The translations under genes and the position numbers were made by a program. A stretch of DNA of 64,000 bases from Bolinopsis microptera (lineage: Eukaryota; Ctenophora; Tentaculata; Lobata; Bolinopsidae): the NCBI RefSeq assembly GCF_026151205.1, contig NC_087080.1:11085837-11149836 (forward strand), written 5' to 3'. The first letter of the stretch is position 1; each line of letters opens with the position of its first letter. This document shows, piece after piece, positions 1 through 64,000 of this stretch. Under the pieces are notes generated by a model that saw only the letters and a list, made by a program, of their open reading frames with translations, was not told where the DNA came from and ran no database searches.

Positions 1-2178
1 TTGAAGTCTATGACGTAAGCCTTACCCTTTGACAATAGGCTGTTAAATGGCGAATTTGGTGTAGCCATTGCAGGTGAAGATAACCGAGGACACTTGCGGT
101 TACCGTTAATGATGGGAGATGCTGGTGAAGTCCGTTTACTGTTTGGTAGTGTAGGGCTTTCAACTCGTTGTTTTTTGGAAAGAGGCCTACTTGAAGGGCT
201 TGGTGGGGATCGTAATTTCTGTGAAGATAATCGAGTGCTTGCAAGGGAGCTTTCACTCTGTGGACTTTCACTCGGTTGAATAATAGGAGATTTAATGATG
301 TCACTTGTTGCATCATGTAACTGGAAAGGATGCAAGGATCTAAGACGTTTATATTCTCTTACTATTTGAGGGTCTGTTCTTATGCACCTTTTATCAAAAG
401 AGATGAGAAACAAACCTGCCATCGAAGTGAGTCGTGATATAGCTGTGTAGGCCATGCCCGCCTTCCAATTTATGCCAGAGAGGTCTATGTATGCATTTTG
501 CAAGGTGACTCCTTGACATTTATGGATAGTTGAGGCCCAGCACAATGTTAGTGGTAGCTGGTACCTTTTTAGCCATACATTTGTTTTCTTAACCTTTTTG
601 CACTTGAACTGTTTTTCTACAGGACTGATCGGCACTGTACCTGCTAGTGTACAATTTTGATGGCAAAATTTGTTACACAAATGCATTATTTTTCTACCAA
701 CTTTTTCCATATCAAATTTGACATATACCTTGTCTATAACTTTCACAGACACATTGTTGCTGTTAGACGTGTCTGGGGTATTTTTGAATTTGATGTGCTT
801 CACAGTTCCGCAAACACCGTTACATAACTTGTCATTCACGTCGATATTTGCACGGACCATAACACGTGCCCCAAGCCCTAAAATAATTGAGGTTGGCAGT
901 CCAGCGGTCTTGTTTATGTCGTCAGTAACATAGTCTTTGATGTTTTTTTGTCACGTCAGTCTGATTGCTATTGTTAAACTGCTCATTAGAGAACTTATCA
1001 TGGGCTATAATGTTATGAACTTTGGTGGTAGCTGTAAGGTGGTCAACACACTTCTTGTTATGCTCAGAACATTTTGCATTTGTAGAGAATAGAAGCATAC
1101 TGTCCATGAGTTGACTAACGTTTGGTAATTGTGGTATCACTCTTGACTGTAGTAAACTAACATCTTTCTCGGTATGCTGTCCAGTCCTTAGCCGATGACA
1201 AACTTCAGTAAAGGGCGCGTCCCCTTTGCTCCTAACTACGTCAGTCAGCTCAGAAAAGGTACAGAAATCTTTCCAAAAATTGACACCGAGTGCTGCAAGG
1301 CCCCTCGGATCGAATATTTTAGTTTGTTGCACGGGTGGAATTTGGAAGAGATCTCCTACAAAAATGATGTTTATTCCGCCAAAATAGTCTTGGGTGCCGG
1401 ACATCCCGAATAATTGATTTAATCTGCTGTGAATTTGATTTAAATTTGTATTGCCTATCATAGATACTTCGTCAATGATGAGGTACCTAACATGCTTAAA
1501 GATGGAGTTGAACATTTTGTCTCTTTTTGCAGAATTTAAAGACTTTTGATTAAAAAAACCACCCTCTTGGCAATCAAGTTGAAGTAACTTGTGAACAGTT
1601 TGTCCATCTATGAGGGCGGCAGCAACACCAGTGCTGGCGGAAACCAAAACAGCAGAGTTGTGGGAGCCTCTTTTAAACGTGCGGTTTATACAGTGCCTTA
1701 TAGCTGTAATGAGGAATGATTTACCAACACCACCGGCTCCACTTATGAAGTGTATAAGTTGGTTTACTTTCTTACCATCGTTCGCGTTCTGAGCATGAGT
1801 CTGAATCATAGAAAATATGTCACGTTGCTTTTCATTGAGAGAGCTGACCATACTGTTGTATTCTTGTTCGGTAATTGGTGGCTCCTCGTAAGTGAACTTG
1901 AAGTTTTCAGTATCCTCTTCACGTTTCAAATTGTTTGGTGGATGGCTTGCGAGACCACGCGGATCAAGTTTGTCATCGTGAACATTGATGGGCACGTGCG
2001 AATTTAAAATATCTTCGGTAATTTCACTTATCATAGAATCAAGGGTTGCCTCATCAATGTGTTCAAATTTTTGCATGTTTGATTTTATGACATCGTATTT
2101 TGCAACAAATGACTCCTCAACTGTAGTATAATTCCCCAATATTTGTGCCTCATCAGTCCAAGGAAAGTATATAAACAA
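1..2178 (-). CDS. Helitron Pif1-type DNA helicase domain, frameshifted, continues beyond the window
   Basis: SF1 helicase motifs are clear: Walker A GAGGVGKS (about 1720-1745), Walker B IIDEVSMI (about 1460-1483), GDLFQIPPV (about 1330-1350), and after a frameshift STIHKCQGVTL (about 500-530) and YTAISR (about 431-451). The frame breaks at a run of seven A (complement of 946-952). A single-base change there restores a smooth Pif1 reading through to position 1. This could be decay or a homopolymer sequencing error. In Helitrons Rep and helicase form one protein that nicks, unwinds and mobilises single-stranded DNA. The frame overlaps the Rep frame (2085-2178) only because of the upstream frameshift. 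The tail after motif VI (below about 350) is Ser/Pro-rich. Confidence 0.85.
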
Positions 2179-5100
2179 ATCTTGCTATAGTAGTATTTCT
2201 CCGGATCTGTTTTTCTAGATGGTGTGTGACTACGAACAATTTGAGGACCAGTCCTTTTAATCATTGTTCCCAATGTTGCGTCCTTCAACTGAATAGTTCG
2301 GTCAACATTAGATTTTGTAATATTAGAAAATTTTTCATAATTTACAGCGAATTCTTTGTAGCACATGTCCTTTAAAGAATCAGGCCTCTGTGGATAACGA
2401 TCAATGTACCCTTTCATAAATATGTCATCAGAGTCTTGAGGCATATTTTCCATGTCACGACGGAACTTTAACATACCATGGCGTTGATCAGGCATGTCTG
2501 ATGGCACAAAAATCACCTTAGGATACGAGAATTTCATGGGTAGGTCAGTTGTTCGGAATACAGACTCTTTTATGGAAACAGACCTTGCGTCAATGAAAAC
2601 ATTACCTAGTGATTTTAATTTGTCTCGAGCATTCTTGTTTTCATCATTCATAATATTATTTTTGACGTCTTTCATGGCATCGCAAACGTCCTTCTCAGTT
2701 TTTGTCGCATAATTAACTAAATAATTGACCATGTCCCACATCCCCACAATATACTGAACATCAATGTTAGATTCCAAGCAACGAAGCAACGTTTCATTGT
2801 ACGGATTTATAAGCTCCGCTCCGATTTGCCTAATATAGATGACACGACTTTTTCGGCCTTTGTTCCTGTCTGCTGATATATTGTGTAGGTCAGCATTGGT
2901 CATCTCTTTTCCGTCAGCATCTACAATGATAGTTCTTCTGGAAATTGGCCTCGGAAAGAAGAATCTGCAAGCATCTTCAGCAACACCTTTTCTGCAAGTT
3001 TTTGTATGAGAATGTGTTTGGAGTTTTACCAAAGCACTAAGCACAGGATCCTCCTCTGGGGTAGGTTTTTTAGTAGTGATGTATTTGTCTATATACTTTA
3101 TTATAGTTTCAATAGAATCCACCCCAACTATAGGTGCTCCAATACACTTTAACATCATGTGAAAATGTGGAGAGCCCCTGTCACCAAATTCATCACGGCC
3201 TGTATAAGCCTCGGTTGCGCCAAGAATTTGTTTTTTCTCGAGAAGGAACGATATTATTTTACGAATATATCTATCAAACATGCGAACTGCTATAACCGGA
3301 TCAGTACGCAAGAGCTCATGTTTGCGATGCCACGAAATGTCCGTTAGTAATTGATCGGAAGGTTCTATCCCCATCAAAGTCAATATGGCTGGAATCGAAT
3401 AAACCAAGTCATTGAAACTAAAAGTTAAGAACCATGTGAAGGTACCCAATTGACTTACCATGCCCAACGCATCGCTTTTTACCCTCTGCCAGAATGCAGG
3501 TGTGCCCTTAACGTCCTTCATGTAACGAAATGCATCAATATTGTTCAATAGTTGTTCTGTGCTTATGAGTTTATTAGTAAAAAGACCGGCTGTCAACCTA
3601 ATACCATCTGTGCTGATTTTGCGTGACTTTTGAAGGTGTATTGATGCAGCATTGTATATTGATTCACGTTCGACACATGCTTGCGTGAAAAATATGTACT
3701 CAGGATCCATGGCAAATTTTCTATCTGCAGAGTAAAGGTGATGTTTAGCATATTGTTTTCTACTTAACTTTGGGATAAGTTTGCTGGCAATCAAGGCTTG
3801 CCTATCTGAGTCATGAAAATGGCCTTTCCCCAGGGGAAACAGGTTTGGAAATGATAAAGGCTCTGCTAACGAGTCAGATAAGGCAGGTATCGGTGTCTTC
3901 CCTTGTCCTGGTGCAAAGTCCATAACTGGAACTTCGTGGATAAAATTTTGCAGAGGATCCTTATATTGAATACAATGCTCATAGGGCAGTTGGTCGTATG
4001 TACCCTCATTACATATGTTTGCTACAATTTCGTCAACCAGCGATGAAGCGATAACATGAGCATTGTCTGCAAAATGTACGTTAAAGAAGTCTTGGTGGTC
4101 ATTGTATTTGCCTTTAATCCAATCGTCATTCAGTACAGTGAAAGTATACAGTGGGTTATGCTTTTTTAACCATATTAAGACATTAATGCATTTCTTAGGG
4201 TCCACATCATCAACTAAAACAACAGTTTTGTGGCTTACATCACGCTTAATTTTAACCTTAAGAACTCCAAGATCGGGAATATTCCGAGGGAGTTTGAGAC
4301 AACTTTCCTGGGCATCAATCGGAACATTAACAACCGCGCCCCTAATACCACGTTGGCCACCAGCAGGTAAAGACCGTATTTTCATAAACTGGATACGCAT
4401 TGCTACAAGGCGGGTCTCTGTTGGATTCATGACAAGATTGTCTGGTAATGAACCAGTTTCGAGTTTCATGGGTATAGTAGCCAGTGGACAAATTTTGTTA
4501 GACTTGCGATAACTGCTACACCGTTTGCAAATCCAAGTTTGCTGTTTCCCAGATTTGGCAGATGTTTTGTCAAATTTGACAACATTTTGACGAAAATGTA
4601 AAGTATTGCAATTACGGAAGGCTGAAATAACTTCAAAATCGGGTTTGTCATGACCATCTGGGGCTTCATTAGTAGATTCTGCAGATTGTGTAAGTCTGGG
4701 AGAGGGCAGTGATGTTGTAGGAGTTGTGGCTCTGTCAGAATTTGGTAATGGGGAAGTAAACAATTTGTACGGTCGCGGTGGTGACTGAGAATCTTTTTGT
4801 CTGTCATAATTGCTTGTTTTAGTTGAGTCATGGGGTGAGGTGTAAGTCTGAGTAGATGAGAGGGGTGACAATATTGTCTGTGTGATGGTTTCAACTGATA
4901 TGTTATGCAACCCCTCCGTTTTAGTTAGCTTCCGTCGAATACGAGCTTGCTTTTGTCTATCCCTCTCTTTCTGTTTGTCTTCCTCTGTCATATTCAGTCT
5001 GTACTGTTTAGCCTTGTCTCTTTTCTTTTGTTTTTCATCCTCTGTCAGCGTCTTGTTCAGTCTATCCTGTTTGGCCTTGTCTCTTTTCTTTTGTTTTTCT

Positions 5101-8100
5101 TCCTCTGTCAGCGTCTTATTCAGTCTATCCTGTTTGTCCTTGTCTCTTTTCTTTTGTTTTTCCTCCTCTGTCAGCGTCTTTTTCAGTCTATCCTGTTTGG
5201 CCTTGTCTCTTTTCTTTTGTTTTTCTTTCTCTGTCAGCGTCTTATTCAGTTTATCCTGTTTGTCCTTGTCTCTTTTCTTTTGTTTTTCCTCCTCTGTCAG
5301 CGTCTTATTCAGTCTTTTCTGTTTCTGCCTATCTCTCTCCTTCTGTTTGTCCTCCTCTGTAAGATTCAGTCTGTACTGTTTAGCCTTGTCCCTTTGCTTT
5401 TGTTTTTCCTCCTCCGTCAGCGTCTTTTTCAGTCTCCTCTGTTTTTCCTTGTCTCTTTTATTTTGTTTTTCCTCCTCTGTTAGCGGCTTATTCAGTCTAA
5501 TCCGTTGTAGCCTATCTCTCTCCTTCTGTTTGTCCTCCTGTGTAAAATTGAGCCTTCTATGTTTTGACTTGTCTCTTCTCTGATGTTTATACTCGTCTGT
5601 CTGAGTGTCATTGTACGGGTCAAAAAAGGGAACATGCTCTTGTGAGATAGGGGTGTCGTCGATAAAGTCGTCGAAGATGCAGTCAGATGTATCACTGTCA
5701 ATGTCTAGGGTATCGTCAGAGGAGTGGGCAGCTTCATCATCAACAAATCGATTTTTAGCCCCACCACCCCACTGCTGATATGAATTACAAAAACTGTGTA
5801 ACTCAGTAACATTAGGTAAAGTTGGGTGATCTATCTTTGAAGATAGAAGGGGAAAAGCTGTTGAGGTGATAGAATGGCCCAGCTGTGCAGGCTGGTGCTG
5901 GGCTGACAAAAATAACATTATGTTACGGCAAGGTTGTGGATTATGTACAAGTGCTGGTAGTGCAAATCCATCGGATGATGAAAGAATTAATTTGATTGAC
6001 GCTGGTTGCAAAGATTCTTGTAACGGTGGAAGTGGTTGGGATAATCCTGGTAAAGGAAAATGTTGTAATGGTGGCAGTGACGGCGGATTGGATTGTTGTA
6101 GTGATGTCAGTGGGAGGGATAATACTGGTGGAAAAGATTGTTCTAAAGTAGGTAGCGAGAAGGATGGTACTGGTGAAGATTCTCGTAGATTGAAAACGGT
6201 TGGGAGTGACACTGGCGGTGAAGATTCTTCTGATGGTGTAAGTAGCGGTAACAATACTGGCGGAGAAGAATGTTCAGCAGGCAACAGCGAAGGGGATGAC
6301 AGTGGCAGTGAAGGTTGTCCAGATGTTGGAGAAGACGGAGACAATGCTGGTGGAGAAGAATGTTCTTCAGTTATTAGTGAAGGTAATGACAGTGCCAGTG
6401 AAGGTTGTTCAGATATAGGAGAACAGGGGGACGATACTGGTGGAGAAGAATGTTCTGCAGGCAGCATTGAAGGGGATAACAGTACAAGTGAAGGTTGTTC
6501 AGATGTATGGGAATAGGGGGACAATGCTGGTGGATAAGAATGTTCTTCAGTTATTAGTGAAGGGAATGACAGTAGAAGTGAAGGTTGCTCAGATATAGGA
6601 GAACAGGGGGACGATACTGGTGGAGAAAAATGTTCTGCAGGCAGCATTGAAGGGGATGACAGTACAAGTGAAGGTTGTTCAGATGTATGAGAATAGGGGG
6701 ACAATGCTGGTGGAGAAGAATGTTCTTCAGTTATTAGTGAAGGGGATGACAGTGGCAGTGAAGGTTGTTCAGATATAGGAGAACAGGGGGACGAGGCTGA
6801 TGGAGAAGAATGTTGTGACGGCGGCAGTGACAAATCTAAATTGCAACTATTAGTGGGGACAAAAGGAGCTGTAGAAACGGACGATGATGATGACACAAGT
6901 ATGCCATTGTTCTTATGAAGGGTGGTGAGTTGTGAAGAAAGAGGGCGGGATGACGACACCCGTTCATTCTTATCAAGGGTGCTGGGCTGTGAAGTAGATC
7001 TTGGCTTGAGCGTTCTGAATGTGAGACTGAAACGGTAGCCAAGGGAATGACGAGAGAAACTTCCGGGCGCAATACGATGAAAAAAAGATACCTGTGTCTC
7101 AGGATGCATGACAAATAAAGAATTGGAGAGAAGCTGCTGACTATATGAGGGGCGCTCCTTTTTACACGCAGCAAAATCCATGTTACGTGTAGCCCCAATG
7201 GAGAGCGTAGCAATTTTGGCAGACTTGTCCAAGTGTCGTTCATCATCCTTGTGATAAGGTAAGATGACAGAGGGGTCTTCGTAGAAATTAACCAAGATGC
7301 TGTTGAAGTTGGATGAAAGCTTAATATTGACCATGAACAAAACTGTTTGCAGTATAGGATAGGATCGAATAGGGATAGGACTAAGATGCATAGTGGCCCT
7401 GTTATAAATATATTTATGCTCACCGAAAAGAAGGACCTTTGAAGAATTGATTCCCTGTCTAACAAACATACCCTGTGCAACCTTTGCTAGAAGCAGTTTC
7501 TCAACCTCCTGTACAATACGGGCAGATAGGAAATTCGTGTAATAACTTAACCTTTTACGAAGCCAATCTGGGCACTTGGACAAAATTGATGACGTAGATG
7601 CAATAGGGTCAGGTGAAGCAGATGGAGGAGCATTAGTAGCATCTGGTCGGGCAGTTGGAGCAGGAAGTGATGAAGCACAAGGAGGGTCTGCAGGAGAAGG
7701 AGCTGATACAGTGGTAGGTGGAGCAGATGTAGCAGGAGGCAGATCAGATGGAGGAGCATTGGTAGCATCTGGTCGGGCAGTTGGAGCAGGAAGTGATGAA
7801 GGGGTAGCAGGAACAGGGTTAGGTATAGGAGTAGTTGGAGCTGGTTCAAGAAGTGATGGAGCAGAATCAGTAGGGGTAGGTGGAGCTGGTAGAGTAGATG
7901 TTTGAATAACAGCTATAGCCGCAGAAGCAGTTGCCGATGCAGATGCCGAAACAGCAGGATTAGTGGTCAAATGAGTGGAATCATCGTATTGATGAGCTGT
8001 TAGTGGAACAGTGACTGGTATGGATGTATGAGAACCCACAGATGGAAGAGGACTTCGAGTAGATTGAGCAACGGTAGTATCTGAATTGAGATGGTAATGG

Positions 8101-8954
8101 CGAGTGGTCCGATCAACAGATAAACTGTGAGATGTTACAGAAGCGTATGTCCTAAGTTGGACTTGGACGGGTTGAGGAAAGTACTGTGAATGGGATGCTT
8201 CCTCCTTAGAATCAGTAACAGGTTGAAGAGTTAATGAAGCAATAGGAGCAGGTGCAGGGTCTGGTGGAGGTTTAGATGACCCCGTGTAAGTCGAGTCCCA
8301 GGAATTGTTTACATAATTGGGAAAAGAAGAAAGGGGCATAACCGTTGGTTGGAAACGATCCTCGACATAGCAGAGTAAATCATGTGGCAATGAGGAGATG
8401 CCATGTGAGTAAGCGTGAATATTTGCTTTCACGATTTTCTTCAACATGACATTGTCACGATAGCTAAGGTGAAGCTTATCCTTAGCCAGATAGACCTTAG
8501 GATCTGTTCTAGTTGTGTCCCAGGGGGATGAAATTACAGTACATCCACGCCTAAACGAAAGACCATGTATTTCCTTATTGAAAGCAGCTAACTTGTCCAT
8601 TAAGGTAGGGCTAATATCAAGTCTAGGTATTATGATGTTGACAATAACATGAGCACGTTTGAATTTATTGTTAACAGCATCAATGAATTCATTGAAAGCA
8701 GCTGCAAACTGTTGTTGATTACAAGCTGAGCGACCACTGATGTTATTGGTGCCCAGCAAAACTTAAACGATATCAGCCTGTAAATCTACAACTGCCCGTC
8801 TGAGATTGTACACACAGTCAGTAATCTGCGAGATGGCCTTGCCTCGACATGCAAGGACTTCTAAACTTTTGTATGAATCCACAAACCTCTCTTTCTCTGT
8901 TTCATTGGTACTATCCCCTACATACTTTGGTATCGAATCTCCAATAACAACGAC
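2085..8954 (-). CDS. Helitron protein, main part: SGNH esterase, AlkB-like dioxygenase, repeats, HUH Rep (nonsense codon and frameshift)
   Basis: Domains in order. SGNH hydrolase (8954 to about 8410): GDS at the start, GTNN after the break, and DKLHLS as the Asp-His pair. AlkB-like 2-oxoglutarate/Fe(II) oxygenase (about 7575-7000): HKD near 7250, FFHRI near 7080, and RYRFSLTFR near 7030. Ser/Pro repeats (6840-6230), then Lys/Glu/Arg repeats (5590-4960). CxxC-type segment near 4500-4560 and a region resembling Helitron-associated DUF6570. Helitron-type Rep: PHFHM at about 3163-3177 (HUH) and YIDKY at about 3085-3100 (two catalytic tyrosines). An in-frame TAA at 8763-8765 splits the SGNH domain, and the first codon after it on this frame is not ATG. 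The Rep frame is lost near 2165 at the conserved YYYS...FPW motif and continues in the helicase frame. The long N-terminal additions are unusual for a Helitron. Confidence 0.85.
4960..5590 (-). repeat. 63-bp coding tandem repeat (21-residue Lys/Glu/Arg helix repeat)
   Basis: About ten units of 63 bp encode variants of LNKTLTEEEKQKKRDKAKQD within the Helitron protein. The charged heptad-like pattern predicts a long helix. Length stays a multiple of three and the sense frame stays open. The long plus-strand open frames over this stretch are antisense shadows. Confidence 0.85.
6230..6830 (-). repeat. 90-bp coding tandem repeat (30-residue Ser/Pro-rich repeat)
   Basis: About six units of 90 bp alternate two subtypes and encode a Ser/Pro/Glu-rich linker (for example LITEEHSSPPALSP) between the AlkB-like and Rep parts of the Helitron protein. 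Divergence between units is small, so the array probably expanded by unequal exchange or slippage. Confidence 0.8.
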
Positions 8955-9093
8955 CTGATAAATAGGGAATATTAGTGATAAGTGCATCTATCAAATTTGG
9001 GGTTAATTAAACATCTTAAATGGAATTGTTAACAATTGCATTGAAAGCGAATACTTGAAATAAAGGAGCACAGAAGATTATAAAGAAATTAAC

Positions 9094-9302
9094 CTTCTTG
9101 TCAGTAAACACGGTTCTATCATTAGTTTGCACAAATGATGTGGTTGGGCCTGGATTTAACTCAATATCTCCAGAGAGCAATAACAGCAGAGTGCACACAC
9201 CTGACCACAGATTGCATTGTGGCAGAATTGAATTGCGAACAATAAACAATTCCTGGGGTGTGCACAAAACAATCCAGGTATCACACTCAAAGAGCGTTAA
9301 AC
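9094..9302 (-). CDS. Helitron gene exon 2 carrying a 2A ribosome-skipping motif
   Basis: The frame contains LLLLLSGDIELNPGP at about 9145-9189. It matches the 2A consensus D(V/I)ExNPGP, which makes ribosomes skip the Gly-Pro bond. The leucine-rich run before it resembles 2A peptides of sea urchin and other non-LTR elements, where the same stretch can also act as a signal sequence. The acceptor is a strong pyrimidine tract ending CCTAG/G at 9303. The donor is GACAAGAAG/GTTAAT at 9094, phase 0, joining after a 139 bp intron to the GDS block of the SGNH domain at 8954. No ATG lies close upstream in the exon, so it needs the upstream exon. Confidence 0.7.
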
Positions 9303-9483
9303 CTAGGAGAGAAACAGTATTATTATCAATTTATAAAACCCTGGTTAAATATTAGTATGATATTGTTTGTAATAAGTGTTTGTAAATAAAATTTAATAAA
9401 AGTGTTTAATAATATTATTCTTTTATAAATTATGGCGTGTTTCATTTATACCGTTGCCTAGATAAAATTGTGAAATTCATCAC

Positions 9484-9973
9484 CTGTAGTAGAGAGCATG
9501 CGGATGTCCACGAAAGCAGCCGACAAGAGTACGGATGTGACTAACGCCGCACTCAACCTGTTTGACACGAAGAACAGCCTCCTAAATCTGAAACCTTTAC
9601 AAACACCACCCCCGTTGTGAGAGAAATACACGGAGTGATGCAGAAACAGTATCCAAATATACTGTATGTTATTAACATAACAGTGAATGTTTGTAATCAC
9701 TACAGCGGATAATTGAGCGAGGGGGGTTAAAACAGCCATAACAAAATCAACCACACAGGACCAAACAATAGTTAAATCATGGTAACATTCATTTTCAATT
9801 AAATTGCCAGGGCCAGGTCCAAAATCATAAGAAAAAGCGAGAATAGCAATTAGTAATAACTTGAATCTCATATCTTTAATCAAAATGTAATTTATAACGT
9901 TTGTGTGAAAATATCGAGGGAAAAGAGTTAGTTCCGTGTCCCGGTCGCATTTATAGCTGAATCGTGTAACCAT
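9484..9973 (-). CDS. Helitron gene exon 1: hydrophobic N-terminal protein upstream of the 2A motif
   Basis: Open frame from an ATG at 9973. A second in-frame ATG at 9871 begins a clear signal-peptide-like stretch (MRFKLLLIAILAFS), so 9871 may be the true start. Further hydrophobic segments follow (around VVDFVMAVLTPLAQLSAVVI). The exon can end at 9484 before a good donor (ACAG/GTGATG). Its leftover phase fits the acceptor at 9303 of the 2A exon exactly, with a 181 bp intron. I recognise no domain. If translated, the 2A motif in the next exon would release this part as a separate product of about 180-215 residues. The exon assignment is inferred from splice sites and phase only. Confidence 0.45.
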
Positions 9974-10214
9974 GGGGAGCGCATTTTACACTTAGTAGAA
10001 TACAAAGCAAATATTGCCACCAGCGACAACAATGCGCGCAGGCACGTACGGTCGCGCTCACGCTCGCAGGCACGGTCGCAAAGCTACCATATCCAAAAAA
10101 ACCTCGTTCGCTAACCCTTGTCCTTGACTCTTTTGTGCCTTCGGCACTTTGAGTCATGGATCGGGAAAAAATTATAATTGTAGAATTCTGAAAACCCAAT
10201 TTTTTTTTTTTTTT
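9974..10214. other. Spacer upstream of the Helitron gene
   Basis: Short GC-rich stretch (about 10030-10080). A hairpin with a TTCG loop (GTGCCTTCGGCAC near 10136) lies between GACTC/GAGTC arms. A 16-base T run covers 10201-10216. The Helitron promoter and 5' end should lie here, but I found no decisive 5' TC terminus. Confidence 0.4.
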
Positions 10215-10246
10215 TTAATTTATTGATTCAAGTTGAAACAATTTAC

Positions 10247-10335
10247 CAGATATCGCTTCTTTAAATATATCAACGCCACGATCAATATAATATCTCGCCA
10301 TGTTTTCGACAGCCTCAAGAAAAGGTTCGACATCT
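10247..10335 (-). pseudogene. DNA polymerase B exon fragment (after the 4.1 kb intron)
   Basis: Acceptor TTCAG/A at 10336 opens an 89-nt frame starting DVEPFLEAVENM, the DV.PF.eA motif of Polinton-type PolB. Its phase completes the Arg codon left split at 14420 (YYNNR), so the two exons splice in frame. The exon can end at a donor (TCTG/GTAAAT) at 10247. Without splicing, the frame meets TAA at 10215 and then the A-run. The palm domain expected downstream is not seen, because the Helitron occupies the next DNA. Confidence 0.7.
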
Positions 10336-10516
10336 CTGAAATGGTATATTTTTGAAGAATAACATTAAAAATTTTCAAATTTTATCTGGCAACTTTAATT
10401 TGCTGACGGAAACCACGGAATATATATATTTATTGTGTAGAAGTCCAGCCATGAAATATATATATATCAACACCGACTTTTAATGTGTAGGAGTACAGCT
10501 ACAAAATATATATGTA

Positions 10517-11193
10517 CAGCAGGGTGTCAGAATTATTGGCGTGTTTGAAATTTTATGTGTATTTTATGATGAAATCAATATTTTTCGACGGGTCATAACT
10601 TTACTTCTGAATGTCGAAATTACAAAATTCAAAAACTGGTTTGTAGACAATCGTTTGAACTTTTTCTTAATTTCAGAATTTTGTGTTGATGTACGTCAAA
10701 ACCCATAATTTAGGCCGTTATTTAAAGGGTCGATTCCATACTTGGTTAGATTTACGAAGGAGTAAGGGATTTATGTGTAATTTTTTTTCGGTGAATTTTT
10801 TCTGAAATTATTCTTTAGACTAAAGTGCACAGCTCTTCAGGCGATAGCGAAACATATAGAAAACTATAGATTTTATAAAAGCTCTCTTTCTCCTCTAACT
10901 GACCCAATAAAATATAGTCGGGCGGACTCATCCCGGAATTCAGAGGAAGCAGCCGAAGGCTTCAAGTCCAATAATCAAAATTTTTCTCTTTCGTCGTAAT
11001 TATCGACGAAATTTAACTTCTTTCAGACTTCGTTTTTAGACTGAACTGTAGTATAAAAGATTATCTACCGAATGATCAAGATTCCATAGGAAACTGACCC
11101 TCAGAAGTCAAGTAATGATCGTTTCTAAAAGCTTGGGTAAGCTAAAATTTCACGCAAAATTGTCTACGCGCCAATAATTATGACACCCTGCTG
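10517..11193. mobile_element. Tc1/mariner-type MITE, 677 bp
   Basis: Inverted ends CAGCAGGGTGTCAGAATTAT and its complement, differing at one base in the first 24, are flanked by TA on both sides (10515-10516 and 11194-11195). It lies inside a (TA)n tract. No transposase frame is present. CAGGGTGTCA.AATTATTGG termini with TA duplication are typical of mariner-derived MITEs. Confidence 0.85.
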
Positions 11194-11203
11194 TATATAT
11201 ATA

Positions 11204-11955
11204 TATCCACCAGCGTGCGCTTTTTCGCATAGCGGGCTCTCACCAGCCCGCTGTCAAAGGGCCCGATATCTCTACAGCCCGCTCACGATATAGCCCGCTA
11301 ACAAGTGACATTTAATTTGACCAGTAGCAATATAGCCCGGAGTTCTCTAAAATATTTTCAGTTTCTGTATCGTCTCCATGTGAAATTCCTTATTACACTG
11401 ACTATATAATACATTTTATTGTTGTGTCCGGTAGGGCTGCTCATGGCCATGCAGCTCGTGAGCAGATGACATGATACTTTGATTTATATCAAAGTTATTA
11501 TAACACACTACATAATACACATCAGCACTATAATCCCCCTATATTATTGATATTCATCGTCACTGACATTACATTCATTATTCCCACGGCCCAGGAATGC
11601 AGTGCATCTCCAGCCCCTATATACGACACAGCCCTTTATGATTGGCTTACATTGAACACGTGACGTGTTACCATGGTTACAACAATTAGTGGCGACCTTT
11701 TCTAGAGATGACTTTTATACAAGCTCCATTGTTTATTTATAAAATTATATATTAACTGTAATACGCCCGCTGGTGGATATAATCCACATCACCTCGATCC
11801 GCGGGCGGAAAAATCGTATAGCACTCGGGCCCGATGGGCCCTCCGTGCTATACGAAAATATGTCCTCCTCGGGCTAGCGCCCTCGGGGACATATGAAATA
11901 TTGCACGCGCGTGCGCGTGCAATATTTTGTTCCGCCCGCGAGTCTCCGGTGATAT
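11204..11955. mobile_element. Cloverleaf element A, copy 1 (~750 bp)
   Basis: Starts ATATCCACCAGCG and carries an inverted copy of that end at about 11768-11781. A three-hairpin module then ends in CCGGTGATAT. The module (about 11785-11955) has an outer stem (GCGGGCGGAA with TTCCGCCCGC) enclosing hairpins at TCGTATAGCAC/GTGCTATACGA, TATGTCC/GGACATA and AAATATTGCACGCGC/GCGCGTGCAATATTT. I could see no difference from copy 2 (18262-19014), so both are recent. No coding sequence. It sits in a (TA)n tract. Confidence 0.75.
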
Positions 11956-12377
11956 GTATATATATTTCATGGCTGGACTTCTACACAATAAAAGAAAGCG
12001 GTTGTGATATAATATATATATATATTTGAGACATTCAGTGAAACAGTAAAACACGAAATTCACATTAAGCTATCGATTGTGTAATCTTTACATGTCTCAT
12101 TCTGAAAGCAAGTTTATTAAAATAACTGTTCTATGAAGTAAATTAAAAACATGACAAAAATAGATCAATACTGAGATGGGAAATTTGTGAGTAAGTCTCA
12201 TTCAATCATAAGATATAAACAAAAGATGCAGAGGTGAAAGTAAACATCAAAATGCAAGTGTCTGTGGAAAGATTAATATTAAAGCATATCATATAAAAGT
12301 CAATTTTTTTTTTATATATATGATGTTTCTTTTGGAGAAATCCAGTTTCAAGAGTGCTCTACCCGGGAGGGGAGCAT

Positions 12378-12380
<3 letters not shown>

Positions 12381-12428
<48 letters not shown>
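12381..12428. repeat. (TA)n microsatellite
   Basis: About 48 bp of uninterrupted AT dinucleotide adjoining module Y, probably at the 3' side of the Penelope copy. Confidence 0.95.
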
Positions 12429-12432
<4 letters not shown>

Positions 12433-12859
12433 TAGCTGTACTCCTACACATTAAAAGTCGGTGTTGATTAGATCTTCGAAATAAGTCTTTGCATCATTTT
12501 ATTAAACATCGTTATCTGAGATAAAATTGTTCTAAAAGCAACTGGAATATTCACAAATCTTTAAAATAACTTACAAACTAGGAAAGGAAAACAAGTCTTA
12601 GGAAGACGTACAAAACTATGTGACTTAAAACGGTACAAAACTAAAAAATACTGAGTAATAATCAAACAAAAAGAATAACTGCGTACATTTTATCTAATCT
12701 ATTAAAGATTAGTTTCTCGGAAAAAGCTAGATTTCTCTGAATCAAGCAGTAAAAATATATAAATAGTAATGAATGTAACACGTCTCTGATAGCAATATTG
12801 TAAACTAAACACGGGTTAATAGGCTGAGATCATGTCAAATAAAATAAATAAACTAAACA

Positions 12860-13501
12860 CTAAGCTCCAGCGGATTTAAAAAGGATGTGGTTACTATCGA
12901 GGGTGTTCATACCCCCATAACGCTCAAGGGTTTTCAATTGGGTCTGGTAGAACCCCTCTCTAGCTTCCATGGCCTTTTCCCTATCTGCTTGACTTATTTC
13001 AGGTTTAAATTCAAGAGCGTCCACTATAATAACAGAAAGGTGCGTACTAAGTGAAGAGTTATATAAGGCTACTGAACTAAAATCTAAATCATGATCAATA
13101 TCTAAAAAGTGATTTACTAACTTACAACTTCTGATACCTTTCTTAATGTGGCTCTTATGATTAGAAAATCTCTTAGGGAGATTAGAAGTAGTATATCCTA
13201 CATACGACTGTTTACAAGTTCTACACTCCATTAAATAAATAAGGTTATTACTCTGACAAGTTATATATTTAGTAATAGGGAAAACTTGTTTAGAATGGTG
13301 ACTACTAAATTTGGAACAAGGGGACAGGAAACTTTGCTTACAAACATAGCATTTTCCACAGGCATGGCACCCTGCGTTGTCAGCCTTCCGAACAGCCGGC
13401 AATATTGCAGCGTCTGGTTCAAGAAATTGACTAGCAGTGGCTTCTCCATCTCTATCACTGCTTACAGTTCCACTAGCACGATACTTATTGTGTACAAGCA
13501 T
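12860..13501 (-). pseudogene. Penelope GIY-YIG endonuclease domain
   Basis: A frame of about 210 residues has a zinc-binding cluster (CHACGKCYVCKQS) followed by NLIYLMECRTCKQSYVGYT, the GIY-YIG motif in its Penelope form, then R.s.H...i and the C-terminal RE..yq...L tail. This domain nicks the target DNA for reverse transcription. It is separated from the RT by frameshifts, so I treat it as part of a dead copy, although the domain itself is intact. Confidence 0.85.
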
Positions 13502-13660
13502 GCCACCGATAGTTTGATTCTTTCGGTGACTTACAAATACACTGTCAGCACGTACCTACTAGCTTCTTCAAGGCTGGATCGAGATTAAGAAGGTGCTTAT
13601 ACTTGTGAATAATGCTCCCCATGTTGGGAAGTGCTGGATTCTGATCCATCACCATGGGTA

Positions 13661-14400
13661 TTAGACAAGTAGTCGTCTCATCCTTATTTTTAGGGGCATA
13701 TACAAGTTTTTCCTATTGGTTATATCACTAAATTTGTTGAAAGCATCGTCTACAATACTAGAATGGTAACCACGGGCTACAAGGTAACCAGTATATACCT
13801 CCCTTTGCTCTAAGAAATTAGTGTCTTCACTATTGTTCTGCCTCACTCGCCTCGCCACACCATAGGGTATGTTTTTGAGAACATGGCTCCTATGACATGA
13901 GGTGGGGATGAGATAGCAGTGGGTGTCACTGGGCTTAGAGTAAAGTTTGGTATGAATAACATCGCCAACAGCATAGACATAGGTGTCTAAAAACTCAACA
14001 CCATCCTTAGAGTAGTCGTAAGTAAACACAAGGTCCGGATGGATACTATTGAGCCATTCCATAAATTGTAGAAGCTCCTCAACAGTACCAGGCCAGGCCA
14101 TGTATATATCGTCACGCAACCTACCCCAGAATGCTGGTCTGTGTGGCGGGCCATGTTCTAAATCTCTTTCATTAACTAAAATATCGATCTTATCCATTGC
14201 ACAATCTGCATACTCACATGAGTTCTTAGGACCCATCGCCGCTCCACGCTCCTGACGGTATGTTATACCGTTGAACGAAGCTATGTTGTAATCAAGAGTG
14301 ATTTCTAGAGCACTAATAATGCATTCTGTACTGAACAATTGATCATAACTACTTCTTTCATTCAGGTGCTTGGTGCATTGTTGGATCCCCATATCCCTGC
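13661..14400 (-). pseudogene. Penelope reverse transcriptase, C-terminal two thirds
   Basis: Contains RQERGAAMGPKNSCEYAD (RT motif 4 region), RDDIYMAW (the catalytic Asp pair), then LDTYVY, TKLYSKPSDTHCYL and the SCHRSHVLKNIPYG.ARR block typical of Penelope RTs. The first N-terminal motifs are absent. The frame is open for about 245 residues, then shifts near 13665. Sequence of the thumb/linker type continues in other frames to about 13500, so the copy is not functional. Antisense frames here are shadows. Confidence 0.85.
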
Positions 14401-14419
14401 TATATATATAGATACTCAC

Positions 14420-14630
14420 CGATTGTTGTAGTAAGCTAAAAAATCTCCAAATGTCCACTGATTGTCGACAAATAGTTGATTGAGCTGTTGATATCTGTAT
14501 AGAGCCACCCGCGAGATTTGTTCCGATGATAGACTTCGGCTTTCTTCGAGCTGAGAAAAGCTGTTGGCTACTTGATTTTCTTCGACAGACAACACCTCAT
14601 CGGGAGTAGGCTCTAAAGTGTTTCGCATTT
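14420..14630 (-). pseudogene. DNA polymerase B middle exon, downstream of the TTAA element
   Basis: Open frame from the TTAA junction: MRNTLEPTPDEVL ... WTFGDFLAYYNNR, matching the PolB segment just before DV.PF. The donor CG/GTGAGT at 14420 splits the Arg codon and fits the acceptor at 10336. Rejoining to 15734 after removing the TTAA element leaves the frame off by one, so one extra small indel exists there. Confidence 0.75.
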
Positions 14631-14634
14631 TTAA

Positions 14635-15729
14635 AGGATGAGGGGACCTTAGAAAAAGTTTTTTCTCGTGCAAATCCTTTTATTACATTAATCGTTTAAA
14701 CCACTTTAGTGAAATCCGCAAAGTTGTATTTCATTCGCGCGCCGAGATATCCAGCCAAAACAATTTGAACCTGTGACGTCAATTATGTGAGTTGCTCTGA
14801 TCCGCGCATATAGAAATACAGGTAAAATGAGCGTGCGGGCCGACTAAATTACTAATTAAGAATAAATTAACAATTTACGATACTAACGAGCCTATAACCA
14901 ATGGAGAGGAGACTTTTTATGACCGGTTGAAAAAAGAATTATCACCATACGATAACCATGAGCCGAGATACACCTGGAATAAGATTGAAGTCATACAGAA
15001 AGGCATGTAAATTATGTATATTTATAGCTCCCAACGTAACACCTAGCAACTCCCTGTTTCGTACCACAGTTGATATATCAACATGTCATATCAACACAAC
15101 ACGGTCCTAATAAAAATGGATCGGGTAGGTATGAAATGCATGTCTTCATTTCAGTTGGACAAGCACTAAGCACCAAGCTTTTAAGTTCTAACTCACTATG
15201 TGACACTACTTATAACGTAAGCAAGATTTGCAACTATTACACCAAGCAATATTATATTTATACCAAGCATAGCAGACGAACACATCCACATTCGTTACGC
15301 TTTACACTCAAGTCACAGCAAACTAAAACGGTAAATTATAAATGAGTGTACAACTAAAGGCCGGTACACGCGCAGTGTCAAACCGCACGTGCGTACTCAG
15401 ATAGGACTAGAGGCGCCAAGGGCCAGCTAGTAAAATGTCTTCTACTACATCATACATTCTTTTTAATTGTGTCCATATCGGGTTTCAAACAAGTCAAAAC
15501 AAAATAGCAGTTTGTGGTTTAGTTAGCGAGCAAATAAAAGGGTGCGCGCGCACGTTGGTCTTAACACATAAGTGACGTCACAGCCCAAAATTGTTATCAG
15601 CCAATAGGAGCGCGGCGTGATATTGCACGAATTATCGATTTCACAGTCCGGCGTATTTTTTGATTCTACACACTTTCACAGGACTTAAACACGAATATTT
15701 GGAAGTAAATTCTAAGGTCCCCTCATCCT
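14635..15729. mobile_element. TTAA-flanked non-autonomous element (piggyBac-like insertion), 1095 bp
   Basis: Perfect 18-bp inverted ends AGGATGAGGGGACCTTAG are flanked by TTAA on both sides (14631-14634 and 15730-15733). It interrupts the PolB reading frame, which supports its boundaries independently. TTAA duplication is the piggyBac signature, although the ends do not start with the usual CCC. No transposase frame. The 91-residue plus-strand frame inside has no recognisable similarity. Confidence 0.85.
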
Positions 15730-15733
15730 TTAA

Positions 15734-17527
15734 CGAAAGAAAAATGCAGTGTAAGGTGGAAACACAGTCGACGTCAGCTTCTCGAGGTTGTCAAAGTATT
15801 CGTACGGAAAGAAACTTTTTGGGAGTGTCGCACCGTATGCTCTAACGAACTGGTCGTATGTTGACCCAGCTGCCATATAGTTTGTTACATCCAGAAACAA
15901 AAAGTTCTCGCTGGATATGGCCGAATATGACGCTCCCCGTTTTATTATGTAATTTATGTCCTCAACCTCGAGGAGAACTGAGAAAAGTTGAGTTTTCATA
16001 GTGGGGATATCAAATTTCTGACCGCAAAACGATAGCAGCGGCAACTGCTGTAGATATTTCTCAAATCGATCCACCAATTTTTCGTCATCAATTTGGTGGA
16101 TAGCCTCTAAGTAGTCTGCAAATCCTTCTCTCATTAGCTCATGAGAAGCATCAGATATTTGAACAGACTGAGATACTAGCCAAAAGATGTTTCGCGTTAA
16201 ACTCAACTCTAGCTGAATTGTCTACGCCAGTATCTCGAATTAGAGCACATTCTATATCAAAACATGCTCTGTACGGATAATAGCGTAGTTCAGTAGAAAT
16301 ATCAACGCCAAAATCTTCTAGCTTATCGAAGACTGTTCTGTTTGGTTCAAAAGCACCCCCAACGTAAACATCTCTTGTAGCGGCGTCGCAGGTAGAGGAG
16401 TGTCGTTGCTGACGAAACATGGTTGGGAATGTTTTGTTACACTTGCCGCAGCGAAAGCTACGTGAAAATTTATTCAAGTCTTTGATATAACTGAAATGAT
16501 TGTTATATAGATTCAGATGCATAACATTATCATTTTTAAGGGTTCTATAAAGACTTTCTGTGATACCAGTCTCGCTTTGAGTAAAAACGTAAATGCCGAC
16601 ATCAAAAATTCGAGAAGCATCTTCCAGTTCATTGAGTGAAATTCCAGTAAAATCTGAAGCTAAAATACTCATCCCTCTCAAATAGCAATCAAAAAGCTCT
16701 TTAGCCTTTCGCTCTAAAGCGGTGATTTTTGCGCCTTGAAACAGCGCAAGACATCGAAAAAAGCATAGATTGTCATTATACGGGGTACCCCGATAAGATA
16801 CAAGACCAATTAAACCTTTATTGTTTTTAAGATAGGTCGGTAATTGAGTTGACGCACCAATGGGACACCTCAATACTCTGGATACGAAAAAACTAACATT
16901 GGTTATACGAACAAATGAAAACTTTGAGCTTGGGTAATTAACATGATTCAAAAGATCTAGTTCGTCAATTTTGTGGGTCAGTGTACTCAAGTCGTTAAGG
17001 TCACCCACAAAATGTGGATCACTGAATAGAAGCTGGTTGTTCTGTGAAGAATAATAAAAATGCAAGGACTGATCCTCGTTGTTTTTCAAGATGAACGCAA
17101 GTGAAATTTTCAGTTTAAATGCTGTTTTTTGGTCTCTGAACACAGAGAGCAAATGTTCCTTGATATCTTCGATTGATAAATGATGCAACTGAAAATTGTA
17201 TACAGCAGTTAGAGACCTAACTGTCCTTGACGGTTTGATGTATTTCTTGTGGCGAATATACAAGTCTCTATAGTCTTCTTCTATCACAGATTCCGGCACT
17301 ACAAATACATCATTGAACCCCCACGCAGTACCAATGTGACGCGATTCTTTATTATGTTGTGTTCCATGTTCAATCTGCATTAACAATGGGTATTTCACGT
17401 GGCAAATACTACATTGAATTATTTTACAGCTACGAGAAGCTTGATGATTCTGCATAGCTGACGGGGTGTAGATAGAAATACTTGCATTACACTTGGTGCA
17501 TGACTCCCTTCGACGTTTTGACATCAT
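15734..17527 (-). pseudogene. Polinton-type DNA polymerase B, N-terminal half with OTU-like region and exonuclease
   Basis: Starts MM at 17527 with two Cys-pair zinc motifs (CTKCN, CSICH). An OTU-like segment follows (DNLCFFRCLAL and, later, NNHFSYIKDLNKF), then a zinc finger (CGKCNKTFPTMFRQQRHSSTC). The 3'-5' exonuclease motifs are FDIECA (ExoI), FCGQKFDIP (ExoII) and YMAAGSTYDQF (ExoIII region). These are the marks of protein-primed PolB of Polinton/Maverick type. A one-base frameshift near 16155 splits it into two frames, and the TTAA element cuts it at 15733. The polymerase palm is missing from the window. Other Polinton genes (integrase, capsid, ATPase) were not seen nearby. Confidence 0.8.
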
Positions 17528-17604
17528 TTGACGAGCGGAGAGGTTGTCGTGGTAACGTTATAAATTGAACAACTGTACAATTAGAACATACAAAGAGGTT
17601 TTGG

Positions 17605-17939
17605 TATCATCTCTCACTTTTCATTGCAAAGAGAAACTTTTAGGAGAAACCGATCCAAACATAATACTTATAGTTGCAAGTGACACTGTATCACTTTCTA
17701 TATTAATATAGAAGCCGCATGAGAGTGCAGTATAAGTGATTATAAATACCAAGCTCGTTGGACCAGGTGAGCTCCCATGCTTGTGAAACTAAATGTGAAT
17801 TTGCGTGTGATGTGAGTGTAACTGTAAAATAAAAGATATAAGCATTGGTCTCTTACTTATTAAAGTGCTCGTCTGTTAAGCTAGTTGTCTCATCTCTCAC
17901 TTTTCCTTGCAAAGAGAAACTTTTAGGAGAAACCGATCC
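17605..17939 (+). repeat. Direct repeat pair of 53 bp
   Basis: CATCTCTCACTTTTC.TTGCAA ... GAGAAACCGATCC occurs at about 17605-17657 and 17887-17939 with about two differences, 282 bp apart. The second copy ends just before the ATG at 17947. The stretch between holds a TATAAATA (about 17741) and small hairpins, and may be a divergent promoter between PolB and the small plus-strand gene. Function unknown. Confidence 0.6.
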
Positions 17940-17946
17940 GACATTC

Positions 17947-18072
17947 ATGACATTCGAAAAACGGGTTATGCAGAGGCTGAAAGATTTGGTAAGATAATCT
18001 ATTAATAAATAATCTCATTGTATGTGTTATATTCTTATAAAGAATTGATATATTTGATTACATGCGTTATTA

Positions 18073-18122
<50 letters not shown>

Positions 18123-18157
18123 CATTGGCTAGACTTCTACACAACAAAAGAAAGTGG

Positions 18158-18192
<35 letters not shown>

Positions 18193-19646
18193 GCTCTCAT
18201 TATTAAGGCCTTGGTGGCCCAGTGGCACGGCGTCGATCCATATAATATTATAGATATATCTATATCCACCAGCGTGCGCTTTTTCGCATAGCGGGCTCTC
18301 ACCAGCCCGCTGTCAAAGGGCCCGATATCTCTACAGCCCGCTCACGATATAGCCCGCTAACAAGTGACATTTAATTTGACCAGTAGCAATATAGCCCGGA
18401 GTTCTCTAAAATATTTTCAGTTTCTGTATCGTCTCCATGTGAAATTCCTTATTACACTGACTATATAATACATTTTATTGTTGTGTCCGGTAGGGCTGCT
18501 CATGGCCATGCAGCTCGTGAGCAGATGACATGATACTTTGATTTATATCAAAGTTATTATAACACACTACATAATACACATCAGCACTATAATCCCCCTA
18601 TATTATTGATATTCATCGTCACTGACATTACATTCATTATTCCCACGGCCCAGGAATGCAGTGCATCTCCAGCCCCTATATACGACACAGCCCTTTATGA
18701 TTGGCTTACATTGAACACGTGACGTGTTACCATGGTTACAACAATTAGTGGCGACCTTTTCTAGAGATGACTTTTATACAAGCTCCATTGTTTATTTATA
18801 AAATTATATATTAACTGTAATACGCCCGCTGGTGGATATAATCCACATCACCTCGATCCGCGGGCGGAAAAATCGTATAGCACTCGGGCCCGATGGGCCC
18901 TCCGTGCTATACGAAAATATGTCCTCCTCGGGCTAGCGCCCTCGGGGACATATGAAATATTGCACGCGCGTGCGCGTGCAATATTTTGTTCCGCCCGCGA
19001 GTCTCCGGTGATATGTATATATATTAACCAGTGGCGTAACGAAGGGCCCTGCTGACCCCGCTGTGCAGGGGGGCGCCGTCTTAGGGGGGCGCCAAATCGT
19101 CGTTTGAATGTGGGACAATTTCGAAAACTTAACTAAAGTACTAGCAAAACTGCGCGTTTTGCTCTAGATAAACACTTTTTTATAGATTTTACCGGCGTAT
19201 TCTCTAAAATCACCTAATTTGTTCAATTTTAGGGAGGGGCACCAAAAGGGGAGGGGGTGCCAACAGGGGGGCGCTTTTTTCGGCAGGGGGGCGCCAACAG
19301 GCAACGTTACGCCACTGATATTAACTGTCTCTTTTACAGATAAAGGAAGAAGATCTAGACACTGTGGAGAGTTTGCTCATCAAATCGAACGAGGGATACC
19401 CTTCCATAATTGTGGTAAGTTTGATTGATGGCATATTTTATTATTTACTCTTATTTGCTCTCGATCATCTTAATTGAATGAAATTTCTTCAAGGTTGTTT
19501 ATAAACAATTGCATTCGTATTGGTCTGATATATGAATTATAAGTTGTGCTCTCTAACAGGACTTAAAGACTGTCAGCGATTTATTATGGAGCGAGGAGCC
19601 GGCTGCAAGTGCGGACACGGGAATTTTATTCTCCAGAAAAGAATAG
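17947..19646 (+). CDS. Possible small three-exon gene, 67 residues, unrecognised
   Basis: Exons 17947-17988 (donor TTG/GTAAGA), 19340-19414 (TTTTACAG/ATA to GTG/GTAAGT) and 19560-19646 (CTAACAG/GAC to TAG) all join in phase 0. They give a continuous acidic-tailed protein beginning MTFEKRVMQRLKDL and ending GILFSRKE. The frame also stays open about 100 nt upstream of the ATG. Intron 1 (1351 bp) has taken up cloverleaf element A copy 2 and a hAT MITE; intron 2 is 145 bp. The middle part may be helical. No family recognised. It could be a fragment of a larger gene or a chance chain of good splice sites. Confidence 0.4.
18075..18190. repeat. (TA)n tracts with an intervening module-X copy
   Basis: Two TA runs (about 18075-18120 and 18161-18190) flank a diverged module X (GGCTAGACTTCTACACAACA). 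A short tRNA A-box-like string follows at about 18210. Confidence 0.85.
18262..19014. mobile_element. Cloverleaf element A, copy 2 (753 bp)
   Basis: Same orientation and, as far as I can read, the same sequence as copy 1 from ATATCCACCAGCG to CCGGTGATAT. It lies in a TA tract within the first intron of the small plus-strand gene. Confidence 0.8.
19029..19317. mobile_element. hAT-type MITE, copy 1 (289 bp)
   Basis: Ends CAGTGGCGTAACG / CGTTACGCCACTG with a perfect 8-bp duplication ATATTAAC (19021-19028 and 19318-19325), the hAT signature. It is GC-rich with G-runs near both ends. A second copy is at 46604-46892. Confidence 0.92.
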
Positions 19647-20417
19647 TACTGGCTAGATCGTAGTAGAGACTCTTACGGGCATTGTCTGCTCGATACGCTA
19701 GGTACCCCAGATACACCTTACTGGACGTATTTTTGACCGTAGAATCGATTAAAAGTAGTTTCAAGATGATTGGACTGACTTTTTGGGGTTAAAATTGCAA
19801 AAAACCGATTTTTGGGCCAAAAATAGGCCAAAAAACCATGTTTTTTGATATTTTGAGCAAGTTAATTTTGTTGGCATGTCGGCAAAACTTGCATGAAGAT
19901 AGCTAAAAGACAGCCGCACAAGATGGTATAAAAATAAAACAAATCCCTCTATTTTTTGGGGGTAAAAATCCAAAAAAGTGGTAAAATTTTGACTTTTTTG
20001 CTTGAAGTTTGAATAATTTTTTGCAGTTGTATTAAATCAACCCAAAAATAGTCACATCGTGTTTGCCTAAATTTTTCCTTTCCGAGAAGTACCCACTTTA
20101 TATACTTTATCGAAGTTTGAATATTTTCACTCCGCAAGCGTTTTTGCCAAATTTTCGACGCGCACTACGCGCAAAAGCATTTAGTTGTTATCAATTGGCA
20201 CCCGCGCGTTCATCATAAATTTCAAACAGCTATAACTCAGCGAGATTATGTCCGTTCTAGCTCATATTTTCACACTAAATAGAAAATAATGTGATCTTAT
20301 TGCTGACAAAATATGAATATAATTACTCTATTTGCCTTAGAGTAATAGACTGTTAAAGTTTAAAACGTGCATTGGTATAGCACGTGATTAATAAGGCCAA
20401 ATTTATACTTCTTAACA
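19647..20417. other. Intergenic stretch, no gene seen
   Basis: AT-rich, with long homopolymer-like runs (AAAACC, TTTTGG) around 19780-20000 that create short minus-strand frames of biased composition. Nothing recognisable. Confidence 0.5.
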
Positions 20418-20419
20418 TA

Positions 20420-21900
20420 CAGGGTGGCCCATAAGTGACTACCCACACGCAACCTCTTAATAACTCACGTAATTCGTCTCCAAATTGCACCAAAATTTCA
20501 GAGATTATAGATGTGGGTCAAACTTAGATTTCCTGAAAGTTTCGTAAGCCACGCCCAATTACAGTGGGCGTGGCGTGACACTCCCTCTTTTTCACTATTG
20601 TCTTCATAAAATGAGAACGCTTTAAGCTAAGAACTCAAAATTCACCCAATCTGATCAAGAGTAAGGCGTTAGCGTGTATTAATGAGGTTCATTAGGCTTT
20701 GATTGGATACCGATGATGACTTTGCTAGAAAGGGAAACACAAATTTTTAGGATAAAAACCAGATCGTGACCTTTTCAGGAAAAGCCGTTCTCTCCACCAC
20801 TTCATCCGGTCTAGTAGAGCCCCAGTGAATTGCATTCTGGGAGTTGACATATCCGTTTATATGGCCTTGTCGCTGTACCAGATTTCGTCCTCAAAGTAGG
20901 GATCCACATTCTGCTTGGACAGGAATGTGTTGGCGAAATCTATCCTCGATTGGAAATTACGGTCCAAAAGTTTGTGTTTCTTTGTGATTCGGTAGGCCCG
21001 GTTAGAAAGGTCTTGCTTTAGAATTCGCTGAAGGGTTCTGCTGATGTCTAAGGCAGGAGCTCGTTTCCGGGTGCCAATCTTAGGTGTGTCCATCACGTCA
21101 CCAACAACCATCGTGATGTTTTCTACAGTCCTCGCAGTTCGTCTTCTGCCGACTCTTCGCCGATCGTGTGCAGAAAACGTAAACTTGATCTTGTGATGAA
21201 TGTCAAAGCAGCTTTTCCGGCAAGGGGGTGGTCGGTTGAATTTCATCTGAAATTGTCGTTTAATCTGAGGGTAGAACTCCCCATTTTCTTTCTTCAGGTA
21301 GACGAACAATCGTTGTTCTGCATTAAAGGGAGGATAGTGAACCATTTTCGATGATTCAATGGATGGTTCATTCCTTTTTATTGATTGTAAGGAACCTGTG
21401 ACTAGCAGGGCTAACAAGCCCTGAAATGGTGACACCACCATAAATTCGTGTGATAGCGTTTTAGGTGCAGTCAGCTGTATAGGCCGGCCCATAAGCAGGC
21501 TGCAACCAATCAAGCGGTGCATGTGAGCCAAACAGGCCATTAACCAAGTGACGAGATCACTGACTGAGTGCTCGGATCACGTATCCGATGAGTTTTGAAA
21601 TGGTCATAACTTAGCCATATTTTAACCAATGAACTTGAAACTTTGGGAAAGGTTTTCAATTATCAAGCCAAATGTGTGCCAAAAATTTTGAGTTCTTAGC
21701 TTAAAGCGTTCTCATTTTATGAAGACAATAGTGAAAAAGAGGGAGTGTCACGCCACGCCCACTGTAATTGGGCGTGGCTTACGAAACTTTCAGGAAATCT
21801 AAGTTTGACCCATATCTATAATCTCTGAAATTTTGGTGCAATTTGGAGACGAATTACGTGAGTTATTAAGAGGTTGCGTGTGGGTAGTCACTTATCGATC
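20420..21900 (-). mobile_element. mariner-like transposon with ~220-bp inverted repeats
   Basis: Left end CAGGGTGGCCCATAAGTGAC follows TA (20418-20419). The repeat runs to about 20640 and returns inverted at about 21690-21894 with very few differences. The outer ~10 bp on the right are diverged or lost. A decayed transposase lies between. Long TIRs and TA target fit Tc1/mariner. Confidence 0.8.
20762..21540 (-). pseudogene. mariner transposase, truncated and frameshifted
   Basis: Helix-turn-helix region (FNAEQRLFVYLKKENGEFY and VGRRRTARTVENI), then ISRTLQRILKQDL and the first catalytic Asp in IWYSDKA. After SDKA the frame shifts (near 20857) to NGYVNSQNAIHWG and PEKVTIW, then ends near 20762. 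The second Asp and third acidic residue are missing, so the catalytic core is incomplete. The first ~65 residues of the open frame match no transposase part that I recognise. Confidence 0.75.
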
Positions 21901-22019
21901 CTTAGACATCATACTATTGTGTCCAATTAGCGGTTAGGTCTCTAAACTGTCTGTCTGTATTATTTATTTATTTATTATGCGATACACAGTGTTTTATTTA
22001 TATTTAAACAACATTATAC

Positions 22020-22480
22020 AGTAAGGCGAGTCACGCGGCCGTTTCCCTACGTCAGCTGACCTCTGGCTCTATATAAATCAACATTACACATCAAGTTATA
22101 AGCAATCCACGTGATCAACTTTAACCAATCAGAAGACATACAGCCGCGTGATATGACGCTGAAAACCAATCAAATGGTCATATTTTGCCGGACTGCTGCA
22201 TAATCACAATTACGAGTGTACTTATGACATTCAAAGTTATCGCGAAAGTCACGTGATTGTTTCCTACATCAGCTGACCTCTGACTCTAGATAAACCGACA
22301 TTACACAGCAAGGCGAGTCACGCGACCGTTTCCCTACGTCAGCTGACCTCTGGCTCTATATAAATCAACATTACACATCAAGTTATAAGCAATCCACGTG
22401 ATCAACTTTAACCAATCAGAAGACATACAGCCGCGTGATATGACGCTGAAAACCAATCAAATGGTCATATTTTGACTCAT
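22020..22480 (+). repeat. Direct repeat of ~170 bp, two copies
   Basis: GGCGAGTCACGCGGCCGTTT ... CAAATGGTCATATTTTG at about 22023-22195 recurs at about 22312-22477 with few changes. The spacer repeats part of the unit again (GTTTCCTACATCAGCTGACC). No coding sequence. Confidence 0.75.
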
Positions 22481-23618
22481 GTGACAACTGTGCAGAATAA
22501 ATAGGATATCGATATTGTACAGCACCCAGATCACTACTGTTACCTACTATTACAATTGTGTAATTATCATACTATTAAGAAATTTTAATGAACTTGCTGC
22601 ATGCCTATCATAATTATGACTTTAATTTGGTTGAAAATTGAACTTAGCTAAAAATTAATCGAAAATATAGGTCGGGCATGAAAACTGTTAGTTAGACACT
22701 AGGAGGGGGATATTTAAAACATATAAGTGATACGAAAGAGTTAGACACTATTTTATTGTGTAATTCCACATGATAATGACAAAAGTATAAAAATAAGAAT
22801 ATAAATTTAAATTTTCCGGCAAGATCCGGCAAAATCCGGCAAGATCCGGCTGCCTTATATTTCACTCTGTAACCACCGGTTCCGGTCCGGCAAAATCCGG
22901 CAAGATCCGGTCCGGCAGCCAAAACCCCAATCCGGTCGGTTCCTACTCCTTACCCTTAGGTCTCTAGCTTTGTTATCAAAACACGTGATTCCATCACGTG
23001 ATGTTATCTCATTGTAAACAGGGTTTATTTTGTTTGATTACGTGTAATATGGTAAAATATTAACACAAGTTAACTTATAATATTATGTGTATGAGTACAG
23101 AATCGAAGTGGAACATCGAGTTCCGTTCTGGCGAGCTGGGGGGAACCTTCGAGATCGTCTGGAAGGGCTGATCTAAAAGCAAGCTCTGCTTAGTATTTAT
23201 AGCTAATCTAACTTAAACTAGCCTAACGAGCTAGTTAACGAATATATGACATGTAACTTTTCTCTGCAAGTACACTATCTTTCGCCGCGATTTTAGCCAC
23301 AATTTCGCCTAGTTAAATTTAAACCGTGCTCGTACTATCATCCTGCATTATAAGGAGTAAGAAACTTTAACTTTCAGTGATAACCTTACGTCCTTAGAAC
23401 CAATTGTAACGGCTACCTTGAGTAGTTTACACTCTACATTGTACATTGGCATATGTTTATTGGTTTTTATAAAACAAGGTACGATGAATGTTGCTTTGTT
23501 TAAAGTGGGCAATAGAGACGAGTTGACGTCTCCTAATCCTAAACTTTCGATTAGGTTCTTCAGTTGAGTTAGTGTTTCTGATGAGGTGGGGCAATAAACA
23601 TACAATATAATTTATTTA

Positions 23619-24509
23619 CCTTATCGGACCTTATTTGGACGGACATTACTTGAACGCTGGAGGCCCTAGCGTTCATCTTAATGTCCGTTCAAATAAAGTC
23701 CGTTCAATTAATGTCCGTCCAAGTTAAAGTCCGTTGAAATTTTTTCAAAAATTTTTCCATTTCGAACTTTTTGTCCAGAATATGACAACTATGACAACTT
23801 TATTGTGCCGTAAGTTAACGACGGAATGGTTCTCCTTGGTCTGCCGGAGGCACAGAAAACTCTACTAGTATATGATGCTTTTAAGGGTCACTTGGCGGAA
23901 AAAGTCAACGAAATTATGGCACTCAACAACATAGTTCATGAGCTAGTCCCCGCCAACATGACAAACTTGTTCCAGCCTATAGATATTACGGTAAATCGTG
24001 TTGCCAAGGACATTGTCCGACGTTGTTATAGTTCATATTACTGAGGGGAGGTAATGAAACAGTGCTAGGAAAGCTCCACATGATGTTAAAGTTAACCTAA
24101 AGTTGTCTAAGATAAAACCACTTCACGCCGAATGGCTTGTAAAAGTTAACACTGAAATGCAGGACCGGGGTAGTTTGATAAAAAAGGTTTCCATAAAGCT
24201 AGAAATCACTGATGATTGTTTAAGCATGGACTGTTTCATGCACGAAAACTCATTTGATGAAGATGATATGTGATATTAGACACTGAACATGTACACATGT
24301 TTTAACATTTTTACTGTTTAATGACTGCTTTTCTTACTTACTGTATAAAAAATGGATTTAAAAATCATTTGCTGAAATTAAAAAAACGTCAAAAAATTGA
24401 AAAAAATTCGGATTTTTGATGGTTTTGAATGCCTTCGAGCGTTCATATTAATGTCCGTTCATAATTATGTCCGTTCATGTAATGTCCGTTCAAATAAGGT
24501 CCGATAAGG
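23619..24509 (+). mobile_element. pogo-like DNA transposon, 891 bp, internally deleted
   Basis: Inverted ends CCTTATCGGACCTTATTTG / complement, flanked by TA (23617-23618 and 24510-24511). Family D copy 2 has the empty site with a single TA, so both ends and the duplication are confirmed by comparison. Sub-terminal copies of AATGTCCGTTCAA in both orientations may be transposase-binding sites. Confidence 0.9.
23826..24273 (+). pseudogene. pogo/Tigger-type transposase, C-terminal part of the DDE domain
   Basis: LLVYDAFKGHL carries the second catalytic Asp of the DDE_1 family, and VPANMTNLFQPIDITVNRVAKD is its hallmark. A frameshift near 24045 follows. The later frame gives LSKIKPLHAEWLVK and an acidic C-terminus ending DEDDM before TGA at 24273. 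The N-terminal DNA-binding half is missing. Confidence 0.85.
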
Positions 24510-24530
24510 TAGTCTGTTTGATCATCATTA

Positions 24531-26435
24531 ACTTTAAGCTATTAAGGGCAGATGGACTCCGAAGGTTCAGAAAAGGTAAGCATATGATGACTCCACGTGA
24601 TTTTAATCACGTGTTGTAGTCACGTGTTGTAGTCATATGTCACGTGTAAAAAGAGTTGGTCCCAACTTTCTTCATCAACATAAAAAATTAGCTATGTCTC
24701 GGTCAGCCTTGCTGTGCTCTACCATGCTGAGGTTCCCATAAGACTAAATCACTGACCGTTAGCTAGCAGGGTTGTTGGTACATAAACATATATGTTTGAT
24801 GGTTTATACCAACATTTATGGTTAAGATAAAATTACCTAAGATGAAGTTAACTGGAACTGCTATTGTTTATTTAGGGGTCCTTGCAAGAACCAATTAACT
24901 TATCCTTATCTGTTTAATACTTTTGGAGTCAAGGGTCCGGGCTAAGTGTCCGGTCGAGCACCGGCGAGGTCAAAAGGAAATCGCAGCACGTGCGGAATCA
25001 CGATTTTTCCCATTCTCCGCGACAAATCGCGATTTTCTCAAATCCTCGCGACAAATCGCTATTTTTTCAGTTCTCCGTGACAAATTGCGCATTTTTCTTT
25101 AAATCTGAGGGCAAAATTTTCGCATTCTCCTTTCAATCCGAGGGTCAAATATCACGTTCTTTATGATTATATGGAACCAATTACATCCAGGCCACAGCCT
25201 TCAGAATGTAGGTACGGACTTGAGAAGACCGAACAAATATTTTCGGCTCATAATAATCAGGGTAGCAGTATGAAACATGAACAAAAGTAGTTTCTAGAAA
25301 AATTTTGAAACAGATTTCGGTCCCAGTCATTCTCGATGAACAAGGAAAGTGCCTCAATATATAAGTTACTCTCCTTGTCCATCCTGCATAAAATTTGTTC
25401 TATATAAACAATAAACATAACTCTTATAATAATTCTTACATAATAATTATAATAATTTTGTATTATCACTAGAAGCCTCACAGACTTACTATGTATACAC
25501 AAACCAACTAGCAAGTCATTATCTTACGAACCAGTTAATTCAGGAGTGTATGCTTTATACTCGGACGATGAGCCATCGGTCCCCACAAAAGATAATTTTC
25601 GGCTAATAATGAACAGGGTAGCCTGCATCGTGCATCGTGGAAAAAAGTGGTTTTCAGAAAAACTTAGAAAAAATTTTGACTTAGAAAATTTTCGGTCCGA
25701 GTTGTTCTTGATCTTGAGAAGTACCTACTACGTCTATAACGGGAGCTCCCGCTTCCGAGCTCGTGTTGCAAAGGGGAGGCCTGCCTTCCGAGATCACATT
25801 ACCGGGGGGGAAACCTCAAGTCCAGAATTGTGTATCGAGGGGTAGTTAGGTGCGGACTAAGAAAAAACCGAAAATATATTTTCGGCCACCTCCCTGGGCT
25901 AGCCCCCGGCTATAATCGCAACCTTGGCAGTATTAAATTAGAGGAAAACTGAACCTCATTACGAACAGTAGCTCTAGTATTTATCTTTATCACGTTTTAT
26001 TATTAATATTATGATCCAGTTTTGTACAGACAGCAAACTCCTGTCTTGCAAAAAAAATCCAGTGATATATGCTTGCATGCGAATCAGGGTACAGTTGTGC
26101 TTCTGATTGTGACGAAATATGAAGGTCATGTATTCAGGGTAGCTACGTAATTAGCTCATTACTGCAATCACGTGACTCAGCTCTAGACGCCAGACGGTGA
26201 TTAGTACTGTACTAGACAGTGCCTGCTTGCGAACAACCCTATTAAGCACCGCTGGTTGTAAGTCACGTGACACAATGATACTCAGACCTGCACGACAAAA
26301 AGGGAATTCGCACAAACGCGCTCAATCAGGGGTCTGGCATATGCCAATTAAATATCATTTCTGATAATTACTCGTCTAGTGTCGTGACTCGTGTCTACTC
26401 TTGTTACATTTTGTCTGCTACGTACTGCTTGTTTA
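24531..26435. other. Intergenic stretch with degenerate repeats, no gene seen
   Basis: Repeated CACGTG-containing words near 24590-24650; a ~30-bp degenerate tandem (GCGACAAATCGCGATTTT) near 25015-25095; and a duplicated segment with TTTTCGGCT.ATAAT..ACAGGGTAGC near 25245 and 25598. Open frames are short and unsupported. Confidence 0.4.
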
Positions 26436-26439
26436 AACA

Positions 26440-26777
26440 ATGTCTAGTAGTAAATCTAAAACATCGTCCGTCTGGTTGTTCCACTCAGAAGAAAATGGGA
26501 CCCCTTATGCAAGCTGCAAGAAGTGCTCAATGAAGATTAACCATAGAAAGGAAGGAAACAGGAAAACTTGTGGAAAGCTCATGAAGAGTATTACCCTTTA
26601 GCGGCCGCTGTGGCCAGGAAATATCTTTCTGCTCCTAAGGGATCTATCGCTAGCGAGAGAGAGTTCAAAATTGCTAAACGTGTCACACAGGGTAGATACA
26701 ATTTGAAACCAGGAAATGTACAGAAACTTCTATTTCTTAAGTATAATCTGAGAATGTTGAATTACAGCGTATAAATC
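26440..26777 (+). pseudogene. Internally deleted hAT transposase (BED finger joined to dimerisation domain)
   Basis: From ATG at 26440 the frame reads MSSSKSKTSSVWLFH...ASCKKCSMKI, a BED zinc finger. Within 100 nt it passes, in another frame, into LWKAHEEYYPLAAAVARKYL and SIASEREF, the C-terminal hAT dimerisation domain, ending at 26774. Some 400-500 residues including the catalytic core are gone. The junction AAAACTTGTGG suggests a microhomology deletion. Confidence 0.85.
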
Positions 26778-26984
26778 ATATGTTTCTATAATTTATACTA
26801 CTTAAAGAGTTCTATCGTAATTAAAAACTGCCGTATACTTCTATCATGATTATGCTGTACATTCTCATTTCTCAGATTATACTTTATTTTATGACGTGCT
26901 ATATTTTAATTTGTTTCAATGTAAATTTCTACTATACTAATACTATTACGATTGGGCGACAACTGTCCAGTATGAGTAATCGAC

Positions 26985-27445
26985 TGGGATTCCCGGTACC
27001 GGGATTGGCAATTTTGAGCTATCCCGGTCCCGGTCAAATACTGATTTATGATCCCGGTCCCGGTCCCGGTTAATTCAGGATTCTTGGTCCTGGTCCCGGT
27101 CCCGGTCCCGGTCAATCACTCAAATTTGCCGGAATTTTGACCAGGATCTTTTACATAATTTCATTCACTGTGAATTTCATCTTTAAACATCCTCTGAGCC
27201 AAATAAAACAATGTTTAAAATTGCTATAAATAAGTTTGAGTAATAAATTATGATCATGAATCAACCAGTAATCGTCCGGGATTCCCGGTACCGGGAATCC
27301 CGGTACCGAGATTGGCAATTTTGAGCTATCCCGGTCCCGGTCCCGGTCAAGTCACATTTTTCATCCCGGTCCCGGTCAAATGCTGATTTATGATCCCGGT
27401 CCCGGTTAATTCAGGATTCTTGGTCCCGGTCAGGCCTAAAATCAT
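26985..27445. repeat. CCCGGT-rich minisatellite block, duplicated
   Basis: Runs of CCCGGT units with fixed interludes (GATTGGCAATTTTGAGCTAT, TTAATTCAGGATTCTTGG) occur at 26985-27120 and 27275-27445. The repeated Gly-Thr and Pro-Gly frames here are composition artefacts. Confidence 0.8.
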
Positions 27446-27467
27446 GTCCCGGTTGATTACTGCATCT

Positions 27468-27530
27468 GTCCGACAGCGACATCTGTCCGACAGCCGAATT
27501 AGGGATTTCGGACAGATGTCGCTGTCGGAC
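27468..27530. repeat. Hairpin of 23 bp arms; arm recurs at 30119
   Basis: GTCCGACAGCGACATCTGTC (27468) is inverted at 27508-27530 with a 17-base loop. The arm appears again at 30119-30142, next to the start of family D copy 2. Confidence 0.8.
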
Positions 27531-28123
27531 ATGAGTCGTTTTTGGCGACATGATCTGTCCGAATTTCGGATCATATTGTAATTTCGGTTCACATTCGTAT
27601 TTCACAAGCTCACGGGTAATCTCTTGACGTTGCTCCCATTGTTCTAATGCTGATGTGACCCATTGAGATCTGATCCATCGATACGTGATTGACTATTTGA
27701 GGACAGGATCGTGCTAGCCGTACACAGGACACAGCCTACATGAGTAAGACAGCGGTATGGAGATTTATATAAAATTTATACAACATTTAAACTATTGTCC
27801 AATTTATCGACATGAAAATAAACTATGGTAGTAAACTATTTGTTCCTCACTCTGGAGTGGGTCCGAGCATAAAACTCGCGCCACTGACACCCGGGAACGG
27901 TAATGCACGGATACAGTTAACGCCGTGTAGCAAGAGCTTCAGAGGATCCTGCCCAGAACACTCTCCATTTTAACTAGAAACATGTTGATGTCACAGTTTC
28001 TAGCCTACTTCTGCTGTAAGAAAAGAAGAAATCACATACACCTAACTCCGTTCTTTACGGAAAGATTCCATCGGGGACAGATATTATAAAGACACGAAGA
28101 CTTCGTTTTGCAGGACATGTCTA

Positions 28124-29728
28124 CTACGTGGTTATTGAGTTATTGACTATTTAGCTTGTATAATGTACACGCGCCAAGTTAACCAAGATGATATTACCCT
28201 AGAGTGCACCATGTTCCATGTGTGCAGTACATTATTCTTCGTAAGACTGTGGAGTGTGCACGTGTTAATTTTTATGACACGTGCACACTCCACATTGAGA
28301 CGTGGTTACTGTCCGCTGTGTACAACTCAACCCTAGTGAGGTACGTTGAAGAACTCGTCATCTTAGGAGAATTAGGGCGCGTGACTTGAATCTGAAGCTT
28401 GAATCTGAAGCTTGAAGCTGAGGCTTGAAGCTGAAGCTTGAAGCTGAGGCTTAAATCCGAGGCTTGAGGTCTGAGGCTTGACTCTGAGTCTTAAATATGA
28501 AGCTAGCTTAATATAAGTGTGGCTCAGACACACATACTATTAAACTAAAAATTATGCTAGCATTAGTACTGGGTCTTAACTTTACAAACTGAGAAATAGA
28601 TTCGAAAAATATGTTAAATGTTGGCCATTTTACCATAATAAAAATTTGTTGATTATCGCGATAATTCTCGAAAATTGTCGCGATAATCGATGATGATTTT
28701 TGGGAAATTATCGTCGATAATATCGGTTGGCAACCCTAATCTTGATAGCTTTGAGCAACTAAAGTTCGTGGCTTTCAAGTGTCACCATACTATAACTACA
28801 TTAGTGAATTTTATAAATTCATAAGGTAAAACCTACAGGAGGACAAGACAATTAGGGTTAAGTTTGACTCAATTTCCCGAGCTTACCAGGTTCTACCATG
28901 TGTCAGGAGCCGTTGGGATGCTCAATGTTAATAGTCCACCCCGGGTTTGACCTGGTGACATTTGAATCCACCGTTGTAGTATTGGTTGTTATCTATCATA
29001 CGTTCAATAATCACTGTTCTAACAGTGACCTGTTACTCTGGTCGGCACCCCTGCTGCATATTCTGCATGAGATCAAATGTCTAGAAACTGAGAGGGTGCA
29101 CGTGAACGCTAACAGGGTCAGCACATGACCCATGAAGCAAATTCTTAGTTGCCTGTTTAAATTCCTTCCTCATTTATCGTTTTAGTTGAAAATTCCATTT
29201 TTAATCAATCTTCAGCCAGAACTTTAAACCAGGGGGAAGCAATCCATAATAGGCATCCGTACGGCATATTTCAACTTATGTTAAGGTTCGCTGAGACCTA
29301 TTGACGGGGCATGTTTTACATTTTCTTATTGTCCTACTGGTTTGTTGACCAGCCTCATAGAGCTAGCTCTGTGAGGCTGGTCACCATACCAACAATTTAT
29401 TACATATTTTTTACACGCTAGCCTAACCAGCTGATGGTCATATTGATATTTATAATGAACCTGGTTACTACATTAAAACCTCAATTTAACGTGGAATTTG
29501 GACGTGTCACAGTTCTAATTTGAGTGAGCCACCCTGTCAGGCTGTCAATAGCTGTCTAGGAGCTAGTCGGCTCGTTAATGTAAAAACCGCCGGATATGAC
29601 CAGTGCCGGGGTTTCTCATAATAATTATAGTTCCATACCTCTGTAGCTATTCCCACGATAGAAATCCTATTTTGATAGGCGCGTGTACATTATACAAGCT
29701 AAATAGTCAATAACTCAATAACCACGTA
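28124..29728. mobile_element. Long-TIR DNA element, 1.6 kb, Mutator-like by structure
   Basis: Perfect inverted arms of about 50 bp (TACGTGGTTATTGAGTTATT at 28124; complement ending 29728) sit inside a LINE reading frame. Flanking words ACATGTCTAC and ACATACCGTCTAC look like a diverged target duplication of about 9-10 bp. No transposase seen. Internal features: a 17-bp hairpin GTGGAGTGTGCACGTGT (28247-28291), a minisatellite, and the palindrome GACCAGCCTCATAGAGC.. near 29350. Confidence 0.7.
28385..28495 (+). repeat. ~12-bp minisatellite (CTTGAAGCTGAG-type)
   Basis: About nine diverged units of GCTTGAATCTGAA / GCTTGAAGCTGAG inside the long-TIR element. Confidence 0.85.
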
Positions 29729-30149
29729 ACATACCGTCTACAGGACCAACCTGCTCAACAACTTCTTTTTGGCAACCATCCTTTGGCCAGCGTTATCGAG
29801 GACGACCACATAAGACCTTCCCGGACGTTTTACTTGAAGACACTGGAATGGAACCTGACCAGCAGCGTTTGCTCATGTGTGATAGATATATATGGAGAGA
29901 AGCGTTGACACGAAACTCGTTCCAGATTTCATCTGGATCGATCTAGGCAGGCAGGCAGGCAGTAAACTATGGCTCAGATCATATCTCAAATCGGAAATGT
30001 TACGTATACAAATTAGCAAGTAAAACTAAAAGTTCAGATCATGTCTCTAATTGGAAATATGTCGTATTGAAATCAGATCACAATTTCGGACAGATGTCGT
30101 TTTTTTCTGGTACCCTGAGTCGGACAGATGTCGCTGTCGGACAGGAGTC

Positions 30150-31245
30150 GTGTTACCTACTATTACAATTGTGAAATTATCATACTATTAAGAAATTTTA
30201 ATGAACTTGCTGCATGCCTATCATAATTATGACTTTAATTTGGTTGAAAATTAAACTTAGCTAAAAATTAATCGAAAATATAGGTCGGGCATGAAAACTG
30301 TTAGTTAGACACTAGGAGGGTGATATTTAAAACATATAAGTGATACGAAAGAGTTAGACACTATTTTATTGTGTAATTCCACATGATAATGACAAAAGTA
30401 TAAAAATAAGAATATAAATTTAAATTTTCCGGCAAGATCCGGCAAAATCCGGCAAGATCCGGCTGCCTTATATTTCACTCTGTAACCATCGGTTCCGGTC
30501 CGGCAAAATCCGGCAAGATCCGGTCCGGCAGCCAAAACCCCCATCCGGTCGGTTCCTACTCCTTACCCTTAGGTCTCTAGCTTTGTTATCAAAACACGTG
30601 ATTCCATCACGTGATGTTATCTCATTGTAAACAGGGTTTATTTTGTTTGATTACGTGTAATATGGTAAAATATTAACACAAGTTAACTTATAATATTATG
30701 TGTATGAGTACAGATTCGAAGTGGAACATCGAGTTCCGTTCTGGCGAGCTGGGGGGAACCTTCGAGATCGTCTGGAAGGGCTGATCTAAAAGCAAGCTCT
30801 GCTTAGTATTTATAGCTAATCTAACTTAAACTAGCCTAACGAGCTAGTTAACGAATATATGACATGTAACTTTTCTCTGCAAGTACACTATCTTTCGCCG
30901 CGATTTTAGCCACAATTTCGCCTAGTTAAATTTAAACCGTGCTCGTACTATCATCCTGCATTATAAGGAGTAAGAAACTTTAACTTTCAGTGATAACCTT
31001 ACGTCCTTAGAACCAATTGTAACGGCTACCTTGAGTAGTTTACACTCTACATTGTACATTGGCATATGTTTATTGGTTTTTATAAAACAAGGTACGATGA
31101 ATGTTGCTTTGTTTAAAGTGGGCAATAGAGACGAGTTGACGTCTCCTAATCCTAAACTTTCGATTAGGTTCTTCAGTTGAGTTAGTGTTTCTGATGAGGT
31201 GGGGCAATAAACATACAATATAATTTATTTAGTCTGTTTGATCAT
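30150..31245. repeat. Repeat family D, copy 2 (empty site)
   Basis: Nearly identical to 22535-23616 plus 24510-24530, without the pogo insertion: ATTTATTTAGTCTGTTTGAT is continuous. The minus-strand 85-residue frame (30961-31218) is conserved with copy 1. Confidence 0.9.
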
Positions 31246-31272
31246 CATCATAGAATTGTTGTAAGGAGTACT

Positions 31273-31720
31273 CCGGCGGTGAAGGGATTAAACCGTGCTC
31301 GTTTCACGGCGGTGAAGGGATTAAACCGTGCTCGTTTCACGGTGGTGAAGGGATTAAACCGCGCTCGTTTCACGGTGGTGAAGGTATTAAACTGTGCTCG
31401 TTTCACGGCGGTGAAGGGATTAAACCGTGCTCGTTTCACTGTGGTGAAGGGATTAAACCGCGCTCGTTTCCCAGCGGTGAAGGGATTAAACCGTGCTCGT
31501 TTCACGGCGGTGAAGCTGGATTAAACCGTGCTCGTTTCACGGCGGTGAAGGGATTAAACCGCGCTCGTTTCCCGGCGGTGAAGGGATTAAACCGTGCTCG
31601 ATTCCCGGCGGTGAAGGGATTAAACCGTGCTCGTTTCACGGCGGTGAAGGGATTAAACCGTGCTCGTTTCACGGCGGTGAAGGGATTAAACCTTGCTCGT
31701 TTCCCAGCGGTGAAGGTATT
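31273..31720 (+). repeat. 33-bp satellite array, ~14 units
   Basis: Head-to-tail units with core GGATTAAACCGTGCTCGTTT followed by CACGGCGGTGAAG, with few substitutions and no spacers. Because 33 is a multiple of three, frames stay open on both strands (for example GLNRARFTAVK), but nothing supports translation. The core word TTAAACCGTGCTCGT also occurs once in family D (near 23320 and 30930), the likely seed. Confidence 0.95.
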
Positions 31721-31739
31721 AATGTTATGTAGGTGTAAG

Positions 31740-33045
31740 GAACCTCGAAATTCTCTCTAATTCCGATATTCCTTTTAAAAGATAGTTAAATGATTTAGAT
31801 TTATAGTTAACACATTTCCATTGAAGATAGTAATGAACAATTCCAGTCATTTTGAGCTTGAATAATTTTATGTTTAAGATAGGTATCGTTAAGTTTAGAA
31901 GATCATTAAAATAAGATGTGTATTTAAATTAGAGAAGAGATTACGTTTGATTAACAAAATGAAGCGTTTTGTGTTTAACTAATAGACAATTCGACACGGT
32001 TGATGACATTCCATGGAGGTGTACAATCAGAACACCACAGAAGATCACCTGATAGCAGACTGGCCTATCGCAGTTTCAGACGAAGATCTATGAATTGTGA
32101 GAATGGATGATTAGCAGAGCATAGCAGAGTTTAAACCGTGATGAGCAATAACGATCTTGATGAACAATTACTGATTTTGATGAACCAGACTGATAGACTC
32201 TGGGAAAGTCGGAGGGAGTTAAGAGGGAGAGAGATCGGAGATCCGATGTCTTTCTCGGGTCAGTGCAGTCTTATAAGTTTGTTTCAGAGCAGTGCTTATA
32301 ACAGAGTCCAGTATGCCGGTTCCATCCGGATGCTTTAATCTTTCCAGTCATAAGTATTCCAGTTGCTCTGAACCGACACATCGTGTAGTTTACCGGGCAA
32401 GTCTTCCATTCCATAATCTAAAGAACCGTGACTAAGTTTCCGGGTAGAAGTAAGCTAACGACGATAAGATTCCCGATCTCCCTCTCACTTGAAGGACCAT
32501 TATACGGATTGAAGCTGTTCTTGAGGTCAATAGACCCGAATCTTCCTACTCAGAACGTGCTGCCTTTGCCGATACCTGCTAGATTAATCGATTCTCCGTC
32601 GTCAACCGAGACCATTCGTGACAGTCAAACTGTTGACGGTGAGACTCAGTCAAAGACGCGTGATATTCTAGCCCTCCTACACTATTTCTTAGAGAGAGAC
32701 ATATCAAAAGGTGATTGCACCAACATAGACTTAGAGTTCCTTTAAATAGGTTATGAGAAGAATTTCTACCGTTTCAATTAATTAGTATAGTATCAAAAGG
32801 TTACTTCCATTGTTATATAACCATTTTTCAATTTAAGAAGGTTTTCTCTCATTAATTATACTACCATTAGTCGTTCTATATTTTGTTCTATATTGTCGTT
32901 TCAATTTGTGTTAACCCACCAAAATTGAAAGTCTGAATTATAATCACTAAATTAAATAAGAAGTAACATGAAACTCTGAATTCTAGCAAAACTATAATTT
33001 CCCTAAAACAAAAGTTTTAAGACGCTCAATCGTGGGTTCAGAACC
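31740..33045. repeat. Repeat family E, copy 1
   Basis: About 1.3 kb aligns in patches with 39561-41175 (for example GATGACATTCCATGGAGGTG, ACCCACCAAAATTGAAAGTC, AAGACGCTCAATCGTGGGTT). The two copies share a right end at GTGGGTTCAGAA. The 105-residue plus-strand frame at 32428-32745 is not kept in copy 2, except for a GGTGATTGCACCA..ATAGA patch. Likely a non-autonomous or degraded retroelement. Confidence 0.7.
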
Positions 33046-33518
33046 TTCCGAGACGGACTCTCTTGATATAACCGGGGCCTCCCATGTATAGTTCTAGCCA
33101 AGTCAAAAGGAGCTCTAAATAAATAATTTCTTGGAGGAAATAAAGTACTACATATCATGGACATGGGAGAGGTGATTATTACCCGGTGCTAGCAACTAAT
33201 ACCTGTCTAATTTGGTACCGTGGTTAATAACAGTAGGCATGAAGTATGTCGGAAGTTAAGTTGCTTCCCGGTAATGCCGTTAGCTGTAAATTCGATTTGT
33301 TACTACATGTGAATTAGATTTGTGATAAGCATTTGAAAGTTGCAAAAAAAGGTTTGATAAGAGAAATTGGCATAAAAAGATATTCATTTATTGGAATTTA
33401 TAAGTAACCAGTTTTGAAAACCGGTATTTGCATTAATAACCTGTTTGCTTGTAACTTGCTTTGACGCCTCACACACTGGAACTCCTCTTCCACCGAACAA
33501 GAAGGACTATATATATAC
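33046..33518. other. Spacer between family E and element A copy 3
   Basis: No gene. Shares scattered words with 38640-38800 (AGTTAAAAGGAGC, AAATAAATAATT), so it probably belongs to the same large repeat. Confidence 0.4.
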
Positions 33519-35222
33519 ATATCACCGGAGACTCGCGGGCGGAACAAAATATTGCACGCGCACGCGCGTGCAATATTTCATATGTCCCCGAGGGCGCTAG
33601 CCCGAGGAGGACATATTTTCGTATAGCACGGAGGGCCCATCGGGCCCGAGTGCTATACGATTTTTCCGCCCGCGGGTCGAGGTGATGTGGATTATATCCA
33701 CCAGCGGGCGTTTTACAGTTAATATATAATCTTATAAACCCCTCCGGGATAGAATAAGATTATGATAATCCCGGCTCCCGCTAAATAGATTCTGATAATC
33801 CCGCCTCCCGCTGTTAGTTTTTTCCCGCTGAATAAATAACCCCGGCACAACTTCTATAATCCCGCCCCGCTCATTTGGCTCAACAAGATTTGTTTTGTTT
33901 TGATATTCCATGAGAATTTCAACTGCGCACTGTCACGTGTTTTGATGACGTGTATCACGTGACTAACTACTACGACGCGCATTGGTAAAAAATGTCACGT
34001 GACCTATGGCTTAACGTAAGAACTATAAATACACTTGATCTACGTATCGGTCTAATTGCAGGCGCTGGCAAAACTCCAGCACACTGCTTACATTACTTAA
34101 ACTCTTACATTAATAGGACCAGTTCCAGAACTTGTCTCGACGGTTACATTTGATTTTGTCCGGTTAATTTTGTCGTGTTTGATATAAGCCATGTATAAGT
34201 ATTATAGTCGTCTACTTTGATGAACTTCATGACACGATATCATTATTAGCTCCACCTTTTATCGCTTGCCAGGCTTAACTCGACGCCCCTTTATATCGAT
34301 ATTCATATTCATTCAACGTACTTCTGACTGAGGAATAATGTTTAGATATAACGCCAATTTCAAATGTCATAGTACCTTATATAGTTGTATTTATTTCAAT
34401 TTGGTAGTCCCCAATTCCATTTTATATTTTCCATACTGATCTCATATGGCTAGAATTAAGAGTAAAATGTCAAATTTGTTGGTCCTAGCACTAACCCGGA
34501 GGGGTTTATAACACATAACACCGGCACGCTTAAGTTATATTAAAATAAATCCTCGTGCTAAAGCACGTCGGGGTTATTTTCATAATAATCCCTCGTGCTT
34601 CGCACTGATCGAAATTATTATAAATTTTTCCCGCGCGTCGCGGGGAAAAATTGAAATATAATCCCTGCGCATGCCGGGGTTATGTGTGTTATAAATAAAC
34701 AATGGAGCTTGTATAAAAGTCAACTCTAGAAAAGGTCGCCACTAATTGTTGTAACCATGGTAACACGTCACGTGTTCAATGTAAGCCAATCATAAAGGGC
34801 TGTGTATAGGGGCTGGAGATAAGAGATCCATACTGACACTGCATTCCTAGGCCGTGAGAATAATGAATGTAATGTCAGTGACGATGAATATCAATAATTG
34901 GGGGATTATAACAGTGCTGATGTGTATTATATGTAGTAATCCGTATGTAGTACTAGTGTGTTATAATAACTTTGATATAAATCAAAGTATCATGTCATCT
35001 GCTCACGAGCTGCATGAGCAGCCCTACCGGACACCAAAATAAAATATATATATCTCCGTGCTATGAAAATATTTTAGAGAACTCCGGGCTATATTGCTAC
35101 TGGTCAAATTAAATGTCACTTGTTAGCGGGCTATATCATGAGCGGGCTGTAGAGATATCGGGCCCTTTGACAGCGGGCTGGTGAGAGCCCGCTATGCGAA
35201 AAAGCGCACGCTGGTGAATATA
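33519..35222. mobile_element. Cloverleaf element A, copy 3, inverted and interrupted by insertion B
   Basis: Reverse-complement of copies 1 and 2: ATATCACCGGAGACTCGC at the left and GCGCACGCTGGTGAATATA at the right. The hairpins are preserved. It is broken at TTATAA by insertion B (33733-34694). It differs from copies 1 and 2 by scattered changes, so it is older. Confidence 0.8.
33733..34694. mobile_element. Insertion B: TIR module plus a second, unrelated cloverleaf module, TTATAA duplication
   Basis: TTATAA flanks both sides inside element A. Module 1 (33733-34512) has ends TTATAAACCCCTCCGGG and its complement. Module 2 (about 34507-34694) is bounded by TTATAACACATAACACCGGC and TGCCGGGGTTATGTGTG. 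It encloses three hairpins (CTCGTGCTAAAGCACG; CTCGTGCTTCGCAC between AATAAT/ATTATT; AATTTTTCCC..GGGGAAAAATT). The layout copies element A without sequence similarity. Two successive TTATAA insertions are an alternative to one composite element. Confidence 0.7.
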
Positions 35223-35541
35223 TAAAGAGGAGCACACAAGATTCTCATGGCCTTTCTGCCTTCACCTGTTTCCTATCCCTGGCCCGGGGTTTTGCCCTGC
35301 TGTGTCCGCTCTCTCTCCACACGTTGCTCATTTCCATTATAGGTTCGTAATTTAGATTAAGTTCTTGATCATGTTATTGTCATTACTTGCATTCGTATCA
35401 AAAGGTTGACGTTAAGATTAGTTCTAATAGTTCAATAAATTCCTAGGTGATATTACGGTGATACACATCCCACGTACCTGCTCTGCTTGTCTTTACCTAA
35501 GTTTCACCCGTAGTATTGCATCGTAAGTTATTTTAGCCTTA
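35223..35541. other. Spacer, no gene seen
   Basis: Pyrimidine-rich start (CTTTCTGCCTTCACCTG). Probably part of the host repeat that continues at 37174. Confidence 0.35.
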
Positions 35542-37173
35542 CGGGTAAACCGCCCCTAAAACGTCACCTGTTTTTGGGCCCAGATTGCTTAGTTAGGGCT
35601 AAATTTACAGGGGTCTGAAGTGTCTAGGAATAATATTTAAACCTTTTTCTAGCCTGCCAGGAAGATTTGGAAATTTGAAAATAAAATCAGGTACAATTTT
35701 TTTGACGTTGAAATGGAGTCACTTTTAAAACACCACCCCTACTAAAATGTCAACTCTATATGTGTGATAATTACAAAATGTACAGGAGGCCTGATTTATC
35801 TTTTGTCACTAGTATTATTTGTTTTGTCTTATTAAAACATTAAGCTACTTGAACACATTCACTCACTAAAGGAAGTACCTCAAAACGGTAATCACCCCCT
35901 AAAATGTCACGTGCACCACCCCTAAAACGTCAGCTAAAACAGGTTGTGTAGCACTCAGAATGTTGCTCAATTATTAATTTTAACCACTTCTGGGACAAAT
36001 ATAACCTATTTCTGAGAGGTGTCGACCAGAATTTCTCTCTCTGTTGAAAAAAAATGGTGGAATTTAGTCAATTTACTTTTTGCGACATTTTGGGGACTTT
36101 TTTTGAATACCCAGAATTTACGGCAAAACGGTAACTCAGTCAACAAAATTTACACCTGTAGTTAGATTATCTAGTTATAAACTAACAATTGGCACAAAAG
36201 AAATGGATTCAATGTGATTTTAACCTTGTGCAAATTGCATGTTTTAATTGCATTTTTTGGGATTTTTAACATCATCCTACATTTTGGCAATTTTAGTGAC
36301 CTGTAGTTAACTAAGCCAACCCAGTAATCGATCTGACCTTCTCTATAGACTAGATTTGACTGCTTTTAGCAAAATTGAATGTCAAAAACTACGGTTTTTG
36401 GTAATTACTAGTTTATGGTAAACCTATGATATGCCCCCTAAAATGTCATTTTTTTCTCCCCTAAAATGTCAAATTTGTATTTTGTTCGCATGGTGTGCGA
36501 TAATAGCTCTTGTTTTGGCACTTGTTAATTAATAACATCAACTATTAACGAAATGTATGCATTGCATCTTAGGAAAAGCCTGAGTAATTTGATCACGTTA
36601 AAATGACATTTTAGGGGGGATAATTAGACATTTTAGGGGATGTTTATTGCAATTAATAAAATAAAACTAATTCCTTGAGCTGCCAAAGCTTTCCAATATT
36701 ACCATTAGATGCTAAATATGATGTTTAATAGGCTGGTACCTCCATTTTATGGTGCTTGTAGTCTCAAAGCCAGAATCTGATAAAATGACATTTTAGGGGG
36801 CGGCCAGGTGACATTTTAGGGGAGGGTAGTAATATTGAGTAATGTATAACTTTCCATATCTCCAGTCATATGTACAAAGTTGCTAAAATATGTAAATATC
36901 ACTATCCTAGACCAAAATCGAGTTAATATTAATGAATTCCAGAGTTATAAAATTGTGCGCTTTTTTTCAAAAGTAAAAAATTCGTACAAAGTGAAAAAAA
37001 TGCCCTTATGGCATCATTTAGATTCAATTTCAGGATGTGGCAGGGTCTGAATGATATTTTTTTATGTTTAGGAGTTACAAATGATTAGGTAAGATACTTT
37101 CTAAGAAGATGGGATCCAATCAATCAAGAGTGGCGTTTTAGGGGTGGGTGACATTTTAGGGGCGGTTTACCCG
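35542..37173. mobile_element. TA-flanked non-autonomous DNA transposon with many CCCCTAAAAYGTCA motifs, 1632 bp
   Basis: Ends CGGGTAAACCGCCCCTAAAA and complement, differing at one base in about 27, flanked by TA (35540-35541, 37174-37175). The motif CCCCTAAAAYGTCA recurs at about 35553, 35743, 35890, 35917, 36431, 36459 (forward) and 36604, 36630, 36785, 36811, 37132, 37149 (reverse). It is forward in the left half and reversed in the right half. No open frame of note. Confidence 0.85.
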
Positions 37174-37229
37174 TATTTGTTAAGTTCCTAGAGAAGTTGT
37201 ACTTTCCTTTATTAAATTTAGCCTAATTA

Positions 37230-38078
37230 CCTTACTCGGGAATATTATAGCGGGTTAATTTATGACTGGGAAAATTAATAACCGGGAAAATATGGCGGAC
37301 TTTCCCAAAACCCGCCAAATTATCCCGGTCATGTATTTACCGGTGGCCGACCTTTCAAGGTCAACAAATTTTCAACCGAAGTTTCTGTTTTTGTTACTAC
37401 TTCAATTTACAGTTACTGATATTACTCAGAAATAGAAAAAAAGACACGTCTAGTATTTAAAGGAAAATAAATCTATAGCAATAATAAGTCAAATCTTCAT
37501 TAAAGCGTATTCTCATTCTCATTATCGCTAATGTCCCCTCCATTATCATTATTGATATCCTCCTGCTGCTGACCGTCAAATTCGAAGTTGTATTGTTGTC
37601 TTAACAAGACTTTCATTTTGTCCGCTAATGGGGCTACTGCTCTGAAGGTCAGCCGGAGTTTAATTTCCTGCCCACCGCTTGGTATTGGGGAACGTCTTGG
37701 CTTTGCATCTTCAACTGCTCCAGTAATCAATCCACCGTGGACCATGAAATAGTGGCACAGTTTACTCACTTCATGGGCAAGAAAAGTGAGAATCACGGTC
37801 CACCCTGAAATCTGATTTCTATAACCAAATTGTGATTTTTATAACGAAATTATGGTAGCAACCGCCAATAAAGTTACAGCCCTCCATCCACTGCTTCAAA
37901 AGTCTTCTCTAGCATATATGAGACTTCAGGTAAAATATGATGATCACCACCCCCTTGGAACCCCATAATCTGAGTCGGCGGGTTTTTTTATGACTGGTAA
38001 AATTTTTGACCGGGAAAAATATGGCGGAATCTTCCAAAACCCACCACTTTATCCCGGTTATAATAATCCCGAGTAAGG
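37230..38078. mobile_element. TA-flanked DNA transposon, 849 bp
   Basis: Ends CCTTACTCGGGAATATTATA / complement with CCGGGA..ATATGGCGGA sub-terminal repeats, flanked by TA (37228-37229, 38079-38080). It contains one minus-strand frame (37500-37796). The ends resemble the pogo-like CCTTATCGG family of 23619-24509. Confidence 0.8.
37500..37796 (-). CDS. Uncharacterised 98-residue frame within a DNA transposon
   Basis: Reads MILTFLAHEVSKLCHYFMVH..., then QEIKLRLTFRAVAPLADKMK and an acidic Asn/Asp/Glu tail ending ENENTL. No transposase motif. The start may lie upstream through an intron, since pyrimidine-rich DNA precedes it. It may be a captured fragment or a remnant of the transposon's own protein. 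Confidence 0.3.
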   Translation of the reverse strand: MILTFLAHEVSKLCHYFMVHGGLITGAVEDAKPRRSPIPSGGQEIKLRLTFRAVAPLADKMKVLLRQQYNFEFDGQQQEDINNDNGGDISDNENENTL

Positions 38079-38079
38079 T

Positions 38080-38880
38080 AGTTAATAATTGTTCTAGATA
38101 GTCGGTCCTTTTATTTATAATTTGTCTCTTTTCAGACCGTTCCTAACCGTTGTAAGACTAAGTCTACGAGTATGATATGAGAGAATGAAGCCTAATTACG
38201 GTCAGTCACTATAGAGTTATTGCAATTGTATTGTTAAGTGTTGATAGTTATTAGTATTACATATTATTGTTTTATTCGTGCGGCCGTGTCCTAACATTCT
38301 TAATTAAGTTCATCGTTATAATTAATACGGTCTGGAACATTGTATTGATCTACGTTTACTTCAGAGAGAGACAACTGGCACTGCAACCTCGTGAAACATC
38401 ATCCAATCGACGAACCATCCTTACTAAGTGCTTTCCACCTCACAACATCCGCTGCCACCGTACTTGGGGTAAACGGACTTTTGCTAATGATAGTTGATTC
38501 AATGTTGTTGTCGTATTTAATACAATTATTTTACAATCTTATCTACTTGTTTCAATTGGTTATCTTCCAGATATAAATTCACCTAAAAGTTCGAAGTCCA
38601 TTATTTCCTGTTATAAATCTACCCTTGTACACACGAGAGTTTGGGTTTGAACTGTGCCCTGAGTGAGTCTCAAACCGGGAGGTATTCCATAATATCGGAA
38701 CCTGAATTTCCATACTCTAGTTAAAAGGAGCCCATTATACGTAGTTAAAGTAATACCATCACAATTTAATGAAATATAATAAATAAATAATCTCTAGAAG
38801 TCATGGAAAATTGGAGCATTAAATTAAAATAGGCCGTTAAGTAAGTTGTCGTGCTGAAATCCGAGTACGCCTCTTAACAA
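38080..38880. other. Intergenic stretch, no gene seen
   Basis: Contains only short frames. The right part (38640-38800) resembles 33060-33130, so it is probably repeat-derived. Confidence 0.35.
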
Positions 38881-39150
38881 TTAAACCGTGTTCATTTCTC
38901 GGCGGTGAAGGGATTAAACCGTGCTCGTTTCACGGCGGTGAAGGGATTAAACCGTGCTCGTTTCACGGCGGTGAAGTGATTAAACTGTGCTCGTTCCCCG
39001 GCGGTGAAGGGATTAAATTTAAACCGTGCTCGTACTATCATCCACGCATCCTGCATTATATTTTATATAAGGAGTAAGAAACTTTAACTTTTAGTGATAA
39101 CCTTACGTCCTTAGAACCAATTGACGTCTCCTAATCATCATTGGCTGACG
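38880..39150 (+). repeat. 33-bp satellite (5 units) running into a diverged family D fragment
   Basis: Units GGATTAAACCGTGCTCGTTT + CACGGCGGTGAAG, then TTTAAACCGTGCTCGTACTA and the family D segment with two internal deletions, up to CCAATTGACGTCTCCTAATC. Confidence 0.85.
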
Positions 39151-39414
39151 GTTATATTTTTTATACATCTCACGGCTTAACCACCTTCGATTCTTTCGCT
39201 ATTATTATATACCTTATCGGACAAAATTTTCGCGGACAAGTTTTTCGCACGGACCAAATTTTTCGCACGGACCAAATTATTCACGGAACATTTTTGGTGA
39301 TATTTTTAAAAGTGAGGAAAAAATAAAATGTAATAAATCGTAACAAAATGCTGTAGGATAAATCCGAGGGAAATCATATCTGATTAAAAGATCGCAGAAA
39401 TCGGCCTTCTGCTA

Positions 39415-42366
39415 GATAGTGCGCCATCGACAGTGAGCCGCGCGTGCTGACTGTAGGATGGTTTTTTTTTATTTAGCGCTAATTTCGGCCAGCACAATTT
39501 TCTTCAAACAAATAGATATTGAGTATGCTTCCCGACCTCTGATTGCAACAAAAATTGGTAAGCTTACTTGTAATAAACCTTGGAAATTCCAAGAATTTCC
39601 AGTCATTCTGTGCTTGAATGATTTTGTGTTTAAGATATTTCTCCTTAAGTTTAGCAGATCATTTATATAAGAAGTGTATCTAAATTAAAGAATAGGCTTA
39701 CGTTTAATTAACAAACGAAGCTTTTTGTGTTTAACCAAGGGACAATTCGACACGCTAATTGATGACATTCCATGGAGGTGTCCAATCAGAGCGCCACAGA
39801 AGAACACCTGATAGCAGACCGGCCTATCAGTATCACAGTTTCAGACGATGGTCTATGGATCGTACGGATGGATAATGAGCGGCAGAGTTTAACGATAATG
39901 AGCAGCAGACTCAGTGAGATTCAGAGATGATATATGAGGATGACGATCGGAGAACAAAGGAGTCTTAGACCAGCACAGTCGATAGGGTTGTTCCAGTACG
40001 CAGGGGCCAGTAGGCCGGTTTCGACCGGCTAAGCCATGTTTTAATATGCTTGCTAGACGTAGTAATCCAGTAAGTTCTTTTTCTTAATTAGATTTGAGCG
40101 TTTAATTTAGCTGTCTTGCTTCTAATTTAAGAGTTCAGACGTGAATTGATAATAATGTTGTTTTCAAGTTTCTATTCAAGTTTCCTATGTGGCTATAGTA
40201 ATACGTCATTTCTATCTAGGTTCAACCAGCCACGAATACATTTTGCAGTTTTGTTGATAAGATTCCTCCTAAACTAGATGACAATTCCAAAGACCATCAT
40301 GCGTGTTGGGTTCGTTCTAGAGGTAAATTCCTTTTCTATTAGTCTCAGCATGTTAGATCTAAGAATAATAAAAAAGGTAGTTGAACATCGTAGTTCCTTA
40401 TTCTCAATTAATATCCATTGTACAAAATTACGTTGTCGTTTTCCGGGTCACATATCCACGAGGATTCCTGCTAATACCGTATTGTTACTTGCTATTGTCA
40501 ATACCAGCTTGATCGGGCCAAGAATATTTGATTCTACTTCGTCAGCCGAGGTAATTAGTTCAGTTACGACGTCTGCATAAAGTAGTAGATATATTCCATT
40601 TTAATTGATTAATTGTTGTGTTATAGAGTAAGACTTGACAATTCCTTTTATATTAATATTTACATGTGCAAGTTTAAAGTAGTTTCCAGTTGGCTATGTT
40701 ATAAATTGTTTTAACACCAGACTTCCTCCACAATTCGTGACGGCCAAATTGTTAAAGATCGAGACGCCGTGATACTCCATTCCAGTTCCACCTACACCAT
40801 TGCTTAGAAATAAACTTTGAAAGGTGATTGCACCATCATAGATTTGTACACCAAGATATTTCCCTTAAATAGGTTATGAGAAGATGTTCTCCCGTGTTAA
40901 TTAATTAGTATAGTACAAAAAGCTTACTTCCATTGTTATATAATCATTTTTTAATAAGAAGGTTTTTTGTTCATTAATTACACTACTATTATAGTAGATC
41001 TATATTCTTGCTTACATTGTTGTATCAATTTGTGTTAACCCACCAAAATTGAAAGTCTGAATTATAATTACTAACCGCACTAAATTAAATAAGAAGTAAC
41101 ATGAAACTCTGAATTCTAGCAAAACTATAATTTCCCTAAAACAAAAGTTTTAAGACGCTCAATCGTGGGTTCAGAAGCATATCCAACCATCAGACATTAT
41201 GTTACAGCTAAAAGCAGCGTATTTTGTTGTAGGTTTACAACCTACCAGGACGACCTACCAGGACGCGCGCCGAGTTGGACTTCCAATATATGGAACAGAT
41301 ATTTTACGAGTATCACCCGTTAACGTATTTTGCCCCATTTTGATCACTATATCAACTCCGATATCCATATCCACCAAATTTTTCGGACAGTTATTGTGAA
41401 AGCCCTATTGGAAGGTCGTCGCCAATTTTCAGAATGATCTCATTCAAGGAACCGAAGATATATCCGAATAATACGACAAAAATCAACGAATTTGGTCAAA
41501 TTACGCGATTTTTACAGCTAATTTTGCTCCAAAAGCCGCGCACTATCAAATATGGCACCTAGGCGAAACTCACTGATCTTTCCAAAAAAGTATAACAAAT
41601 TTGGTATTGTGAAAATTCTCACAGTCTCTAGAAAACAATGGTACAAAAATTTTAAAAATCCGAGCAAGTTTATTTTTATCGTGCACCCCCTACTTCTAAA
41701 CAGCCGTGAGCACTTGCCCCGGACTAATATTTCGAAAAGAAAGCGGCGCGCGCCACTTCGAAAAAATTTAGTAGGGGGTGCACGATAAAAATAAACTTGC
41801 TCGGATTTTAAAAATTTTTGTACCACTGTTTTCTAGAGACTGTGAGAATTTTCACAATATCAAATTTGTCATACCTTGAAAAGAAAAATCAGTGAGTTTC
41901 GCCTAGGTGCCATATTTGATGGTGCGCGGCTTTTGGAGCAAAAGCAGCTGTAAAAGTCGCGTGATTTGACCAAATTCGTCCAAATTTTACCATTTTTGTC
42001 GTATTATTCGGATTTATCTTCAGTTCCTTAAATGAGATCATTCTGGAAATTGGCGACAACCTTCCAATAGGGCTTTCACAACTGTCCCAAAAATTTGGTG
42101 GATATCGGAGTTGATATAGTGATCAAAATGGGGCAAAATACGCTGCTTTTAGCTGTAACATAATGTCTGATGGTTGGATATGCTTTAAATTTTTCGGACA
42201 CTTTCCTTGTAAGTCTATGAGTAAGCTTACCAATTTTTGTTGCTATTGGAGGTCGGAAAGGATACTCAATATCTATTTGTTTAAAGAAAATTGTGCTGGC
42301 CGAAATTAGCGCTAAAAAACCATCCTACAGTCGGCACGCGCGGCTCACTGTCGATGGCGCACTACC
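39415..42366. mobile_element. Giant foldback element, interrupted by family E copy 2
   Basis: Outer arms 39415-39560 and 42222-42366 and inner arms about 41176-41690 and 41765-42186 are inverted copies of each other with modest divergence. The central loop is about 75 bp. The left arm lacks the segment that the right arm has near 42187-42221; family E (39561-41175) sits there instead. Without E the foldback would be about 1.3 kb. No coding sequence. Confidence 0.8.
39561..41175. repeat. Repeat family E, copy 2, inside the foldback arm
   Basis: Homologous to 31740-33045. Ends at GTGGGTTCAGAA, after which foldback sequence resumes. The 100-residue frame at 40278-40580 has no counterpart in copy 1. 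Confidence 0.7.
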
Positions 42367-42572
42367 TAAATTTAGACGAGTATCATCCGTCAAAAATTTC
42401 ACGTGACTCGCTGACTTTGGTTTTTATGGTTTTGCAGCCGTACATTCACATAGCCATGTTTATACGCGTACTGCGTGACGCGCTTGTTTCGGCGGTCGAG
42501 CGGCGCGCGCTACTGCAAGCGAAAGGGCTCTGGTTAGAGCAAAGCTGTATAAAACGGTTGTACAAAACCCAA

Positions 42573-42636
42573 ATCCTAACCCTAACACTAACCCCGAAGC
42601 TATTCATAACCCTTACCACAACCCTAACCCTAACCC
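42573..42636. repeat. Interstitial telomere-like (CCCTAA)n patch
   Basis: CCTAACCCTAACACTAACCC and, 25 bp later, CCACAACCCTAACCCTAACC: degenerate copies of the TTAGGG animal telomere repeat, facing left. It is too short and degenerate to be a chromosome end. Confidence 0.85.
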
Positions 42637-42639
42637 GAG

Positions 42640-44880
42640 CTCTAAACAATCGAATTCGTGTTTTACTAGCCTGTCACGTGACCAAAACGGTTTTTTGCCC
42701 ATAACTCTCCGATCCAGCTGGAAGCATTTTACCTTACGTCATGGAGGGTGATTCGGAATCAGCGTCCAAAAATGTACACCGATTAACTGATTAAGATCAA
42801 TTTCACAACCACAGCACACAGGGCCTTTTCACAAGAATTTTCTTAAAATTTGGGCGAGCGATTTAGTAGGAGCGCAAATAGTTATGTTATTGTAACAATA
42901 ACATGAACAATGTAGTTCTTTCATAATAAAGAGCTAGGCTGCTAGGAACCAGGAGCAGAGTTTTGTGTGATTTTAATTTTGATTACCACTGTTTAAAACG
43001 GGCCATCGGGGGTTGATAACGGTGTTATATGAATACTAAGTAAGTGATTTATGTCATCGATCATATTTTCAGAAAACCTTACCGCCTGCCGGGCTCGCTA
43101 GAGGTTGTAGCGCGATGCTGTTACTGTGCCGCGCCGCGCACTCAATGAGGCTTCTCACAGCTAGATCGGCGAAATGCGCTACTGTGCCGCGCCGAGCTGC
43201 CATGAATTGACATCGTCAATTAAGCTAGAGGTGATCATTTTTCAACAGCACGTTTGTTATCGCGCGTCACGTCAAGTTTGCTTATCGCACGGTGCACGCT
43301 TGATTGAGGTTGGTAGTCATGACGACCACATTAATTTACAAAATTAAAAAGCTGCGATCTTTTATTTAGCCTAAAATGCAAAATCAAACTTTTTTGTTTA
43401 ATTCATGATTCAGAATCTAAGTTGTCCCAAATTTTGTTTCTGTGGAGCTTGTAGCGCGATGCGTTACTGTGCCGCGCCGCGCACTCAATGAGGCTTCTCA
43501 CAGCGACATCGGCTGGCTAGATCGGCGAGATGCGCTACTGTGCCGCGCCGAGCTGCCATGAATTGACATCGTCAATTAACTAGTGTGGAGCTAACTTTAA
43601 ATTTACGAGACGGAAATCTTGTTAAAAACCGCGGAAGGTTCTATTTATTTTACTTTTGGAGATAGACCCTAGCCGGTAGGATTTGCTGGGTATATGCATA
43701 ACTAAACTACAATCTAGTCTGGAAGGGTAATAATAATAATATATAGCATTATATAAGCATTTTTAATCAAACTGTTATTTTATGATATGTGTTAATTATG
43801 TGTGATATTTGTTTAACTAAACGGGTAATACCAGTAAAATATTTATTTGAATCAAAAAACCAAAACATCAACTCCGCGGCGCGCGCGCGTTCATAGTTTA
43901 TAAACATACAACGTTTGATTAAACGTTACGGACTCAAATTTGCATTTGGTTATGTTAATTACTTTTTATCTAAATCTTTCAAACAATATATAATTTACAA
44001 AATTAATGAATGATTTCTAAACAAACTCAGACTTAAAAGGGAAAAAAATATAGCCCAAGTATCCAGTAGCTTCAAATATGAAATAAACGTAAAAATTAAA
44101 ATCAAATTTAATAATTTGAACATGAAGTTTATCAAATTACTATAAAAGTTTTTAATGTACTTTAACATGTTGATTGACGATGTCAACCCTTCCGATCCAG
44201 ATCGTTGCTCTGCGAAGCAAAGCAACGGTCTTGTCATGCGGAGCAAGAATGCTAGTTTGCGCGGCGCGTCGAAGCGGCGAAGTCCTCCAATTAAACATGC
44301 TGCTTTCTTTAGATGAAAGGTTATTTCGCAAAAACTTCATTGAGTAAAAATTGGTATGTAAATTGGATAATAGCTTTGAATTGCTTTTACTGGGCGGCGA
44401 TCAGCCTGCACTGTCATTCCGCCGAATCTCTATCCTATGATTATGAACATAAATATAATAATAGCCTGGGTCCCCAGGTAACTTTGCTTAAATTGTAAAT
44501 ACTGATTACAAAATTTCAAAATCCTTCAATACGTCTTTTAATTGAAATCTTAACAATTAAATTATTTTTAATATAATATCAAACTTGGCCCGAATTGACG
44601 GTTTCTTAATTTGTTCACGACTGATGATCGACGAAGGTATGCTTGACGTGAAATAGGTCTTTTCCATTTTATACCGGGATCTGTATTCTTCACAGAGATT
44701 TACTTTGTAACTTTGCTACCGTTCACTGTTATGTACAGTTCGTCTCTGTGATACGAAATTGTTATGGTTGATTGATCACATCACACATGTACCAAGTAAT
44801 TTACGTATTAAAATTTTAAAAGAGTTAGAAAGGAAAATGCTGTTTCAAAATGTACTCAAGCTTGTAGACTCAACGAGATC
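42640..44880. other. 2.2 kb without recognisable genes
   Basis: Holds the 43097-43583 direct repeat and a GC-rich island near 44190-44290. The remaining sequence is AT-rich and shows no credible coding region. Confidence 0.45.
43097..43583 (+). repeat. ~135-bp direct repeat pair, GC-rich
   Basis: TTGTAGCGCGATGC.GTTACTG ... GAATTGACATCGTCAATTAA at 43107-43222 and 43449-43575. The second copy has a short internal expansion (GACATCGGCTGGCTAGATCGG). The unit itself contains two ACTGTGCCGCGCCG words. Might be terminal direct repeats of a small element, but no coding or TSD was confirmed. Confidence 0.65.
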
Positions 44881-44888
44881 CTGAAGCA

Positions 44889-45530
44889 TCAAACTTCACT
44901 GTTAGTCGTATTCCTGGAGCTGTCTGTTACAGTGACACTTTGACTGTCGCTACCAATTCCAGGGGTCAAGCTACTTATCAATGTCCATACATAGTTGCCA
45001 AATCTTCTGTTGGTCATTGTATACAGGACTGGATTGCAGAAGGAGTTTACCATGATGCAGCTGAGTGCTGTTTGCTCTACAGCGACGGGTAGGTCTGGAT
45101 CCGCACCTTTCCACATCAAATAGATCAAGTAGGTGATCCAGCTAACAATGAAAACACCGGACAGGGCACACTGTTATAAGAGCCTGTGCACTGTTCCTCT
45201 CTGTGGGTGCCTTGTACTTCTTTGGGGATTTAAAAGATGTTAAGAAGAGCAGAATTTTTATGATAGAGATAAGAGGGATGATAATGATGATACCTGTCTG
45301 TACAGTGCAGTGTACCCTCATATGAAGTGATGCGGCCTTGTTGATGTAGATAGTTGAGAGTCATTATGCAGATTTCTGTGAAAAGACTGAATCAGATTTG
45401 TAAGCAAAGCAAGTGATGGTGGTTGAGGAAGCTATGACCCAGATCACTGCAAGTCCAATCTTACCAGTGCGACGAGAAACTCTGCCCAGAGGATGTCGGA
45501 GGCGAAATCAGTAGGCGGTTATAACTAAAA
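44889..45530 (-). pseudogene. Rhodopsin-class GPCR remnant, TM4 to C-terminus
   Basis: Reading down the minus strand: RHPLGRVSRRTGKIGLAVIW (second loop and TM4), a TM5-like stretch (TGIIIIIPLISIIKILLF), TM6 (CALSGVFIVSWITYLIYL), and TM7 with NSFCNPVLYTMTNRRFGNYV (NPxxY motif), then a Ser/Thr-rich tail to TGA at 44889. The pieces lie in different frames (shifts near 45170 and 45350-45500), so it is not functional. A matching TM1-TM3 piece lies at 57520-57880. Confidence 0.8.
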
Positions 45531-46474
45531 GTAAAATACAATATAAGTAAGTAAGACAAAAGTAAAATATAATTTTTATTTTCCACAGAAGAATCAATAC
45601 ATATTGAATTATAAATATCCGATAATTTCATTAAAAATTATTAAAAGTTGCTTTGTAAAATCAAAAACGAAAACGAAAAGCCGCACGCTGAACGCGCGCG
45701 GCATCCTATCGTCAGCTGCCTAACTTGTAGCCGCTAACATCAAAGCCGCCGCGCGCGCCAAGTGCTGTATATATAATTAAGAATTGCACAATTAAACTTT
45801 GTCAAAGATATTTATATACAATTCCTAAATTAAATCAATGATCATGTAGATATGAGTATTAAACACTACTAGTAAAACAAAGTATTTTAGTAAAACAAAG
45901 TATTTTTAGTAAAACAAAGTATTTTATTTATTAGCAGTGCTATCAATTCATATGATATAATTATAAGAATATAATAGTATGTCACACCTATTTAACTGTT
46001 ACGTTCGAGTAGTCGTGCCATGGCTAAATTTAACTAGGACCAGTGGTGTCGATTAACATTTTAAAAGGTGATTCTAAGTGACACAAATGGAAAATTTTAA
46101 GAAAAGACGGATCAAAACACAGATCCAAGGACAAGGAGACCCCACTGCAGGACCATACATGCTATTGGCTTGTGCATGGCCCAAAAGGTTCCAGTTGTCC
46201 AGGAAACTGTACGTAGCTGGTCAACTAGTTTTGAATTCAGACTAGGCTTGATGAGTTCTGGGGTTTCTAGAGTAAGATTTGATGGTGCCAGGTTTGTTCA
46301 GGCGGACATGGAAATTATGCGAGGAATATATAGGTATATAAAAATCATATCAATATAAAAATAGATCCAAAGATTCACACGGCAGTCAGGGAACTTCCAG
46401 ACAGGATGCTTTTGAAACAGGTATAATTAGCGCTTTTGTAATTAGTTGTATGCAAGGGATGGGATGCTGATTGA
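45531..46474. other. Spacer, no gene seen
   Basis: Includes three 17-19-bp units (AGTAAAACAAAGTATTTT) at about 45881-45930 and a CG-rich patch near 45680-45760. The 62-residue frame at 46170-46358 is unsupported. Confidence 0.45.
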
Positions 46475-46603
46475 CTAAGCTGGTTCAATGCCCCAGCTAT
46501 TTAGGGGGAGCCACTCAATTTCACGCCCAGGTGTTGTCAATTGCTGGGTTTCAAGTAAGAGCTTTTTGATACGGCTCTTGATAATTGAGATGGGGGAAGA
46601 AAG
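46475..46603 (-). pseudogene. LINE-1m last C-terminal piece beyond the hAT MITE
   Basis: SPISIIKSRIKKLLLETQQ continues after the MITE duplication and ends GIEPA before a stop at about 46475. It is short, and is assigned by continuity with 46893-47283. Confidence 0.7.
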
Positions 46604-46892
46604 CAGTGGCGTAACGAAAGGCCCTGCTGACCGCGCTGTGCAGGGGGGCGCCGTCTTAGGGGGGCGCCAAATCGTCGTTTGAATGTGGGACAATTTCGAA
46701 AACTTAACTAAAGTACTAGCAAAACTGCGCATTTTGCTCTAGATACACACTTTTTTAGAGATTTTACCGGCGTATTCTTTAAAATCATCTAATTTGTTCA
46801 ATTTTAGGGAGGGGCACCAAAAGGGGAGGGGGCGCCAACAGGGGGGCGCTTTTTTCGGCAGGGGGGCGCCAACAGGCAACGTTACGCCACTG
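46604..46892. mobile_element. hAT-type MITE, copy 2 (289 bp), in LINE-1m
   Basis: Same ends (CAGTGGCGTAACG / CGTTACGCCACTG), length and interior as 19029-19317, with few substitutions. Flanks GAAGAAAG (46596-46603) and GAGGAAAG (46893-46900) are an 8-bp duplication with one mismatch. Confidence 0.92.
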
Positions 46893-47283
46893 GAGGAAAG
46901 GTCGGAAAATTTTCTAGAGCCAGGGACCATGACATTGTTTTCATTAGGAGTGCATTTGTCGAATATTTTATCAACCAAACTGTTCCATATAGTCGTACCT
47001 TTGAAGACAAAATTGTGTTTAGAAATTTCAAGTTTGTGTCGGGGGACCTGCATAGTTTGGCTACATGCTCTGGAACTTGTTTGGAATAAACTTGTCAGAG
47101 AGATAGGTTGATGCAGTTTCAAGATTTTAAACAGTTCAGTGGATATATGTTGGGTGTACAGGTTGTGGATTGACATGATTTTCTCGGTATTGAATATTGG
47201 CTTAGTGTTTTCCAAAGCAAAGCTCCTTTTTGCGATGTGTTCACTGTATGGTCTTGCACGTGCACATGTTTCATAATACTCTG
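46893..47283 (-). pseudogene. LINE-1m C-terminal piece
   Basis: YYETCARARPYSEHIAKRSF, ENTKPIFNTEKIMSIHNLYT and FKILKLHQPISL continue from DRAE across the 3.1 kb element. WNSLVDKIF follows, up to the hAT MITE. The plus-strand LINE has matching blocks (HTKPIFKHNNILAIQNLYTY). Confidence 0.88.
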
Positions 47284-47739
47284 GGGGGGGTGTAACCCAA
47301 AAAAACCCAACTCCTACCCAAGAAAAGGTAATACTGGGATTGGGTTTTTTTGGGTTTTTTTGGGTTTTTTAAACAAAATTTAAACAAAATTCTAGCCATT
47401 TCATTAATTGTATTGAATGTGAATTATTTCCCACTGAGTCTTACCTACGTGTTGTTCTCATGTCTTAACTTAATAGATAGTTTACATAGTATATAAGTGT
47501 GTTTATATTGATAGTATGTTATCACGATAGCAAACAGGATGTCTCGTTCATCGAGATATAATCCATATATATGAATGCACAAAGTGGAAATGTGCCAAAC
47601 GTGGCAAATGTGTTCTCCTGTCATGAAAGGAGGCTATGACGAAGGTCAAGGGCAAGTCAAAGCACATGACTTAAATTACTTGACTTAAGGCGGCTTCAGA
47701 GTCCGAGTCTCGATGATGTGTCTCCAAAGCTTTCTGTCC

Positions 47740-48890
47740 GCCATAAGCTCCTTAATCTCCCCAGTGTTCTTAATCCAGAGTCAGTTATTAGGTTATCGAC
47801 GAAGGTGAGCGGTGGTCTACCCCTCCCTAGGTTCCCAAAGGAGAAGTTGGTGTGCTGCCAGGTCATCATGTCGCTGGATGTGCCCAGCCAACCTCATTCT
47901 TCTGGCCTGTATCTTCGAAATAACTCTTGGGAGTGATCCAAAGACCTCCTTGTTGGTGCGATGTCCTCTCCAGTCCACGTTTAGGGCCATCCGAAGCATT
48001 CTACTGTAACATCTGTCTATTCTTTTCTTCAAAGATTCTGTTATTGTCCACGTTTTCGTTCCATACAGGAAGATTGATTCAACCGTAACTTGAACAGACG
48101 GATCTTTAAATCTCGGCGCAAATTGGACCTCCATATAGCCTACATTTTGTGGTGGCAGCCCATGCCTAAAGTCGTGCTCCGTTGTACTAAAATCCTCAAC
48201 TTCTTCTAAGGCATGTCCGTCCTTAGAAATTATTGTGTGTGGCTCCTCTCCTACTAAATTAACTGTAAGATGCTTGGTTTTAGACAACAAAGATTTCATG
48301 CCTCCTCATCAGATGAGGCTTCTGTAGGACTGTAGCATGTGATGACAGTGAGCCTGGGCTTTCCATTAAGAGACATGGTGAGGATCCTTGCGCTGTAAGA
48401 TTTTATAATTTTATAAGACTTATAGCCTCATATGCGCTGCTGTCCTCGTCAAGATGATTCCTACTCTCCCATTAGAAGCGCCAGCTGCGTTTCTCCACGC
48501 AGATGATATCACTGGATGAATCCCTTTGTTCATCTTTTCTATTCTGGTATTCTCAGCAATCAGCATGCACTACCCGATGTTCGATTCTTGCAGGCCAAGG
48601 ATGTGCAGCTTGCTTCGAGAAAATAGTTCTGCAAGTTCGATGCGTTTGTGCTGTTCTCTGGCTGTTCTTATGTTAAATGTGCTAACCTTAGCAGTCCTTT
48701 TACATGATACAATACAATTGATGTTCATATTTTTTTGATGTTTTCTTGTTTGACTTTCTGTTGAAATAGGTTGTCGTGATGTGGAGACCGAGTCATCAGC
48801 TTCTGTAATAGCAGCGTAATTACCCCGGCAACCACTTCCACTAGAAAAATAAGAGGCTTTAACCCTTAAGCTGTTGATAAACTTCATCTT
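47740..48890 (-). pseudogene. RTE-like LINE inside element F: endonuclease start joined to RT tail
   Basis: The minus strand gives VSTFNIRTAREQHKRIELAE and LHILGLQESNIG (start of an apurinic-type endonuclease), HPVISSAWRNAAG and PRLTVITCYSP in shifted frames. Then, with the RT core missing, it gives VTVESIFLYGTKTWTITESL, RCYSRMLRMALNV and RRMRLAGHIQRH, ending LLLWEPREG. Two thirds of the protein is deleted. It may be cargo of element F or an insertion into it. Confidence 0.8.
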
Positions 48891-48899
48891 GACTTTTCA

Positions 48900-50290
48900 G
48901 TTGGCTCACAATCCTGTGCAGTCCCCTGCACATTGGCAGTGGATTGTGTTCTTAACTCTTGCGCCACTAAAAGGTTAAGGGCATCCGCTTGAACAATAGC
49001 CATCTTTAACTCTCACCATAATATCTTGGGTATCTTGAGCATGTAATTGCACGAACATAATATGCTATACAAGACAAATGTGACACTTCCTTTTTCTACC
49101 CAACAGCATCAGTTGTAATCCTTACCCAATCGTCACCTGCTCCAGTGTGGGACTTTCCGATTTTATTCCAAAGCATAAGGAGGTTAGAGTGAGAACAGAG
49201 CTACACTTTAGCGGGGACTAACCCTTCCCCTGACTACCTCGTTAGCCGGTACCCCGGGCATAGGGAGCCGTATCCTGACCACCAGAGTGTGGTCCAGTCT
49301 AGCTGGGTCAATGGTCATAGTAGACTAGGTTGAACAGGGTAACAGCCAACACCTCTTTAGCTACTGTGCAATCCACAGTAAAGATTTACGAGTCTCAAAG
49401 CCTCTTGTAGACCAAGAGTTAAGGAGTCAATAGATCAAATTATTGAACTACCGGGGCTCAATGTCTCCCGTCGATCGTCCTGCCTTTAGCCTGGACCCCC
49501 TGTCCAGTATCCAGTCTTCAGCACGCGGAGGTAGTGGCTTTCATCATGCTCTCCGATGAGTGTCTGGAAGAGGGCACCAGCAGGATACCCCTTTTCAAAG
49601 TTCTGGGAGCCTCACATCAGACCAGGGCTTCCACCCAGCTTCTATCCAGCGGTGACGCCTTGGGCCACCTAAGCTTCACACAACCATTGAAAGACCACCT
49701 GTCTACTTGTAAAGTGGAGGATATTGACTCATCAGAGGAATGGGCGAAAATAGTAACTGTGTATTGTGATGCTCTGCATCATGATACGGCTGTTGAGGTT
49801 TGCCTCAATGGAGGGCGAGATCGAATGCCATCCCAGTCAAGATTTTAGCGACTACAGGGCCATAAACAAGCGAAGATATCACTCAATATCACATGCGATC
49901 ATGCAGCTGATGGTAACTGCAAGATTCTTTCAGTTGGAGATAGAGCATGGTTTCTCGTTAAGCGGATGATCAGGAAAACGGAAACAGAGATCGTGAAGGT
50001 GAGAAGAAACGCTTTATTCCTCTCGTACCGGTTGCGGTCAGGGTTGGGGTCATCAGTGAGTTGCGTCCCTACTAACTCAATTTGCCATGGCCATCGAAGT
50101 GAGCATTACATATGGCTGATATCATATCTGGATGGCCAACTTCTTCTGAGCACATCAGTGAATAAAATACTGCTTTTGGGTGATATTTAAGCGATTATAT
50201 CTATTGTGATGTTGTAGTGATGAACCACAACAGTGATGTTGTACTAATAATTGTTTTGCTAGGTGCCTACATGATTTTATTTCCTTCAAT
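48900..50290. other. Interior of element F without recognised genes
   Basis: Two unsupported plus-strand frames (49534-49848, 49766-49969). The minus strand near 49200-49400 has a moderately GC-rich stretch that could be LINE 5' UTR. Confidence 0.35.
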
Positions 50291-50396
50291 TTCAAATGAA
50301 AAATTTGTAAAAAACCCAAAAAAACCCAACTCCTACCCTGAAAAAGGTAATACTGGGATTGGGTTTTTTTGGGTTTTTTTGGGTTACACCCCCCCC

Positions 50397-50571
50397 TACT
50401 CTGCCCGGTCAAAGCTTGGTTTGCTTCCAAATAGAAGGCGTACACATCTTTTTTGGATGGAGAACAGTTTAGATAGTCTATACGGTGTGACACCACCCCA
50501 GCTACTGATACAGTAGCTCATATGAGACTTGAATAAGGAGTCATACAGCTTATGGTACTCTGTTTCTGGAA
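50397..50571 (-). pseudogene. LINE-1m RT thumb piece between two insertions
   Basis: Resumes directly after the Helitron with PETEYHKLYDSLFKSHMSY, then CISSWGGV, FSIQKRCVRLLFG and DRAE, parallel to HLSYCISVWGGA / AQKYCLRVLFG in the plus-strand LINE. It stops at the 3.1 kb element. Confidence 0.9.
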
Positions 50572-50601
50572 TCTAACTAATAATCCCAGAATGTGTGTTT
50601 T

Positions 50602-50633
<32 letters not shown>

Positions 50634-51185
50634 AATTTCCGAGCGGCTTAATCAAGAAAACGGTAAGAGTTGCGGGACTGATTTTTTCGGTAAAGTGCCG
50701 ACAAAACTCTGACGAAGTTAAATGATAAAGGTTTTTTAAATCGGTCGTTGGTAAGTGGTTTAATTGATGGTTTTGTACCACAAATGTTACATAAAATGGC
50801 TTGAGCTGCAGAACGGTAAGAGTTACGGGGCTCGCATATGTAGCTGCATAATTAGTGTAATTGAGTTACCCGGGTAAGATTCGCTGTCTATACTATAATC
50901 TCATTAGGGGAGGGGGCACTGTTTGGACTGCAGAGAGAGAGTTCATACTTTCATACGACAATGTTATGCGTGTTCACAAATATGATAGGCGGGTGTGGTG
51001 TTAAGGGTTAATTCCTATTGATTATTGTTTAAGATACTATTACTACTGTTTAAGATACCATTGGATACGTGAGGGCACTCCGAATAGAATTGCTCACCTA
51101 ATGCGGGTTTTGACTCAACGGGTAAATGCTCCTACCCTTTTTAACTGCGGCAGTGAAATCCCGGCCGAAGGCCGGGTTACACTAG
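50572..51185 (+). mobile_element. Non-autonomous Helitron, 614 bp, with exact ends
   Basis: Begins TCTAACTAATAATCCC after an A and ends with hairpin CCCGGCCGAAGGCCGGG (51160-51176), a 5-base spacer and CTAG (51182-51185) before a T. Insertion between A and T, a 5' TC, and a 3' hairpin plus CTRR are the full Helitron signature. The LINE codons on either side rejoin (AAG TTT A / TT CCA), confirming the boundaries to the base. A (TCTG)n run lies at about 50606-50630. Confidence 0.95.
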
Positions 51186-52195
51186 TAAACTTCATAATAC
51201 GTTTAATTATAGCTATACTTGTAGTTAGTTTACTTTTTATGTTATCTAGTTGGGGTTCCCAGGATAGTTAATGGTCTATGATAACACCAAGGAATCTCAC
51301 TTTATCTACTCGTGTAAGCGTGTTGCCTGATAACGTGAGTGAGTTCTCAGAGCCATATTCACGAGCACGTGCACAGGACGAGTACCGGCCAGGTCTGAAT
51401 AACATGTAGACCGATTTGCTTTGGTTAATGTGCAGCAAGTTAGATTCCATATAGTCATTTACAGATTCAAGTACTTTATTAGCATTCAAATAGGCTTCTT
51501 GTTCAGTTTTTCCAGCAACAAATATGTTCGTGTCATCTGCAAACAGTATGAAGTGTCCAAGTTTGCTAGAGTTGGTAATGTCATTAATGTAGAGTAAGAA
51601 GAGGAGAGGGCCTAGAACTGATCCCTGTGGTACCCCATATTCAATTTTGCAGTGATCAGAGTGTGTATTTTGGAAATCAACATACTGCTGTCGGTTACAC
51701 AAATAGCTTTCAATTAGGTCAAGACAGGGCCCTCTTATGCCATAGTGTTCAAGTTTGACAAGTAATTTTCTGTGGTCGATTGTGTCAAACGCTTTGCTTA
51801 AGTCAATGAATATGCCAATTACATGATTCTTACTTTCTAGGTTTTTAATAATGTGCTCAATGGAGTAATTGATGGCATGTGCCGTTGAGTGGTTGGATCT
51901 GAATCCAAACTGTTTATCGTATATGACCATATGTGAAGTAAAGAAGCTATATAGTCGGCAGTAAATTACTTTTTCAAATATCTTACCAAAGATAGGTAGA
52001 ATGGATATAGGCCTGTAGTTATCAAACAGATGTGGGTCTCCTTTCTTAAATACGGGGGTGACCTTACCTATTTTGAGAATATTTGGAAATAGACCCAGCT
52101 TCATGAATGAGTTTAGGAAACCAGCTAGGTGCTTAGAGATTGCAAATATATACTCGACAACAAATATCTGTCGGCACATCGACGATTCAGTCGCC
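51186..52195 (-). pseudogene. LINE-1m reverse transcriptase core
   Basis: Begins in the RT palm: KIGKVTPVFKKGD, NYRPISILPIFGKIFEK, FIDLSKAFDTIDH, EYGVPQGSVLGPLLFLLY and LFADDTN (catalytic FADD). FLGVIID follows, then a TAA at 51268-51270. In-frame sequence continues (LSWEPQLDNIKSKL) to the Helitron junction at 51186. The first ~60 codons of the open frame upstream of 52195 are antisense to the other LINE's ORF1 and do not belong here. Confidence 0.9.
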
Positions 52196-52329
52196 GAAAC
52201 AAAAATCAAATGTTTGCTTTTTCGTTTCGGGAACTGTTTGAACTCAAGAAAGATAAGCTTTGCACCCATCCATGAAGACCATTCACCTACAAAAATGACT
52301 GAAATGTCCCTAGAATCCAACTCAGCCTA

Positions 52330-52535
52330 TATTATGACTCGTTCAAACATGGAATCAGGGCCACCCAAAAAACCGAAGTCAACCCGGCCATGAACGGACG
52401 ATTTTCCATTACCCTTAGAGCCATTAACAGCAAATTCAAAAGAAGCACACTCATTATGGGAGATTCGAACACCAAAACAATCAAGTTCGGTTGTGGTGCT
52501 GGTACTGTGGGCCAGTCTTTCCCTGGTGAAAGAAT
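52330..52535 (+). pseudogene. LINE-2p ORF1 fragment with SGNH (GDSN) esterase motif
   Basis: NGRFSITLRAINSKF then RSTLIMGDSNTKTIKFG and PGERIKAW, the start of the esterase found in ORF1 of CR1-type LINEs (GDS is the catalytic serine block). It ends at TGA near 52535, and the rest of the domain is deleted. An upstream open piece (FRFGNCLNSRKISFAPI) may also belong to ORF1. Confidence 0.75.
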
Positions 52536-52599
52536 TAAGGCATGGTGAGCATGCCCCTATATTTGCCTTCACTTCAGTAGAGACCCCTTGCAATACAGA

Positions 52600-53066
52600 G
52601 CCTCAGAAACATGTCCGCTATTATGATTACTCGAGTTCCAAATTAAAATGCTTTGTAACTGAACTTGAGGTGAAGGTAAACCAGCTCACTCCTTCAACAA
52701 AATTTGATGAGTTTACAGCATGTTTTGACCAGACACTTGACAAACACTGCAAACTGGACGTTCCAAAAGTGACAAAAAGAACTCCCAAACTTAACCCATG
52801 GATTACAGACAGTATCATCCAGTCTGTAGAAAGAAAGCATGAACTACGTAAGGAGTGGTCTGACACCGTTACTAATAAGAACCCTGGTGGTAATATCTTG
52901 CTCTACCAAGTATTTAGTTCAATTATCGTATGATGCTCAAAGCTATCATTAAAGCTGCCAAACGTTGGCATTACTGTAACGAAATTATGAACAACTGTGA
53001 AAACAGCAAGAAAACCTTGCAAATTATTAACGAACTCAGGGGCAAAAAGAAGAGGCAAACCAAGCT
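52600..53066 (+). pseudogene. LINE-2p endonuclease-RT linker
   Basis: YYDYSSSKLKCFVTEL, FDQTLDKHCKLDVPKVTKR and NPWITDSIIQSVERKHELRK are typical of the segment before the RT in CR1/Jockey LINEs. A frameshift near 52925 leads to AAKRWHYCNEIMNN and KKTLQIINELRG, up to the 701-bp insertion. Confidence 0.8.
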
Positions 53067-53767
53067 CCCACATCCAGAAACACACCATCTTGCCAGGCAG
53101 CCTGGGAGGAAATAAGAGGAAATAGAGGAAATTTTTGAGAAAATGAGGAAATTTTTGAGAAGTTACTCCTAAATTTCAAAATATTTTTTTGGAATAAAGA
53201 CAAATTAATTGAGGAAATTTTCGATTGTATAAAAATCAAAGAGGAACATCCTGCCAGTTTTGGAACACAGTGAAATATTCTGATTGGAGAATGCAGATTG
53301 CTGTTGTGAAGTTACCAAATTAACGCGAGTACTTGATTCTTTTCAATCCCAGTTTATTGCTGTCCTACAAATTTCTTTAATGCCAAATGTCGTCTAAAAC
53401 ACCCTATTTCGCAAAAAATTTCCGGAGGGCTTCGCCCCCTAGCCCCCGCCAAGGGGCTCCGCCAAGGGGCTCTGCCAAGGGGCTCTGCCAAGGGGCTCTG
53501 CCAAGGGGCTCTGCCAAGGGGCTCCGCCCCTGGACCCCGTTGGGGGCTGCGCCCCCAGACCCCTGTTGGCTTGCTTCGCTCGCCAACAGCCCCCCCAAAG
53601 AAAAACCTGACTACGTCCCTGCTCGTGAATTGGTCCAGTGTTAAAATGTAAAAATTTGCGAAACGAGCAGGCCACAGAAAAAAGGCAAACTTGCAAGCGA
53701 ATCGAGCGGGCAACAGAATTTAGAAAAAACGCATCTGGGAGGAAATATAAAACTTTCTGGATGTGGG
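53067..53767. mobile_element. 701-bp TIR element with 8-bp duplication in LINE-2p
   Basis: Ends CCCACATCCAGAAA / TTTCTGGATGTGGG and duplication ACCAAGCT (53059-53066, 53768-53775). It carries an AGGGGCTCTGCCA-type GC-rich tandem (about 53450-53520) and no transposase. 8-bp duplication fits hAT or P-like elements. The Pro/Gly/Leu-rich frames on both strands are products of the tandem. Confidence 0.85.
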
Positions 53768-55636
53768 ACCAAGCTCCCATTTATCATTGATAACCAAAGA
53801 ATAGTTGATAGAAGAGCAATTGCTAATGGATTCAATGCTTGGTTTGTCTCTATTGCACCAAAGCTGAATGAGACACTGAATAATCTATCTAATGGCCTGC
53901 CTATATTACCCATGAAAACTTTCTATGACTTCCTGAACCCAAGAAATGAAAAAAATATTAGGCTAGAAGATTGCTCCTCGAACGAAATAATGAAAATCAT
54001 AAGCGAGTTCGAAAATGGTAAAGCCAGTGACATTCCCATAAGTGTAGTAAAAAAGTCATCTCATGTAATTGCACCTGTATTATCGAATTACTTCAATATC
54101 CTCATGACCCAAGTTATATTTCCTGATGTCCTAAAAACTGGTAAAATCACACCTGTATTATATAAGAAAGGTAACCCAGAAGAAATAGAGAACTACCGTC
54201 CTATCTCCACGCTGTCCGTCTTTGGTAAGATCTTTGAAAAGCTCATATATTCTAGAATATACGGATTTGTAAGCTCCCAGGGAGTTATATCGAAGATACA
54301 GTTTGGATTTAGGAAATCTCACTCTACATCTCATGCAGTTAATTACTCTGTAGATTTAATTACGAAATCTCTTAAACTTAAGAATCATGTTTTAGGAATA
54401 TTCATTGACCTAGGCAAAGCTTTTGACACCATCGACCATTCAACACTTCTTATAAAATTAGAGGGATGTGGAGTGAGAGGAGTTGCAAATAACCTCATAA
54501 AAAGCTACTTGACAAACAGGCAACAATACACCGAAGTTGTAGGAGAAAAATCAGATACCCTATCTATTCAATTTGGTGTCCCGCAGGGTTCAATTCTTGG
54601 ACCTCTCCTATTTCTTCTTTATATGAACGACATCACAAACAGTTCTAAACTAGGATCATTTGTTACCTTTGCTGATGATACCAATATATTTTTTGTCGGA
54701 AAAACAAAACGTGAGGCATATGAACGAGGAAATGAGCGTTTGTCATCATTACAGTATTATATGAGAGCGAATAAGTTACATATAAACATGTCCAAGTGCT
54801 GCTACATACACTTCAAACCCACCATGGCAGGTTCTAAGTCAGAGATTTTATCACACCCTGAAGTTGCACTAACCATAGACAACTTTCCAATCAAAAAGGT
54901 TTCATCCGCAAAATTTCTGGGTGTTATAATTGACGAGAACCTATCATGGGAAGATCACATTAAAGCTCTTAAGCAAACTCTAAATCATTCCACATCCACT
55001 TTATGTAGACTTCGCTGCTCCCTTCCAGAATTTCTACATCAACAATTATACTATACCCTGTTCGAATCACATCTTTCTTACTGTATATCTGTATGGGGTG
55101 GGGCAGCTAAGCAACGTATAAGCTCAATATTTACTGCTCAGAAGTACTGTCTCAGAGTACTATTTGGTGATAGGCTGGCGTACCTTGATAAGTTTAAGAC
55201 TTGTGCACGTACTAGGCCTATAGGACACCAGAAACTTGACCAAAAATTTTTCATAAAAGAGCACACCAAACCTATATTCAAGCATAATAATATTCTAGCT
55301 ATACAAAATCTCTATACATACCACAGTTACCTGGAGCTCTACAAGATAATGAAATTCCGTGCCCCAATATCCTTACATGAGGGTTACACATGTTCGTCAA
55401 GGAAACCCTGCCTTCTAATCTGTCAGGCAGACCCACCTGACAACCACAACACTAGATCAACCAAAATTTTAAACATTTTAACCCCAAAGTTCAGAATGAC
55501 TGACTTTACTACTAGTGTAATGTGTTTGCGAGGAAAGCTAAAACGTGCGCTATTAGCCAATCAACATAACCACGCCCTGCTTGATTGGACCATAAAAGAT
55601 TTTGACTGCACAAATGTTATTTTCCAAACATTATAA
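53768..55636 (+). pseudogene. LINE-2p reverse transcriptase (nearly intact)
   Basis: After the insertion the linker resumes (IIDNQRIVDRRAIANGFN), and from ATG 53912 the frame is open for 574 residues. Blocks: KTGKITPVLYKKGN, NYRPISTLSVFGKIFEKL, FIDLGKAFDTIDH, QFGVPQGSILGPLLFLLY, TFADDTN (catalytic FADD), FLGVIIDENLSWEDHI, and the C-terminal SYCISVWGGAAKQRI and HTKPIFKHNNILAIQNLYT blocks, then TAA at 55636. The RT itself shows no obvious damage. The element is dead because the endonuclease is lost and its 5' part is broken. Confidence 0.88.
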
Positions 55637-55715
55637 CTGGCTGGTCACACACATCTCAATTAAATTCCAATTCCCTAAGCTACTGTTTTCCAAGTCTTGT
55701 CCTGTGAGTAAAGTA

Positions 55716-56482
55716 CAGGGTGGGCCAAAAGTCAGTACCCATACGTTGGCCTTTATAGCTCAGTCACTGAGTGCTCAATTTAAATACTTCTTTCTGGTAT
55801 GACTTAGTACCACCACTGGTTCGAGGAATTTGTCAACTCGAAAAATATTCGCGTTCATTTTTTTCAAATGGAGGTTCATTTTCACATTTATTTGATAGTT
55901 TCGATAGTCGGATCAAGCTAAATGTTATTGAATTGTGTTTGGCCATTCGAATTACGTTTGTCCTGAAAGAATTAGAACTGTAGCTTCTCAGATGACCGAG
56001 ATATGAAGCATAACGAGTTTATTCATTACGTGTGATCAGGTGATTGGTTTACCTAATCACGTGATAAGGTGCCCCCGTTAACTACCCCGTTAAACATTAT
56101 GGGAATTGTTAAGGGTGCCCAATTGAAGTGTCGTGTCACGGTGTCACATAATCACCCAGTCAATTTTGTTAACGAGATACAGAAAATGCTTGATAACTTC
56201 GTCATTTCTAATCCGTTTTGCCTCATGTTTTCAGATCATATGCAACATTTGATAATCTACCGTCTCTGAAAAACTTAGGCGTTCAGCATGTTCAGAGAAA
56301 ACAATATAGGTGTTTTAATATTGAATGGGCGTGGTCTAAAATATTCGAATTTTCAAATTTTGACGACGGAATCCTCGAACCAGTAAGTACAGTATGCCAT
56401 CTGCAAAGCAACAGCTCTCAAATATAAAACACAGCGGAGCCATTAAGGCCAACGTATGGGTACTGACTTTTGGCCCACCCTG
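55716..56482. mobile_element. Tc1/mariner-type MITE, 767 bp, in the LINE-2p 3' UTR
   Basis: About 40-bp inverted ends starting CAGGGTGGGCCAAAAGTCAG, flanked by TA (55714-55715, 56483-56484). They are related to the CAGGGTGGCCC ends of the 20420 mariner. No transposase. Confidence 0.88.
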
Positions 56483-56515
56483 TATGTGTGAGAAAGTTTT
56501 AATAAAATAAATGTA

Positions 56516-57519
56516 TATTTTTGAATTTATTAAATTTAATCTGAGAATGAAGTATAAAGAAATTTTTAATTAACACTGTACCTATAGTTTAAGATATTTA
56601 TAGCTTATTATAACCATTGACACAAAGGCCATAATCTTTCGCCAGCTCTCCAATATCCACCATGAAGCTGCATTTTATATCCTTGAACTACACAATATAA
56701 ACTAAAGTATGTTTTAGTGTAGACTTTTTATCACAACAAGACTGCAACCTATAGTAACAACTATTATAAACAGAACCCCTAATGTCTACTAAAAAATTTC
56801 TTCTAGTCCTAATATGAGCCTTGTCTCTAAAAACCTAACTGAACTAGCGTTTCGGTGTGTGCAAAAGCTTTCAGGCACGCGCATTCCTTGCCCCGTTAGT
56901 TACCTGTCCTTCCAAACCCAAACTAGCAGTCAAGGACAAAAAGTCATACACCAAATAGGCATTATATTTTATGAATTGTTTTACATATTTTTATTCTGTA
57001 AAATGTGCTAAAATTAAATTTCATGTTTCATTGAAAAAAAACAAGAATTTCGCCGCGGTTACACCACGCACGATTAATTTTCCCTGCTTAAACCGTTAAC
57101 ATTTGCAACTAAACGAAAAGATAATTTTATCGATCAATAAAAATTAGATATTGAATTATTTTGTTGTTAAAAAGTTGCAATATTTTCATCGTAATTTGTT
57201 ATTGCGCGCGTGCAGGATAATCGAATATTTAGTACGCCGCGCACAAACTTTGGGCTAATTTAGTTTGAACGGCATCGTTTGACAATTGAAATTCGCGTTG
57301 GATACTGCAATTAACTAACACATGCCGAGCGTCGTGCGCAGCATAACAGACGCTTCCTATACTCATGATTATAGGGGAGTGGTCTATATTGCGAAGGAGC
57401 AGACTTTTGTCGTCAACGTAGGACCGTCGGGCCACCTCATATATCCAAACCCGATTACTTATTCCCTACGATCCTTTTGCCTTCGGCAAGAGCAGGGAAA
57501 AAATGATATCCGACTAATC
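56516..57519. other. 1 kb without recognisable genes
   Basis: AT-rich. The short frames at 56814-57011 and 57229-57537 show no family signature. Confidence 0.45.
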
Positions 57520-57880
57520 ATACTTTATAATGGTTAAAGATAGTCACTAAGATAGTGAGGATGTTGACTTGGCCGTAGATGAATGACGTTTGTGCACTTA
57601 TGACGCAGTATATCTTTCCTAGGACATGTCTACGGGCAATGTATGTCACCACAGAGGGCAGAATATTGCTGAGGATATATAGCAAATCAGCAACTGCCAG
57701 ATTCTGGACGTGTCAAGAGAAGTGAAATTTTATCCATTTCGATTGCATTATATCGAATTGAAGAGAAGATGACGATGGTGTTTCCTAGTAGACCTAGTAT
57801 AGTGACTACAGTTGCCCAGATTGCTGTAAGGGGATAACCTGACAATCGACAGGAAAAGTTCCAGCGAACTTTTGTTTGTT
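57520..57880 (-). pseudogene. Rhodopsin-class GPCR remnant, TM1 to TM3
   Basis: The minus strand reads WATVVTILGLLGNTIVIFSS (TM1 with GN), RYNAIEMDKISLLLT, a frameshift near 57715, then VQNLAVADLLYILSNILPSV (TM2 with LAVAD) and CVISAQTSFIYGQVNILTIL (TM3), ending FNHYK near 57522, where DRY would lie. It lacks TM4-7. Probably a diverged paralogue or the other half of the remnant at 44889-45530. Confidence 0.8.
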
Positions 57881-58806
57881 GACACCATCTTGAAATCCTT
57901 AAAATGTGGATAAATCATGAATTCCAAATTAATATAATTTACAGTACACACCAGTGTATGTCTACTAAAGAATACTCTTACTAGATTCAGGATATTTCAG
58001 CGTGGCACCTTCTTGTTTGTTTATTTTTTAGAACATGTTCCCAATCTTGTATTGGAAAATGGCCCAACTCAATACTGAGTGTGAATAAAGGTGGTACCTG
58101 CAAGGATATTCATTGAACACTTAGAGTTCTGTAAATCTGCAGTTACAATTTTTCTGGAATATTTCTACTAATTCTAATTCTGATTGATATTATATCTCAA
58201 CCCCTATGGCCTACGCCCTACATCCTTCCAAATTTCAAATTTTTGCACAATGTAACAAAGAGAGTGATATGTTCATTATATTCCAGATAACACTTAAAAC
58301 ATAAAATCGTTGTAATTTTATTAAATGTAGATTTCCTGGTTGCTTCAGTCCGCTTTAAAGTCGGAAATAAAAAGTATGTAACGTCTTTAATATGTCTTTA
58401 AAGTTAGATAAACCGATTAAACAAGGCTAAAACGAGCAAGCACACGTACGGCATGTTATGCTCACTCCATGACTATTCATAACTTTGGTTGTGATCGATA
58501 TTTTTTGATGAAGTAATAAGTATTGTTCAGGAAATCCGAATACTCACAAAGTTATTGTCATTGTCTAATAAAATCCATAATTTTTACAGTACAGCTCAGC
58601 TAGATCAAGATAATGAAGAGAAATTAAAACATAACTGATTTTTAAAATTTCCTCGAACAAATCTTTCGACTAGTAGGATGGTTCCAAATTTTAATCTCAG
58701 TTTCCTGTTTTCTATGTAAACTTAATACCTTTTCAAAACAGATTTTCCAACAATTCTAAAACTTGAATTTTGAGTAACCTAATGTTTTTCAACAATTTCA
58801 GTAGTC
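57881..58806. promoter_or_regulatory. Region upstream of CDC73
   Basis: No coding sequence. A branch/acceptor-like ATTTCAG at about 58801 lies six bases before the CDC73 start codon, so a 5' UTR intron is likely and the promoter may lie several hundred bases upstream. No clear TATA box can be assigned. Confidence 0.4.
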
Positions 58807-61160
58807 ATGGCTGATCCTCTGACATTATTGCGTCAATTCAACATCAACAAACGTGATGTCACTGAAACAAATGAGCAGATTATATTTGGAGAGTTTTCTT
58901 ACCTCAAAAATGTAAAAACCAATTACATGGTTTACAAAGCTGGCGAAAGTAATGCAAAGGACTATTATACTTTAGAAGCTCTTCATTTCCTGCTAAAGAA
59001 TGTTAGTATTCCCCATCCTATCTATGTCCAAAAAGCTGCAGCAGCAAAAGTACCTGTTGTTAATCGTGTGGATCGTAAAGCTTTGCTTGCCTACCTCAAT
59101 GGGGATACAGACACTTCAGCAAGTATTGATAAAAGTGCGCCTCTTGAACTTGGTGCTAGTCGTGCAGCTCCTTCTAAGCGACCAGGAGACCATGTTGAAT
59201 CTCAAGACTTCAAAAAAGCCAAGATCGAAGCATCTCACAAGGAGAGTCAAATCCTGCAAGAGAAAACTGCTCTGGCTGCAAGATATGCAACTAGACCTGA
59301 CCCCGTGATTGGTGGCATATCACTAACAAGTGGTGATGTCGGCTCTTCTCTTAGTGAAGCCATGAGTGTAGAAACAATTGCTGCTATCAAAGCTAAGAGG
59401 TTTGCCAAAAAGCGTAGCACCATCAGAGGTGTCCCCGAAGAAGACATGGAGGCAGTATCCTTGGAAAACAGAGCTTTTATCGAGTCCGAAATTGATGTCA
59501 CTCGTGATATCATCAGTAAGGAGAGGATATTGAGGAACAGAAACAACATTCTTCAGAGTGTAGGAAGGACGTTCACAAACATACTGTCAATATCTATTGT
59601 AAAAAGTAGAGCTGATACCTCTAAACCTGCTCACACCACTGTTGCATCTCACACTGAAGACAAAACGAAGCAACTTCCTCCTAAATCATACAGCAGATAC
59701 GACCAGGAACGATTCAGAGGCGAAAAGGAAACTGAAGAATTCAAAATTGATACTCTTGGAGGGTTTGCGAGTATGAAAAAGTCATCATCAGCAGCTACAC
59801 CAAGTAGGACACCCCAACATACTAAAACACCACCTCGTCAACAAGTTTCCAGAGTCCCAGTTCCTGTCAAACCCAATAAAGCTCAGAAACGAGGTTTTTA
59901 TTAGTTTATTGATCTATATATGATCTATATATTATATACTGTGGATTATCATTTAAGATTAAAAATATGTAATAATATCTTACTTATTAGTTATTACTTA
60001 TTAACTTATTGACCGATTTCTAACTTAAAATAAATCTCATTATTTCAGAATCTAAAACTCCCATCGTAATTGTTCCATCATCGCTCAGCTCCCTTATCAC
60101 TTTGTACAACGTCAGAGAATTCCTTCAGGACAATCGGTAAGAAATATAAAATATTAGAAATCTTTTGAATCACAAAAAAGGAAATAGGAAGCATTAATTA
60201 ATAATGAATGTGATATTTTTAACAAGATTATTGTGATGATTGCATCTGCATCAATTATGGTTTTATTATTGCATTTCCGTAGATTCATCACTGCTCAAGA
60301 TCAGCAAGCACAAGGATACAGGAAGCAGTCAGAAGTGACCATAAGTCGCAAGCGAGACTTGGTCGAGATAAATTTACTCAGAGGTCACGCAGCCCCGGCA
60401 ACTGGCGAAAACCAGGTCAGTTTCCTGTTTCTGTACTTCACACTTCATTATCAAAACCTTGTCAATATTCTGGAAAACATGTACTAAAATATTATATTGT
60501 ACTTTTAGTGGCTCGCCACTCCGTCCATAGTATCGACACATATTCTAACATAAGTTCTGACCAGATCAAACATAACCCCATTCTAACACTCATGACCACA
60601 GGTTGTAACGATCCCGTACAGAATAATAGACTGTCCCCTGCAGCGCCTCGAACACAAGGACTGGGAGAGGGTTGTGGCTGTGTTTGTCGCGGGGCCTTCC
60701 TGGCAGTTCAAGGGCTGGCCCGGCCTCACTCCAGATGGCAGCCCAGTCAACATCTTTACTAAAAGTTAGTATTCGAGATTTTCATTTTCAATTAAAACAA
60801 GTCCTGCATAGAATTCCGTGCTTTATTAGAGCAGTGGTTCCCAATCCTTTAAACCGTTCCTCTCAGTGCAGGCATTCCACCTGAAGTTTGAGGAGGTTCC
60901 CCTGGAAAAGAATATCACCAAATGGGATGTGTCAGTCCTGACTGTCAGTAAAAACAAGAGACATTTGGACTCTGTCAGCGCACTTAAATTCTGGGAACAT
61001 CTCGACAAGTTCGTCTCTTTTTATCTTTTCTAATTTATTTTTTAACTTTAAATTACCATGATAGTTTTAGAATTTTGTGTTACCAGATCCACTTAAGCTG
61101 TTTTTACTGATCGCAATTCCCAGGTTTATTCTGAAGAACAAACGCCATCTCCGATTCTGA
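58807..61160 (+). CDS. CDC73: Parafibromin / CDC73, PAF1 complex subunit (six coding exons, 549 aa)
   Basis: Exons 58807-59893, 60049-60136, 60283-60415, 60602-60764, 60867-61008 and 61124-61160 join in frame with GT-AG borders. They give 549 residues; human parafibromin has 531. The N-terminus [51 protein letters not shown] and [19 protein letters not shown] follow the family closely, as do [20 protein letters not shown] and [19 protein letters not shown]. The C-terminal Ras-like domain includes [40 protein letters not shown] and the final NKRHLRF. The protein acts in the nucleus with RNA polymerase II (elongation, histone modification). The five introns are only about 100-190 bp. The first exon is very long and a 5' UTR intron probably precedes it. 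No damage seen. Confidence 0.95.
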
Positions 61161-61894
61161 GCTCAGTGTCCTGTAGCTGTACTACATCTACAGATGTGTA
61201 CACTAATTTTATTCGAGATTTTTTGTTGAAACAGTCCGAGACACTCTAAGAAAGTAAAGTTTCACTATATGAATTGTTGGAAGGATAAATTGAAATTGAG
61301 CATTGGACTGCCGGTGGAGGTTAAATACTGCGTTTAATTATTTTAATTGTAAGGTTGAGAAAGAGCAATCGGAATTTTTAATAATAATGAATTTATGAGT
61401 TTTCAATTTTTGCCGTCGGAAGAAATAGTGACTATTTAAGAATAAATGCCCAAAGAATTTTGGTGAACCCACTTTTGGGTAGAATAGCATGAGATGTTTC
61501 GCACCACTCGTACAGTTATCAAATTGCACAAAGATCATTCGGTGGACACTGTCACGTGACACCACTTGCAGAGGCTGACGATAAAACATATTTATATTGA
61601 TGTTTTAACAGTATTAATATTGTTCCTCTTCATTATGATGAGTTTTAGAATTAAACAATGAAATTCATGTGAACCACTTTAATTCATCAGAATTTCTTCA
61701 TAAAGATATTGTTTAATTCTTGTAGGTTCGTCAATTTAATTGATATTAAACCACGATTAACAAACATGATAGAGCTGGAAAAATAAAAATTACGATATTG
61801 CAGCTTACATATATTTGATTTAAACTACACGTCTGTTCATTAATTAATCACTGAAAGCCTCTCTTTTATGTATAGCATTTAGCAGGTATGCGAA
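61161..61894. promoter_or_regulatory. Spacer between CDC73 and Hikeshi (3' UTR plus promoter)
   Basis: About 730 bp, AT-rich, no gene. CDC73 polyadenylation and Hikeshi transcription start should both fall here. An AATAAA-like AATAAAA occurs near 61780. Confidence 0.45.
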
Positions 61895-63967
61895 ATGTTT
61901 GGCTACATCATTGCTGGACAGTTGCCAAACACGAACTTTGAACGAGTCTCGGAGACTGAATTCCTCTCCAATCTAACGGTGAGTTCGTAACAAATAAGGG
62001 GGGGGGGGGGGGGGGTTGTGAAATAACTTCCGATGTTTATTTTGTGATGGACCGGATTGAAAGCAACGTCCTGTAGAATCATATAAAATAAACAAATAAG
62101 ATATTGACATAACAGGCGAACTCCTAAATTAGCATATCTGCAGGTAAGGAAAATGAAACTGCATATTATATCTAACGAAGAGTGTCATAAAATAAATAAT
62201 CCTGAATCCACCTGGAACGTAAACCTAAAATCAGTCTGAATCTGAGGGCTATATTTGAAAACAACCCAGGTAATAAACTTGTACAATGAATTTAAAGATT
62301 TAACCACCTCTAACGCAGTCAGGATCCTCATCATAATAGAAGTTGTCATAATAAAGGTTGTTGCACGTGACCTTTATACCTCCTTTGTTGATGTAATCAT
62401 CTTGACACGTAATGTCGAGTACTGACCCTCCTCGTAACCGGCCAGGAATTGTTTGTACGTGTTTCCATCTTTTTGGAAATGCCGAGCAACCTGGATGGTA
62501 CTTTAGTGGATAACCTCCTAATATCAATTATCCTTTTTCCTTGTACTTGAACCAAGTTAAATGGCTACTGGAGGTTCAAATTAATCACGTCTTTTTCAAT
62601 TTATATATTATATCCAAATTATTATCTATTTATTAATTTACATATACCTTGATTTGGCTGGACACGCCACATGATGGATGCAGTATCTGTATCATTGTAG
62701 ACGATCATACCAGGAAGCCTTTCACCCCAGATACTTGTGCAGACCTCCTTTATAGAAGTGACAAAATAATAATGGAAGATATAATATCCATCTAGAATTA
62801 AATGCAGGGAGGATTTTGTTCTGTAGAAAGTCCAGGTTTTGATTTTATGGGACTGTCCCAGTGCAGTTGAGGAAATATTCTCGAAAGAATCCATACAATC
62901 AGGCAGGCGTACACCTATTTCACGTCCAAAGCTGACAACAATTCTTCCAGCGTTGTTGTCAGCGTCAGAGCTATCAAATAAAGTTATGTCTATTTTGTGA
63001 TAAGACCCCATCTCTGAGGCAGTAGTTATTTGAAAACATCTGCTTATGTTTCGTCTGTGGCCTCTTCCTACTTCAATCCAACCTGAAAGAATGGTATGAG
63101 TATTTCTTAGACTTACTTGCTCTGTAACGCGAGTTTAGGCATAAAAACTTCTAATTTTAATATTGCTGGGATGCTGATTGCTCTATAACGGTGGAGATAG
63201 ATTGAGATAGCTCATACCTTCCGGGTATCCAAGAGCTAATTGTGTCATGCTCAGCATAGTTGTCATGCTCAGCATAGTTGTCATGCTCAGCATATTTGTC
63301 ATACTCAGCATAGCGATCAGGATGTTGTGCGAAAGAACCATCTTTGCGATTCTTTGTGATTCTTTTATATTCGTTGTGGTGGCAAATTGTGAGAGAAAAA
63401 AACGTTGCAGAGCGTCTAGAAAGTTCAACTTTATGGGCAGATGGTCACATCAACTGACTCTAGGAGTCCGGACATATAAATAAAGTTTGTCACCTCATAT
63501 GTTAAATACCGTGACTTAGTCGCTAAAGACATAACATTTTATGTCAGCTTACCAGACTGAAAGAGATTAAATATAGTCACATATTACGAAATATCAACTT
63601 AAATGCTGAGAAGTAGAAGAATAACTTGTTTTAAATGACACTTTGATATTCTGAATTTCAGTTATCTGTTCCAGAGTCCAGACGGACTCGAAATATTGAC
63701 ATCTGTTTATCATTTTCAAGAATTCGTAAAATAATATTTATCTGCTGTATTCTGTAATAGGAAAATAGTCCAAAAAATGAATTTGCGATGTCAAATTACA
63801 ACATATTTGTATGTATCTTTATTAAAAGTTTTAAAATATTGGTTTATTTTTCAATTGTTAAATATCCAAAGCAAAGTAACCACTATAATTCTCAAAATTT
63901 CAGGTAACAAGCAGTGCACTTCACATTGTTGTTTTCGTGTCGGAACCATTTCCCGAGGGTTACGGAG
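61895..63967 (+). CDS. HIKESHI: Hikeshi (Hsp70 nuclear import carrier), first two coding exons; continues past the window
   Basis: Exon 1 (61895-61978) encodes MFGYIIAGQLPNTNFERVSE..SNLT, matching the family start MFG..vAGr.v. Donor ACG/GTGAGT. Exon 2 starts after TTTCAG at 63904 and reads VTSSALHIVVFVSEPFPEGY, matching the conserved HvvVF..g..PFPEg.ggsv block. It likely ends at GGAG/GTAATG (63967). The remaining ~140 residues lie beyond the window. Hikeshi carries ATP-bound Hsp70 into the nucleus during heat stress. Intron 1 is 1925 bp and contains an antisense gene, far longer than the CDC73 introns next door. Confidence 0.9.
61998..62015 (+). repeat. 18-base poly-G tract 20 bp after a splice donor
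   Basis: Uninterrupted G18 in Hikeshi intron 1 (C18 on the strand of the nested gene). G-runs can form quadruplexes and are prone to length change; it may also be misassembled. Confidence 0.95.
62300..63341 (-). CDS. Secreted protein with C-terminal sushi/CCP domain, nested antisense in Hikeshi intron 1 (three exons, 258 aa)
   Basis: Exons 63341-63218, 63082-62648 and 62517-62300 join in phase 1 at both borders (GAAG/GTATGA, CAG/GTTGG, CAAG/GTATAT, TTAG/GAGG). The start MVLSHNILIAMLSMTNMLSM gives a signal peptide whose core is a hexapeptide repeat (MLSMT+N/T/Q, four units). The middle exon (about 145 residues, GWIEVGRGHRRNISRCFQIT to ASIMWRVQP) is a beta-rich, Cys-poor region that I do not recognise. 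The last exon has the CCP pattern: GCSAFP, GRLRGGSVLDITCQDDYI, GGIKVTCNN and DPDC, giving four cysteines for two disulphides. Function unknown; adhesion, defence or receptor roles are typical for the fold. No damage seen. Confidence 0.75.
63243..63315 (-). repeat. 18-bp coding minisatellite in a signal peptide
   Basis: Four units of ATGCTGAGCATGACAACT (reverse strand) encode the MLSMTT repeat that forms the hydrophobic core of the signal peptide of the nested gene. The length is a multiple of three, so copy-number changes keep the frame. Confidence 0.9.
63342..63903. other. Rest of Hikeshi intron 1, upstream of the nested gene
   Basis: No coding evidence. It should hold the promoter of the nested antisense gene. 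The short frames here lack ATG or family signatures. Confidence 0.4.
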
Positions 63968-64000
63968 GTAATGTCAAGTTATTCAAATTATTCAAGTTAT

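Follow-up and report, generated by a model that had tools for sequence, protein, structure and literature searches.

An element of the Helentron/Helitron2 group and its domain order

The window, that is the whole stretch of 64,000 nucleotides of Bolinopsis microptera DNA that was analysed, holds the 5' two thirds of one Helentron/Helitron2-type element of 15,582 bp (~15.6 kb) on the minus strand. The initial annotation had set the limit of the element at position 9973; the true 5' end lies at 10173, and the 3' end, located by a DNA search, lies outside the window at G000:C9:11080428, 5.4 kb beyond window base 1. Seven copies were compared: the window copy (W), a sister copy of the same family (A), and five copies of a second family (B–F). 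The features of W are the following.

1..10173, minus strand: 5' part of the element (sharp end of W/A similarity; 3' end from the DNA search)
10158..10173, minus strand: 5' terminus AATTTTTTCCCGATCC and 5' subterminal inverted repeat TTTCCCGATCC, with the repeat partner 43 nt from the 3' end
9484..9871, minus strand: predicted exon 1 with a hydrophobic signal-like N-terminus (MRFKLLLIAILAF...), open in W and A, similar exon in D
9483-9303 and 9093-8955, minus strand: predicted introns (GT/AG junctions in W and A)
9094..9302, minus strand: predicted exon 2, bearing the 2A motif (GT/AG junctions in W and A)
9145..9174, minus strand: 2A (StopGo) motif SGDIELNPGP
8373..8954, minus strand: SGNH hydrolase domain, broken by a stop in W (GDS/GTNN/DxxH motifs; end set from copy A)
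6963..7610, minus strand: AlkB-type 2OG-Fe(II) oxygenase (Pfam core 7415-7014; RFSLTFR 7034-7014)
HKD 7253-7245 and the H of FFHRI, minus strand: AlkB iron ligands (motif)
4885..5543, minus strand: K/R-rich repeats of 21 aa (63 nt) each (window frames)
4131..4466, minus strand: DUF6570 (PF20209; Pfam)
3150..3752, minus strand: Helitron_like_N (PF14214; Pfam), with the HUH motif 3176-3153 inside and YIDKY next at 3095-3081
1219..1839, minus strand: Pif1-type helicase core (PF05970; Pfam)
3..950, minus strand: helicase 2B region (PF21530, weak; Pfam) and tail
from the window edge, nearly all outside the window, minus strand: C-terminal Cys (C...HW) domain (copy comparison)

Sharp ends enclosing all the modules were common to the seven copies, and the flanks differed among them. 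All seven have an exact pair of subterminal inverted repeats of 11–12 bp, placed 5–7 nt from the 5' end as set here and 43–44 nt from the 3' end, and the 3' end of copies W and A also has the palindrome GAAATGCGGCCGCATTTC, so that both terminal features of the Helentron/Helitron2 group are present. In copies B–F, inspection of the 3' end by eye showed no more than an imperfect stem. Also by eye, the flanks of six copies showed no repeat, and copy A had GTTTAACTG at both sides.

The named motifs were correctly described in the initial annotation as collinear on one strand. They follow each other along the minus strand from SGDIELNPGP (9174-9145) through those of SGNH (VVVIGDS 8954-8934, VLLGTNN 8762-8742, DKLHLS 8480-8463), AlkB (LPYHKDDE 7262-7239, FFHRI 7085-7071, RFSLTFR 7034-7014) and Rep (GSPHFHMM 3176-3153, YIDKY 3095-3081) to the helicase motif GAGGVGKS (1740-1717), and chance is excluded as the source of this set. 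The profile searches that had been proposed as a check gave, for the window frames, 65.1 bits for AlkB (PF13532, cut-off 31.2), 84.2 for PF14214, 43.6 for PF20209 and 90.8 for PIF1 (PF05970). With SGNH (PF13472) the outcome of this check was divided: copy A scored 47 bits (cut-off 32.9), copy B 25.6, under the cut-off, and the window copy was not reported by Pfam, the GDS, GTNN and DxxH blocks being found in all three.

The fusion of SGNH and AlkB ahead of the Rep-helicase, for which the initial annotation had proposed a search for intact copies of the same domain order, is borne out by single frames in copies A–D. In copy A one frame of 3226 aa contains SGNH, AlkB, K/R repeats, DUF6570, HUH Rep, Pif1 and the C-terminal Cys domain, and the frames of the second family have 3366 (B), 3321 (C) and 3388 aa (D); from SGNH to the C-terminus the frame is thus unbroken in four of the seven copies. 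The window copy is not intact. Its frame 2085-8762 (2225 aa) links half of SGNH to Rep, but compared with copy A it has a stop within SGNH just above 8762, a small deletion ahead of DUF6570, and frame breaks inside 2085-2184 and 922-950, and the C-terminal cysteine domain, being outside the window, had escaped the initial annotation.

The HUH Rep with a catalytic Tyr motif that marks Helitrons is present, and Rep is fused to a Pif1-type SF1 helicase, the two sharing a frame in copies A–D and both being detected by HMM in A and B. The element is best explained as an autonomous-type rolling-circle transposon. A profile search found neither PF03372 nor PF14529 in the frames of A and B, and because the C-terminal AP endonuclease of strict Helentrons was not found, the element is placed in the wider Helentron/Helitron2 group only.

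Upstream of SGNH, the predicted exons 1 and 2 together encode 199 aa and run in phase into exon 3. The in-phase introns of the initial annotation are matched by GT/AG junctions in W and A, and in W, A and D the leader, the 2A motif and SGNH can be joined in one frame, W meeting its stop later, in SGNH. In the second family, frame breaks interrupt exon 1 and exon 2 of B and E; a donor pattern for exon 2 is seen in B, D, E and F, and an acceptor for exon 3 in B–E. The motif D(V/I)ExNPGP is present in all seven copies and in the related protein P0008, with SGDVETNPGP at the matching place in B–F and in P0008. The element thus offers a DNA transposon with a 2A leader that is probably spliced; no paper pairing '2A-like' with 'Helitron', in that wording, was found in the open-access literature.

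The AlkB domain and its relatives in LINEs

The solved structures nearest to the AlkB domain by sequence were ALKBH3 (E 6e-14) and ALKBH2 (7e-10). ALKBH2/ALKBH3 chains also led the fold search, with a best E of 1e-8, a TM of about 0.5 and an rmsd near 6 from a model of medium quality (pLDDT 64.7). The HxD...H iron ligands and the R-x5-R motif (H, D, H and both R) were invariant in 7/7 and 6/6 rows of two alignments. Judged from these comparisons, the domain retains the iron/2OG residues and resembles ALKBH3/ALKBH2.

AlkB is under purifying selection, with dN/dS of 0.09–0.33: 0.09 in A/W, 0.16 in A/B, and 0.14, 0.16, 0.33 and 0.27 for B against C, D, E and F. Linkers 1 and 2 had values of 0.40–0.80 where these could be computed, and both linkers and the tail together 0.40–0.88, which is nearly free evolution. 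Cells with short misaligned overlaps (Rep in B/F, helicase in A/W) were dropped. SGNH is also under purifying selection, but in A/W its dN/dS is 0.56 on 9 changes and no lower than that of the linkers in the same pair. SGNH and the C-terminal cysteine domain are probably additional accessory enzymes whose targets are host lipid or ubiquitin. The reading of the C-terminal domain, a candidate papain-like cysteine peptidase/DUB, as a VTD deubiquitinase is not favoured: the VTD Asp-x-His motif, as given in passages of PMC9741609, was absent at the HW of the domain in copy A. No VTD- or tegument-named match occurred among the 50 listed, an absence that is not telling.

The genome includes at least 151 AlkB matches, and the eight non-Helitron AlkB families examined were all LINE first ORFs. 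In these the order is AlkB then SGNH, the reverse of the Helitron order; similar first-ORF-like proteins were also present in public sets. The three top-scoring AlkB matches (L030–L032), labelled putatively host-like because they fall outside the repeated ORF sizes, formed a group of their own in both trees, and the Helitron AlkBs branched among the LINE AlkBs, apart from them. That the element took its AlkB directly from a host ALKBH gene is not favoured, the position of the root and the long branches making the evidence moderate. The Helitron AlkB looks LINE-derived rather than separately captured as a host demethylase. Of the earlier proposal that LINE-like modules and a demethylase had been acquired, the link to LINEs stands, both domains being present in LINE first ORFs of the same genome, but the demethylase appears to belong to the LINE-like part and the domain order is swapped.

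The second AlkB tree was made after removal of the near-duplicates L035, L036, L037, L041, L047 and L049 and addition of P0007 and P0011. The AU test went against one common clade of all Helitron AlkBs (p 2.8e-6), a result hinging on the long-branch P0011; without P0011 and with P0005 such a clade was not rejected (p 0.32). In the trees AlkB has also been exchanged between Helitron families. A trade of accessory domains between two classes of transposable elements is documented here.

SGNH, AlkB and Rep-helicase occurred together in five of the 21 Rep-helicase relatives found, all five from other assemblies or species. No AlkB was listed for the remaining 16, some of which are possibly truncated proteins. 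In a third Helitron lineage (L054, C6) SGNH scored 30.9 bits, below the cut-off, and AlkB was not detected up to the Rep domain; the stretch examined of L055 (C4) had neither SGNH nor AlkB. AlkB is dispensable in general, as these 16 relatives and the third lineage are without a detected AlkB. P0008 has 2A joined straight to Rep-helicase without SGNH-AlkB, and its start resembles the exon 1 segment. Alternative splicing into the GGG/FIDDEA hinge would be a possible explanation of P0008; inspection by eye showed no conserved acceptor ahead of the hinge in W, A, B, C, D or E, and F had no match.

Comparison with known systems

Among the matches listed from the open-access literature (PMC), none describing AlkB as part of a Helitron or of a LINE was found. 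Helentrons/Helitron2, as described in passages of PMC4067079, share with the present element the HUH Rep and Pif1, subterminal inverted repeats (near the 5' end and ~43 nt from the 3' end) and the 3' palindrome, and members of the group are known with captured domains, accessory peptidases among them; DUB-bearing Helentrons carry VTD or OTU domains (parts of PMC9741609). The present element differs from Helentrons in that no C-terminal AP endonuclease was found and in the N-terminal fusion of SGNH and AlkB behind a 2A site.

Fungal Helitrons with TET/JBP genes are likewise rolling-circle transposons that code for a 2OG-Fe(II) dioxygenase, and there too transfer has occurred from one TE lineage to another, but the enzyme is of the TET/JBP family, and the word AlkB is absent from the main text of PMC12730594. 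The texim genes of fish are an SGNH hydrolase travelling with a Helitron, but they are separate multi-exon genes described as captured, no fusion to Rep-helicase being described in the passages covered of PMC4021074. An AlkB encoded by a transposable element is reported from orchid Ty3/Gypsy, a plant LTR retrotransposon in which it is of the ALKBH5 type and forms an extra ORF (sections of PMC9289625). The AlkB-SGNH LINEs of the same genome have the same two domains, and differ in being retrotransposons with a separate EN-RT ORF2. Sea-urchin NLR genes resemble the predicted N-terminus in having a hydrophobic leader with 2A, which suggests dual targeting; they are host immune genes with a short leader, unlike the predicted leader and 2A of about 180 aa in the Helitron (parts of PMC4981915).

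Proposed function and alternatives

We read the element as encoding a Helentron/Helitron2 polyprotein whose AlkB dealkylates the element's own single-stranded nucleic acid, with a probability of roughly 0.55. The spliced mRNA would encode the signal-like leader, the 2A site and then the SGNH-AlkB-(K/R)-DUF6570-HUH Rep-Pif1-cysteine domain polyprotein, from which the 2A site may free the leader. AlkB would be an active ALKBH3-like dealkylase, tethered to the Rep-helicase and stripping methyl or alkyl groups (1-methyladenine/3-methylcytosine type) from single-stranded DNA or RNA of the element itself. Its most direct substrate would be the displaced ssDNA strand, which cleaning would make copyable and insertable. 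In favour of this reading stand the single frames, the common ends, the kinship to ALKBH3/ALKBH2 with invariant H, D and R residues, the low AlkB dN/dS and the five relatives with the same domains; against it stand the 16 relatives and the third lineage without a detected AlkB, the medium quality of the AlkB model, the arrangement of P0008 and the SGNH dN/dS in A/W. The element sets a putative ALKBH3-like dealkylase beside an ssDNA-making Rep, in copies with intact frames and with related domains in abundant LINEs, and raises the question of whether transposons must clean or unmark their single-stranded intermediates or transcripts.

The same pair of AlkB and SGNH in two TE classes suggests sharing to get round a chemical barrier. 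A tentative and rather doubtful extension is that the host holds mobile DNA in check through methylation or alkylation of single-stranded nucleic acid, and that for this reason LINEs and rolling-circle transposons of the ctenophore lineage, two unrelated classes, have come to use, and to trade, a common AlkB-SGNH toolkit. Helitrons would have drawn AlkBs repeatedly from those of LINEs and would still swap them between families. On that view AlkB would serve animal transposons generally as an anti-restriction enzyme, a counterpart of TET/JBP in those of fungi.

The ssDNA substrate is opposed by the LINEs, which bear related AlkBs though their intermediate is RNA/cDNA; an RNA substrate fits equally or better for this reason. 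It is possible, if short of an even chance, that AlkB instead demethylates the element's own transcript (m6A/m1A/m3C), so that the mRNA evades decay or host recognition. The presence of the domain type in the first ORFs of all eight LINE families examined agrees with this, RNA being the substrate common to both TE classes, and ALKBH3, the best sequence match here, also acts on RNA. The orchid Gypsy AlkB is reported, in passages of PMC9289625, to bind RNA and to demethylate in vitro, but it is of the ALKBH5 type and the closest kin here are ALKBH3/ALKBH2, in the Helitron fused to a DNA-processing enzyme.

That AlkB erases a host silencing mark on the element DNA, as proposed for fungal TET/JBP, is unlikely. 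TET/JBP genes in fungal Helitron1 and Helitron2 give a precedent (parts of PMC12730594). In principle 6mA is a possible substrate of AlkB-type enzymes. AlkB families are not known to erase 5mC, however, and no result here shows a DNA mark on the elements.

Even less probable is SGNH-AlkB as a non-catalytic passenger or structural module brought by recombination with LINEs. Helitrons capture genes often, SGNH genes travel with fish Helitrons (passages of PMC4021074) and the linkers and tail evolve almost freely, but AlkB has a low dN/dS and catalytic residues that do not vary, which argues against it, as does the module's retention both in two families of this genome and in other assemblies.

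An artefact, whether a Helitron with a LINE ORF1 nested inside it or two neighbours read as one, can be dismissed as very improbable: the window copy by itself is broken at several places, but SGNH and AlkB in a separate element, the outcome named beforehand as contrary to a fusion, was not what the copies showed, with intact single frames in four other copies, common ends in all seven, a domain order opposite to that of the LINEs and the same domain set in five proteins of other assemblies.

Structure and boundaries of the element

The fusion from SGNH to the C-terminus forms a single frame in four of the seven copies compared, and the copy in the window (W) is decayed, since the frames of copies A–D are whole and that of W is interrupted. 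In W, half of the SGNH domain together with the Rep domain lies within a single open frame of 2225 aa (8762–2085, minus strand), and Pif1 is covered by two further frames on the minus strand reaching base 3. The domains 2OG-FeII_Oxy_2, DUF6570, Helitron_like_N and PIF1 were all above the Pfam cut-off in these frames. The genome searched consisted of 264.65 Mb in 232 contigs. Copy A, the sister of W located elsewhere on the same contig, showed 91–95% identity to W over three long alignments and has a single frame of 3226 aa. In the second family the frames were 3366 aa (B), 3321 aa (C) and 3388 aa (D) long, and copies E and F were split into two and three frames, respectively, when frames of at least 180 aa were listed.

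Two predicted exons upstream of SGNH encode 199 aa and end in frame at the SGNH exon. The predicted segment includes a hydrophobic leader and the motif SGDIELNPGP, and SGDVETNPGP is present at the corresponding position in B–F. In copy D, a similar leader–2A structure could be joined in frame by six junction pairs that keep the frame, of which we prefer the one with the donor GTGAGT and the acceptor TATAG. Both the second donor pattern and the second acceptor were present in B, D and E, with the donor pattern alone seen in F and the acceptor alone in C; the frame is broken in exon 1 of B and in exon 2 of E. In P0008, a related protein from another data set, the leader–2A part runs straight into the acidic/KR region and the Rep-helicase, without SGNH–AlkB, and its element would thus either lack this module or skip it.

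In pairwise alignments (W with A; B with C, D, E and F) the element start ATTTTTTCC and the end CTTGTT were identical in all seven copies and the flanks differed, the element lengths being 13.3–16.1 kb. All seven also have an exact inverted repeat of 11–12 bp situated 5–7 nt from the 5' end and 43–44 nt from the 3' end, and W and A have a perfect palindrome at the 3' end before TTGTT. These terminal repeats and the 3' palindrome resemble those described for Helentrons (subterminal repeats of 12–15 bp, 2–4 nt from the 5' and 38–60 nt from the 3' terminus, and a 3' palindrome; PMC4067079). No endonuclease was found in the frames of A or B, and the element is therefore placed in the Helentron/Helitron2 group rather than among strict Helentrons. 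Searching with each of the two 3' ends gave 528 and 445 first-look candidates, 40 of which were scored in each case; 23 and 36 of those scored, respectively, matched solely in the last 50–60 nt and may be short non-autonomous copies. At copy A (C9:15865461–15881517), GTTTAACTG is present directly on both sides of the element, which is unexpected as target duplication is not predicted for this class.

Distribution and origin of the AlkB module

Among 7988 candidates, the SGNH–AlkB region as query identified at least four proteins, of which at least three have the complete set of domains. The Rep-helicase region identified 21 proteins at E ≤ 1e-30, some of which may represent the same species in another assembly. 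Both PF13472 (SGNH) and PF13532 (AlkB) were listed in five of these (P0002, P0003, P0004, P0007 and P0011), and other relatives list OTU, endonuclease or PF04843. In a third Helitron lineage of the same genome (L054, C6:8443600–8449200), the Rep frame begins with SGNH and has a GGG hinge similar to that of the present element, and AlkB was not found before Rep in the stretch read. L054, with SGNH but no AlkB detected before Rep, suggests that SGNH was present before AlkB, which then entered the linker connecting SGNH to the GGG hinge, the latter recognized by eye.

At least 151 PF13532 matches were detected in the genome, many in repeated ORF sizes, with 150 of 587 candidates scored. Eight non-Helitron AlkB ORF families were picked for differing ORF size, and in all eight a frame encoding EN, RT or both lies downstream of the AlkB frame, identifying them as LINE first ORFs. 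In family H this downstream frame matched PHD and, slightly under the cut-off, EN, and nothing else; in L052, EN was the sole domain found within the stretch retrieved. Behind AlkB, five of the eight families have an SGNH match that passes E 1e-3, and in the other three SGNH was recognized by eye; in family K, AlkB was below cut-off and its assignment rests on alignment. AlkB is thus expanded in retrotransposons of this 265-Mb animal genome, which merits separate study. First-ORF-like AlkB–SGNH proteins are also common in public protein sets: at least 66 matched family LINE_G at E ≤ 1e-8, and among the matches listed 63 of 66 had PF13532 and 44 of 66 both PF13532 and an SGNH-type domain (by our count).

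In the AlkB tree, the Helitron sequences clustered with LINE_G and the protein P0005 (99/100) within the TE clade, separate from three host-like genes. P0011 is a distant Helitron with another AlkB type, and the AU test rejected a single Helitron AlkB clade (p-value 2.8e-6), although P0011 has a long branch; with P0011 excluded and P0005 included, the clade was not rejected (p-value 0.32). The AlkB module has been exchanged between Helitron families, because identity, dS and the affinities of P0004 in AlkB depart from those in the other domains. A and B are 73% identical in AlkB, 40% in SGNH and 48–56% in Rep/helicase, and AlkB is the only folded domain between them with unsaturated synonymous sites (dS 1.0; linker 1 1.1). 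In SGNH and Rep-helicase P0004 is far nearer B than A, whereas its residues 471–680 are somewhat nearer A than B in seven of seven blocks of 30 and nearer A than C in six, with one tie; over the whole AlkB domain it is 86% identical to A vs 79% to B. P0005 (2249 aa) combines the Helitron-type AlkB and a domain related to the C-terminal Cys domain with a long region without Pfam match, and this pair of domains is thus also present in another protein or element.

Published papers include precedents for SGNH with fish Helitrons (PMC4021074), TET/JBP in fungal Helitrons (PMC12730594), AlkB in orchid Gypsy elements (PMC9289625), DUBs in Helentrons (PMC9741609) and 2A in LINEs (PMC4981915). Among the open-access papers listed as matches, titles and the beginnings of abstracts included no description of AlkB in a Helitron or LINE.

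Conservation and proposed function

The AlkB residues H, D, H and both R were invariant across seven aligned sequences, four LINE types among them. The closest solved relatives by sequence were human ALKBH3 (E 6e-14) and ALKBH2 (7e-10), and ALKBH2/3 were also closest in a fold search with a medium-quality model. In comparisons of B with C, D, E and F, dN/dS (Nei-Gojobori) was 0.14–0.33 in AlkB and 0.21–0.35 in SGNH, and 0.40–0.55 in linker 1 and 0.56–0.80 in linker 2. Between A and W it was 0.09 in AlkB, 0.56 in SGNH (few changes), 0.45 in linker 1 and 0.49 in linker 2, and between A and B 0.16 in AlkB and 0.49 in linker 1, with SGNH, Rep-N, Rep, helicase and C-terminus saturated. Rep and Rep-N had values from 0 to 0.26 and the helicase 0.13 (B/C), 0.06 (B/D) and 0.53 (B/E; three changes); the C-terminus had zero amino-acid changes in B/C and B/D.

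A displaced single strand is the means by which Helitrons transpose, and single strands are where 1-methyladenine and 3-methylcytosine, both removed by ALKBH3-type enzymes, mainly form. An AlkB fused to the Rep-helicase would meet the displaced strand immediately, and action on displaced single-stranded DNA is the reading we prefer; RNA is an almost equal candidate substrate because of the LINE data. For SGNH in TEs, a role in membrane passage has been proposed (PMC6431247). Weak fold similarity, together with the analogy of the OTU/VTD domains in Helentrons (PMC9741609), makes a deubiquitinase-like peptidase a possible identity for the C-terminal domain.

Other features in the window

12860–14596, minus strand: GIY-YIG domain (PF01541; Pfam) and an upstream frame, near the Helitron 5' end
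16151–17557, minus strand: 468-aa frame with a zinc-finger-like start and an FDIE motif, by eye; no Pfam match
51268–52326, minus strand: reverse transcriptase frame (PF00078; Pfam)
53645–55636, plus strand: reverse transcriptase frame (PF00078; Pfam)
58783–59904, plus strand: CDC73 N-terminal domain (PF16050; Pfam, 318 bits), a conserved host gene in one long frame

By eye, the frame upstream of GIY-YIG, which had no Pfam match, looks like a Penelope-like element reverse transcriptase, and the FDIE motif of the 468-aa frame resembles the exonuclease of family B DNA polymerases.
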